Assembly: GCA_903871465.1 (NCBI GenBank)
Contig: CAIQHB010000047.1
Coordinates: 1-37,458, forward strand
Origin: an uncultured Methanosarcinales archaeon
Lineage (GTDB): Archaea; Halobacteriota; Methanosarcinia; Methanotrichales; Methanotrichaceae
DNA length: 37,458 bases
Reading direction: 5' to 3'
In this document: positions 1 to 37,458 of the stretch, one piece after another
How the letters are laid out: each line of letters begins with the position of its first letter
Numbering within the stretch: the stretch's first letter is position 1
Position numbers and translations under genes: made by a program
Notes under the pieces: model-generated
Seen by the model: the letters and a program-made list of their open reading frames with translations, nothing else
Databases searched by the model: none
Told to the model about the DNA's origin: nothing

Positions 1-162
1 GAAATAATCGTCTTGCCTTTTCATTAAAAAATGGTTTGATTAAGTTATACCTACGTTTTATATCGCTCAATTGATCCATACAACTTAATAGAGTATTTCT
101 AATATAAAAAATTACCTAGTTTATTTCGTTACAATTACTAAGGCCCGCTAAGGGGCTATGCA

Positions 163-459
163 GGAGGCAAAGCACCAATCGGTTACAAGGCGCTAGTAAC
201 GTAGGCGACAAAGCCCTTACCTTGGATGAAGAGAAGGCCAGCACGGTCAAACGGGTCTTTGAGCTGCGTGAAGCGAAGCCCGATGCTTCATTAAAGAAGA
301 TTGCTGATACTGCTGATTGTTGAGGGTTTCACGACCAAGGAAGGCAAGCTATTCTATCCCATGCAGGTTAAACGGATCTTGGACAGAAAGACGTTCTATG
401 AAGGCACCTATAGGTATTCCGAGGTTAAAGCTGAAGGGCAACACCAGACGATTCTTTAG
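163..459 (+). pseudogene. Serine recombinase fragment (recombinase domain), frameshifted
   Basis: Three consecutive pieces in different frames read as the 'recombinase' domain that follows the catalytic domain in large serine recombinases. The first piece contains GGKAPIGYKA (from base 163). The second contains KALTLDEEKASTVKRVFEL. The third contains VEGFTTKEGK...MQVKRILDRKTFYEGTY and stops at 457-459. Each piece is separated by a stop and a frame change, so no full-length protein can be made. The N-terminal catalytic domain with the nucleophilic serine is absent. The fragment probably belonged to a mobile element that once moved DNA at this locus. The domain assignment rests on motif recognition. 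Confidence 0.7.
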
Positions 460-496
460 TCGTGAGATACTTAACACTTGCCTATTATATCTTTTT

Positions 497-3400
497 CTAA
501 TTGTGGAACGATTTCTCTATATCTTTTAAGATCGATTCTGCTTCTTTGAATGCAGCCTTATAGTAGTGAGGAGGACCGTCGCATCGAGCACACTCATATG
601 CAATTAATGCTTGCTTCTTAGCCTCCGAAAACTCGTTGGATTTTATAGCCAGTTGAGCCAAAAAGTTATGAATTTCAGCTTGTTTAAGTCGAAGCTCGCA
701 GCGTTCAGCTATAAATAGAGCCTCTTCAGCACTGAATTTAGCTTGATGAAGGTCTCCCTTTTCCATATACAAAATGGACCAAGCGATTAATATATCCGGT
801 TCTTTTTCTAGCATATTAGTTTTATGACAAGACCTCGTAACTTCCTGCAAGTATTTTTCTGCTTCTTCAATATCTTCCATTTTTTTAGAACTTTGACTAA
901 GATAGGTCGCTAATAGAGCTAAAGATAACGATAATTTTACCTCAATTAATACAGGTTCATGTTCGCGAAACTCGGTTTTCGCTGTCTGTAACGCCTTCCG
1001 TGCTGTTCTTAAAGAAAGACTTATGTATTTGGGTTTTTCCTTGCTTGCGATGAGGTTTACAAATGTACGATAGAGAAAGATATTGGTATCACCCAGACGT
1101 TTTGCCTTTTTCTTCCCTAATTCGATATTAAAGCTATTTGCGATTTCAAGTTCTTTGTTTGCTTTAGCAAAATCACCATAATAGGCTAATATCCGGCTTA
1201 ATAAAAGTCTGGCAAAAGATTCGCTATGGATATCCTTCAAGCTTTTACTGATGTCAATTTTTAGATGCAAACTTTCTTCTGCAGCGGTGAGCTCACCTAA
1301 GCCTAATTGTATTTCAGAAAGATTGGCAAGAGCAGTAGCTTTATTTTTTTCGTTTTGTGCGAAAGGCAAAGCAATTTTAAAAATTGATTCCGCATGCTTC
1401 AGCTGACCTACACGACCGTAGCATAATGCAAGGCTATTTAGAACTGATCCTTGATTATTCCTCTCTATTATTCTTGGAGGTGAATCTTCGCCATTCGGAA
1501 ATAGTCCTTTCAATAGTTTGATGATAATTTGAGAGGCTCCTAGTTTATAATAAAGTACAGTGTTTAATTTTTCTGAGTAGATACTAAATGCTTCATCGTA
1601 AAGACCGGCCTTAACCGTATGGTGATATAGTTCGATTGTGTCTTTGAGATCATCTATGCTTCTCACTGTGGTGGGATTAGCCGCTGATAAATAAAAATTT
1701 CGAAGTTGACTATGTGTATTTTCTTTGTCTATCAATCTTTTATACGCATATTCTCGTACAACAGGATGCAAATTATACAGACCATGTTCTTGGTCAAATG
1801 TGATAAGATTCCGTTCAATAAGTTCTCGCAGAGCTTCCTTTAATAGATTGTCGTCATCAAATGGATTAATTATTTTAATAGCATCATAATTCATTAATGA
1901 TCTAAACGCAGCAACTCGACTCAAAAGTTCTTTAATTTTGGGTTCAAGTTGATTATACGCTAATTCTAAAATATGATGCTCACGCTGCATTAGGTCCGGT
2001 ATTGGATCGTAATAATTTGCTGCATTAATGTCTCTCGGATTTACTGGATCATGAATTATCATGCCCACTAAAATTTGTAAAGCAAGGGGGTGATATGCAT
2101 AATTATCACAAATCCTGCCAATTTCATCTTTTGAACCGTTTATATTCATGGATTGGACATATCGTATTGCGTCCTCCGGATCGAGTCCAGTGAGCTCTAA
2201 CGTCTCACAACTAGAAACGTTGTCTAATTCAAAGGGTAAATGTCGACTCGTTATGAGGATACGGCTTCTAAAATTGCCTGAAGCTACCCATCGCAAAAAC
2301 GTACCTGCATTATAGTCAGTACATCTACGAAAGTCGCTTTGATGGAAGCCTTCAGTTATATCCTCTTGATAGGCTGCGTTTAAACTTGAGTAAGATCGTA
2401 ATTCACGTTCAAATCCGTCAAGAATAATTAAGAACCTTTTCTCACGAAGAACGTCAACCAGCTTCTTTATTCTTTCTTGAACTGAATGGGCTTTGCTTAT
2501 TTCTTCCTTTTTGCATGTATATATCAATGCTTCGTCAATAAATTTATTAAAAAAAGATTCCCGTTCATAAAATGACCACCAAAATATGCCATCGAGTCGG
2601 GCCTCTTTCGGCAAGCGACAAGCTTTCAGGTCTTGGTCTTCGTCCACTAACATTCCTGGCAAGGTTCTTCCCATTATGTCTCGATGTAGCCAAGCCCAAG
2701 CCAGTGAAGTCTTACCCATCCCACCAATAGCTATTAGCGAAAAGATTTGTTCCCTGCTTCCAGTTAGCCACTTAGTTAGTAGTTTTCGCTCCTTCACACG
2801 ACCAACAAACTTACCCTTCATAGGATAAGGATTCCCAAAATATGGCTCGATCGAGATCTCTTTGATGTCATTTGTAGCAGGTACGAGATATGATGATTCA
2901 CTCGCACGATGTGGAAGTTGGAACGGATAAGTACCGTCTTTCACATTGCGGAAGCTTGTTGCATCCAGTGTCCAAAATCCTCCTCGATTATCACTATATA
3001 TTCTAAAATATATCGTACCATTCTGTTCTTCGAGATTTAGCTTAACAAAATTATATGAATTGCTATAATTGCGAGACTCGTAACTTGCCCCAGCGGGAAT
3101 TATCACCGCTTTGCTATCTGGAGTTGTCAATTCCAGAATACCTTGCCGATGCATATGACCACTTAAAATAAAATAGCAATTATCTATAAGGAGCGCATCT
3201 ACATGACCGTGTTCAAAATCTCGAAGCCATTCAAATGGATGATGAAGTAGGGCCACCCTAAAATCTACATCCGTTGAATCATCAAGCGCCTGGCGGATTT
3301 GCCTTTCACCCAATTGAAGTTTTCCACAATCATCATCAGACGATGATAACCACGACGAATTAAGACCAAGGATTCCTATTTTCGACCCTGCTACATTTAT

Positions 3401-3877
3401 TGTCTTTACATAGAAATATTCGTTTTCATCAAAATGTATCTCCTGGCCATCAAAATATTCGTTTATAAAATTTTGGTAGTTATGAAAACGCCCAAGAATA
3501 AAACTACGTGCTTTTTCATTTCCGAGAGATTCATTTGTTTTACTTCGATCTGTAAGAACGTTACTAGCACCTAATGAAAGAGACGTCAAACTATTTCGAT
3601 CTACGTCATGGTTACCTGGAACGATGTATAAGCGATCTTTTGGAACACGTGTCGTCTTCAGCAGATCATCAAAGAACTCCTTGGCCAACTTGTACTCTTC
3701 TGGTTTACTGCTAAATGATATGTCCCCTGTGACAACAATAAAATCAGGCTGTAAATCATTCTTTTGTATGCAATTATTTATATCTTTTAATAGTTCATCT
3801 AAAACAATCTTTTCATCATACACTTGCTGAGTATTAAGATGGATATCTGAGATATGAAGCCATGTGATCTTGCTCAT
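497..3877 (-). CDS. Metallophosphoesterase-STAND NTPase-TPR protein, putative defence/signalling NLR-like protein
   Basis: A 1126-residue three-part protein with no signal peptide, so cytoplasmic. Residues 1-300 form a calcineurin-like metallophosphoesterase with all metal-site blocks visible: D11xH13, G51D52, G88NHD91, H212H213 and G240HMH243. Residues 355-700 form a STAND/NB-ARC-like NTPase with FVGR at 357-360, Walker A GGMGKT at 385-390, Walker B LIILDGFE at 483-490, sensor-like ILITSRH and a degenerate HPLAL motif. The rest is helical TPR-type repeats. The architecture (effector, switch NTPase, ligand-sensing repeats) matches prokaryotic NLR-like proteins, where the repeats sense a trigger and the N-terminal enzyme acts, here plausibly on a nucleotide or nucleic acid. 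The start ATG has an AGAGGG-type ribosome site. It stands alone, AT-rich, beside an att-like scar. A defence role is inference. Confidence 0.85.
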   Translation of the reverse strand: MSKITWLHISDIHLNTQQVYDEKIVLDELLKDINNCIQKNDLQPDFIVVTGDISFSSKPEEYKLAKEFFDDLLKTTRVPKDRLYIVPGNHDVDRNSLTSLSLGASNVLTDRSKTNESLGNEKARSFILGRFHNYQNFINEYFDGQEIHFDENEYFYVKTINVAGSKIGILGLNSSWLSSSDDDCGKLQLGERQIRQALDDSTDVDFRVALLHHPFEWLRDFEHGHVDALLIDNCYFILSGHMHRQGILELTTPDSKAVIIPAGASYESRNYSNSYNFVKLNLEEQNGTIYFRIYSDNRGGFWTLDATSFRNVKDGTYPFQLPHRASESSYLVPATNDIKEISIEPYFGNPYPMKGKFVGRVKERKLLTKWLTGSREQIFSLIAIGGMGKTSLAWAWLHRDIMGRTLPGMLVDEDQDLKACRLPKEARLDGIFWWSFYERESFFNKFIDEALIYTCKKEEISKAHSVQERIKKLVDVLREKRFLIILDGFERELRSYSSLNAAYQEDITEGFHQSDFRRCTDYNAGTFLRWVASGNFRSRILITSRHLPFELDNVSSCETLELTGLDPEDAIRYVQSMNINGSKDEIGRICDNYAYHPLALQILVGMIIHDPVNPRDINAANYYDPIPDLMQREHHILELAYNQLEPKIKELLSRVAAFRSLMNYDAIKIINPFDDDNLLKEALRELIERNLITFDQEHGLYNLHPVVREYAYKRLIDKENTHSQLRNFYLSAANPTTVRSIDDLKDTIELYHHTVKAGLYDEAFSIYSEKLNTVLYYKLGASQIIIKLLKGLFPNGEDSPPRIIERNNQGSVLNSLALCYGRVGQLKHAESIFKIALPFAQNEKNKATALANLSEIQLGLGELTAAEESLHLKIDISKSLKDIHSESFARLLLSRILAYYGDFAKANKELEIANSFNIELGKKKAKRLGDTNIFLYRTFVNLIASKEKPKYISLSLRTARKALQTAKTEFREHEPVLIEVKLSLSLALLATYLSQSSKKMEDIEEAEKYLQEVTRSCHKTNMLEKEPDILIAWSILYMEKGDLHQAKFSAEEALFIAERCELRLKQAEIHNFLAQLAIKSNEFSEAKKQALIAYECARCDGPPHYYKAAFKEAESILKDIEKSFHN

Positions 3878-3973
3878 AAACCCTCTTTCGAAGCAAAAAT
3901 CAGAATGGTCTGAATAGAAATAACCTTATCGCTCAGTTGTAGCAGATTTAAAGCAAATTGAGGCCAATCATAA

Positions 3974-4011
3974 CTCGCAGGAGTTCAAGGGTTCGAATCC
4001 CTTTCCTCGCA
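3974..4011 (+). repeat. 3' fragment of a tRNA-Leu gene (likely att scar)
   Basis: The 38 bases can be read as the end of an archaeal tRNA-Leu. They contain a long variable arm (CTC-GCAG-GAG stem), T-arm AAGGG-TTCGAAT-CCCTT, acceptor strand TCCTCGC and discriminator A. No matching 5' half (expected GCGAGGA) lies upstream, so this is not a functional tRNA. Such 3' tRNA pieces are typical of attachment sites left when an element integrates into the 3' end of a tRNA gene. By orientation, the inserted DNA would lie to the left (lower coordinates) and the ancestral chromosome would resume at about base 4012. Confidence 0.7.
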
Positions 4012-4024
4012 TAAAATCAATTCG

Positions 4025-4580
4025 CTATAAAGCGATCCTTTTGAGAATACTTCCTATATCGCTTACGAGTAAATAAGTATCGAATTTTTCATTCTCACCG
4101 CCTCCTGCTCGTGACCATCCTGGAGGAGACCACCACAGTACCTGATCGTGGGGTACATGACACAGGCCACAGAAAAAGCAGACCTCTATAGGGGCGACCA
4201 TCCTGCAATATGCACAGGCGCTGGACCCCACCTGCAGAAGATGACCGAGCTTGCCGACCGGGGGTTCTGCATCTACAGCGAGCAAGCTCCGGACAAAGGC
4301 AGAAGGCCGAGGCGAAGATGCCGGGAGCACGGAGAACGCAAGAGGCATATTCACGTGGTGGCCCTGGAGGCTCCAGCGCAGAAAAGCAACTCTCTCCGGC
4401 AGCGCCCGCAGAACGTGGCTCTCGAGGCCGCGCAAGTCCTCCGGTGCCCCTATCTCCAGCACACGTGTAAAATGCTCCTTCGCCTTCTCTATTATCTCCC
4501 AGCTCCATGGAGGCGAAGGCGAGACCGTAGACGATCTGCGGGTCCATGGTCTCGATCGATCGTTAAAAGGGAGACGCATT
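4025..4580 (-). pseudogene. Decayed TPR-like/zinc-ribbon gene remnant
   Basis: Two minus-strand frames together give a plausible protein. One begins DPQIVYGLAFASMELG (TPR-like). The other continues EKAKEHFTRVLEIGAPEDL and later contains two Cys pairs, CAYC and CFFCGLC, like a zinc ribbon. The join requires a frameshift at about 4490-4500, and neither frame alone makes sense over its whole length. A part of this DNA (about 4105-4205) resembles a second decayed patch at about 6145-6290. It overlaps the end of the secreted-protein gene on the same strand by about 20 bases. The original function is unknown. Confidence 0.4.
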
Positions 4581-5660
4581 AACCGGCCCGGAGAGCCGGA
4601 GATTGTTCACGCTCACAATGCCGGTTGCCGTTCCGGAAGGATAATTCAGATATACGTTGTCCTGATAATCGTATATGCCATTGCCGGTAGCATCGAAGTA
4701 TCTGATCCGCGTCGTATCTGATTCCGGTCCCAGAAATCTCGCAAGGGCAGGCGATGAAAGCATCTTATTCTGATCGGTATCAGAATTCACGACCTTAGTT
4801 CCGGCGTCCTCACCAGTGTCGTTAATGCTCAATCTGACGTCATTTGTGCAGATCAATGACGTCTCATGAGCGTATTTTGCATCATATTTTTGTGCTATAT
4901 CATCTAGGAAACGATCATGCGTCTCGAAGGGATCGATTCTCGTATACCAGGTGTTGAGAACGTGATAGTAATCTGCCTTTACGCCGTGGACCTTCTCCAT
5001 CATCAATCCCCGCCATACGCCGGCCATCTGGGGAATATTGTCAATTACATAATCTGTGACCAGCATTCTATAACCATCCGTAAACTCAATGCAGCTAGTT
5101 CGAGGGATGGAAATTCCACCGCGGTAAGGGATCTGCTCTCTAAAATCGCTCTCCGTTGCCTCAGTCGCTTCTTCGTCTGGATGCCATTGACCGCTCGAGT
5201 CCGTAGCCTGGACCTGTCCTGTTCCCATACAATCTCCGCCGCAATAAAATTGATGCAGATACACCGGGTCTTCAAGATCGTAAGCCTTGCTGCCATGTAT
5301 ATTCAGATAGTTAATGGTTGCAGGCAGCAACGTCAACGGCTTATTCATATCTATGTCTTGAAATGTGACCTGTGATCCTGGTGAACGATTGTCCATAGTA
5401 GTAAGACGCACATCGTTGGCAGCTATCATGCCAAAAGAGAAGCGAGACATATGCAGGTATACTGGATCACTTTCATCGTATCCGGGTGTCCCAATATCCC
5501 AATAACCTACCGTAGTTCCTTCAAACGTATTAGAGAGCGGCCTTCCTATATCTCCATCTGCTGGCATGACCTTTGTTCCAAAGGCATACTCTGAACTGAT
5601 TGCCGGGTTCAGCATCAAGATTATTAGACTTGCCAATAAGAAGACCTTTATCAATCTCAA
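4563..5660 (-). CDS. Secreted protein with three dockerin-like repeats
   Basis: A 365-residue exported protein. Residues 1-22 are a signal peptide (MRLIKVFLLASLIILML followed by a small-residue cleavage region). The mature part contains three related units at about 28-87, 95-140 plus 270-278, and 287-357. Each unit has GxxVxxxDxDxxKxL, then an aromatic-Asp/Asn loop, then DPVYL/DNVYL, and ends in NDVRLT, NDVRLS or NNLRLS. The third unit holds DATGNGIYD, an Asp/Asn/Gly loop like the calcium loop of dockerins. The second unit is split by an insertion of about 120 residues containing a Cys pair (CGGDC). The start codon appears to be TTG (5660, or 5654 with better spacing from AAGAGG). A cell-surface structural or adhesive role is likely; the exact function is unknown. 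Confidence 0.75.
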   Translation of the reverse strand: MRLIKVFLLASLIILMLNPAISSEYAFGTKVMPADGDIGRPLSNTFEGTTVGYWDIGTPGYDESDPVYLHMSRFSFGMIAANDVRLTTMDNRSPGSQVTFQDIDMNKPLTLLPATINYLNIHGSKAYDLEDPVYLHQFYCGGDCMGTGQVQATDSSGQWHPDEEATEATESDFREQIPYRGGISIPRTSCIEFTDGYRMLVTDYVIDNIPQMAGVWRGLMMEKVHGVKADYYHVLNTWYTRIDPFETHDRFLDDIAQKYDAKYAHETSLICTNDVRLSINDTGEDAGTKVVNSDTDQNKMLSSPALARFLGPESDTTRIRYFDATGNGIYDYQDNVYLNYPSGTATGIVSVNNLRLSGPVNASPF

Positions 5661-5871
5661 GCCTCTTGCGCATCTTCAAATGTATTTCTGAATTGGTTAT
5701 AGGTATAACATCTATAAATTCTTTTCGTAGTTTAGAAACTGTGCTTTTATCTCGGATTTCCAGACCGTGTATGTGTTTAGCTAACTTAAAAAGGTCCTCA
5801 TGAGGGAAAAACGATTGCGATTGTTCCGATTGAAGCCGGGAATTCAAGTCCTGACCATGGGCGAGAAGCAT
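5530..5871 (-). other. Possible ORF fragment upstream of and overlapping the secreted-protein gene
   Basis: From an ATG at 5871 the minus strand encodes a charged, soluble-looking stretch (about 80 residues) containing FKLAKHIHGLEIRDKSTVSKLRK and IPITNSEIHLKMRKR. It then runs out of frame through the signal peptide of the downstream secreted gene. The first 70 residues look like real protein and the overlapped tail does not. This is probably the truncated end of a former gene joined to the secreted gene. No family is recognised. Confidence 0.3.
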
Positions 5872-5935
5872 ATATGCCGTCAAGTTTATCGGATTGGCCG
5901 GAATGACTAAAGGACTAAGTGAGGTGAAATAAAAT

Positions 5936-6043
5936 ATGCAACAAGGAGAAGGAAATGAGAGAGAAAAAGTGAGCAAGAAGGATCAGAAAGCGAAGAAGCT
6001 TGATGGAGAAAAGGGGCAGAAGCCAAAACGCGGCAAGAAATAG
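5936..6043 (+). CDS. Small Lys/Glu-rich protein (35 aa)
   Basis: A short ORF starting MQQGEGNEREKVSKKD and ending in KGQKPKRGKK. It is preceded by GAGGTGA about 8 nt before the ATG, a good archaeal ribosome site. The product is almost entirely charged, without Cys or hydrophobic segments, so it would be disordered and could bind nucleic acid or ribosomes. No family is recognised. The good ribosome site and clean start favour a real gene, but the short length leaves doubt. Confidence 0.4.
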   Translation: MQQGEGNEREKVSKKDQKAKKLDGEKGQKPKRGKK

Positions 6044-6370
6044 ATGCATCCTGAGGATCTCCATACCCAGGAAGAATGGCATGGACTACTTTTGGCCGCT
6101 CAAAAGGACCCGGGGGTCGTAACGCCCTTTCAGCTCGCTTGTAACCATCTGAGAGGAGAACCGCCACAGCTTCCTGATAGTGGACATGCCCGCCGCTCTA
6201 CGGGGGATGCCAGGGAGATGGTGTGGATGTGGAAACGTGGCCCGGGCTTTGAAGCAGACATCCCGGGAAGCGACCATCCTGCCCCGCTCGCCCGGCTATT
6301 GAGCGTGAACATCTTATGCATGAATTTAAGTGGAAAAAGTATTTCATGAAGATAATCGTCTACACTAAAA
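6044..6370. other. Intergenic; decayed coding patch related to 4.1-4.2 kb
   Basis: No intact gene. The minus strand contains a short coherent stretch (HVHYQEAVAVLLSDGYKRAERALRP split over frames, about 6075-6190). DNA at about 6145-6290 resembles that at about 4105-4205, including shared GGAGA(A/C)C...CC(T)CCACAG...CCTGAT and GCGACCATCCTGC blocks. Both look like diverged leftovers of one ancestral sequence. Confidence 0.3.
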
Positions 6371-6379
6371 TTGATAGAT

Positions 6380-6895
6380 ATGAAAAACTGGAATTTGCTA
6401 ATGGTAGTAATCTTGCTGTTGACGGCAACGGTTTCCTTCATGCAGTTGGCTCTGGCAAAAGAAGGATCGATAGGTTTGGCAAATGAATCACTAATAACCT
6501 CATCCAATAAGACAGAACTCGTCTCATTTGTTGAGTCTGCTTTGGCCTATGCCCAGGAGAACGGCAAAGATAAAGCACTTGTTGAGTTCAGCAATAAGAC
6601 AGGCTCATTTGTCCGCGGAGACCTCTACATCTACGCATACGACTTCAATGGAACTTGCCTTGCGCATCCATTCAAACCCGATTGGATCGGTAAGAACAAG
6701 CTGGATGTAACAGATTCCAATGGCGTCCCATCTCTCAGGAACACCCTCAATGTTGCCAGGGAAGGGAAAGGATTCACCTACTTCATCTTCCCGAACCCTG
6801 CTCACGGTAACCGAGATGAGTTCAAGATCGCTTATGCTATGAAAGTGGATGAAAATTGGTTCCTAGGCTCCGGAATCTACATATCATGCGCTTGA
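6380..6895 (+). CDS. Secreted single Cache-domain protein
   Basis: The ATG at 6380 (MKNWNLL...) is preferred over an upstream in-frame TTG at 6371, because it gives a standard signal peptide of about 26 residues ending before KEGSIGLAN. The mature 145 residues form one Cache-like (sCache_2-type) sensor domain. It begins with the amphipathic helix LVSFVESALAYAQENGKDKALVEFSNK, followed by GDLYIYAYDFNGTCLAHP, GKNKLDVTDSNG, GKGFTYFIFPNP and VDENWFLGSGIY. These are the usual small-molecule binding elements. There is no membrane anchor or signalling domain, so it acts as a free extracellular binding protein. The chromosomal context gives no ligand. Confidence 0.8.
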   Translation: MKNWNLLMVVILLLTATVSFMQLALAKEGSIGLANESLITSSNKTELVSFVESALAYAQENGKDKALVEFSNKTGSFVRGDLYIYAYDFNGTCLAHPFKPDWIGKNKLDVTDSNGVPSLRNTLNVAREGKGFTYFIFPNPAHGNRDEFKIAYAMKVDENWFLGSGIYISCA

Positions 6896-7624
6896 TCGGG
6901 CGGCTATATCCTTTTTGATGGGCGGGCCGCGGGCGCGCGGACGGCCTTCTGCAGGGCCCCCCTACAGCGTTTAGTTTAGGGTTTTACTCGAAGGCCGCCA
7001 GGGATGACGGCGAGCGATTCCTTTCATTTGCCATTCATTTATTCTGTGAGCAATCAAGGGGTTCTGTTGCATTAGGGTGCGTTGCATTAGGGTGCGTTGC
7101 ATTGGGGTGTGTTGCAGAAAAACGGTGGCTAGAGGGTATTGGTTTTCATTGATGCTACCCCAAATGCACAGTAAACCCCGAGAGACATGGAGACGATCTT
7201 GATAACCGTTCTGCGGGAAATCGTCTTCTGCATCCTCTTTTAAAATAATGCCATTCAGTACACGACGGCACCCAACGCATCCATGCTCGTGGCCGCAATA
7301 TGGCCAATATACTGAAGGGATCTCCTTCGCGCTCTATTTCTGCAAATCAAATAGCCAAAAATGTTGGTTCTTGGTCGCAAACATCTTTAGTACCTGTGAT
7401 AGTACACATCTCTATAGACCCGCAAATTGTTCACCCCTAACACATTTCAGAAAGTTCTTATCTGATGCGAGATAATCTCCATTAGTATATCTTTGAAAGA
7501 TTAATGGTTATTGAAGTTGATACGCGACAGAGAACAGGAAAATATGGGGAAGGCTATTGCTGAGATAGGAACAACTAATACTTGCGTTACTGGAGCAATA
7601 ATAAGCATAAAAGAGGACCCTAAA
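6896..7624. other. Long intergenic region with GC-rich hairpin and tandem repeat
   Basis: About 730 bases with no convincing gene. Immediately after the Cache gene is a GC-rich inverted repeat (GGCCGCGGGCGCGCGGACGGCC area, about 6924-6945) that could terminate transcription. A 15-bp tandem repeat follows at 7066-7117. A 75-codon frame at 7248-7475 has unusual composition (Cys, His, Pro, Ser scattered) and is probably not coding. AT-rich DNA from about 7470 precedes the next gene. Confidence 0.4.
7066..7117. repeat. 15-bp tandem repeat, about 3.4 copies
   Basis: GTTGCATTAGGGTGC occurs at 7066-7080 and 7081-7095. It is followed by a variant GTTGCATTGGGGTGT at 7096-7110 and a partial GTTGCAG. 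It is non-coding. The function is unknown; it could be a slippage product or a protein-binding iteron. Confidence 0.85.
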
Positions 7625-8233
7625 ATGAAATATTTGTTAATTGCATTAATGTGGGCAGGATACTGTTTACTTCATAGTTTCTTGATCAGTATCAAATTTA
7701 CAGATCTAATGACTCGTTGGTTAAAGGATTATTATGCATTTTATAGAATTTTTTATATATCCATTTCATTGGTTTTACTTATTCCATTAATCAATTATAC
7801 AGCACAATTAGACAATAATATAATTATAATTTATGGGCAAACTTTGAACATTGTACGATATATACTTATTTCGGGTTCTTTGTTAATGTTCTTTTGGGCT
7901 TTCTTCTTCAACTATGATTCTTTATCATTTTTTGGCATTCGCCAAGCACTAAACTTTGGGAAAATAAGGAAAATAGATCCATCTGAGGAAGTTAAAAGAA
8001 ATGGATTATTGGGAATAATAAGGCATCCTATGTATTTTTCGTTAATGATATATTTATGGTGCCAAACCTTCAGGATGTCTGACATAGTTGTAAACATAGT
8101 GTTGACGATTTATATCATTATGGCAACGAGGCTTGAAGAAAAGAAACTTGTATTAGAATTTGGTGATACTTACGTCAAATATCAACAGGAAGTGCCAATG
8201 TTCATTCCATTTAGTAAAATAAAGGTTAAGTAG
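7625..8233 (+). CDS. Integral membrane methyltransferase-family protein (isoprenylcysteine/phospholipid methyltransferase-like)
   Basis: The ATG at 7625 (MKYLLIALMWAGY) is chosen because it follows AGAGGACCC. The extra 38 residues from upstream TTG codons are not protein-like. The 202-residue product has about five hydrophobic helices. Its C-terminal core is typical of the ICMT/PEMT/NnrU-like superfamily: GIIRHPMYFSLMIYLW (RHPxY, SAM-binding), then TRLEEKKLVLEFGDTYVKY, ending in PMFIPF. Members methylate lipid or protein substrates at the membrane with S-adenosylmethionine. The substrate here is unknown. The gene is AT-rich compared with its right-hand neighbours and stands alone. Confidence 0.8.
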   Translation: MKYLLIALMWAGYCLLHSFLISIKFTDLMTRWLKDYYAFYRIFYISISLVLLIPLINYTAQLDNNIIIIYGQTLNIVRYILISGSLLMFFWAFFFNYDSLSFFGIRQALNFGKIRKIDPSEEVKRNGLLGIIRHPMYFSLMIYLWCQTFRMSDIVVNIVLTIYIIMATRLEEKKLVLEFGDTYVKYQQEVPMFIPFSKIKVK

Positions 8234-8608
8234 TTTACATTTTTAAAATATGGGAGACAAGGTGCGGGCATATCCAAAAAGTGCACATGAAAACAGTTCT
8301 TTAGATATCGTTTTTCGTCCGTCATTTATGAGTCGGAGACTCATGGCTCAAATAGTCCCCTTCGACCACAGGCTCACCACCAGCACCTGAGAAGAGTATC
8401 CTAGCCTGCTGGAAGAACTGGGGAGATCTCCTTTCGTTTTGAATCATTGATTGTGGCTGCAATGATAATGATATGCATAACAGTAAAAATGTGCGGATAT
8501 CCCTTTCCACGCATAAATAATTTTTTATAAATGCCTTCCGCCCCTCAAACTCCCAGTGTTCTTTAGCCACAATGGGTTTATCATAATACAGCCAAATACC
8601 CTGCAACA
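8234..8608. other. Intergenic region with probable promoter for the radical SAM gene
   Basis: No gene is supported. Minus-strand frames through it are mostly shadows of the next gene. An AT-rich stretch at about 8510-8541 (CATAAATAATTTTTTATAAAT) contains archaeal TATA-like sequence about 70-90 nt before the radical SAM start, so a short leader transcript is possible. Confidence 0.35.
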
Positions 8609-9355
8609 ATGAAAGAAATGAAATTGAGCGCGATCTATCAAGCAGACGGTAAAACGCTGGAATATGCAGAGCTGGGACTGAATCCGTATACCGGTTGTTC
8701 CCATAATTGCAGTTACTGCTACAACAAAAGGGAGGGTCGACCCCAAGGGCCATACGATCAACCAGCAAAGAAGGCAAGTATAAAGAATATCCAGCATGAT
8801 CTTTTGATGCTGGAACGTGATCATGATAGGAGACCGGTTTATATATCGTTCATGGGCGATCCCTACGATATAGGCAGAGCCAATAACAGCCATATACGCG
8901 ACATTCTTATGGCCTTCCGTGCCTATGACCATCCCTTTCAGATATTGACCAAAGGCGGCATGTTGGCAGCAAGAGACTTCGATCTCTACGGGCACGACGA
9001 TAGTTTTGGTGTGACTTTGACCTTCGATAACGATGCCGATTCAAGACGATTTGAACCTGGGGCTGCATTGCCGAAAGATCGTATCGCAGCACTGTTGGAG
9101 GCTCACAACCGCAATATCCATACATGGGTTTCATGCGAGCCGGTCCTATATCCCGCTCAGACACTGAAGCTTATCGAAATGACCCACAAGTTCGTGGATT
9201 TGTTTTGGGTCGGGAAGCTAACCCATTACCCTAAGATGGAGGAGAAAATAGACTGGCCGAAGTTCCGCAGCGAGGTTGAAGCGTTGCTTCAGAAATGCGG
9301 CAAGGAGAAAGGAACAGGCTACAAGCTGTTGCACCAGTTGATTGAAGCAAGGTGA
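8609..9355 (+). CDS. SPL-like radical SAM protein
   Basis: A 248-residue radical SAM enzyme of the COG1533 (spore photoproduct lyase-like) type. The cluster motif is GC30SHNC34SYC37Y, i.e. CxxxNCxYCY, preceded by LNPYTGC, the standard opening of this family. It ligates a 4Fe-4S cluster that cleaves SAM. The TIM-barrel strands can be followed: VYISFMGDPYD, FQILTKGG, FGVTLTF, HTWVSCEPV and DLFWVGKLTH. The length is normal for the compact archaeal members. Physiological substrates of this archaeal branch are not established; DNA photoproduct repair is only one possibility. A TATA-like stretch lies upstream. Confidence 0.85.
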   Translation: MKEMKLSAIYQADGKTLEYAELGLNPYTGCSHNCSYCYNKREGRPQGPYDQPAKKASIKNIQHDLLMLERDHDRRPVYISFMGDPYDIGRANNSHIRDILMAFRAYDHPFQILTKGGMLAARDFDLYGHDDSFGVTLTFDNDADSRRFEPGAALPKDRIAALLEAHNRNIHTWVSCEPVLYPAQTLKLIEMTHKFVDLFWVGKLTHYPKMEEKIDWPKFRSEVEALLQKCGKEKGTGYKLLHQLIEAR

Positions 9356-9420
9356 GAAGCATTTCGTTCCGCGATTGGCACGTTCGCGTTCGCTCCAAAA
9401 TTAAGTCTCATCCAAAAAAA

Positions 9421-9468
9421 GGGGCGCGGCTAGAGCCAAAAGCTCTTCTTTGCACTTCTAGCTCGCCT
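9421..9468. terminator. Inverted repeat between convergent genes
   Basis: GGCGCGGCTAGAG can pair with TTCTAGCTCGCC, with a nested AGAGC-CAAAA-GCTCT hairpin. It sits exactly between the stop of the radical SAM gene and the stop of the oligopeptidase gene and overlaps the latter's last codons. The position suggests a two-way terminator or RNA-end structure. Archaeal termination normally needs U-runs, which are weak here. Confidence 0.35.
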
Positions 9469-11404
9469 TCCCTTTGTCCAGATCTTCAAGCTGGTTTACT
9501 CTGAGCAACACAATGTCCATGGCGTCTTCGAAGAGCTTCCTGTTGATCTCCAGTCCAAAATACTTTTTCAGCTTCTCAGAAGGTGTCATGGTAGTGCCTG
9601 CCGATAGGTATTCGATGTAGTTCTTGTTGAATTCTACTGGGTCCTCCTTGTACATCTTGAAGAGTGACAGGGTTATGGCCTCAGACAGAGCATAGTTGAA
9701 AGTGTAATAGTTATCGGTGAAATAGATGTGACTCACGTAGGTCCACCTGGGCTCGCTCTTTGGGTAGTAAGCAACCTTATCGCTCTTGTACTCATCCTCC
9801 AGGCTCGTCCAAAGGACGTTCAGATCAGAACCGCTCACATTGCCCTTCTGGCTGACAAGCTGGTGGGCCTTGTGTTCGAACTCCGTGATCATGGTCTGGA
9901 AGGTGAATAGATTGGCATAACCGCTGATATGATCGGACAGAACCGCAATCGCGGTATCATTATCGTAGTTCTTGACAGCATAATCGAGGAAGAGTTCCTC
10001 ATCGAAAGTGGAAGGGATCTCCATCTCGTATGTGGTGCCTCCGCAATAGAGATAATCCACCGATTGCCCCATAAGGTAGAAGTCGATAGCATGGCCCATC
10101 TCATGGGCTATTGTGGATTTGTCATTGATCAGCCCGTTATAGTTCAGGAACACGAGTGCAGGACGCTTGAGTGCACATAGATCCTGGGCATATTCTATAG
10201 ACTGCTTTCCTTGATCCGGATTCGGATAAACATCCACGGAGCTGCTTGTGACGGTCTTTCTAAATGCCTGGTCGAATGCCGGGCCCATATAAGCAAGCGA
10301 AGCCTCGATCTCTTTTAGTGCCTCAATGTAGCTGGTTTTCTGGTCAGGGTTCTTCATGAGCTGAAGGAATAGGTCGTAGGGTGCCAGACGATCCACGCCC
10401 ATCCTGGCCCTTCGGAACTCATAATATCCGTCGAAATCTCCTTTTCGATCCTTAAATACCTGGTTCATGTCATCGATCTGCGATTCATTAAGGTAAGAGC
10501 CGAACATTGTGGCATTGTAGGCATCGGAAAAGTTAAGCTGCCGGGCGTACTCATCGTCCAGCTTTGATTTATTGGTATAGACGGCTCCCATCTCGTCCGA
10601 TTCATTGAAGAGATGGTGATACCGCTTGTCATAGCATTTCTTCCGGTCGTTTCTGTTCGTATTCGTCCTAAGAAGATCATAATAGGACGAGGAGTTGACG
10701 GCAAACGTCTCACCGTTGCCAAGAGTTATATTCCCGGCCTGGGTGACATTGTTGGTGATTAATTTTTCGGCGTTTGTATCCAGCTTCATGAGCTGGTTGG
10801 ACAGATCTGCCAGATATGCGGCCTGGGTTTCATTCTTGGGACGGTGATCCGCAAAGCGAATGTACCCGGCCTCAAGGTAGGGGCGGTATTTTTCCAGCTC
10901 CGGTTTCTCTCGGAAGAGTCTCTCCCACTCAGACCTAGTCAGCGACTTCAGCTTCACATCGGCAAAGGATGTGGCCTTGGTGTATTCTGTGGACAGATTC
11001 TGGACATCAGAGAGGAAGGCCTGGAAGAACTCATCATTGACGTTCAGGCTGTTTTCGGCATTGGCATACGCATATAGAACGCCCATCGATTTGGAGACGT
11101 TTTCATCACTCGTAATGTAATCAAGCAGCACATACCCTGTCAGGTTATCAAACTTGGGCCGGAAGGTCTGGTTCATCTGCTCGATGGATAGGTTCAGCCT
11201 CTGATATTCTCTCTTCGCAGCGTCTTTGTCCTTGTAGAGAAATGATAGGTCCCAGGAGGTGGTGACATTGCGGACATCAAGGCTCTGAGAAGTATCGTTT
11301 TCTGACGCATTCAAAGACGGAGCGGCATCTGCCGAAAAAGCAAGGATCGTTGCTGCAACGACAGACATGACGGCAAACACGCCGACAAGTGCGATGTAAT
11401 TCAT
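9458..11404 (-). CDS. Exported oligoendopeptidase F-like metallopeptidase (family M3)
   Basis: A zinc metallopeptidase of family M3B. Using the ATG at 11404 it has 648 residues with an N-terminal signal peptide (MNYIALVGVFAVMSVVAATI, cleaved near residue 28). The catalytic motif is H434EMGH438, followed by the third-ligand segment E462IPSTFDEEL. Most PepF proteins are cytoplasmic, so the signal peptide and the many N-x-S/T sequons show that this one is secreted or surface-attached, hydrolysing peptides outside the cell. The start is set by AAAGGGGAG lying just before 11404; that site sits inside the codons of a 7-residue longer version starting at 11425. Monocistronic, convergent with the radical SAM gene. 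Confidence 0.9.
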   Translation of the reverse strand: MNYIALVGVFAVMSVVAATILAFSADAAPSLNASENDTSQSLDVRNVTTSWDLSFLYKDKDAAKREYQRLNLSIEQMNQTFRPKFDNLTGYVLLDYITSDENVSKSMGVLYAYANAENSLNVNDEFFQAFLSDVQNLSTEYTKATSFADVKLKSLTRSEWERLFREKPELEKYRPYLEAGYIRFADHRPKNETQAAYLADLSNQLMKLDTNAEKLITNNVTQAGNITLGNGETFAVNSSSYYDLLRTNTNRNDRKKCYDKRYHHLFNESDEMGAVYTNKSKLDDEYARQLNFSDAYNATMFGSYLNESQIDDMNQVFKDRKGDFDGYYEFRRARMGVDRLAPYDLFLQLMKNPDQKTSYIEALKEIEASLAYMGPAFDQAFRKTVTSSSVDVYPNPDQGKQSIEYAQDLCALKRPALVFLNYNGLINDKSTIAHEMGHAIDFYLMGQSVDYLYCGGTTYEMEIPSTFDEELFLDYAVKNYDNDTAIAVLSDHISGYANLFTFQTMITEFEHKAHQLVSQKGNVSGSDLNVLWTSLEDEYKSDKVAYYPKSEPRWTYVSHIYFTDNYYTFNYALSEAITLSLFKMYKEDPVEFNKNYIEYLSAGTTMTPSEKLKKYFGLEINRKLFEDAMDIVLLRVNQLEDLDKGKAS

Positions 11405-11523
11405 CTTCTTACTCCCCTTTTGCATTTGATTTAGATCATGATGGACCCTGAATGGGCGTACGTGAGATAATAGGAGTTTCTTCTTAAAACCTTTTGGCTA
11501 GAGATGGCGAAGAGCCAATCATA

Positions 11524-12075
11524 CTACAGCGACAGGATGGATGATGACGCCTTCTCTGGCTCTCGGTCCCTCAGCTTCTTGAGCTCGGATCTTATTTGCT
11601 CGATCATCTCTTTTTTATAAACATTTCTGTTATCTATCTTATCTGTATAAATCCCCAAGCGTCCCAGGTACATGCGGACAGATTGAGCGGCTACTCCCAA
11701 TTTATTCCCAATCTCTTTGGGCGTGGGCTCGTATCCCTCCTCAAGATCCTTAATTACCAGTTCAAGGGCGGATATGATGATGAGAACCTGTCCACTGCGC
11801 GCTAACAGTGCATGGTCCATTATTCCATGATCGACTTTGCCATGCTCTGCCAGGAGATCTTCTACCAGCTTCAGCACCCCTTCGCGGTGAACTATTATCT
11901 CCTCCCGGACGATATTTCTTATCCATTCTTCTTCGGTTGAGGCATGCCCTCTTAACAGATCTATAGCCGCACCAACGATCTCCGAACGCGACCGACCAGT
12001 GCGTTTCGCTTCTTCATCAAGCCAGGATAACCTCTTATCTGTGAAATAGATTGAGACGGACTGCTTTACAGCCAT
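11524..12075 (-). CDS. Ribbon-helix-helix/HTH transcriptional regulator
   Basis: A 183-residue DNA-binding protein. Residues 1-45 are a CopG-type ribbon-helix-helix (QSVSIYFTDKRLSWLDEEAKRTGRSRSEIV). A helical linker follows to about residue 110. Then comes a helix-turn-helix (PTPKEIGNKLGVAAQSVRMYLGRLGIY, about 115-145) and a charged tail. Having two DNA-binding parts is unusual for this size class and suggests binding to two half-sites or a dimer bridging sites. A TATA box lies 25-30 nt upstream of the ATG and an imperfect palindrome sits between them, consistent with self-regulation. Target genes are unknown; the divergent neighbour is the CDGSH gene. Confidence 0.8.
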   Translation of the reverse strand: MAVKQSVSIYFTDKRLSWLDEEAKRTGRSRSEIVGAAIDLLRGHASTEEEWIRNIVREEIIVHREGVLKLVEDLLAEHGKVDHGIMDHALLARSGQVLIIISALELVIKDLEEGYEPTPKEIGNKLGVAAQSVRMYLGRLGIYTDKIDNRNVYKKEMIEQIRSELKKLRDREPEKASSSILSL

Positions 12076-12110
12076 AGTAATTGGTTAGTGGGTCCTACTA
12101 TATAAATAAA
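12076..12110 (-). promoter_or_regulatory. TATA box and candidate operator of the RHH/HTH regulator
   Basis: Reading the minus strand, TTTATTTATATAG (about 12096-12108) is a good archaeal TATA box, placing the transcript start at or just before the ATG. Between the two lies GTAGGACCCAC, whose reverse complement agrees at 8 of 11 positions, a possible RHH operator. The operator is inferred only from symmetry and position. Confidence 0.4.
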
Positions 12111-12326
12111 GGTAGAAGAAGATATGTTAGAACAGAGTGTATTAGACGCAAGTCTTTTATAACGGATGGAACCTTTATAAACGTAGCAAATTGAATCGAA
12201 ATTGAATCGAGATCAATCCGGATATTTTAGACTGCATGAAGTTTAATCATCTATCGATGCAGAGATAGATTTCAAGATCCCTTCGGAGAAAGAAAAATAA
12301 TCAGGAATATAAAGGATGATATATCA

Positions 12327-13019
12327 ATGAAAGATGAGAGCGGGAAACAGGGCAAAAAAGGCAAGATCAAAGTAAGCAAGAACGGACCGTATATCGTTTC
12401 AGGCGAAACACCTCTGGCCGAGCATGAAATAGAATACGATGTTGATGGAAACCCATGCAAATGGCAAGAAGGAAAGAGATTTCCATCCCAGGAGAGTTAT
12501 GCCCTGTGCCGATGCGGAGAATCCAAGAAAAAACCGTTCTGCGATGGCACACATGCAAGAATCAATTTCAACGGAACCGAGGTGGCAAGCACAGAGCCGT
12601 ATCTCAATCAGTGCGAGTCGATCGAGGGACCTGCTCTGAAGTTGACTGATGCTCAGCATTTATGTGCTTCCGCTCGTTTCTGCCATCGAGCAGGAGGGAC
12701 CTGGAACCTTACAATGCAATCAGATGACCCCGAGGCCAAGAGAATTGCCGTAGAAGAAGCGGGAGATTGTCCATCGGGCCGTCTGGTTGCCTGGGACAAG
12801 AAGACAGGTGAAAAAGTCGAACCGGAATTCGAGCCCTCCATCGGAGTAGTAGAAGAAGATAGCCAGGCCGGCAAAATCGGGCCGCTTCGAGTGTGCGGCG
12901 AGATTCCAATTGAATCCGCCGATGGCGCAGCCTATGAGGTTCGCAATCGTGTCACGCTCTGTCGCTGTGGCAAGTCCCTCAACAAGCCTTTCTGCGATAG
13001 CAGCCACCTGGAAAGGTAG
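12327..13019 (+). CDS. Double-CDGSH iron-sulfur protein with a middle Cys-rich (Fer4_19-like) domain
   Basis: A 230-residue soluble Fe-S protein. Two CDGSH motifs are complete: C61xC63...C72DGTH76 and C212xC214...C223DSSH227. Each would hold a 2Fe-2S cluster with three Cys and one His. Between them, C113, C119 and C148, with the ASARFCHRAG and GDCPSGRLVAWD signatures, resemble the divergent mono-cluster domain often fused to CDGSH domains in bacteria and archaea. The Lys-rich start (MKDESGKQGKKGKIKV) is family-typical. Likely a redox or cluster-transfer protein; its partners are not shown by the context. Confidence 0.88.
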   Translation: MKDESGKQGKKGKIKVSKNGPYIVSGETPLAEHEIEYDVDGNPCKWQEGKRFPSQESYALCRCGESKKKPFCDGTHARINFNGTEVASTEPYLNQCESIEGPALKLTDAQHLCASARFCHRAGGTWNLTMQSDDPEAKRIAVEEAGDCPSGRLVAWDKKTGEKVEPEFEPSIGVVEEDSQAGKIGPLRVCGEIPIESADGAAYEVRNRVTLCRCGKSLNKPFCDSSHLER

Positions 13020-13088
13020 TGCCGATCCAGGAAAAACAATATCCCTATTGAAACCTAACATGACAACAGATTGAATAAAAGGTGTATT

Positions 13089-13697
13089 ATGAAGAGTTCG
13101 ATTAAATATGGATTGGCGCTATTCTCAGTGCTGATAGCTGTCTCTTTGGGAGCGGCTTATGGCGTTGAGCAAATGGCTTCCAACAACAGCAGCAATGCAA
13201 TGCCGTTGAACAATACAACAATAGCTGCCGGCAACCATAGCAATCTGTCTCAGTTCGAAGCAGAGGCGAATGCCGTTGTCGACCACATTGCCACGTTCGA
13301 CAACCTGGACTACGTTGTATTCACCCAGCAACAGTGGGAGAGGCTGCATGAGAGCCACTCCAAGGACGTAGTTGTTCACTGGCCCGACGGACATCAGACT
13401 GTGGGCATCGAGAAACACATCGAGGATCTAAAAGCTATGTTTGTCTATGCCCCGGATACTCGGATAAAGGTCCACACCGTGAAGTTCGGTTCGGGCGACT
13501 GGACGGCCGTTATTGGGATAATGGAGGGGACCTTCACTAAACCTATGCCCACGGCAGATGGCAAGACTATCCAGCCGACGGGAAAGCCTTTCAAGATCAC
13601 CATGTGCACTATTGGCCATTGGAAAGATGGAGTAATGAATGAAGAGTATTTGTTCTGGGATAATCTCACTTTCATGAAGCAGATCGGCCTTGCTTAG
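13089..13697 (+). CDS. Exported SnoaL/NTF2-like protein
   Basis: The ATG at 13089 is chosen: AAAGGTG lies about 5 nt upstream, and the 6 extra residues from a TTG at 13071 add nothing. The product is 202 residues. Residues 1-23 are a signal peptide, followed by an Asn/Ser-rich linker with several glycosylation sequons. From about residue 60 there is a SnoaL-like (ester-cyclase-type) NTF2 fold: FTQQQWERLHESHSKDVVVHWPDG, then GIEKHIEDLKAMF, then WTAVIGIMEGTF and KITMCTIGHWKDGVMNEEYLFWDN. This fold binds small hydrophobic molecules. Enzymatic activity is not assured. It follows the CDGSH gene by about 70 nt and may be cotranscribed. Confidence 0.8.
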   Translation: MKSSIKYGLALFSVLIAVSLGAAYGVEQMASNNSSNAMPLNNTTIAAGNHSNLSQFEAEANAVVDHIATFDNLDYVVFTQQQWERLHESHSKDVVVHWPDGHQTVGIEKHIEDLKAMFVYAPDTRIKVHTVKFGSGDWTAVIGIMEGTFTKPMPTADGKTIQPTGKPFKITMCTIGHWKDGVMNEEYLFWDNLTFMKQIGLA

Positions 13698-13996
13698 TGG
13701 ACAGAATAAGTAAGTGAAAGTGAATTTGTTGCCTGTTGCAAGGTATTGGGGGAGCACCATCTGCCCAGATGAGGCCGCTTTCCCGAGACGGCAACAGCCT
13801 ATGGAAGCAGAAAGAGTGGAGCCTCGTCTGCAAGGGGGATACCCTCAATAGCAAGCGATGTATCACCTCTATCATTTATTTGAATAGCACAAGATCTGTT
13901 CGCACTATTCTTCGCAATCTATTTTGCTATGATGATAGATCGCTCCAATGAAGTGTACAAAACATGGGAGACATATAGCGCCTGGAAGGGCAAAAC
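13698..13996. other. Intergenic, no gene supported
   Basis: About 300 bases after the SnoaL-like gene. A 71-codon plus-strand frame exists at 13736-13951 but lacks a recognisable pattern and a ribosome site. No RNA gene or repeat is seen. Confidence 0.3.
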
Positions 13997-14176
13997 TCAT
14001 AACATAAGGCGTTTGTTGGCCGCATCGATGTTGAAGCCTTGATGCAAATGGTTCAGGGCAACTATTCCTCTGGCCAGGTTGGTTGAATCTGATGCGGCGA
14101 TCCCGCAGCAACCCAATCCGACGACATTCCAGCCATCCGGCACAGAAATGGAGACTTCAATCGCGCAGCCAAACAA
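13997..14176 (-). pseudogene. Coherent C-terminal gene fragment, unknown family
   Basis: A minus-strand frame opening after a stop at 14183-14185 and ending at 13997 encodes about 59 residues, including FGCAIEVSISVPDGW, VGLGCCGIAAS and TNLARGIVALNHLHQGF. Composition and alternation of strands and helices look like real protein, but there is no ATG and the piece is short. It may be the surviving end of a larger gene or a TTG-initiated small Cys-containing protein. The family is not recognised. Confidence 0.3.
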
Positions 14177-14383
14177 AATACATCAGTTTTTTCAATATTG
14201 GTCATGGTTTTCAAAAAGAGTTTGAACTTGCATAGACCAGTCTATCAAAAGAAATATATATCTAATGTGAATAAGACCTACATATGGGGAGGGCATCTCG
14301 TTCGACATAAGACAATTCCCTTCTAAGATGCCCATTCCATAATATAATGATTAGCAATGCCGGTCTGACTTAAATCGGACGGA

Positions 14384-14539
14384 TTAGAGGTTGCCCTTGA
14401 GCAACATGTAAACGAAGTAGACTACAGTTACGAATATTGCCAATCCAGCCAGGAACCATACGGTCCTCCAGAGGGCAACAACGATTATGATTGCCAGAAC
14501 CAGCAAAAGCAAGTTCTTGATACTTCTCTCAATAGCCAT
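14384..14539 (-). CDS. Small two-helix membrane protein (51 aa)
   Basis: An ATG-initiated ORF of 51 residues. Residues 1-9 (MAIERSIKN) are polar. Helix one is about 10-24 (LLLLVLAIIIVVALW), a short RT turn follows, and helix two is about 28-47 (WFLAGLAIFVTVVYFVYMLL). The tail is KGNL. Such two-helix mini-proteins are common in archaeal membranes and usually uncharacterised. No strong ribosome site is visible; an AT-rich GATTTTATTG lies about 25 nt upstream and could be a TATA box of a leaderless message. The clean hydrophobic pattern supports a real gene. Confidence 0.55.
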   Translation of the reverse strand: MAIERSIKNLLLLVLAIIIVVALWRTVWFLAGLAIFVTVVYFVYMLLKGNL

Positions 14540-14690
14540 GTGTTGAATTGCGTCGTCTTGCAATAAAATCGTTTCGACAGAGTGATCGCCGTACTGCCTG
14601 CCATCTTGTCGCTATGGCAGCAGGTTCCCCCAATGAAGACGCCCGCAAGAAACGATAACTATTAACAGATTACTCTCTGATTAACGGAAG

Positions 14691-14951
14691 GTGATAAGCA
14701 CGGACACTATCGATTTTGCGATCATGAAAGCAATTGCCGACCTTAAGGTTCCCTGCCCGAGAGCAGATAGGATCAATTCTCTCGTAAAACTTGATCCGGA
14801 AGAGCTTGGGGCACGCCTGGGGGTCCTGGAGATGCAAGGATATGTGAAGAACCAATGCGAGATGAATAAAGTGGATAGCCTCCCGAACGGCATGTATGCG
14901 GCAGGGCTGACTAATCTGGGGAAGCGGGCATTGGCAGGGCCAAGATGGTAA
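14691..14951 (+). CDS. Small winged-helix protein
   Basis: An 86-residue product starting at GTG (GTGATAAGC). Helix pattern DTIDFAIMKAIADLKVP, then LVKLDPEELGARLGVLEMQGYVKN (recognition helix and wing) and LTNLGKRALAG form a minimal winged-helix DNA-binding domain of the archaeal MarR/ArsR-like kind. It resembles in size and layout the winged-helix protein at 21.9 kb. It contains Cys24 and Cys56 (approximate positions), which do not form a metal motif. It has no close partner gene. Likely a local regulator. Confidence 0.6.
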   Translation: MISTDTIDFAIMKAIADLKVPCPRADRINSLVKLDPEELGARLGVLEMQGYVKNQCEMNKVDSLPNGMYAAGLTNLGKRALAGPRW

Positions 14952-15074
14952 GAACATGGTAAGAACGATTCTAATGTAGACCGATTGGAATCACCACCGG
15001 CATCTAAAATGCGAAGAAAATATCAAGAAACGTGGGCGCGCGTTCGATGCCGCGCCACGCTTGTGAATTCTCCA

Positions 15075-16676
15075 TCAAGTTACCGTGTACTGTATCCAGA
15101 GCCTTTCCGGACCTGCATCCCATTGCAGTCTCTTCTGGAAGGATTCCCATTCCTTATCAGTCGCCTCCATTGGTTTGCTTATTGATCCGCTCTCAGGAAT
15201 TCGGTCGCTGCGCAGCACCCTGCCCCTGGCCATCTCCATGAGCCTTGCGGTCAGTTTCTCATCAGGATGATCCCATCCCATCACATCTTTAGCCCATTTT
15301 TCATCAACAGGAATCAATGCAACCAGTTCGATGCTCGCCATCATCTCCAGCCCTTTCTCCCGCAATGTTGCGTTCCGGCTTCCGTGATGCCCTACCTTGT
15401 AGAGCACTGTTCTCGCGATCAGGTCGGCTCCAGTTACCCTCCCTTTTGCCCCGTCCGTTGCCGCTCCTGCCGTCCCCGTCTCAACACTCTGCTGCCACGT
15501 TAGCTTCTGCCAGGATAGCCAGTTGCCCACCTGAGCATCCCCTGCGAAGAGGAGAACTTTAGGGGGATTCGTTTCCGTCAGCTCAAAAGCCAGCACGAGG
15601 CTGGTGTTATTGGTCATGCTATTAATGCTCAAAGCGATCTGGCCGGCCGCCTCCAGCCAATCCGACTCGATCCACCTCCACTCTTGATCCATCTTTTCGC
15701 CTCTGGAAAAACCGTAATGCTTTGCAAAAAAACTGCCGAATTTCGGATGCCCCTTCGCTTTATTCTCAGGGATTACGAGATCTTTGTCGAAGGGATTGGA
15801 GCGATTGAATAGATCATCATCCCCGGATAAGGCCGCACCCGTTGCGGCCGATGCTGCAGCCATAAAAGCCATATCGCCGTCTATCGCGGCATGACTGAGA
15901 TATGTCTCATTCAGCCCTTCGAGCTTCTTGAGAGACTCGATATCCTTGGGCGGGCCAAGGACATAGCACTTGACGCCTTTTACGCCCGGCAGGGAGAAGG
16001 GCGCCTCGCCCGGCCTGCGATAATCCTCGGGTCTCTCCAGCTTTTTGTCGACCCAGGATCGTATAGCACTCAGAGCATTGGCATTACGACCTGATGAGAC
16101 GGACGTGGTGCTCGCTAATGCCGCATTTTCATCAGCATGGTCCGGGCTTTGGCCGGAGTTTTGATTGGATTCCAAACCCGGCTCAAAATCGAGAATTCCC
16201 TCCAGTCGCTCTCCGAGTGGATTACCGGCCAGCTTCAGCCGCGATACAGCAGCGTTCAGGGCTCGAATCTTTACGCCGTATTGCGCCTTGAGCTGTTTTG
16301 CCACCGGGTCGCTGGGGTCCTCGGTCCAGGCCAGCCAGAGATTGTCGATCTTCATCTTTCCGAATGAGGACTCACCTTGCAGGAAGCCCGATATATGGTC
16401 TGTATGCTCATGGGTGACAGCTATCACGTGCAGATGATTGTTGGTGGCTTTTGCGATATCCGAAGCCACAAGCATCAGCCTCTCCTTGCCTCCTGTCCAC
16501 TTTTGATGAACACCGCAGTCGATGAGCACATAACGCGCCTCACCGGTATCTGACCGGAATGCGAGAAGGAAGCAGTCACCAAAGCCGGTATTGTACATTC
16601 GAACAGCAACACCCTTCGCCGGTGGAACCAATGTCGTATCGGTTGCTGTTGGGGCTATAATCTCCTTCGCCGGCAT
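15075..16676 (-). CDS. MBL-fold hydrolase (ComEC/Rec2-like metallo-beta-lactamase)
   Basis: About 533 residues. The N-terminal half has MYNTGFGDCFLLAF, LIDCGVHQKW and the metal motif T-H89EHTDH94ISGF. Later segments typical of ComEC-type MBL enzymes are LLFAGDAQVGNW and KVGHHGSRNATL. It lacks membrane helices and a signal peptide, so it is a cytoplasmic hydrolase and not a DNA channel. The substrate is unknown; nucleic acid, nucleotide or ester phosphates are possible. The start is the ATG at 16676 in TGATG, overlapping the stop of the upstream metallopeptidase and preceded by GGAGGAG, so the two are translationally coupled. Confidence 0.85.
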   Translation of the reverse strand: MPAKEIIAPTATDTTLVPPAKGVAVRMYNTGFGDCFLLAFRSDTGEARYVLIDCGVHQKWTGGKERLMLVASDIAKATNNHLHVIAVTHEHTDHISGFLQGESSFGKMKIDNLWLAWTEDPSDPVAKQLKAQYGVKIRALNAAVSRLKLAGNPLGERLEGILDFEPGLESNQNSGQSPDHADENAALASTTSVSSGRNANALSAIRSWVDKKLERPEDYRRPGEAPFSLPGVKGVKCYVLGPPKDIESLKKLEGLNETYLSHAAIDGDMAFMAAASAATGAALSGDDDLFNRSNPFDKDLVIPENKAKGHPKFGSFFAKHYGFSRGEKMDQEWRWIESDWLEAAGQIALSINSMTNNTSLVLAFELTETNPPKVLLFAGDAQVGNWLSWQKLTWQQSVETGTAGAATDGAKGRVTGADLIARTVLYKVGHHGSRNATLREKGLEMMASIELVALIPVDEKWAKDVMGWDHPDEKLTARLMEMARGRVLRSDRIPESGSISKPMEATDKEWESFQKRLQWDAGPERLWIQYTVT

Positions 16677-18685
16677 CACATCTCCTCCTCCCGCCGCAGC
16701 CGATGTAGGCTGGCAATGGGCTCCAAAATCAAACCCTGCTCGCCATTGAATTGAGAAAATTCTTTGCCGGGATCGCCCAGATACGTGGCTTGCAAAGACG
16801 GACCGGACCCGCTCTGAAGATATTTACGCATCCGTTCGATGCGATTCTGGCTTGATAGGTCCTTGTAAATGCAGTACCTGACCCTTGCCGTTTCCAGGTC
16901 AACCAGGAGAGTGCAACCGCCTCGGAAGACGAAGTCGGGCTCCATTGGTGCCAATTCGCCGCTCTCAACCTTCCTTTGTTTTTCCGCGTCATAGTATCCA
17001 CGACGGCGCTGAGTCATTTCTATGACAAGCTCGGTGACGGTCTGGCCGCCTGGCCCGATGCGGCGTGCCGGGCGAATAGAGTGAACCTCCAGCTCAGGTA
17101 GACCATCTTTATCCCGATAGACGGCATCCGTCTTATTCTTATCCAGTTTGTCCATCTGCAGGTGGGCTGCTTCAGCCGCGGCAAGGGCTCCGGGGTCCAT
17201 GAACCATTGGTGCAGAGTTCTCCGGCATTCCCTGGTTTGAAGGAAGACCTTTTCAGGATCTGATCCCCGGTTCCAGCGAGGGAACAGCTTTTGCAGGCCA
17301 TCCGGTCCGTGGAATAGCAACTCGAATTCCTTTTGCTCAATCTCCGTCGGTTCATGCCAGAGCAGGCTCTCCACAGACAGGTTCCGGACATCGTGCGGAT
17401 AGATGCCGCGCCTCCGGAAGGCATCGATGATGGCGAGCCGGTAGTTCTGGGAATCGTACGTGACCAGGCTTTCGTCTGCCGTGATCAGAGCCCGCAGATA
17501 GTCGCCAAAATCCGTATCCACAGGCGGACAGTAGTCCAGAGCCCGAATGCAGATATTCAGGATGTGTCCGGACGTCTTGGCAGCCTCCTCGGCCAGTCGC
17601 TCCACCAGGTCGGAGCTGATTTCGCCGGGGTTAAGGATGCCGGTTCCCGCGGTTGCCAGCCGCAGAAGATCCTGTATCCGCGACTTGTAGATGGTTAGAA
17701 AGGCATCGAAGACCGCGGCCACAAAGATCGCGCCACGGTCGTGCGGCTCGTTCGCCTGCAGGATATCTCCGGGATCGGGCAGCTTTGCCGTCCACTTCTT
17801 CGTCTGGGGATCGATGTCGCCTATGGCGCTTCGCAGGGCACCATACTGTCCAAGGGCCTGCCCAAACTGGAATGCCAGCTCCCCCAAGAAGCTCTGGTCC
17901 TGAAGATTTCCTCTGGTGCGGGCAATCTGGTTCTTTAAAACGCCCGGGTAGGTGAAGTGCTGGAAGAGGGCCACAACATCGGCCAATGCCTCATGCAGAG
18001 CCAGAACATCCATATTGGACGGCTCCATGAACCTGGGGTGGAGGCCGTCTATCAGGGCATGAGTAGTCTCGTGGGCCACAATGTCATGAGAGAGACAGGC
18101 GAAGACCGTCTCCCCTGGCATGTCCTGACTGTACTTTGTGGACGATGCAGGAAAATAGCCAAACAAGAGCGCCTTTTTTGCGGAGCTGTAGTAGGCATTG
18201 GCTTCCCGCAGTGCATGAGGATAGATTCTGAGACGCTCCACGTACTCCTCCTCATATATTCCATTAACCAGGGTGTGCCGGCTGGACCAGAGAGCCCGGC
18301 GGCCCAGGGCCTGCTCGAAATGGTCTATGGTCTTCCTGGCAACAGCATAGACCATCTGCTGGTGAAACTGCGGGTTTCCTTCTGATGGAGGGAGACCATC
18401 CTGAGCGAGCAGCTTCGGTTCATTCAGGTTGACAGGGGCATAGAAAGCCTGGCTGGCAGGATCGTAGTCCACGACTTCAAGATAACTGTCGGTCGGCCCA
18501 TAGTCCACATCGTCCTCCCAGGGGACCTCGATAGTTACCAGGTTGACCTCATAGGTCTCCAACTGCCGGCTCAGTATAGGGTCAAAGGCAAAGGCGCGCA
18601 ACCTCCGGCAAGGCGGAATTGGCGTTTTAACAACATCCAATTGCGGCATCATGGAGGAGGGCCGCTTTTCGCAAGATTCGGGCAT
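16676..18685 (-). CDS. HExxH metallopeptidase (gluzincin-like)
   Basis: About 669 residues from the ATG at 18685, which follows GGTGA at suitable spacing (an upstream TTG at 18700 is also possible). The zinc motif is H205ETTH209ALIDG with the downstream third ligand in H231EALADVVALF (E232, D236). This HExxH-E spacing is that of thermolysin-type gluzincins. No signal peptide or propeptide is visible, so unlike thermolysin it appears intracellular. Long helical regions follow the catalytic part, and a C-terminal beta-rich region contains FRGGCTLLVDLETARVRYCIYK. It is coupled to the MBL-fold gene. The pairing of an intracellular protease and a hydrolase suggests a shared conflict or processing function (inference). 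Confidence 0.75.
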   Translation of the reverse strand: MPESCEKRPSSMMPQLDVVKTPIPPCRRLRAFAFDPILSRQLETYEVNLVTIEVPWEDDVDYGPTDSYLEVVDYDPASQAFYAPVNLNEPKLLAQDGLPPSEGNPQFHQQMVYAVARKTIDHFEQALGRRALWSSRHTLVNGIYEEEYVERLRIYPHALREANAYYSSAKKALLFGYFPASSTKYSQDMPGETVFACLSHDIVAHETTHALIDGLHPRFMEPSNMDVLALHEALADVVALFQHFTYPGVLKNQIARTRGNLQDQSFLGELAFQFGQALGQYGALRSAIGDIDPQTKKWTAKLPDPGDILQANEPHDRGAIFVAAVFDAFLTIYKSRIQDLLRLATAGTGILNPGEISSDLVERLAEEAAKTSGHILNICIRALDYCPPVDTDFGDYLRALITADESLVTYDSQNYRLAIIDAFRRRGIYPHDVRNLSVESLLWHEPTEIEQKEFELLFHGPDGLQKLFPRWNRGSDPEKVFLQTRECRRTLHQWFMDPGALAAAEAAHLQMDKLDKNKTDAVYRDKDGLPELEVHSIRPARRIGPGGQTVTELVIEMTQRRRGYYDAEKQRKVESGELAPMEPDFVFRGGCTLLVDLETARVRYCIYKDLSSQNRIERMRKYLQSGSGPSLQATYLGDPGKEFSQFNGEQGLILEPIASLHRLRREEEM

Positions 18686-18792
18686 CAAACAATTCACCAA
18701 CCGATAACTTGATCAGGTATATGTTTGAACTGTTATAAAAACATATTTTGCAGGATGTGGTAACAGCAGGGCGAGGCCATCACATTTGGTTT

Positions 18793-19644
18793 TCAACCCA
18801 ACTCGAAGCTCGTTACGCCATAGATTCTATCCATCGGTAGGCCTGGGTCTTCCCTGGTGTACATGCGCACAGTCTCGAATACGGGATGCATATGGTGACG
18901 TTTGGCCAGATCCAGTGCAGCAGAGTTTTGCTCAGGCGTATCCAGGAAGACCGGCGCACCCTGGGGGGCATGGCCGCAAAGAGCAGAGAACAGATCATCA
19001 GCCGCCTTCTTATCATTGGCGAAAAGCGGCCCTATTTTGTGGCCTTGATGGCATTCCCTGAGGACACCGTAACCCACCAGTTCACCCTTGTTCAGGGCTC
19101 CGATGGCGATCCCTCCCGGCTGCCTGATCCATGATTTGGTGAATGCGTGCCTGGGGGCAGGAAAGAACTGGTCGTCATAGGCTAGTAGATCTTCCATGGG
19201 CACTTCTGAGAGGTATTTTATCCCCTCAGCTCCGCGTTTTTGCCCTATCCCAGTTCCCTGGTGGCGCACGCTCCTGTAACATGGCTGGAAACCCTTCCGC
19301 TCATACTGCGTCTGCTGCGCAAGGACTCCATCAAGCCCGATATTCCTGCCTTCTAAGTGCTTCATCCCCACGTTCCAGATCTCTGTGCCCAATCCCCGCC
19401 CTCTGAACGGAGGTTGGACTATGTAAAACCCCAGGAATCCAAAAGAGTCTCCGTAGGCTACTACCGAGATGCTTGCTACTGGTTTGCCTTCGAATATCCC
19501 CACGAAGAAGCCTTCCGGATCTGCTGCAAAAAAGGTCTCAGCATCGTGAATACCGGGATTCCATCCTTCGGAACCGGCCCAGGATATGGCGAGATCAAAT
19601 TCGCGCCGGGTCATCTTTCTGACCATGTACCCTTCTATTGACAT
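18793..19644 (-). CDS. Double-domain GNAT N-acetyltransferase
   Basis: A 283-residue acetyltransferase starting at the ATG at 19644, which has a perfect AGGAGGTG six bases before it; a GTG at 19653 lies inside that ribosome site. The N-terminal GNAT domain (1-140) shows FFVGIFEGKPVASISVV, LGFYIVQPPFRGRGLGTEIW (acetyl-CoA loop R/Q-x-x-G-x-G/A) and YERKGFQPCYRS. The C-terminal half (150-283) is a second GNAT-like domain of the YitH/Acetyltransf_18 kind (GALNKGELVGYGVLRE, IGPLFANDKKAADDLF). The substrate is unknown. Single gene with its own upstream region. Confidence 0.88.
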   Translation of the reverse strand: MSIEGYMVRKMTRREFDLAISWAGSEGWNPGIHDAETFFAADPEGFFVGIFEGKPVASISVVAYGDSFGFLGFYIVQPPFRGRGLGTEIWNVGMKHLEGRNIGLDGVLAQQTQYERKGFQPCYRSVRHQGTGIGQKRGAEGIKYLSEVPMEDLLAYDDQFFPAPRHAFTKSWIRQPGGIAIGALNKGELVGYGVLRECHQGHKIGPLFANDKKAADDLFSALCGHAPQGAPVFLDTPEQNSAALDLAKRHHMHPVFETVRMYTREDPGLPMDRIYGVTSFELG

Positions 19645-19653
19645 TTCCGGCAC

Positions 19654-20032
19654 CTCCTAAAATGTTATGATTGAGACCTCGATCTTGGCGGGCAAGAATT
19701 GAGGATCTTACAGTTCGATCTTCGCAAGCTCAGATTGTAGGTTCTGAGTTAGCCCTTTATTTAGGCGTTTTCATGGCAAGTATATCGACGGAGCCTGCAA
19801 GTTATCCATATCCAGTTATGCAACTAATCGGAGCTGGAGTCAGCCCCTGTATCCCGCTCCTTGGCTTGGGAAGGGCGGCATTGGAACCGTTTGAATTGTT
19901 TTGAGGTGCCTATTCGAGACCCAAAGATGATGATCGCCCTAATCAGTTTGTTTTTTGCCACAAATTTCAAATAGATCCCGCATAGATCTTCATCAAAAAA
20001 TGTAAAGAATAAAGAGGGAAGTGGTGCGAAGT
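19654..20032. other. Divergent intergenic region
   Basis: About 380 bases between the GNAT gene and the HAD gene, holding the promoters of both. Plus-strand frames here have no ribosome site or recognisable motif. AAAGAGGGAAG at 20011-20021 precedes alternative GTG starts (20021, 20024) and the ATG (20033) of the HAD gene. Confidence 0.35.
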
Positions 20033-21061
20033 ATGAAGATTGGTACATATTTAGTCATATTTCTTGTAGCCTTTGTATGTATGCCATCATTGGCAATGGC
20101 ATTTGAACCTAATGCAGTCGATACAAATCCCGAGCTATCCGGTCAAGGCGTTGTAGATCCTCTGCCTTCCTGGAACGAGGGATCGACAAAAATCGCCATC
20201 CTCAGTTTTGTGGCAAATGTTACTAACACGAGCAATCCGGACTATGTGGAGCCTGTTGAGAGAATCGCCACCTTTGACAACGATGGTACTCTGCTGCGCG
20301 AGTATCCGGATTACGTCCAGTCTCTCTTCATGTTCGATCGAGTTAAGGATATGGCCCCGGAGCACCCTGAATGGAATGATACCAAACCCTTCAGCTCTAT
20401 CCTTTCTGGCAAACGATTCGCTCCCAGCAACTTAAGTACCATAGAGGCAATGCAAATCTATGTCACCACCAGTTCGAATTTGACTGCTGACGAATACATG
20501 AGTCTGACAAGAGACTGGCTCAATAGATCCAGGGACGCTCGCTTCGGGCTCCCATATACCAGGTGTGTCTATAAGCCGATGTTGGAGTTGTTGAGCTATC
20601 TGCGAGACGAAGGCTTCAAGACCTATATAGTGACGGGTGCAGACGAGGACTTCGTTCGTGCCTTCTCTTATGAAGTATATGGAATCCCCCCGGAACAGGT
20701 GATAGGTTCCGCCTTTAAGCTCCAGTTCATTGAAAATAACGGTAGCTGCTCGGTTAGGAGGCTTCCAGAAATCCTGGTCCTCGATGAAGGTCAGGAGAAG
20801 GCTAAGGAGATTCAATTGAACATTGGCCGTCGCCCAATCTTTGCCTATGGCAACTCGGATGGGGACATTCCTATGCTTCAATTCGCCACCGGAGGCAATA
20901 GGCAGGGTATGGGTTTACTGAATCACCACGACGACCCGATCCGCGAGTACGCATATGATAATGGGTCCGCTGTCGGAAGGCTGGATAAAGGGCTTAAGAT
21001 GGCAGGAAAATGGGGCTGGCAGGTGGTCAGCATGAAAAACGACTGGAAATATATCTTTTAG
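20033..21061 (+). CDS. Exported HAD-superfamily phosphatase (phosphoserine phosphatase-like)
   Basis: A 342-residue protein from the ATG at 20033; GTG codons at 20021 or 20024 would add 3-4 residues. Residues 1-23 are a signal peptide ending in AMA. HAD motif I is ATFD82ND84GTLL; the middle Asn and second Asp fit a phosphatase. YIVTGADEDF is motif II. YGNSDGDIPML is motif IV with the two acidic residues. The helical cap lies between motifs I and II. Typical members dephosphorylate small phosphate esters. The signal peptide places it outside the cell, where it may scavenge phosphate. It carries a few glycosylation sequons. Its 3' end abuts a TnpB remnant on the other strand. Confidence 0.85.
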   Translation: MKIGTYLVIFLVAFVCMPSLAMAFEPNAVDTNPELSGQGVVDPLPSWNEGSTKIAILSFVANVTNTSNPDYVEPVERIATFDNDGTLLREYPDYVQSLFMFDRVKDMAPEHPEWNDTKPFSSILSGKRFAPSNLSTIEAMQIYVTTSSNLTADEYMSLTRDWLNRSRDARFGLPYTRCVYKPMLELLSYLRDEGFKTYIVTGADEDFVRAFSYEVYGIPPEQVIGSAFKLQFIENNGSCSVRRLPEILVLDEGQEKAKEIQLNIGRRPIFAYGNSDGDIPMLQFATGGNRQGMGLLNHHDDPIREYAYDNGSAVGRLDKGLKMAGKWGWQVVSMKNDWKYIF

Positions 21062-21386
21062 AGACAATACTTTTTACCTTTTTTCTCCGAAGAGTTAATG
21101 GCAGTGCATCAAGTCTGGCTCGGGTCTTATCGATCTTCTCACCAGAGAATGTTTCGCCCCTAGAATCCACTGCGATGCTTTTGATACCCAAATCAACATC
21201 GAGAACTTCTTTAGGCATTGCTGGGTTGGGTTTGGGAACCTCAACTACTACACAAAGATAGAACTCTTTATTCCTGAAGATAAAGTCTGCCTGCCCTCGG
21301 ATTCAATCCATTCTATGCATAGTTTCATGGAGAGCGTCAGCTTGCTCTGTTTCAACTACAACTTAGACTTTGAGGGTTTGCATCAT
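21027..21386 (-). pseudogene. TnpB (IS200/IS605-type OrfB) remnant
   Basis: Reading the minus strand from 21386: MMQTLKV, stop, VVVETEQADALHETMHRM, stop. After what must be a large internal deletion it resumes with IRGQADFIFRNKEFYLCVVVE, then VLDVDLGIKSIAVDSRGE (first RuvC Asp) and LPLTLRRKK. The order matches TnpB: the N-terminal start, the beta strand before RuvC, then RuvC-I. The remaining RuvC motifs and zinc finger are lost where the HAD gene begins on the other strand. A TATA-like GTATAGATATATATAG lies just upstream (21391-21406). It is non-functional as a nuclease. Confidence 0.75.
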
Positions 21387-21423
21387 GATAGTATAGATAT
21401 ATATAGTCTGTGAAATAAATACT

Positions 21424-21499
21424 TAACGTACGGGACTGCCCAATTCCTCCGCACCCTGAAAGATGCGGCCTCCTTGGACAACGAGGTGAAGGGGTGATC
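21424..21499 (+). pseudogene. Short coding scar, unknown gene
   Basis: The plus strand reads AQFLRTLKDAASLDNEVKG followed by a stop. This is protein-like but has no start. It looks like the last codons of a deleted gene cut off by the TnpB remnant. Confidence 0.25.
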
Positions 21500-21501
21500 A
21501 C

Positions 21502-21798
21502 TCAGATCTCCAACCGCTTGAACTCCTCCAGCTCTTCTATGGTGAGTATCTCTTGCCAGGGGGTCGGCGTTATCAAATCCACTGCCCGGCCAGCTCGGAT
21601 GGTCTTTTCTATTTTTACGAGCCCCTCCTCTTCCAGCCTCTTCACCGCGCCTCGAGCTTTACCAGTCGTCCAAGACATGAGCTTTGCCAGTTGATAGACG
21701 CTTGAATTGGGCATTTCGCTGATCTTCTCATAGAGGTCCCATTCTTCGTCTTCAGCTCTGGCGGTTCTTACAAGATTGGCTCTCTGTATGGATCGCAT
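21502..21798 (-). CDS. Winged-helix regulator
   Basis: A 98-residue DNA-binding protein starting at ATG. EWDLYEKISEMPNSSVYQLAKLM, then WTTGKARGAVKRLEEEGLVKIEKTIRAGRAVDLITPT, give a classic winged helix: H1-H2, recognition helix with small residues, and a beta wing. The tail (EILTIEELEEFKRLEI) is acidic and helical. CTTAAATAGA (21821-21830) 25-30 nt before the ATG is a good TATA box, implying an almost leaderless message. It is divergent from the next winged-helix gene, sharing a 110-bp promoter region. Target unknown. Confidence 0.75.
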   Translation of the reverse strand: MRSIQRANLVRTARAEDEEWDLYEKISEMPNSSVYQLAKLMSWTTGKARGAVKRLEEEGLVKIEKTIRAGRAVDLITPTPWQEILTIEELEEFKRLEI

Positions 21799-21915
21799 GT
21801 ACTTCCTACCTGGATTGGAATCTATTTAAGCTTTTTGACATATGCTAATACCATAAAAGATATGTCAAATGGTTTATCATAATATTTAAATCCTATAGAG
21901 ATATAGTATTTGGCA
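21799..21915. promoter_or_regulatory. Divergent promoter region of two winged-helix genes
   Basis: Two TATA boxes face away from each other: CTTAAATAGA on the minus strand (21821-21830) and AATATTTAAA on the plus strand (21881-21890). Each is about 25-35 nt from its ATG. The short spacing means both transcripts begin close to the start codon. The two small regulators could cross-regulate. Confidence 0.55.
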
Positions 21916-22164
21916 ATGCTGACCGACTTCGAGCGGGATATCCTGGTGAAATTGTGTCTTGAGACTAATATGGCCAAGGCGGCGCATCTACCTGAGCATG
22001 TTCTTGTACGCCGGTTCCCGAACATGGGGCATCAGGTTCGGAAGGCATTGAGCAAGCTTATCAGCAAGGGCTACGTGGCACGACATCCAACGAGAAACGA
22101 GATGACATATCAACTTACCGATATTGGTCGGGAAGAGTGCCGGAAGATGAAAGCAAAGGCCTGA
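21916..22164 (+). CDS. Winged-helix regulator
   Basis: An 82-residue protein using the ATG at 21916, a position consistent with the TATA box about 26-35 nt upstream and no leader. FERDILVKLCLETNMAKAAHLPEHVLVRRF, then GHQVRKALSKLISKGYVARHPTRNEMTYQLTDIGREEC, form a winged helix. Basic residues in the wing (RHPTRNE) fit DNA contact. It has Cys at two positions but no metal motif. It resembles in layout the 14.7-kb winged-helix protein. Confidence 0.65.
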   Translation: MLTDFERDILVKLCLETNMAKAAHLPEHVLVRRFPNMGHQVRKALSKLISKGYVARHPTRNEMTYQLTDIGREECRKMKAKA

Positions 22165-22228
22165 TAGTGCCTGTCCGCACCCGATGTAGGGCTGATGTGC
22201 CACTACCAGCAGATAAAAACGTTATTTC

Positions 22229-22363
22229 GTGAGGGTGACGATCACTTCGCCTCCTTATAGCGGCCAGTATGACATGAGGATCCTGAACAAGGCCTTCGAA
22301 AGCGCCCTGAATTCCGATGTGATGGAGTTGACTCTGTACGATGGATTCGCAAGCGATATCTGA
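22229..22363 (+). CDS. Small phage-structure-associated ORF (44 aa), possibly truncated
   Basis: From GTG at 22229 the sequence encodes TITSPPYSGQYDMRILNKAFESALNSDVMELTLYDGFASDI. It overlaps the following phage-tail-like frame by 23 bases, a typical phage-gene overlap. The short length may be natural or a truncation. It is assigned to the prophage remnant by neighbourhood. Confidence 0.35.
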   Translation: MRVTITSPPYSGQYDMRILNKAFESALNSDVMELTLYDGFASDI

Positions 22364-23157
22364 GCAGATGCAAAGCCTCCTGGAGAGAATCCGCCGCTTG
22401 GAGGACGCCTATAATGGCGGCTGGATCTCGGCGGTGGAGGAGAAATGGATTTTTGCCTCGGTGGACGACCCCACCTATACCCTGGCCATTCCAGGAGACT
22501 TTTCCTGGAGAGTATTGCAGGGGGCAAAGGGTGAGGCTGCAGCAGGCCGGTGGGGCGATTAAGTACTTCATTGTAACCGGCGTGAGCTATTCCTCGCCCA
22601 GCACGACTCTGACGCTCTACGGCGGCACTGACTACGACCTGGCCAATTCTGCAATCATCGAACCTTATTTCTCGATGGCAAAAACTCCCTATGGCTTCCC
22701 CCTGGATGAGGCCAAATGGAGGGTTGAGAGCCTGGTGACATCGGATAGCTCTCAAGCGTCGCCTGTGGCTGGAACCTGGTATAATAAGGGCGTATCTCTG
22801 GCGGTACCTATTGGTCGCTGGAAGGTGGAGTACGCTGCAGAGCTGGAGGTTACGAGGGCCGCGGCGGGAGCCCTTGATGTCTTTGCAACTTTGTCTACGG
22901 CTGCCAACTCGGAGGTGAATAAGGAGACCACGACGAAGATAGGCATCAGTTCAGACACTTCGATGAAGGATCCGTAAGCCATTGCGGCTACCTGTTGGAT
23001 CTGGCAGCCAAGGGCACATATTATCTGAACTGCAAGTCGGGTCTAGGCGTCCATGACGGCGATCACTTTCAAGGGAAGCGAGCAAAAGACGAAGGTGAGG
23101 GCGGTGTGCGCTTATTTATGTGGGGGGATGTTTATCATTTACACATTTTTAAAATGA
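22341..23157 (+). pseudogene. Phage tail/virion-type structural protein, frameshifted
   Basis: The first frame (22341) gives MDSQAISEQMQSLLERIRRLEDAYNGGW, a coiled-coil start, then ASVDDPTYTLAIPGDF. At about 22500 the reading must shift to continue with RGQRVRLQQAGGAIKYFIVTGV, then TTLTLYGGTDYDLANS and TPYGFPLDEAKWRV, a beta-rich region. A second shift near 22975 leads to GTYYLNCKSG and ITFKGSEQKTKVRAVCAYL, with a stop at 23155. The coiled coil followed by beta-rich receptor-binding-like repeats is typical of tail or virion decoration proteins. The frameshifts suggest a dead prophage remnant, though sequencing error cannot be excluded. Confidence 0.55.
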
Positions 23158-23418
23158 AGTAGGACCGAATAGGTCAGGATTAGGTGAGTTGTAAGTTAGT
23201 TAGCATCTGAATTACCTTTTTCATAGTGAAATAGACGAAACTAAGCGTATCTTTTTCCGTAAACAAGCGATATCCGCCCAAAAGCTTAATTATTACTTCC
23301 ATCCGACCGATGTACACCTGTTCAAAAGAGTGCGTTCGTGAGTAAGTATGGCGCGTAAACCTGTTTGAAAACGAAGCCTATTTTGGACGTATTGATGCCT
23401 AGATAATAAGGAGATACT

Positions 23419-24321
23419 ATGGATTGTAACTGCGATTCGGGACGCTCAATAGTTCCAGTGTCCTATACCGGATGGGCTGTGGCCGAGATGAGAGCCATCG
23501 AATCCGAACGGCGAGACGCCCTTTTTCACGATGTTCTAGCCAGAAAACTGACCGGGGATAAAGGAAAGGAACTCTTGGCTTGCCTTCAGATGACTGACGA
23601 GTTCAATTTTGAGATGGTCATGAGAACGAAGGTCATCGACGATCTGATTTATCAGATTGTTCGGTCGCACAGCGATGTTGTCCTCAATCTGGCTGCTGGA
23701 CTGGACACCCGCCCTTATCGATTAGACCTACCTAGTCAACTTAGATGGATAGAGGCGGATTACCCCGGCGTCGTTCAATATAAGAATAAAACCCTAGCCG
23801 ATGACAAACCCATGTGTCAGCTAGAACGACGCCCTGTGGACCTGTCCGACGACAAGGCCCGGCGAGACCTCCTGCGTCAGGTCAATGGAGAAACGCGGCA
23901 AGGGACAGTGATCACTGAGGGCATACTTGGATATCTGACCGAGGAAAACGTCGAGGCACTGGCTCGTGACCTTCACGCGCAGGAATCGATCAAGTGGTGG
24001 ATCACAGGAGTGACGAGTCGCGAGTTTGCCTCGTGGATGCACGAACGAATCTGGAGCTCAATGAATCCTACGTTGGCCCCATGGATCCAAGAAGTTATCA
24101 GGGACGTGATGACTCCCATGTTGGCCTCGTCGATCCAAAGCCGATTGGCACAACAGGGAACGGAATTCTTCCGAGCTTTTGGATGGGAGACGGCAGCCTT
24201 CCACAGCTTTATCTCAGAGGGGCAAAGGCTAGGGCGAATGCCTCCTTTAACTTGGCCCAGTAAAGCAACATCGGGTCTCGAGCAGTCCGGGATTGCGATA
24301 TTGAGGCGGCTAGATAGCTGA
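23419..24321 (+). CDS. SAM-dependent methyltransferase, leucine-carboxyl-methyltransferase (LCMT) family
   Basis: A 300-residue class I methyltransferase of the LCMT/PPM type. The SAM-binding segment is VVLNLAAGLDTRPYRL (the family's LGAGLDTRPYRL motif). It is followed by the acidic strand end WIEADYPGV and by TVITEGILGYLTEENV, another family-typical block. An N-terminal ...RTKVIDDLI helix precedes them. Archaeal and bacterial members methylate small carboxylates or unknown natural products rather than PP2A. AAGGAG six bases before the ATG gives a strong ribosome site. It stands alone. The next 15 bases downstream already contain the inverted-repeat end of a mobile element. Confidence 0.85.
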   Translation: MDCNCDSGRSIVPVSYTGWAVAEMRAIESERRDALFHDVLARKLTGDKGKELLACLQMTDEFNFEMVMRTKVIDDLIYQIVRSHSDVVLNLAAGLDTRPYRLDLPSQLRWIEADYPGVVQYKNKTLADDKPMCQLERRPVDLSDDKARRDLLRQVNGETRQGTVITEGILGYLTEENVEALARDLHAQESIKWWITGVTSREFASWMHERIWSSMNPTLAPWIQEVIRDVMTPMLASSIQSRLAQQGTEFFRAFGWETAAFHSFISEGQRLGRMPPLTWPSKATSGLEQSGIAILRRLDS

Positions 24322-24335
24322 AAGCTTTCCCAGAG

Positions 24336-24395
24336 GTTCTGTAAAGTCTGCGGTATCTCCCCTCTTTAAAAAATGCCTGTCAAAACGCGGTAGCT
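24336..24395 (+). repeat. Left 60-bp terminal inverted repeat of a 1080-bp element
   Basis: Begins GTTCTGTAAAGTCT and ends in GGTAGCT. It matches the reverse complement of 25356-25415 at 45 of 60 positions with no gaps. The identical parts are GTTCTGTAAAGTCT, GGTATCT, ATGCCTGTCAAAAC and GGTAGCT. The two halves of each repeat resemble each other (CTGTnAA...GGTA-CT), as in transposase binding sites. Confidence 0.85.
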
Positions 24396-24532
24396 ATAGG
24401 CGAGTATCAAAATCTAATTATTTTGAGGTGACAATGTCTGTTAATAGTGCAATGTGGCGTCAACGGATAATCACCAGCAATAAAAATAATTCAATTATTT
24501 GTATATTGCCGCCCATCTTACAAGGGATGTAG

Positions 24533-24667
24533 TTATTCCATAACTACATCAGGCCACACGAAGGACTGAAGGGAAAACGCCTTGAAGCATGTGGGATCGA
24601 GATCAAGGGTGATAACAAATGGATGACACTAATACAGAATGCGAGCCAAAAAGAGAAAATCAATTAG
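24533..24667 (+). pseudogene. C-terminal fragment of a DDE transposase (IS6-like)
   Basis: Immediately after an in-frame TAG (24530) the plus strand reads LFHNYIRPHEGLKGK, ACGIEIKGDNKWMTLIQNA and SQKEKIN, ending with a natural stop at 24665-24667. YNYIRPHxGLxGKTPAE followed by NKW is the recognisable tail of transposases common in methanogen genomes. Only this 44-residue tail survives. Its last 49 bases overlap, in another frame, the start of the membrane-protein gene and provide that gene's ribosome site. Confidence 0.75.
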
Positions 24668-25128
24668 AAGACTATTCGGGGAGCACTCATAGCTTAATGG
24701 TGGACGATGCAAGATCGGCCTTTCTCCAGCTCGAAAACTGGATGAACTCATTAGATCTGAAAGCTTCCATAATGATCGCTATAAATGCGATATCGATCTC
24801 GTCATTAGAACCAACGATGCATTTTAGCCAACAAATACCAATCTTAAAATTCTTAATTATTGTATTTCCATTCACATCTATAATATTAGCTTTATGCTGT
24901 TTGTGGCCGCGTTCCTGGACAAGACCAAATGGGATGAACACAATTGAATGTTATGCGGATAAGAAGTTTGATTATGCGGCCTCAAAATTAGCAAAAAACT
25001 ATGCAAATGGCGAGAAAAAATTGAAAGAAGCATATAACGACAAATTTGAATATCTCCAACTCAGCATTATCTGCACCGTGATCTCATTAGGATTGTCATT
25101 TATGCTTATTTTACATCAGATTTTTTAG
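24619..25128 (+). CDS. Three-helix membrane protein resembling Pycsar-type (DUF5706-like) effectors
   Basis: A 169-residue protein. A polar N-terminus (1-28) is followed by an amphipathic stretch VDDARSAFLQLENWMNSLDLKAS. Then come helices at about 49-66, 75-96 and 146-166, with a charged helical loop between the second and third. The LDLKASxxxAINAI pattern at the start of helix one resembles the D-x-KA motif of DUF5706/PycTM-like proteins, membrane effectors in Pycsar and related defence systems. No cyclase gene adjoins it. AAGGGTGAT five bases before the ATG is a good ribosome site; a later start at 24697 (MVDDARS) is possible. The first codons come from transposase DNA in another frame. The effector role is inference. 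Confidence 0.6.
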   Translation: MDDTNTECEPKRENQLEDYSGSTHSLMVDDARSAFLQLENWMNSLDLKASIMIAINAISISSLEPTMHFSQQIPILKFLIIVFPFTSIILALCCLWPRSWTRPNGMNTIECYADKKFDYAASKLAKNYANGEKKLKEAYNDKFEYLQLSIICTVISLGLSFMLILHQIF

Positions 25129-25469
25129 GCCTAAAACTTTCTTTGAAAGGGTCCCAAGCTTGTTCATCTGGAGATACATCTTTAGCTGTATATCGCTTAG
25201 GCTTATCGGTTTGTTTATCGTCTTCGCACATCTCATCATCCATCCTACGAAGAGTTTAGAGACTCACCGATATTTATTACTATCTCCATTAACTATAACA
25301 GCCTTAAAAAATCGAAGTTTTCAAAAGAAGTTAAATGCATTGATTTAGGGAAATTAGCTACCTTGTTTTGACAGGCATTCCAAGATACTGTTAGATACCT
25401 AAGACTTTACAGAACTTCCCATCGTTAGGATTTTATAGTGGATTCTGCTATCTGATGAACGGTGAGGAG
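25129..25469. other. Right end of the element and upstream region of the transporter operon
   Basis: A 62-codon hydrophobic frame at 25160-25348 starts only with TTG, has no ribosome site and is not supported. The right inverted repeat (25356-25415) ends here, leaving just 55 bases to the start of the substrate-binding-protein gene. The operon promoter must therefore lie inside or next to the repeat. Confidence 0.35.
25356..25415 (-). repeat. Right 60-bp terminal inverted repeat
   Basis: The reverse complement begins GTTCTGTAAAGTCT, continues GGTATCT at the same spacing as the left end, then ATGCCTGTCAAAAC and GGTAGCT. Identical spacing over 60 bases rules out chance. Confidence 0.85.
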
Positions 25470-26594
25470 ATGAAAAGGCAAGCTCTTATCGGCGGTATCA
25501 TCCTAGTTTTGGTCATTCTAGGCGGAATTGGCTATAATCTGATCACTCCAACAAATGCTGTAGTCGTAAATATCGGCCATATTGGACCACTGACAGGAGA
25601 TGCAGCTATGTATGGGGAAATGGAGAAACAGGGTATCGATCTAGCTGTGGCAGAGACAGAGGCCAACGGTGGGATCAAGGGCGATCAACTAAAGGTCATC
25701 CACGAGGACGATCAGGCTAACCCTACATCGGCAACAAATGCTATCAATAAATTAATTACTGTCGATAAAGTTGTCGCTGTAATTGGGGAATTACAAAGTA
25801 CGACCACGTTGGCAATTGCACCTATTGCGGAAAGGAACAAGGTCGTCTTAATTTCCCATGCAGCTAACTCAAACAAGCTCTCAGGTATAGGTGAATATAT
25901 ATTCCGAATTTATCCCACCAATACTGAGGAAGGTCAAAAACTTGTGGAACTTGCTTCTTCGCTAAATTTAACAAATGGTGCTACTCTCTACGTCAACAAC
26001 GATTTTGGCACAGACCTAGAAAGTGCTGTCGATAAAGCTTTTACTGAAAATGGAGGCAGCATAGCAATTTCAGAAGGATACAATCCTGACGCAACCGATT
26101 TCAGAACCCAATTGACAAAAATCCAGGCAAAGAATCCTAGCGTGATCTTTCTTCTCGGATACCCCAAAGATATGGCCATGATATTGAGACAAGCGAAAGA
26201 GATTGGATTAAAGTCTCAGTTCCTTGCAGACGACACCTTCAACTTACCCCAAATCATTGACTGGAGCGGAAATGCCACAGAAGGTGTTATTTTCGTTGTT
26301 CCGTCAAATGGAGATCCCAGCCGGTGGCAGGATTTCAATCAAAAAATCAAGGGCAAATACGGAGAAAACGCCACTATCATAACTGCCATGGCTTATGATG
26401 CAACAAAACTATTGGTAGCTGCTATGGAGAACAGCGGCACAACATCAGATGCGATAAAGACCGGACTCACTCAGATCAAGGATTATCCTGGTGTTACGGG
26501 AAATATCACTTTTGATAAAAACCACGATGTGGTAACCCGATTATTCGACACCCAGATTGTGAAAGGCGGGAAGTTTGTGGAGTATGCGGCGTAG
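25470..26594 (+). CDS. LIV-type ABC transporter substrate-binding protein (Peripla_BP_6)
   Basis: About 374 residues, starting at the ATG at 25470 just after GGTGAGG (the upstream ATG at 25455 has no ribosome site). An N-terminal hydrophobic segment (ALIGGIILVLVILGGIGYNLI) acts as signal or membrane anchor; no lipobox Cys is present. The type I binding fold is clear: VNIGHIGPLTGDAAMYG, AVAETEANGGIKGDQLKVIHEDDQANPTSATNAINKLI, AVIGELQSTTTLAIAPIAE and GYPKDMAMILRQAKEIGL. Family ligands are branched-chain or other amino acids, amides and aromatic acids. It opens the operon, and the matching permeases and ATPases follow only after three conflict-type genes. Confidence 0.9.
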   Translation: MKRQALIGGIILVLVILGGIGYNLITPTNAVVVNIGHIGPLTGDAAMYGEMEKQGIDLAVAETEANGGIKGDQLKVIHEDDQANPTSATNAINKLITVDKVVAVIGELQSTTTLAIAPIAERNKVVLISHAANSNKLSGIGEYIFRIYPTNTEEGQKLVELASSLNLTNGATLYVNNDFGTDLESAVDKAFTENGGSIAISEGYNPDATDFRTQLTKIQAKNPSVIFLLGYPKDMAMILRQAKEIGLKSQFLADDTFNLPQIIDWSGNATEGVIFVVPSNGDPSRWQDFNQKIKGKYGENATIITAMAYDATKLLVAAMENSGTTSDAIKTGLTQIKDYPGVTGNITFDKNHDVVTRLFDTQIVKGGKFVEYAA

Positions 26595-26726
26595 AGAGGC
26601 ACCACTATTTTTTAATAAAATAAGAAATTTTGTGCCAATCAAAGAAAGGAAACCAACAATGCTCAGGTGAGCCGCCAGGTGTGCATACGTCACGGGTTTC
26701 AAGTGTAGAATTATGGAGTACATCAT

Positions 26727-27749
26727 ATGGCCACTTTAGTCTGGGATAACAACCTAATCAATTTGAGGGATCTCCTAGCTGATTTGTATTGGGATAGGTC
26801 AGAATCGCGCCGGATCGTGCAACAAGCCAGACTCAACGCTGGTTTAATCGCCTTCAACGATTCTCCAATCAACAATTGGCACATCATTTTGGATCGTGCC
26901 AGACAGGACGCTGCATGCGTAGATGCCATCATTGATGTTGCCATCGGCGAGCAGCCGCGGTCGAAACAGGAGTTGTTGGCCAGGGCTAAAGAGCACATGC
27001 TGCTCAACCTTCGCGGGGTTGATATTAAAGATGTGAATTGGAAACACCCGTTGGATTCTGTTCAACTCGAACAAATCACTGGCAAACAAAGCACATTGCT
27101 TGAAATCTCATTTTTGGAGCAGGGGCTGCAACGAGCTAAAGCCGTTGCGCGGATAGATTTGGGTGAGTGCGGCAGCGGGTCTGGTTTTCTGATCGGCGAT
27201 GACTTGCTGCTGACAAACAATCATGTGCTGGAAGATAAGACACAGGCGCGGGCAGCTAAGGTGCAGTTCAATTACCAGAAAACATTGAGAGGGCTGAATG
27301 CCTCCTACGATGAGTATGATCTCGACCCAGACGGCCTGTTCAAGACCTCGAAGGATAACGATTGGACTGTGGTAAGAGTCAAGCCCAAGCAAAGTAAGTT
27401 GGCGGGCGAAAAGTGGGGGTCGCTAAGACTTAGTGAGCAGCATCCCAAAGCAAATGATTTTACTATCATTATCCAGCACCCCGGCGGTGGGCCAAAGCAA
27501 ATTGCGCTATACCATAATGTTATAACGTTCATTGACTCAGCCAATCGCTTTGTGCAATACCTAACCGATACGTTACCTGGATCATCCGGCTCGCCGGTGT
27601 TCGATACGGATTGGAATGTAATTGCATTACACCATAGCGGTGGATGGCTGCGAGAGCAGGGCAAAGATCCTGGGAGAGAGTTTTACCGTAACGAAGGTAT
27701 TCACATAAACGCAGTTATTTTGGGATTGAAGGATGCAGGTGTAACCTAA
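26727..27749 (+). CDS. EAD1-fused V8/trypsin-like serine protease
   Basis: A 340-residue cytoplasmic protein (no signal peptide). Residues 10-90 are an effector-associated domain 1 (EAD1): LRDLLADLYWDRSESRRIV, then GLIAFNDSPINNWHIIL, ending QELLARAKEH. Residues 140-335 form a V8/HtrA-like protease with a complete triad: H166 in LLTNNHVLED, D212 in DNDWTVVRV and S287 in LPGSSGSPVF. A substrate-pocket loop reads ALHHSGG. EADs are known to recruit effectors to partner proteins carrying the same EAD class in bacterial and archaeal conflict systems; the next gene carries such a domain. GGAG lies 8 bases before the ATG. Its codon use is more GC-rich than that of the two genes after it. Confidence 0.9.
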   Translation: MATLVWDNNLINLRDLLADLYWDRSESRRIVQQARLNAGLIAFNDSPINNWHIILDRARQDAACVDAIIDVAIGEQPRSKQELLARAKEHMLLNLRGVDIKDVNWKHPLDSVQLEQITGKQSTLLEISFLEQGLQRAKAVARIDLGECGSGSGFLIGDDLLLTNNHVLEDKTQARAAKVQFNYQKTLRGLNASYDEYDLDPDGLFKTSKDNDWTVVRVKPKQSKLAGEKWGSLRLSEQHPKANDFTIIIQHPGGGPKQIALYHNVITFIDSANRFVQYLTDTLPGSSGSPVFDTDWNVIALHHSGGWLREQGKDPGREFYRNEGIHINAVILGLKDAGVT

Positions 27750-27750
27750 T

Positions 27751-28845
27751 ATGGCGAACATGAAATGGTCCGATTACCACCAGGAACTAGAGGATGTTTT
27801 TTCCGAGTTGTATTTAGAGACACCAAGCATCCGGCGCATCATGAACCAAGCTGGTTTAGACCCCAGATTTATTAATTTTAACGGTTCTTCAGTGAATATA
27901 TGGGATCAAATCATCGAGATAGCAGATCAGGAAATGTTAATAAGTCTTATAATAAATGCGATGAAAGATCATCCCAGAGATAAACGATTGTGGAAATTGC
28001 ATAAAGAACATACAGTCTCGAAGGAAAAAGAACCGAATGATGAGTTGCGTGAACTCATTTTAGTAGAAATTAAGTTTGTCATCGCTGCAATGAAGTGGAA
28101 AGATGCTTCTGGAATCATAAAAGAAGACGGCCTTGAGAGGGGTGCTATATGGAATGGAGTGAATTCTAATTTGTATTTCCAGGAGATAAGTAAAGAGCTG
28201 AAAAAAATTGGCATTAATAATTTGGTTAATAGATATGGCTCAACTAGATGCGACTGGAAGCCATTATTGGATTCCGGAAAGGATTCTAAAATGGATTCTG
28301 CAGATAATATAGAATGTATAATACGCGATGTATGCAAAAAAATAGAAGATATAAGTGAGCGCAGAGGCGGTAAAAGGACAAGAATCAAGCCCTGTTTTGA
28401 ATCTAAATTCCTTGGTGATGATGAGGATAAAAGAAAGGGAGAAAAGGCTGAACTAAGGAATAATAACTCGGAATACGTGCTGATAATAGATGCCATTTCG
28501 ATCTTTGATCCGATATTAGAGGAACGTCTGAATTTTTCGGGATTAATTCATAATCCCAAGGTAGCTGTAATTATCGTTTACCCAATTAATTCAATGTCAT
28601 TTGAGATTAATAGATTGATTGAAAAAATGATATCTGAAAGATTAAATGATGCGCACATTAGATTTTATGAAGACCTTGATAAGCTATGCGACATAAGTAT
28701 CGGAAATCAGGCCACTTTTAACCGTAGGCTTGATTGTATCCTAACTCAAAAGGTCGAAAATGCCAGCGTCCTTAGAGCGAATTCATTGAGTAGAGAGTTA
28801 CAATCAAGAAAATTAGGAGGAACGACAGGGTTTTTGCCCACATGA
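27751..28845 (+). CDS. EAD1 adaptor-like protein with unknown C-terminal domains
   Basis: A 364-residue soluble protein starting one base after the protease stop. Residues 8-90 are a second EAD1 (LEDVFSELYLETPSIRRIMNQAGL, INFNGSSVNIWDQII, DHPRDKRLWKLHKEH), clearly alignable with that of the protease (LY, RRI, QA, FN-S, N-W, I, A-Q, K-L, KEH). A helical middle (95-180) follows. From about residue 240 there is an alpha/beta region with strands YVLIIDAISIFDP and KVAVIIVYPINS, a possible Rossmann-like domain without visible catalytic residues. It probably docks the protease through EAD1-EAD1 pairing and links it to the ATPase encoded next (inference). Confidence 0.75.
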   Translation: MANMKWSDYHQELEDVFSELYLETPSIRRIMNQAGLDPRFINFNGSSVNIWDQIIEIADQEMLISLIINAMKDHPRDKRLWKLHKEHTVSKEKEPNDELRELILVEIKFVIAAMKWKDASGIIKEDGLERGAIWNGVNSNLYFQEISKELKKIGINNLVNRYGSTRCDWKPLLDSGKDSKMDSADNIECIIRDVCKKIEDISERRGGKRTRIKPCFESKFLGDDEDKRKGEKAELRNNNSEYVLIIDAISIFDPILEERLNFSGLIHNPKVAVIIVYPINSMSFEINRLIEKMISERLNDAHIRFYEDLDKLCDISIGNQATFNRRLDCILTQKVENASVLRANSLSRELQSRKLGGTTGFLPT

Positions 28846-28866
28846 TGAGGATTCGGGAGAGATACG

Positions 28867-30777
28867 ATGATTTGCACATTTTATTCCTATAAAGGCGGTG
28901 TAGGCCGGTCTATGGCGCTCGCAAATATAGCTTGGCTGCTCTACAATAAAGGACATAAAGTTATGATGATCGATTGGGACTTGGAAGCACCAGGTCTTGA
29001 GAGATTCTTTTATAAAAAAAGTGAAACTATAGAAAGGATTAAAAAGAAACCTGGGCTTATGGATATGCTTTTGGATTATAAATTTAATATTTCTAAAGAA
29101 CTGCATATAAACCGGAAAAAAGATTTGCCTTATTTGAAGCCAAAGAAGATAGCGTTTAAAATATTTAGTGATCCCGGGGGCGCGGAACTCCGATTGCTTA
29201 CTGCGGGAAGAAGATCGAAAGAGTATTATTCTAAATATGTAAACTCCGTTAATAGCTTCGATTGGATAGACTTTTATAAAAATTGGGATGGAGAGTTATA
29301 CTTCGAGTGGCTTAGGGAGCAGCTTGAGTTGAGTATGGATATCGTTCTAATAGATAGCAGAACGGGCGTGAATGAGATAGGTGGAGTCTCCGTCAGCCAG
29401 CTCGCGGATGTTGTAGTAATGTTCTGTGCACCTAATGAGCAAAATTTAGAAGGCACCAAAAAATTAGCTAACAAGTTTAGCAAGTCTGGATTCCTAAATC
29501 TACGTCAAAAACAAAATAGAAAAGTGAATCTAATAATTGTACCCTCAAGGGTGGAAAATGCGGAGATTGACCAATTAACTGAGTTTCAGAGTGATTTTGC
29601 AGAAAGCTTCTCTAGATTTGTTCCTTATGAACTAAAAATAGGGAACGTACCTGCAGGGCTTTTTGACCGAATTTCTGTAGATAAGATCAAACCGGAGATT
29701 GCACCTTTTTGGAAGCTAATGATACCCTATACACCATATTATTCATTTAAAGAACGTTTGGCAGTAAGCGCAACAGAAATAGCCTCCAAGCCCCTAACTG
29801 ATGCCTATACTATTCTCGCTAAAGATATATTGAAATTTTATCCGCGCAAAGAAGAATTAGAAAGCATATCTGATATTAGTTGGTTAGAAAGCATATCTGA
29901 TATTAGTTGGGGGAATATCAAATCGAAATCTTCCACTATTAATGAGTATAGAAGTACTGCCGAAGATCTGATTAAAAACGCAGAGGATTCAATTTATCTA
30001 ACATGTATCTATCCCCCGGAATTTTGGATTATAGGAAACTATCTATTTAATTGGGACAAACTTGGAACTAAGTATGACTATGGAGAACGACTTAAAAACC
30101 ATTTTAGATATTTAATTCCCTTTGACACATTTGATGATAATGAATTACAGGATATTGAGTTTAAAAAGGAAAATAAATATAAAATTAATGCCGAAATATC
30201 AAACTGTCAGATTTTTTCTATTGAACTCAAAGAAAATTTTGCTTTGCTAAACTCTAAATATCTTAGGAAAGGATTGGAAGACGTGAAATTAATTACGAGA
30301 AGAAAAAGCGATGACGACCCGCTATATATTTACTCAGGAAATTACAAATCTAATGATTTAGACTCTTACAAAAAATTTTGCGATTTGATCAGTGACAAAA
30401 CGGGCCTAGAGAGAATAAGAATTTTTATAACAGATATTTATGGCGATGATCTAGACTGGAAAAGAGATGCAACAATCGTAAACCAATTTATTAGAGATTA
30501 TAATAAAAATATAAAACTTCGTATTTGTTCGGCAAGAGATCCTAGTGTCGCTCAGTTTTATCTTGGTGATATGATGATAATTGATAAAAAAATTGTTTTA
30601 ATGTATGATCCGAATAAAGCAGAACCAAATGGGGAGAGGAGGGGACGCATACAATTAATTACTGGAGATATTGTCAAAAGATACCTTGAAATATTCCAAA
30701 TTGGAAATGAGTTAAAAGAACCAAAGGATTATTGGGGGGAGATGCTAGATAGTGATAACGCAGGCCACAATGATTAG
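28867..30777 (+). CDS. KGGVGR-type SIMIBI (MinD/ParA-like) ATPase with extra C-terminal domain
   Basis: A 636-residue protein. The deviant Walker A reads Y-K9GGVGR14S, keeping the first signature Lys of MinD/ParA but with Arg in place of the usual P-loop Lys. It is followed by MIDWDLEAPGL (A' motif) and the Walker B region VLID163SRTG. This is the KGGVGR-style SIMIBI group seen in prokaryotic conflict operons. Residues 355-625 form a second domain (EYRSTAEDLIKNAEDSIYLT..., FIRDYNKNIKLRIC..., MMIIDKKIVLMYD..., LITGDIVKRYLEIF) laid out like a PLD-superfamily half but without the HKD histidine, so perhaps a binding domain. A 27-base in-frame tandem duplication lies in the linker. GGGAGAG precedes the ATG. 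Its end overlaps livH. Confidence 0.85.
   Translation: MICTFYSYKGGVGRSMALANIAWLLYNKGHKVMMIDWDLEAPGLERFFYKKSETIERIKKKPGLMDMLLDYKFNISKELHINRKKDLPYLKPKKIAFKIFSDPGGAELRLLTAGRRSKEYYSKYVNSVNSFDWIDFYKNWDGELYFEWLREQLELSMDIVLIDSRTGVNEIGGVSVSQLADVVVMFCAPNEQNLEGTKKLANKFSKSGFLNLRQKQNRKVNLIIVPSRVENAEIDQLTEFQSDFAESFSRFVPYELKIGNVPAGLFDRISVDKIKPEIAPFWKLMIPYTPYYSFKERLAVSATEIASKPLTDAYTILAKDILKFYPRKEELESISDISWLESISDISWGNIKSKSSTINEYRSTAEDLIKNAEDSIYLTCIYPPEFWIIGNYLFNWDKLGTKYDYGERLKNHFRYLIPFDTFDDNELQDIEFKKENKYKINAEISNCQIFSIELKENFALLNSKYLRKGLEDVKLITRRKSDDDPLYIYSGNYKSNDLDSYKKFCDLISDKTGLERIRIFITDIYGDDLDWKRDATIVNQFIRDYNKNIKLRICSARDPSVAQFYLGDMMIIDKKIVLMYDPNKAEPNGERRGRIQLITGDIVKRYLEIFQIGNELKEPKDYWGEMLDSDNAGHND
29857..29910 (+). 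repeat. 27-bp perfect in-frame tandem duplication
   Basis: Bases 29857-29883 and 29884-29910 are identical and encode LESISDISW twice, in the linker between the ATPase domain and the C-terminal domain. The lack of any mismatch indicates a recent event or selection for copy number. Confidence 0.95.
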
Positions 30778-31648
30778 CCAGCTATTTATTAATAGTCTCA
30801 TCGCGGGCAGTATTTATTCACTTATGGCTATAGGCTTTGCGATCATCTATAAAACTGTAAAATTTTTTCATTTTGCTCATGGAATTGTCTACGCTACAGG
30901 CGCCTATATCACTTATACATTTTTCCAAATCCATAGATTTGATTTCATATCTTCCTTTATTCTGGCGGTTGTATCATCCGGTTTACTCGGATTGCTAATC
31001 TATCAATTTGTCTATCGCACTCTTCAGGTAAAGAAAGCCCCGAATCTAATTTATCTTTTGGCCTCGTTTGGCGTTTTTATTTTCATCGAGAATATCATCG
31101 CTTTGATTTATGGGAATCAAATACTCTTTATGCGGCCTCTAGCGGAGGCATCCAGTTATTCTTTTTTTGGAGCGTCGATAACATTGACGCAGATTGTCAT
31201 CATTGTCGTCTCAATAGCGACCCTTTTGGCCCTATGGATTTTTATCGAGAAGACAAAACTCGGATTGGCCTTGAAAGCTGTGGCAGACGATCCTCAAGCT
31301 GCACAACTGGTCGGGATTGACTCTGTTCGGTTGACACAGGTAGCCTTTTTCGTAGGTTCTGTACTTGCAGGTGTTGCTGGAGTTTTGATATCACTGGAAA
31401 CGAACCTTAGCCCAACCATGGGGTTTCCCGCGATTTTTAAAGGCATTATCGCATCTATTATCGGAGGGATGGGGAGCATTCCTGGCGCAGTCGTCGGAGG
31501 GTTTTTCTTGGGGTTTGTTGAGAATTTTGGTATCTGGTATATTCCCTCAATATGGCAGGATTTTATTTCATTTACCTTCCTTATTGTATTTCTCGTCCTG
31601 AGGCCTTCAGGCTTTTTTGGTGTAATCCCAGAAAAGGAGCTGATATGA
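30752..31648 (+). CDS. livH: LIV-type ABC transporter permease LivH
   Basis: About 298 residues with eight or so transmembrane helices. The sequence follows LivH: FINSLIAGSIYSLMAIGFAIIYKTVKFFHFAHG at the N-terminus, KTKLGLALKAVADDPQAAQLVGID (the EAA-like cytoplasmic loop that docks the ATPase), and a Gly-rich GIIASIIGGMGSIPGAVVGG. The GTG at 30752 sits 9 bases after GGGGGGAG, giving a 26-base overlap with the ATPase gene; a start at the ATG at 30770 (ATGATTAG, 8-base overlap) also fits the family. Either way translation is coupled to the SIMIBI ATPase. It forms the channel with LivM. Confidence 0.9.
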   Translation: MITQATMISQLFINSLIAGSIYSLMAIGFAIIYKTVKFFHFAHGIVYATGAYITYTFFQIHRFDFISSFILAVVSSGLLGLLIYQFVYRTLQVKKAPNLIYLLASFGVFIFIENIIALIYGNQILFMRPLAEASSYSFFGASITLTQIVIIVVSIATLLALWIFIEKTKLGLALKAVADDPQAAQLVGIDSVRLTQVAFFVGSVLAGVAGVLISLETNLSPTMGFPAIFKGIIASIIGGMGSIPGAVVGGFFLGFVENFGIWYIPSIWQDFISFTFLIVFLVLRPSGFFGVIPEKELI

Positions 31649-31649
31649 G

Positions 31650-32519
31650 ATGGAATACGAACTGCATCTTTTCATCATAACTGGAATATTTGTGATTCTC
31701 GCCCTGAGCCTGAATCTGGTACTTGGATACCTGGGCCAACCTGCATTAGGTCACGCCGCATTTTTTGCTATCGGTGCTTATACTTCCAGTTTATTGGCAT
31801 TGAACGCAGGTATTTCACCCTGGATTGGCTTGTTTATCGGTGCATCATTTGCAGCAATTTCTGGTATGATAATAGGTCATTTGACTTTTCATTTAAAGGA
31901 AGACTATTTTGGACTGGCTACTTTTGGGTTTGGCCTTATTATATATAGCGGCATAAATAATTTGACTGATGTGACCCGTGGTCCCATGGGTCTCCCAGGA
32001 ATACCACAATTCATCGCATTTACTGATTTGTACAACTCTCTTATTTTTTATTGTATCCTTATTCTACTATTTGTTTTAATTACTATTTTTTTAACAAGAA
32101 GGATAATATATTCACCCTTTGGAAGGGTTGTACAATCAATAAGAGATGATGAACTGGCTGCAGAAGCTCTTGGAAAAGATACACGACAGGTCAAGATCAT
32201 GATTTTTACGATTGGCGCTTTTTTTGCCGGGATCGCAGGAAGTCTATATGCCCATTATATCACCTTCATAGATCCATCTAGTTTTAATGTTATGGAATCT
32301 ATTCTCGTTGTGCTTATGGTGATTCTCGGTGGCATGGGAACAATTGGAGGGCCTATCATTGGGGCAGCTGTACTGATCCTTTTCCCAGAAATGTTACGAT
32401 TTATCGGTATTCCAGATGCTGTCGCCGCTCCATTAAGGCAGATGATTTACGGCTTTTTATTGGTAATTCTTATCATCAAGAGACCGCAGGGATTGGTCGG
32501 CAAGTACAAATTATGGTAG
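31650..32519 (+). CDS. livM: LIV-type ABC transporter permease LivM
   Basis: A 289-residue membrane protein with the LivM signature LSLNLVLGYLGQPALGHAAFFAIGAYTSSLL, the ATPase-docking loop SPFGRVVQSIRDDELAAEALGKDTRQVKIM, and LVVLMVILGGMGTIGGPIIGAAV. One base separates the LivH stop from its ATG, and GGAGCTGAT is the ribosome site. The length is shorter than in long bacterial LivM proteins but common in archaea. It pairs with LivH as the membrane channel. Confidence 0.9.
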   Translation: MEYELHLFIITGIFVILALSLNLVLGYLGQPALGHAAFFAIGAYTSSLLALNAGISPWIGLFIGASFAAISGMIIGHLTFHLKEDYFGLATFGFGLIIYSGINNLTDVTRGPMGLPGIPQFIAFTDLYNSLIFYCILILLFVLITIFLTRRIIYSPFGRVVQSIRDDELAAEALGKDTRQVKIMIFTIGAFFAGIAGSLYAHYITFIDPSSFNVMESILVVLMVILGGMGTIGGPIIGAAVLILFPEMLRFIGIPDAVAAPLRQMIYGFLLVILIIKRPQGLVGKYKLW

Positions 32520-32526
32520 GTTGATC

Positions 32527-33297
32527 ATGCCATTTCTGATTCTGGAAAATCTGTCAAAGCATTTTGATGGGAACCTCGTATTGGACAATGTCTCTCTTCA
32601 GCTGAAGGAAAGAGAACTTGTCGCAATGATCGGTCCAAATGGTTCAGGCAAGACAACCTTGTTCAATGCGATATCAGGGTTTTTAAAGCCGGATCAGGGT
32701 AAAATTATCTTCAAAGGAATTGAAATTAATAATCTTCCTCCAAATAAAATAGCAAGGCTAGGGATTACTAGATCATTCCAGAGAATTCGTCTCTTTCACC
32801 AGTTGTCCGTCCTCGATAACATGTTACTTGCAGCAAGATACAATGAAGGTGAAAAACTATTCAGCGCATTATTTCGAACTCGATTGATCCATAAAGAAGA
32901 AGAAGAAAATATCAAAAAGAGTTTGGAATATTTATCTTTTGTTGGATTATTTGATAAAAAAGATTCTTTAGGTGAGAATCTATCCTTTGGACAACGAAAG
33001 CTACTTGAATTGGCAATGGCATTTGCTTCTGATGCAGACCTAATTTTGCTTGATGAACCGACATCTGGCGTCTTTCCTGAAACGAAGGCCAAAATAATTC
33101 AAAACATTCAAAAATTGAACGAAGATGGGAAAACAATTCTTTTCATTGAACATGACATGGAACTTGTCATGCGATTAGCGAAGCGAATAATTGTTTTGGA
33201 TCATGGAAAATTGATCGCTGATGGTCATCCAGATGAAATCGTCAACAATGAACATGTCTTAGACGCATATTTTGGCAAGAGGAAATCCTATGCTTGA
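32527..33297 (+). CDS. livG: LIV-type ABC transporter ATPase LivG
   Basis: A 256-residue ABC ATPase. Walker A is IGPNGSGKTTL, the signature is LSFGQRKLLELAMA (the usual LSGGQ is relaxed to LSFGQ, as often in LivG), Walker B is LILLDEPTSGV, and the switch His is in LFIEHDME. The start is the ATG at 32527 rather than the TTG at 32521; AGGTTG precedes it. It powers transport with LivF. Confidence 0.92.
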   Translation: MPFLILENLSKHFDGNLVLDNVSLQLKERELVAMIGPNGSGKTTLFNAISGFLKPDQGKIIFKGIEINNLPPNKIARLGITRSFQRIRLFHQLSVLDNMLLAARYNEGEKLFSALFRTRLIHKEEEENIKKSLEYLSFVGLFDKKDSLGENLSFGQRKLLELAMAFASDADLILLDEPTSGVFPETKAKIIQNIQKLNEDGKTILFIEHDMELVMRLAKRIIVLDHGKLIADGHPDEIVNNEHVLDAYFGKRKSYA

Positions 33298-33982
33298 AGC
33301 AAAAAATCTTACAGCGTTCTACGGACCACTGAAAGCGTTGGATAGTGTTTCATTCAAAATATCTGATCACGAAATTATTGCATTCATCGGACCTAATGGC
33401 TCGGGCAAATCAACAGCCGTCAAAACAATATTTGGGTTTGTGGATAAGATTGATGGCGAGATTATCTTCAATGACCGAAATATCAAAGGTATTCCTCCCA
33501 ACGAATTGGTAAATCAAGGGATCTCATTAGTTCCGGATGGAAAACGAATATTTTCCTCCCTAACTGTATTAGATAATATTGTTTTAGGCGGATACCTCCT
33601 CAAAAAAGGAAGAAGTGAACAGATCGATAAAATACTTGATTTGTTTCCGCAAATGAGGGAAAAATTACATCAGAGAGCGGGAACTCTGAGTGGCGGAGAA
33701 CAACAGATGCTTGCAATCGGAAAAGCTCTGATGCTAAATCCAGCATTGTTAATCTTGGATGAACCGTCATTAGGACTATCACCAAATTATATAAACATAA
33801 TATATGAAAAAATAAAAGAGATCAACAATCAAGGCACCGCAGTATTAATAATTGAACAAAATATAGAGAAAGCCTTGGAGTGTGCTCACCGAGCATATCT
33901 GTTTAGATTAGGAAAAATCATTTTTGAAGGGCCATCCAAGAGTTTGCTTGATCCTGAAATAAGGAAATCGCTATTAAGATAA
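33290..33982 (+). CDS. livF: LIV-type ABC transporter ATPase LivF
   Basis: A 230-residue ABC ATPase. Walker A is IGPNGSGKSTAVK, the signature LSGGEQQMLAIGKALM, Walker B LLILDEPSLGLSP and the switch region VLIIEQNIEKALE. The start is the ATG at 33290 (MLEAKNLTAFYG, standard LivF opening) with AAGAGGA seven bases upstream, overlapping the livG stop by 8 bases. It is the last gene of the operon. The opposite-strand Cap15-like gene follows with only 70 bases between the stops. Confidence 0.92.
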   Translation: MLEAKNLTAFYGPLKALDSVSFKISDHEIIAFIGPNGSGKSTAVKTIFGFVDKIDGEIIFNDRNIKGIPPNELVNQGISLVPDGKRIFSSLTVLDNIVLGGYLLKKGRSEQIDKILDLFPQMREKLHQRAGTLSGGEQQMLAIGKALMLNPALLILDEPSLGLSPNYINIIYEKIKEINNQGTAVLIIEQNIEKALECAHRAYLFRLGKIIFEGPSKSLLDPEIRKSLLR

Positions 33983-34051
33983 TGAGTTTTGAGAATTGCA
34001 GACTTCAAATAGTTTCTTCATTCAATCCGTCATAATTAGTATCCTTTATTA

Positions 34052-34705
34052 TTATTTTCGTTTATAATTAACTGTTCCTCTATATAATGGCTTTTGCCCC
34101 TGGGCACAATGAGAAAATGTTCCCGAGAGCTCCAAAGGACGTTTCTTCTCATCTCGTTTGATTACTTTCGTTTCTTCAAGTCCCTTTATTTGTTGAGTTG
34201 GAAGGCGATCATTGATACAACTTGGATAGTACGCTTCGCTCAAGCCATTAGCGTAGTATGCGTAACTTAAACCTTCTTTATCTAGATCAATCTCGAAGGC
34301 TATCGATCCCCAATTTGAAGCATAGCTTCCTCCTTTCACAGGAGATAGCTTGCTGGATAAGCAATCTTGTTCTACATTGAGCTCACAAACCAGCGGTTTT
34401 GGAGGTGGACCATCCCCTTCAACAATTTCGTAGATACTTGTTCCAACCCATATTCCAGAAAAATCATATTCAGGTTTTTGCATTTTCCATAGTTTATAAC
34501 GAATAAAATTTTCACAAATTATAAAGAGCGCAGAGAAAACAGCTGTTGACGTAATAACACGAATAGCCCACATGATAATCGAGTTTGATGCATATTCCTG
34601 AGTTAAAATTGGGATAACTTGGGACGATATGGTGCCACTAAGCAAGGCTATAATGACAGCTAATTTTTTGATGCAATTTACATAATAATCTTTAAGATTA
34701 TCCAT
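34052..34705 (-). CDS. Cap15-like 2TM beta-barrel protein, orphan CBASS-type effector
   Basis: A 217-residue protein with two N-terminal transmembrane helices (about 13-35 and 43-66). A beta-rich C-terminal domain begins PEYDFSGIWVGTSIYE. The layout and the FSGxWxG entry into the barrel match the SMODS-associated 2TM-beta family (Cap15), a CBASS effector that disrupts membranes when its barrel binds a cyclic nucleotide. Strands continue with KPLVCELNVEQ, GSIAFEIDLDKEGLSYAYYANG, ELSGTFSHCAQG and YRGTVNYKRK. No cyclase gene is visible in the window, so it may work with a distant cyclase or another signal. Convergent with the transporter/protease operon. Confidence 0.65.
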   Translation of the reverse strand: MDNLKDYYVNCIKKLAVIIALLSGTISSQVIPILTQEYASNSIIMWAIRVITSTAVFSALFIICENFIRYKLWKMQKPEYDFSGIWVGTSIYEIVEGDGPPPKPLVCELNVEQDCLSSKLSPVKGGSYASNWGSIAFEIDLDKEGLSYAYYANGLSEAYYPSCINDRLPTQQIKGLEETKVIKRDEKKRPLELSGTFSHCAQGQKPLYRGTVNYKRK

Positions 34706-34901
34706 GAATTAGCCCTCTCTACAATGTTCCCATTATAAATGATCACATGTAACATATGAGCTTATCTCATAACTACAATGAGTGGTCCAGATGCTCACTG
34801 ATGTGAACCCATCCGAATAGACAATGAGTTAAGAAAAAGCAATTCATGGAGGGAAGTACATGAAAAGAACAATGCAGCGCTACTATTAAGCATTCAAGAT
34901 A

Positions 34902-35463
34902 TCAGGTTGCAGTCCACATTCTCACCTCATGGCGCTCGGCCCGCACTTCAGCAAGGTAGCAGTCCAGGCAGACCCCCTTGCCTGGGCCTATGTCGTCCAG
35001 CACGTCATCACAACCTGGGCAGTAGCCGAACATAATTCCCTCACCGTTGGACTAAGAGGCTGCGCGTGGCGAGGGCACCACTCGGCAGAGATCCGGGCGG
35101 GCTGGGGGTGGAGAAATGCTCAGCAGCGAAGCCAGGTGCTGGAGGCGATTGATGGATTTGCCTGATCGTCTCAGGTGATAAGGCGCGGGCACATCTATCG
35201 CTACGGCTTCCGGTTTTTTCCTGTAGCAGCTCATTGGCATCCGCATGCATGCTACCCAGCTTCTTGGTGATGGGGTGCTACGGGCCGTACTCCTGCTCCG
35301 CAAGCCCCTTGATCCGCCAGATATCGGATAGAGGCTTGCCGATCTCCTTGGTTATGTACTTGCGATTTTGCTCGGTCATCTGTCTTGTAGCTCCGCCTGG
35401 TCCTTCAATGCCATCGCATTTTACCTTTTTTGGTGTCTGATAATATATCTGAATCATCATCAT
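34902..35463 (-). pseudogene. Broken zinc-ribbon gene with in-frame amber and frameshifts
   Basis: Starting at 35463 the minus strand reads MIQIYYQTPKKVKCDGIEGPGG..., KPLSDIWRIKGLAEQEYGP and meets TAG at 35278. It continues in the same frame HPITKKLGSMHADANELLQE. It must then shift to KPEAVAIDVPAPYHLRRSGKSINRLQHLASLLSI, and again to GIMFGYCPGCDDVLDDIGPGKGVCLDCYLAEVRAERHEVRM. The last part is a zinc ribbon (CPGC...CLDC). Stop at 34902-34904. It is probably a dead gene; the single TAG alone could be read through in a pyrrolysine user, but the frameshifts argue against it. Function unknown. Confidence 0.5.
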
Positions 35464-35632
35464 ATTAATAAAATATTAAATATGACGTATGCCCAATACT
35501 TTTCAGAATAGTGATCATTTATCTTGGTACAAGCGTTTAGCGCACACCGGGAGGGAGAATTACACATACAAATGATCTGCATAATCTACATATATCTGGC
35601 CTTATAATGTGCAATCTCGGAAGGGCGAGTTG

Positions 35633-36787
35633 ATGGAAGAGAAATTTCCCGGTTATCATAAATTCAAAGATGAGGATTTCTCAAAATTGTGGAGAGAGTG
35701 CATTTTCGTTTTTGATACGAATGTGCTATTAAATCTATATCGCTACAAGATAAGCACCCGCGATGAGCTATTAAAAATTTTTAATGAAATAAAAGATAGA
35801 ATATGGATACCCCATCAGGTCGCTTTGGAGTACCATGATGAGCGTTTGAATGTAATAAAATCCCTTATGATCGTGTACGATAGAATAGACAAAATGGAAA
35901 AGGAAAATTGCGATAAAATAAAAAAGGAGTTAGATAATTATAAAGAGCGGCATCCTATTATCGATGTGGATACAATAACTTCGGTATTGGATAGTAACTA
36001 TACATCAATATCTCAAGAATTGAAAAGGGAAAAAGCCACTCATCCGGATTGGAACTCTAGCGATGATATTAGAAGTACAATTTATTCCCTATTTGATGGA
36101 AAGATAGGCGAGCCTTACTCTCAAAAATCACTGGAAGAAATCTATAGACGGGGAGAAACAAGATATTCTCTTAAGATACCCCCAGGATATGAAGATAGAA
36201 ACCAAAAACCGAATTTCCCTTACAAGGAATATGGAGATCTGGTGCTTTGGTGCCAATTAATAGATGAGTCAAAACGTATCAATAAATCAGTGATTTTAAT
36301 TACAGATGATACGAAGAAAGATTGGTTTAGTGAGCGCAGTATCCCTCGTCCAGAGTTGATTCAGGAGTTTTTCTCAGAAACGCAAAACATATTATATATA
36401 TATTCGCCAAAGGATTTCATGAAATGGTCACAACAATACCTGAAGATCACGGTTGCCGAAGATGCTATCCGGGAAATCGAAGAGGTTAAGAGTGGAGATG
36501 AAAAATACTTTGGAGATAGGGCAAGCAAATCATATTCCTTTACTTGGTCAGAAGTCGACCGTCTCCCCCAATCCGAATATGATAAAATGGAAAAATTGCG
36601 TAAAATCTTCGCAAAAAAACTAGATGAGAATCCAGAGATCACTGAGGAAGAAGCCAATTTATTGCTTTTAGAAATTGACAGTAATACCGTGAATAATCAC
36701 AGCATAAAGATCAGATTTTCAGATGAAAAGGACTATTTAGGATGGGATCTTTATCAGAAATTCCCCTTCATTCTACATAAATATTAA
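35633..36787 (+). CDS. PIN-like (DUF4935/PIN_8-type) nuclease
   Basis: A 384-residue protein starting at the ATG at 35633, with AAGGGCGAG shortly upstream; a GTG at 35609 would put that site inside the gene. The PIN-like active-site acids are present: D28 in FVFDTNVLLNLYRY, E66 in QVALEYHDER, D202 in EYGDLVLW and D225/D226 in LITDDTKKDWF. A helical insertion (about 70-180) separates the first two from the rest, as in the DUF4935 group. A C-terminal region of about 140 residues lacks known motifs. PIN nucleases cut RNA; large ones of this type occur in defence islands. AT-rich, single gene. Confidence 0.8.
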   Translation: MEEKFPGYHKFKDEDFSKLWRECIFVFDTNVLLNLYRYKISTRDELLKIFNEIKDRIWIPHQVALEYHDERLNVIKSLMIVYDRIDKMEKENCDKIKKELDNYKERHPIIDVDTITSVLDSNYTSISQELKREKATHPDWNSSDDIRSTIYSLFDGKIGEPYSQKSLEEIYRRGETRYSLKIPPGYEDRNQKPNFPYKEYGDLVLWCQLIDESKRINKSVILITDDTKKDWFSERSIPRPELIQEFFSETQNILYIYSPKDFMKWSQQYLKITVAEDAIREIEEVKSGDEKYFGDRASKSYSFTWSEVDRLPQSEYDKMEKLRKIFAKKLDENPEITEEEANLLLLEIDSNTVNNHSIKIRFSDEKDYLGWDLYQKFPFILHKY

Positions 36788-36952
36788 AAAATATTTTTTA
36801 TCATACCTAATGTGAAAGTTCCCCCTTCTCAGGCGGCACGAGATCCGGCGCATGGAATGGCTACATTCCAAAGGGCGCGGCAAGATCGGCTACGTTCCCA
36901 TGTTTCACTGAGCGCAGGCAAAGAGAAGTTTCTTTATCAGATCTTCCTGGCC
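36788..36952. other. Downstream region with a short coding scar
   Basis: The plus strand at about 36832-36911 reads RRHEIRRMEWLHSKGRGKIGYVPMFH and stops. This is protein-like and has no start, so it is probably the tail of a lost gene. No intact gene is seen. Confidence 0.25.
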
Positions 36953-37105
36953 CTACCAGGTTGGGAGCTTGTGCAGGATCATTTCGACAGCATCATCAGG
37001 AGTCCTAAGACTCTCTTTTGCCTGGAACACAACCAGATTCCTTTTTGCCTCATCATCGACTACATGATACAACTTATTCTTTCCCGTACCAGATTTTGTC
37101 TCCAT
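36953..37105 (-). CDS. Small soluble protein (50 aa)
   Basis: From the ATG at 37105: METKSGTGKNKLYHVVDDEAKRNLVVFQAKESLR, then TPDDAVEMILHKLPTW and stop. The even mix of strand and helix and the conserved-looking DDAVEMIL end resemble small antitoxin-like or ribbon-helix-helix C-terminal pieces, but no family can be named. It lies on the opposite strand between the PIN gene and the DUF3800-like fragment. It could be a truncated gene. Confidence 0.35.
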   Translation of the reverse strand: METKSGTGKNKLYHVVDDEAKRNLVVFQAKESLRTPDDAVEMILHKLPTW

Positions 37106-37115
37106 ACAACCAACC

Positions 37116-37343
37116 CCATATGGGGCTGCTCAGGAAAGATTTGATAATTACCTGGCAGACAGCTTGATGCGAAGCATAAACGTTTCCCATTTAGATTCTA
37201 AGCAATGTCCCTGCCTTCAGGCTACAGACTTCATTGCCGGGGCCATAGCCCGTAAATATAGAGACAATGACTATTTATATTATAATATGATCCAGCATAA
37301 AATAATTATGGTTCTTGGAGAATTCCTATTTACTTGCATTTGA
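37116..37343 (+). pseudogene. C-terminal fragment of a DUF3800-like protein
   Basis: The plus strand encodes PYGAAQERFDNYLADSLMRSINVSHLDSK, then LQATDFIAGAIARKYRDNDYLYYNMIQHKI, and stops at 37341-37343. HxDSK...LQxxDFIAGAI...Y...Y is the typical end of DUF3800 (RNase H-like fold, often on mobile elements and in defence loci). The N-terminal part with the first catalytic Asp (IDESG motif) is not found upstream, so the gene is truncated. Confidence 0.6.
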
Positions 37344-37458
37344 GGAGGAATTTCCGAGAATAGTGCGTTTTCCGCGCTCATCGCGTCCATTTCTTCATCT
37401 ATGATCATCTTTTTTTGGTCATACTTCGATAGCTACCGCTAAGCTAGATAACTCTGGC
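37344..37458. other. Window end, no gene recognised
   Basis: 115 bases follow the DUF3800-like stop. No start codon with a ribosome site or RNA structure is evident. Confidence 0.3.

Follow-up and report, generated by a model that had tools for sequence, protein, structure and literature searches.

ComEC-like MBL hydrolases accompanied by trypsin-like proteases, as in Hachiman and AVAST, or by a caspase, as in canu, have been described as pro-nucleases (Tuck et al., Science 2025, PMC12799240). According to the text of that report, the partner must cut two disordered insertions of the MBL for defence, and cleavage releases a DNase; further protease families are mentioned there without being named in the text. 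As far as the text describes them, the HamM/HamA, Avs1a/Avs1b, Lamassu and DRT pairs combine a ComEC-like MBL bearing long insertions with an adjacent, co-evolving protease, as does the gene pair analysed here, and in both cases the genes are patchily distributed and mobile, with the protease often fused to another domain. The published pairs have a trypsin-like protease and an upstream MBL, whereas here the protease is thermolysin-like and the MBL lies downstream. In canu the MBL is likewise downstream of the protease gene, and two of our loci (L009 and L012) include a caspase; canu as presented in that text, however, places the caspase directly before the MBL and includes Ig-like and TPR domains, whereas in our loci a gluzincin directly precedes the MBL and no CanB was seen.

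The EACC1 and VMAP-type conflict systems (Kaur et al., eLife 2020, PMC7159879) resemble our loci in that a peptidase-containing core stays the same while the effectors vary, and in their caspases and TPR domains, but their core genes are different and the portions of that paper drawn on here mention no MBL or gluzincin pair. We found no description of a gluzincin–MBL pair in a literature search that took in the text of PMC12799240; the protease families in fig. S2 of that report lie outside the search, and the figure may already draw a metalloprotease clade.

The gene pair in its window

The DNA analysed here (the window, 37,458 nucleotides) is contig C47 of the host genome (3.13 Mb, 81 contigs), which carries methyl-coenzyme M reductase; the host is therefore a methanogen. 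Two minus-strand genes from the list of open reading frames (ORFs) form the pair. The gluzincin protease gene occupies 16676-18700 if read from TTG (674 aa) or 16676-18685 if read from ATG (669 aa), and the shorter reading corresponds to the 669-residue protein of the initial annotation. The ComEC-like MBL hydrolase gene, recognised also by profiles and model, spans 15075-16679 from GTG (534 aa) or begins at the ATG at 16676 (533 aa). The TGATG stop/start coupling that had been noted between them is present at 16674..16678, where the minus-strand junction reads GGAGGAGGAGATGTGATGCC, one base being common to the protease TGA and the MBL ATG, with the purine-rich GGAGGAGGAG just before it. Absence of signal peptides was likewise upheld: neither protein has a hydrophobic leader within its first 60 residues, the best 15-residue mean hydropathy being 0.33 for the protease and 0.75 for the MBL. 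The G+C content is 53–58% across the pair vs 33–54% in the remaining 1-kb steps of the window.

No third partner or sensor was recognised at the window copy, which looks like a bare two-gene core. Unlike the gated MBL pairs, it has no HamAB, STAND, SMC or RT core beside it in the window, and none of the 20 ORFs scanned, from 48 listed, encodes a STAND protein. A neighbouring GNAT gene (18793-19653) was considered as a third partner and rejected as a chromosomal gene, since it occurs in 11 of 26 genus genomes including the window's own and DNA similarity to relatives stops where this gene ends (18790-18797). A tblastn search of the window found no remnant of the caspase or metzincin that occur at L012.

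Folds and active sites of the two hydrolases

The AlphaFold2 model of the protease (mean pLDDT 88.8, pTM 0.92) aligns over residues 28-446 with M36 fungalysins (Z 24.3–24.7) and M4 thermolysin-type enzymes (Z 17.3–19.3), and the next structural group follows only from Z 9.8. Within this minus-strand-encoded catalytic fold, HETTH (residues 210-214) and HEALAD (236-241) supply H210, E211, H214 and E237 (with D241), and H320 lies at what we take, from sequence context as well, to be the place of thermolysin His231. Seven residues (H210, E211, H214, H236, E237, D241 and H320) are invariant in all 79 aligned proteases. Nearly all good structural matches stop near residue 446; the remaining C-terminal region (residues 447-674; 16676..17362, minus strand), modelled as helices and a four-stranded sheet, is an addition relative to thermolysin and fungalysin.

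The thermolysin fold is known mainly from secreted enzymes. M4 and M36 peptidases share both fold and the HExxH...ExxxD...H site with our protease but are secreted with an N-terminal propeptide, whereas here there is neither leader nor propeptide and the fold begins at residue 28. Also in contrast to those families, the protease has no match in Pfam or NCBIfam at E up to 0.1; nor did it match PADLOC models or PDB sequences. A profile built from 79 rows returned a Bacillus neutral protease as its sole match (E 0.36), with the register correct over HExxH...E. The gluzincin motif originally proposed is thus an intact HExxH...E site in a thermolysin-type fold (Z 17–25), and the model supports an assignment as an intracellular thermolysin-fold gluzincin.

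For the MBL (mean pLDDT 84.5, pTM 0.85), the AlphaFold model aligns best with the ComEC MBL domain 9ic4 (Z 22.8, rmsd 2.9, 253 residues aligned, chain of 266), in agreement with the initial description of an HxHxDH hydrolase as ComEC-like. The Pce phosphorylcholine esterase (Z 20.2) and then RNase J (about Z 15) follow. By profile the protein has defence MBLs, not ComEC, as its nearest matches, with hits to the PADLOC models LmuA (2.7e-12), 6A-MBL (3.2e-8) and Avs1a (3.9e-7) vs 0.03 for ComEC_Rec2, and defence MBLs are also nearest to the MBL at L009, a divergent locus; for AVAST type 1, the Avs1a model scores 29.1 bits vs a cut-off of 420. The metal motifs, beginning with HEHTDH (residues 90-95), include H90, H92, D94, H95, D381, H431 and H432, invariant in 76 of 76 MBLs. 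Because of this invariance, in 79/79 proteases and 76/76 MBLs, the active-site motifs of both proteins are not due to chance.

Fold and metal motifs are common to our MBL and the ComEC domain, but ours is soluble, has no membrane channel and carries about 214 extra residues between the motifs, H95 and H431 being 336 residues apart vs 122 in 9ic4, as counted on the alignment. The insertion-rich stretch between HxHxDH and TNNTS (about residues 125-344; 15648..16307, minus strand) contains candidate gating loops, modelled at low confidence at residues 171-200 and 251-300 (pLDDT 50–55), as well as the conserved motifs WTED, LGPP and WRxI. Inside the lowest-confidence loops no position is more than 80% conserved except at the edges (E258, P296-F297), and P296-F297 are the only invariant positions by them; the loops thus show no strongly conserved site at which the protease would cut.

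Pairing, partners and distribution

A profile scan of about 85,000 genomes, one per species, found at least 545 protease relatives; the best 80 of these were analysed as genome loci, together with 8 plasmid loci. In 85 of these 88 loci the next gene after the protease, on the same strand, encodes an MBL relative, and in 81 of the 85 an in-frame MBL start lies between −30 and +40 bases from the protease stop. Two of the three unpaired loci are at or near a contig edge; L050 lacks the MBL. Among 30 further loci, drawn from weaker and stronger matches and including two repeats of loci already in the set (L118 and L136), the MBL was paired in 19, some with very divergent proteases, and unpaired in 11; its frame is broken up in L128 and L138. 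Related intracellular thermolysin-like proteins with no MBL neighbour occur at L091, L115-L117, L129, L130, L133, L140 and L143, and in the unpaired clade L115-L117 a neighbouring gene is similar to the metzincin-like gene 3' of the L012 pair.

The two proteins have histories that run in parallel. Across 75 loci with both proteins in the alignments, the protease and MBL trees have 37 of 72 splits in common (at most 2 after shuffling), with a correlation of 0.81 between their distances (at most 0.11 after permutation), in trees made with FastTree only and with a contribution from shared species history. This congruence and the constant adjacency bear out the earlier suggestion that the two proteins act together. 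The pair is clearly widespread rather than bound to one lineage, as was found when its conservation was checked across genomes.

A recognised partner accompanies the pair in 42 of the 88 loci and none in 46, some of which are short of upstream DNA. Most common is a subtilase fused to the protease N-terminus (20/88). A co-directional patatin-type gene lies within 100 bases in 14 of the 88 (one of them downstream) and also accompanies the later loci L119, L120, L121, L124 and L135; L067 has both this gene and the fused subtilase. Alpha/beta-hydrolases are among the swappable partners, which include fused LCAT/esterase-like hydrolases (L021, L026 and L053; Pfam tally, members identified by sequence), Tle1-like or DUF2235 proteins (L042, L008), PLD proteins (L007, L071), caspases (L009 and, interrupted, L012) and TPR-S fusions in two loci (by sequence L017 and L018). 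Partner labels change at least 11 times on a 98-row tree, unlabelled rows excluded. The protease domain itself occurs in tandem in L044 and L059; at L044 (8108-16804) the system stands twice in succession, and it is the first protease that has two tandem domains. Of the additional partners anticipated by the initial annotation, caspase was encountered, whereas no recurrent STAND or vWA gene appeared beside the pair in a non-exhaustive scan of neighbours.

At L012 (7735-9924) an M6-like peptidase is fused to a caspase-like domain in which a TAG stands directly past SGHGGQ, with the frame open to SDSCHSG. A pyrrolysine reading of this codon was rejected, as no PylS match in the L012 genome was over the cut-off.

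Distribution is patchy. No protease was found in the 59 other genomes of a 60-genome set of host relatives, and the host alone of 392 genomes drawn from its phylum has one, so that horizontal transfer of the protease is likely. A second archaeal copy is L012 (Euryarchaeota archaeon ADurb.BinA087); the other nearest relatives among the best 80 of at least 545 are L011, L013 and L028 (Dehalococcoidia, Anaerolineae, Chloroflexi). The window copy groups with L012, L011 and L013 in both protease and MBL trees, and this placement fits a likely horizontal transfer of the pair in either direction. In Bradyrhizobium, the genus of L046, a protease relative is present in 30 of 146 genomes, three of them already known carriers. 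By tblastn, 108 plasmid records have a protease relative, all below 60% identity, and an integrase gene lies within about 10 kb at 4 of 7 annotated plasmid loci (L003-L009). At L005 the pair is directly followed by genes for a DUF1837 protein and a DEAD/DEAH helicase, which we take to be a Hachiman pair. Viral carriage of the module was rejected, as IMG/VR yielded just one weak protease relative, without the MBL.

To examine the neighbourhood, 140 ORFs were sampled around the loci and another 140 from other regions of the same genomes, with ORFs over 1000 aa excluded and 21 dropped from each set. The resulting 119 neighbour proteins, from 20 genomes, matched 54 PADLOC families vs 13 for 119 controls, a count of overlapping models and not a rate per protein.

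Proposed protease gating and its alternatives

MBL fold class, insertions and co-evolution match the pairs in the text of PMC12799240, and for this reason we read our pair as the same device with a thermolysin-like protease. Under this reading, the ComEC-type MBL would be a metal-dependent nuclease kept inactive by the inserted loops that separate its metal motifs. The intracellular protease, translated together with it and triggered by infection or damage, would cut these loops and free an indiscriminate DNase, leading to arrest or death of the cell. The third hydrolase, whether a fused subtilase or an adjacent patatin, lipase, PLD or caspase, could act as the triggering protease or as an additional toxic effector, the latter then being released by the same thermolysin-like protease. 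Gating, DNase activity, trigger and defence role are what we infer here, and we lean slightly towards the pair being a protease-gated nuclease module that serves defence or cell suicide. Points against it are that the lowest-confidence loops show no strongly conserved cut site, that neither a sensor nor a third partner was recognised in the window, that 46 of the 88 loci likewise have no recognised partner, and that some protease clades have no MBL (11 of the 30 further loci). We do not class the pair within the gated MBL nuclease–protease group, because its protease type differs and gating is part of the interpretation, although it probably works like a member. The conflict or processing module first suggested gains support by analogy with the published pairs and from swappable hydrolase partners and a patchy, plasmid-borne distribution.

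Other arrangements of the same parts can be envisaged. The protease and lipolytic partners might themselves be the effectors, with the MBL a phosphodiesterase whose substrate is a signal molecule or the head groups of lipids, so that membranes and not DNA are damaged. The Pce esterase as second-best MBL match (Z 20.2) would fit, as would patatin, PLD, Tle1-like and LCAT-like partners acting on lipids or acyl chains, but we consider it improbable: the MBL profile is nearest to Avs1a, LmuA and 6A-MBL, the commonest partner is a subtilase and not a lipase, and the MBLs of that kind tested in the text of PMC12799240 act on DNA. It is similarly doubtful that the pair processes proteins or peptides outside any conflict, for instance in intracellular quality control or product maturation. 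Such a task would suit two hydrolases that keep their active sites and co-evolve tightly, and a window copy with no recognised effector; patchiness within a genus (30/146), near absence from the host phylum (1/392), 108 plasmid records and swapping partners with toxic potential argue against it.

A further alternative keeps the gated-nuclease chemistry but makes the protease always subordinate to a third gene, so that a core-only copy such as that in the window would be inactive or act in trans. Fusion of 20 of the 88 proteases to a subtilase points this way, and so does the nearest relative, L012, with its stop-interrupted caspase-type gene upstream; we nevertheless think it unlikely, as about half of the loci have both active sites intact and no recognised third gene.

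Returning to the gated-nuclease interpretation, its wider form, which we hold tentatively and at a little under an even chance, is that of an immune module, widespread but unnamed, whose initiator, an intracellular thermolysin-fold protease, would unlock a gated DNase; a proteolytic cascade with subtilases or caspases would often be involved, with lipases alongside, and the module would have passed from bacteria into methanogenic archaea. If this is true, proteolytic nuclease activation would extend from trypsin-like proteases and caspases to a third, unrelated protease fold. A family found in several hundred genomes and missed by the three profile libraries scanned here would gain a name, and a directly testable two-gene system, archaea included, would be available.

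Two caspase-type genes lie elsewhere in the methanogen genome (L144 and L145, on G000 contigs C22 and C49); as labelled by eye, one carries HEAT-like repeats, and an HSP90-like stretch comes after the other. Within the window, 497-3877 encodes a 1126-aa calcineurin-like phosphoesterase with TPR repeats (PADLOC candidate PDC-S60, 2.6e-45; Effector endonuclease model, 5.5e-39). Genes for a ParA-like ATPase, an EAD1 protein and a trypsin-like protein that weakly matches EAD1 stand at 26727-30777, amid an ABC transporter operon for branched-chain amino acids (flanks 25455-26594 and 30752-33982); they are possible conflict genes, either inserted into the transporter operon or coupled to it.

Follow-up and report, generated by a model that had tools for sequence, protein, structure and literature searches.

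Homotypic pairing of effector-associated domains (EADs) and of death-like domains has been proposed as a means of recruiting effectors, among others for adjacent bDLD1-trypsin genes (PMC7159879, PMC8195603). As in the EAD and bacterial death-like domain systems (Kaur et al. 2020, 2021; PMC7159879, PMC8195603), the module described here has a small α-helical adaptor of which a protease and a neighboring core protein each carry a copy. However, the core of those systems is MoxR-vWA, GTPase-GAP1, NucA-trypsin or iSTAND, whereas here it is formed by a FxsC_C-like protein and a KGGVGR ATPase; the motif name KGGVGR appears in neither of the two papers. A protease is likewise recruited in the proenzyme pairs of Hachiman, AVAST and canu, into several unrelated immune systems (PMC12799240), although the operon examined here contains no metallo-β-lactamase nuclease. 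The ATPase is a full member of NF047398, the KGGVGR-motif variant AAA ATPases (158.9 bits against a cut-off of 90), and matches the PADLOC candidate PDC-M28B. Most KGGVGR genes that we examined have, however, other upstream partners (HEPN-like, TIR-like and HTH); the HEPN-like kind also includes two further KGGVGR genes of Methanothrix, which lack the FxsC_C-like domain.

The window, that is, the whole stretch of 37,458 nucleotides that was analyzed, comes from an uncultured archaeon (GCA_903871465.1, contig CAIQHB010000047.1) of Methanothrix, a genus of methane producers whose members are filamentous. The genus assignment follows from a genome of the same genus, in which a second contig of 18,019 bp agrees at every one of 6,000 compared bases with the plasmid of Methanothrix soehngenii GP6. 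The window contains the following three genes.

26727..27749, + strand: EAD1-trypsin protease (340 aa; Pfam Trypsin_2, 80.8 bits, and EAD1, 20.9 bits).
27751..28845, + strand: EAD1 and FxsC_C-like protein, P0001 (364 aa), an intact open reading frame.
28867..30777, + strand: KGGVGR-variant SIMIBI ATPase (636 aa; NF047398, 158.9 bits; PADLOC PDC-M28B, E=8e-30).

These genes form a tight operon, with a gap of 1 bp between the trypsin stop codon and the start of P0001 and of 21 bp between the stop codon of P0001 and the KGGVGR gene; the strand opposite P0001 is interrupted by many stops. In the protease, EAD1 occupies approximately residues 1-90 and Trypsin_2 residues 151-301, and the catalytic motifs can be read in the sequence as His (TNNHVL), Asp (DNDWTVV) and Ser (GSSGSP). 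P0001 begins with its own EAD1 copy.

27760..28008, + strand: EAD1 adaptor domain, residues 4-86 of P0001 (PF19955, 34.4 bits, E=3.2e-8).

This copy scores over the curated Pfam cut-off (24.2 bits) and covers profile positions 1-88 of 90, and that of the trypsin lies slightly below the same cut-off. An earlier note, made from the letters of this DNA, had claimed that the two copies align along their whole length. This was borne out: a search within the genome gave an end-to-end match (36%, E=4e-7), and the Smith-Waterman score of the pair was 115 as compared with 26.6±5.1 for shuffled sequences, none of 500 shuffles reaching it. Searches of the genome found only these two EAD1 copies. A family search suggested that EAD1 is rare in the phylum, which is weak evidence of absence, as the same search missed the copy of P0001.

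We compared four loci, namely the window (P0001), a locus of another Methanothrix (L098, encoding P0009), a Pseudanabaena plasmid (L046, P0002) and a contig from a viral collection (L071, P0006). L098 was obtained by a genus-wide search; L071, a bacterial prophage-type contig, was obtained by scanning viral contigs for the ATPase. Taken as a single sequence, residues 95-364 of P0001 gave no confident match in Pfam, NCBIfam, PADLOC or PDB, and a PDB profile search with the domain returned nothing credible. Among 72,556 plasmids, the best tblastn match of the C-terminal half of P0001 was P0002, a hypothetical protein, at an E-value of 0.4 that is insignificant alone, but the P0002 gene immediately precedes the gene whose product is, within the plasmid collection, most closely related to the window ATPase (E=2e-63). 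P0002 is related to P0006 (E=1e-20), and a profile of these two, built without P0001, recovered P0001 in HMMER with E=1.7e-8. The same profile matched P0001 in hhalign with a probability of 94%, as compared with at most 0.33% for 30 shuffled controls, and the comparison of pair against pair of sequences reached 97.9% (E=3.2e-13 over 199 columns). P0001 and P0009 matched in BLASTP over residues 106-336 only. Scans of genome contigs with a single sequence, either P0001 or the KGGVGR protein, gave no matches, and profile scans of viral contigs with two alignments gave no new cases. The domain and its conserved motifs are located as follows.

28066..28758, + strand: FxsC_C-like domain, residues 106-336 (BLASTP to P0009, E=9e-26; hhalign 94% alone and 97.9% as a pair).
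28234..28263, + strand: motif YGSTRCDWKP, residues 162-171 (Y162, W169 and P171 invariant in four sequences).
28477..28512, + strand: motif VLIIDAISIFDP, residues 243-254 (I246, D247 and S250 invariant in four sequences).

The pattern conserved in the four-sequence alignment is thus Y162-(x)6-W169-x-P171 and I246-D247-x-x-S250. The Rossmann-like strands that the earlier note had quoted, YVLIIDAI (residues 242-249) and VAVIIVYP (residues 271-278), are present, but the domain spans about 230 residues rather than the 130 given there. Its description as unassigned is superseded by a recurrent family, and no match to a known unrelated enzyme was found for the C-terminus. The AlphaFold models, with pLDDT values of 42.6 for the full protein and 36.8 for the domain, are too low in confidence to judge the fold or the pairing of the EAD1 domains, as there are too few relatives, and a fold search on the domain model returned noise.

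The nearest named family to the C-terminal domain appears to be FxsC. TIGR04276 (FxsC_Cterm) was the best of 18,950 NCBIfam models for P0006 (E=0.0019, 18.0 bits), the second best for P0002 (E=0.12, 12.2 bits) and the best for a three-sequence consensus including P0001 (E=5.8e-4, 19.7 bits), and the matches always span about positions 19-176 of 196. The reversed consensus, used as a control, did not match this model; neither did the consensus of P0002 and P0006 alone, nor P0001 alone. Since P0002, P0006 and the three-sequence consensus all score below the curated cut-off of 55 bits, we use the name FxsC_C-like and claim no membership. FxsC has a TIR-like domain at its other end, where P0001 has EAD1 instead, and Pfam recognized no TIR-like domain in P0001. 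Among the listed open reading frames, no gene of the FxSxx-COOH type, a system marked by a precursor peptide and a radical SAM protein, was recognized beside the module; shorter peptides fall under the length limit of that list. The FxsC_Cterm model gave only scattered sub-threshold matches in 197 genomes of the phylum, and we therefore claim no archaeal FxsC; TIR and STAND queries found no FxsC sequence in plasmids. In one archaeal locus (L043), the gene immediately before a KGGVGR gene encodes a stand-alone TIR-like protein with a match to the N-terminal model of FxsC (E=1.2e-7); this is consistent with a functional tie of FxsC parts to KGGVGR proteins. In another archaeal locus (L042), a TIR-like gene also directly precedes a KGGVGR gene, the product of which ends, as read by eye, in a formylglycine-generating-enzyme-like region.

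In all four loci, the FxsC_C-like gene lies immediately upstream of the KGGVGR gene, and the ATPase itself consists of two halves.

28867..29823, + strand: constant N-terminal SIMIBI half, residues 1-319 (47% identity to the second Methanothrix protein, 40% to that of Pseudanabaena).
29824..30774, + strand: variable C-terminal half, residues 320-636, a candidate sensor or effector (unrelated to the C-terminus of the L098 protein).

Residues 320-636 gave no Pfam match and no confident PDB or plasmid relative. Elsewhere the C-termini of the ATPases carry TPR and WD40 repeats (L098) or STAND NTPase domains (L046 and L071). The two Methanothrix FxsC_C-like proteins align only C-terminally and their ATPases only N-terminally. 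As read from these alignments, the constant core is the FxsC_C-like domain with the KGGVGR N-domain, and the adaptor, the protease and the ATPase C-terminus are the variable parts. The P-loop lysine of active SIMIBI ATPases (KGGxGK[ST]) is absent from the window protein, which reads KGGVGRS, and the arginine is invariant in a nine-row alignment. MinD/ParA-like domains of related systems have been predicted to be inactive (PMC7159879). A role of the ATPase as a switch may for both reasons be wrong, and nucleotide hydrolysis is not to be assumed because the P-loop lysine is replaced by arginine. An exact 27-bp tandem duplication (29857-29910, encoding LESISDISW twice) lies at the junction of the constant and variable halves. 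A Streptomyces plasmid (NZ_CP130719.1; L068, 6090-9504) carries a cassette of a small protein, a KGGVGR protein and a protein of ~500 aa between the BREX genes pglW and pglX.

A protease is encoded upstream in all four loci, a trypsin in the window and L098 and a caspase in L046 and L071, so that an operon with a protease, an adaptor and FxsC_C-like protein, a KGGVGR protein and matched adaptors recurs in 4/4 loci, a small sample. In L098, both adaptors are bDLD1 domains (43.5 and 26.0 bits, both over the Pfam cut-off of 25), and the pair scores 88 as compared with 26.3±4.5 for shuffles. A glycine-rich β-motif forms the pair in L046 (58 versus 29.4±4.6), where EAD10 is also present in the ATPase, and the L071 pair is a 'QPGW' motif, PGxFxQPGWxVxxVI (56 versus 24.2±4.6); these are the weaker two, being short and partly of low complexity. 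For each of these three pairs, 0/500 shuffles reached the observed score. Adaptor pairs taken across loci scored at chance, except for the window EAD1 against the adaptor of P0009 (44 versus 25.5±4.7). EAD1 and bDLD1 may thus be distantly related, and the apparent swap of adaptors could partly be divergence. The adaptor type differs between loci and is the same, within each of the four, on the protease and the FxsC_C-like protein; within Methanothrix, the core of one species has EAD1 and that of another has bDLD1. Between the bDLD1-trypsin and bDLD1-FxsC_C genes of L098 there is a further gene (9102-10208, − strand; 368 aa) with no Pfam match. It was considered as a homologue of P0005, the gene upstream of the Pseudanabaena caspase, but the two proved unrelated.

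These data suggest that P0001 is probably the adaptor subunit of a three-gene, EAD-type protease-recruitment system with KGGVGR-driven clustering, likely with a role in antiviral defense or regulated cell death. According to this proposal, EAD1 of P0001 would bind EAD1 of the adjoining trypsin-like protease, and the FxsC_C-like domain may dock, on the single ground that the two genes adjoin, on the SIMIBI half at the N-terminus of the KGGVGR ATPase. The ATPase would act as a nucleotide-dependent assembly switch, with its variable C-terminal half sensing a trigger or serving as a scaffold. Once activated, it would cluster the adaptor, whereby the proteases would be brought together and activated and would presumably cleave their targets. 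The domain content, the order of protease, adaptor-FxsC_C and KGGVGR genes, and the adaptors matched within and swapped between loci are read from the sequence; from the EAD literature we infer the antiviral role, the physical binding and the direction of signaling. The earlier note had proposed an adaptor between protease and ATPase, and the comparison supports this, with a KGGVGR gene adjoining in four loci and an adaptor that matches the one on the protease while its type changes. We regard the adaptor idea as well supported because the same adaptor is found on the protease and the FxsC_C-like protein of each locus and differs between loci.

An unlikely alternative is that P0001 is itself the effector, a proenzyme brought to the protease by EAD1 and cleaved and activated in its C-terminal domain, as in trypsin-gated nucleases. 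In Hachiman, AVAST and canu, by analogy, a proenzyme is switched on by its partner protease, a trypsin or a caspase (PMC12799240), and the invariance of D247, S250, W169 and Y162 in the four-sequence alignment could be taken in the same sense. However, searches of Pfam, NCBIfam, PADLOC and PDB matched no enzyme family, nuclease or hydrolase included. From locus to locus the domain stays with KGGVGR as a conserved partner, unlike the effectors of such systems, which typically vary. In FxsC, the closest family that has a name, a TIR-like domain already occupies the other end. Somewhat less likely still, the FxsC_C-like domain might be the sensor, such as a Rossmann-like domain that binds a nucleotide or ligand, and might directly set the activating signal, which KGGVGR would execute downstream. 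The alternating strands and helices predicted with low confidence would be compatible with such a role, as would the conserved Asp that follows a hydrophobic strand (IID, residues 245-247). The variable part expected of a sensor is, however, the KGGVGR C-terminus, which has no assignment in the window, TPR/WD40 repeats in L098 and STAND domains in L046 and L071. For the same reason, no support was obtained for the earlier note's suggestion that P0001 may set the activating signal because no other protein connects EAD1 with something new, the domain being the constant part; the C-terminal half of the ATPase is the likelier sensor because it changes completely between loci.

The module sits between livK (25455-26594) and livHMGF. 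That it serves no defense and regulates or processes the liv branched-chain amino-acid transporter of the surrounding cluster, as livK directly upstream and the 8-bp overlap of the livH ATG (30770) with the KGGVGR stop codon might suggest, seems very improbable, and direct liv regulation was rejected as the main reading since livH is nearly absent from the genus (1/20 relatives, 30% identity), while the other three loci have no liv genes near the module and the window has other defense-type genes. GC content is mostly 32-48% across the liv cluster and module (25455-33982), as compared with 54% at 22-23 kb; as the liv cluster is rare in the genus and GC is low, both may have been acquired. Downstream lie genes for a 2TM-effector-like protein (34052-34705, − strand; PADLOC PDLC00705, E=9.7e-5) and a PIN_8 protein (35609-36787, + strand; E=3e-63), which lend the region a defense-island flavor, as judged from these matches. 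At the other end of the window, a calcineurin-like phosphoesterase/NB-ARC/TPR protein (497-3877, − strand) matches anti-phage models in its N-terminal part (NF053861 DS8, E=1.6e-45; PADLOC PDC-S60, E=2.6e-45), below the full-length cut-off. A PycTM-like gene for a two-TM protein (24619-25128) has imperfect inverted repeats on either side (24333-24396 and 25355-25418; 88-92% over pieces of 25-26 bp), and the whole may be a small mobile element.

Returning to P0001 as the adaptor subunit, the module is best read, from its domains, as an archaeal case of the known EAD-type conflict systems with a new core. The arrangement is suggestive of an apoptosis-like switch, with the protease under the control of the ATPase by way of the adaptor. 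We also put forward, with slightly less than even confidence, the broader view that the FxsC_C-like domain and the KGGVGR SIMIBI half are the undescribed constant core of an archaeal and bacterial conflict system that recruits trypsins or caspases via interchangeable adaptors, either death-fold domains or short β-motifs, in an apoptosome-like manner, with a degenerate MinD/ParA-type NTPase replacing the STAND or MoxR switch. Neither KGGVGR nor FxsC is named in this context in the literature searched, and 'undescribed' is provisional because most subscription papers fall outside that search. The 'EAD principle' predicts matched adaptors that change together on the protease and the core, and a clean natural experiment for it is provided by four loci that share one core and differ in their adaptor pairs. 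For the C-terminal domain of FxsC, itself unstudied, the data suggest a role in docking on KGGVGR proteins. If the proposed binding is true, archaea would carry a protease-recruiting death-adaptor device with an unusual P-loop protein as its switch, and the KGGVGR family, so far a defense candidate, would gain a testable partner and output.
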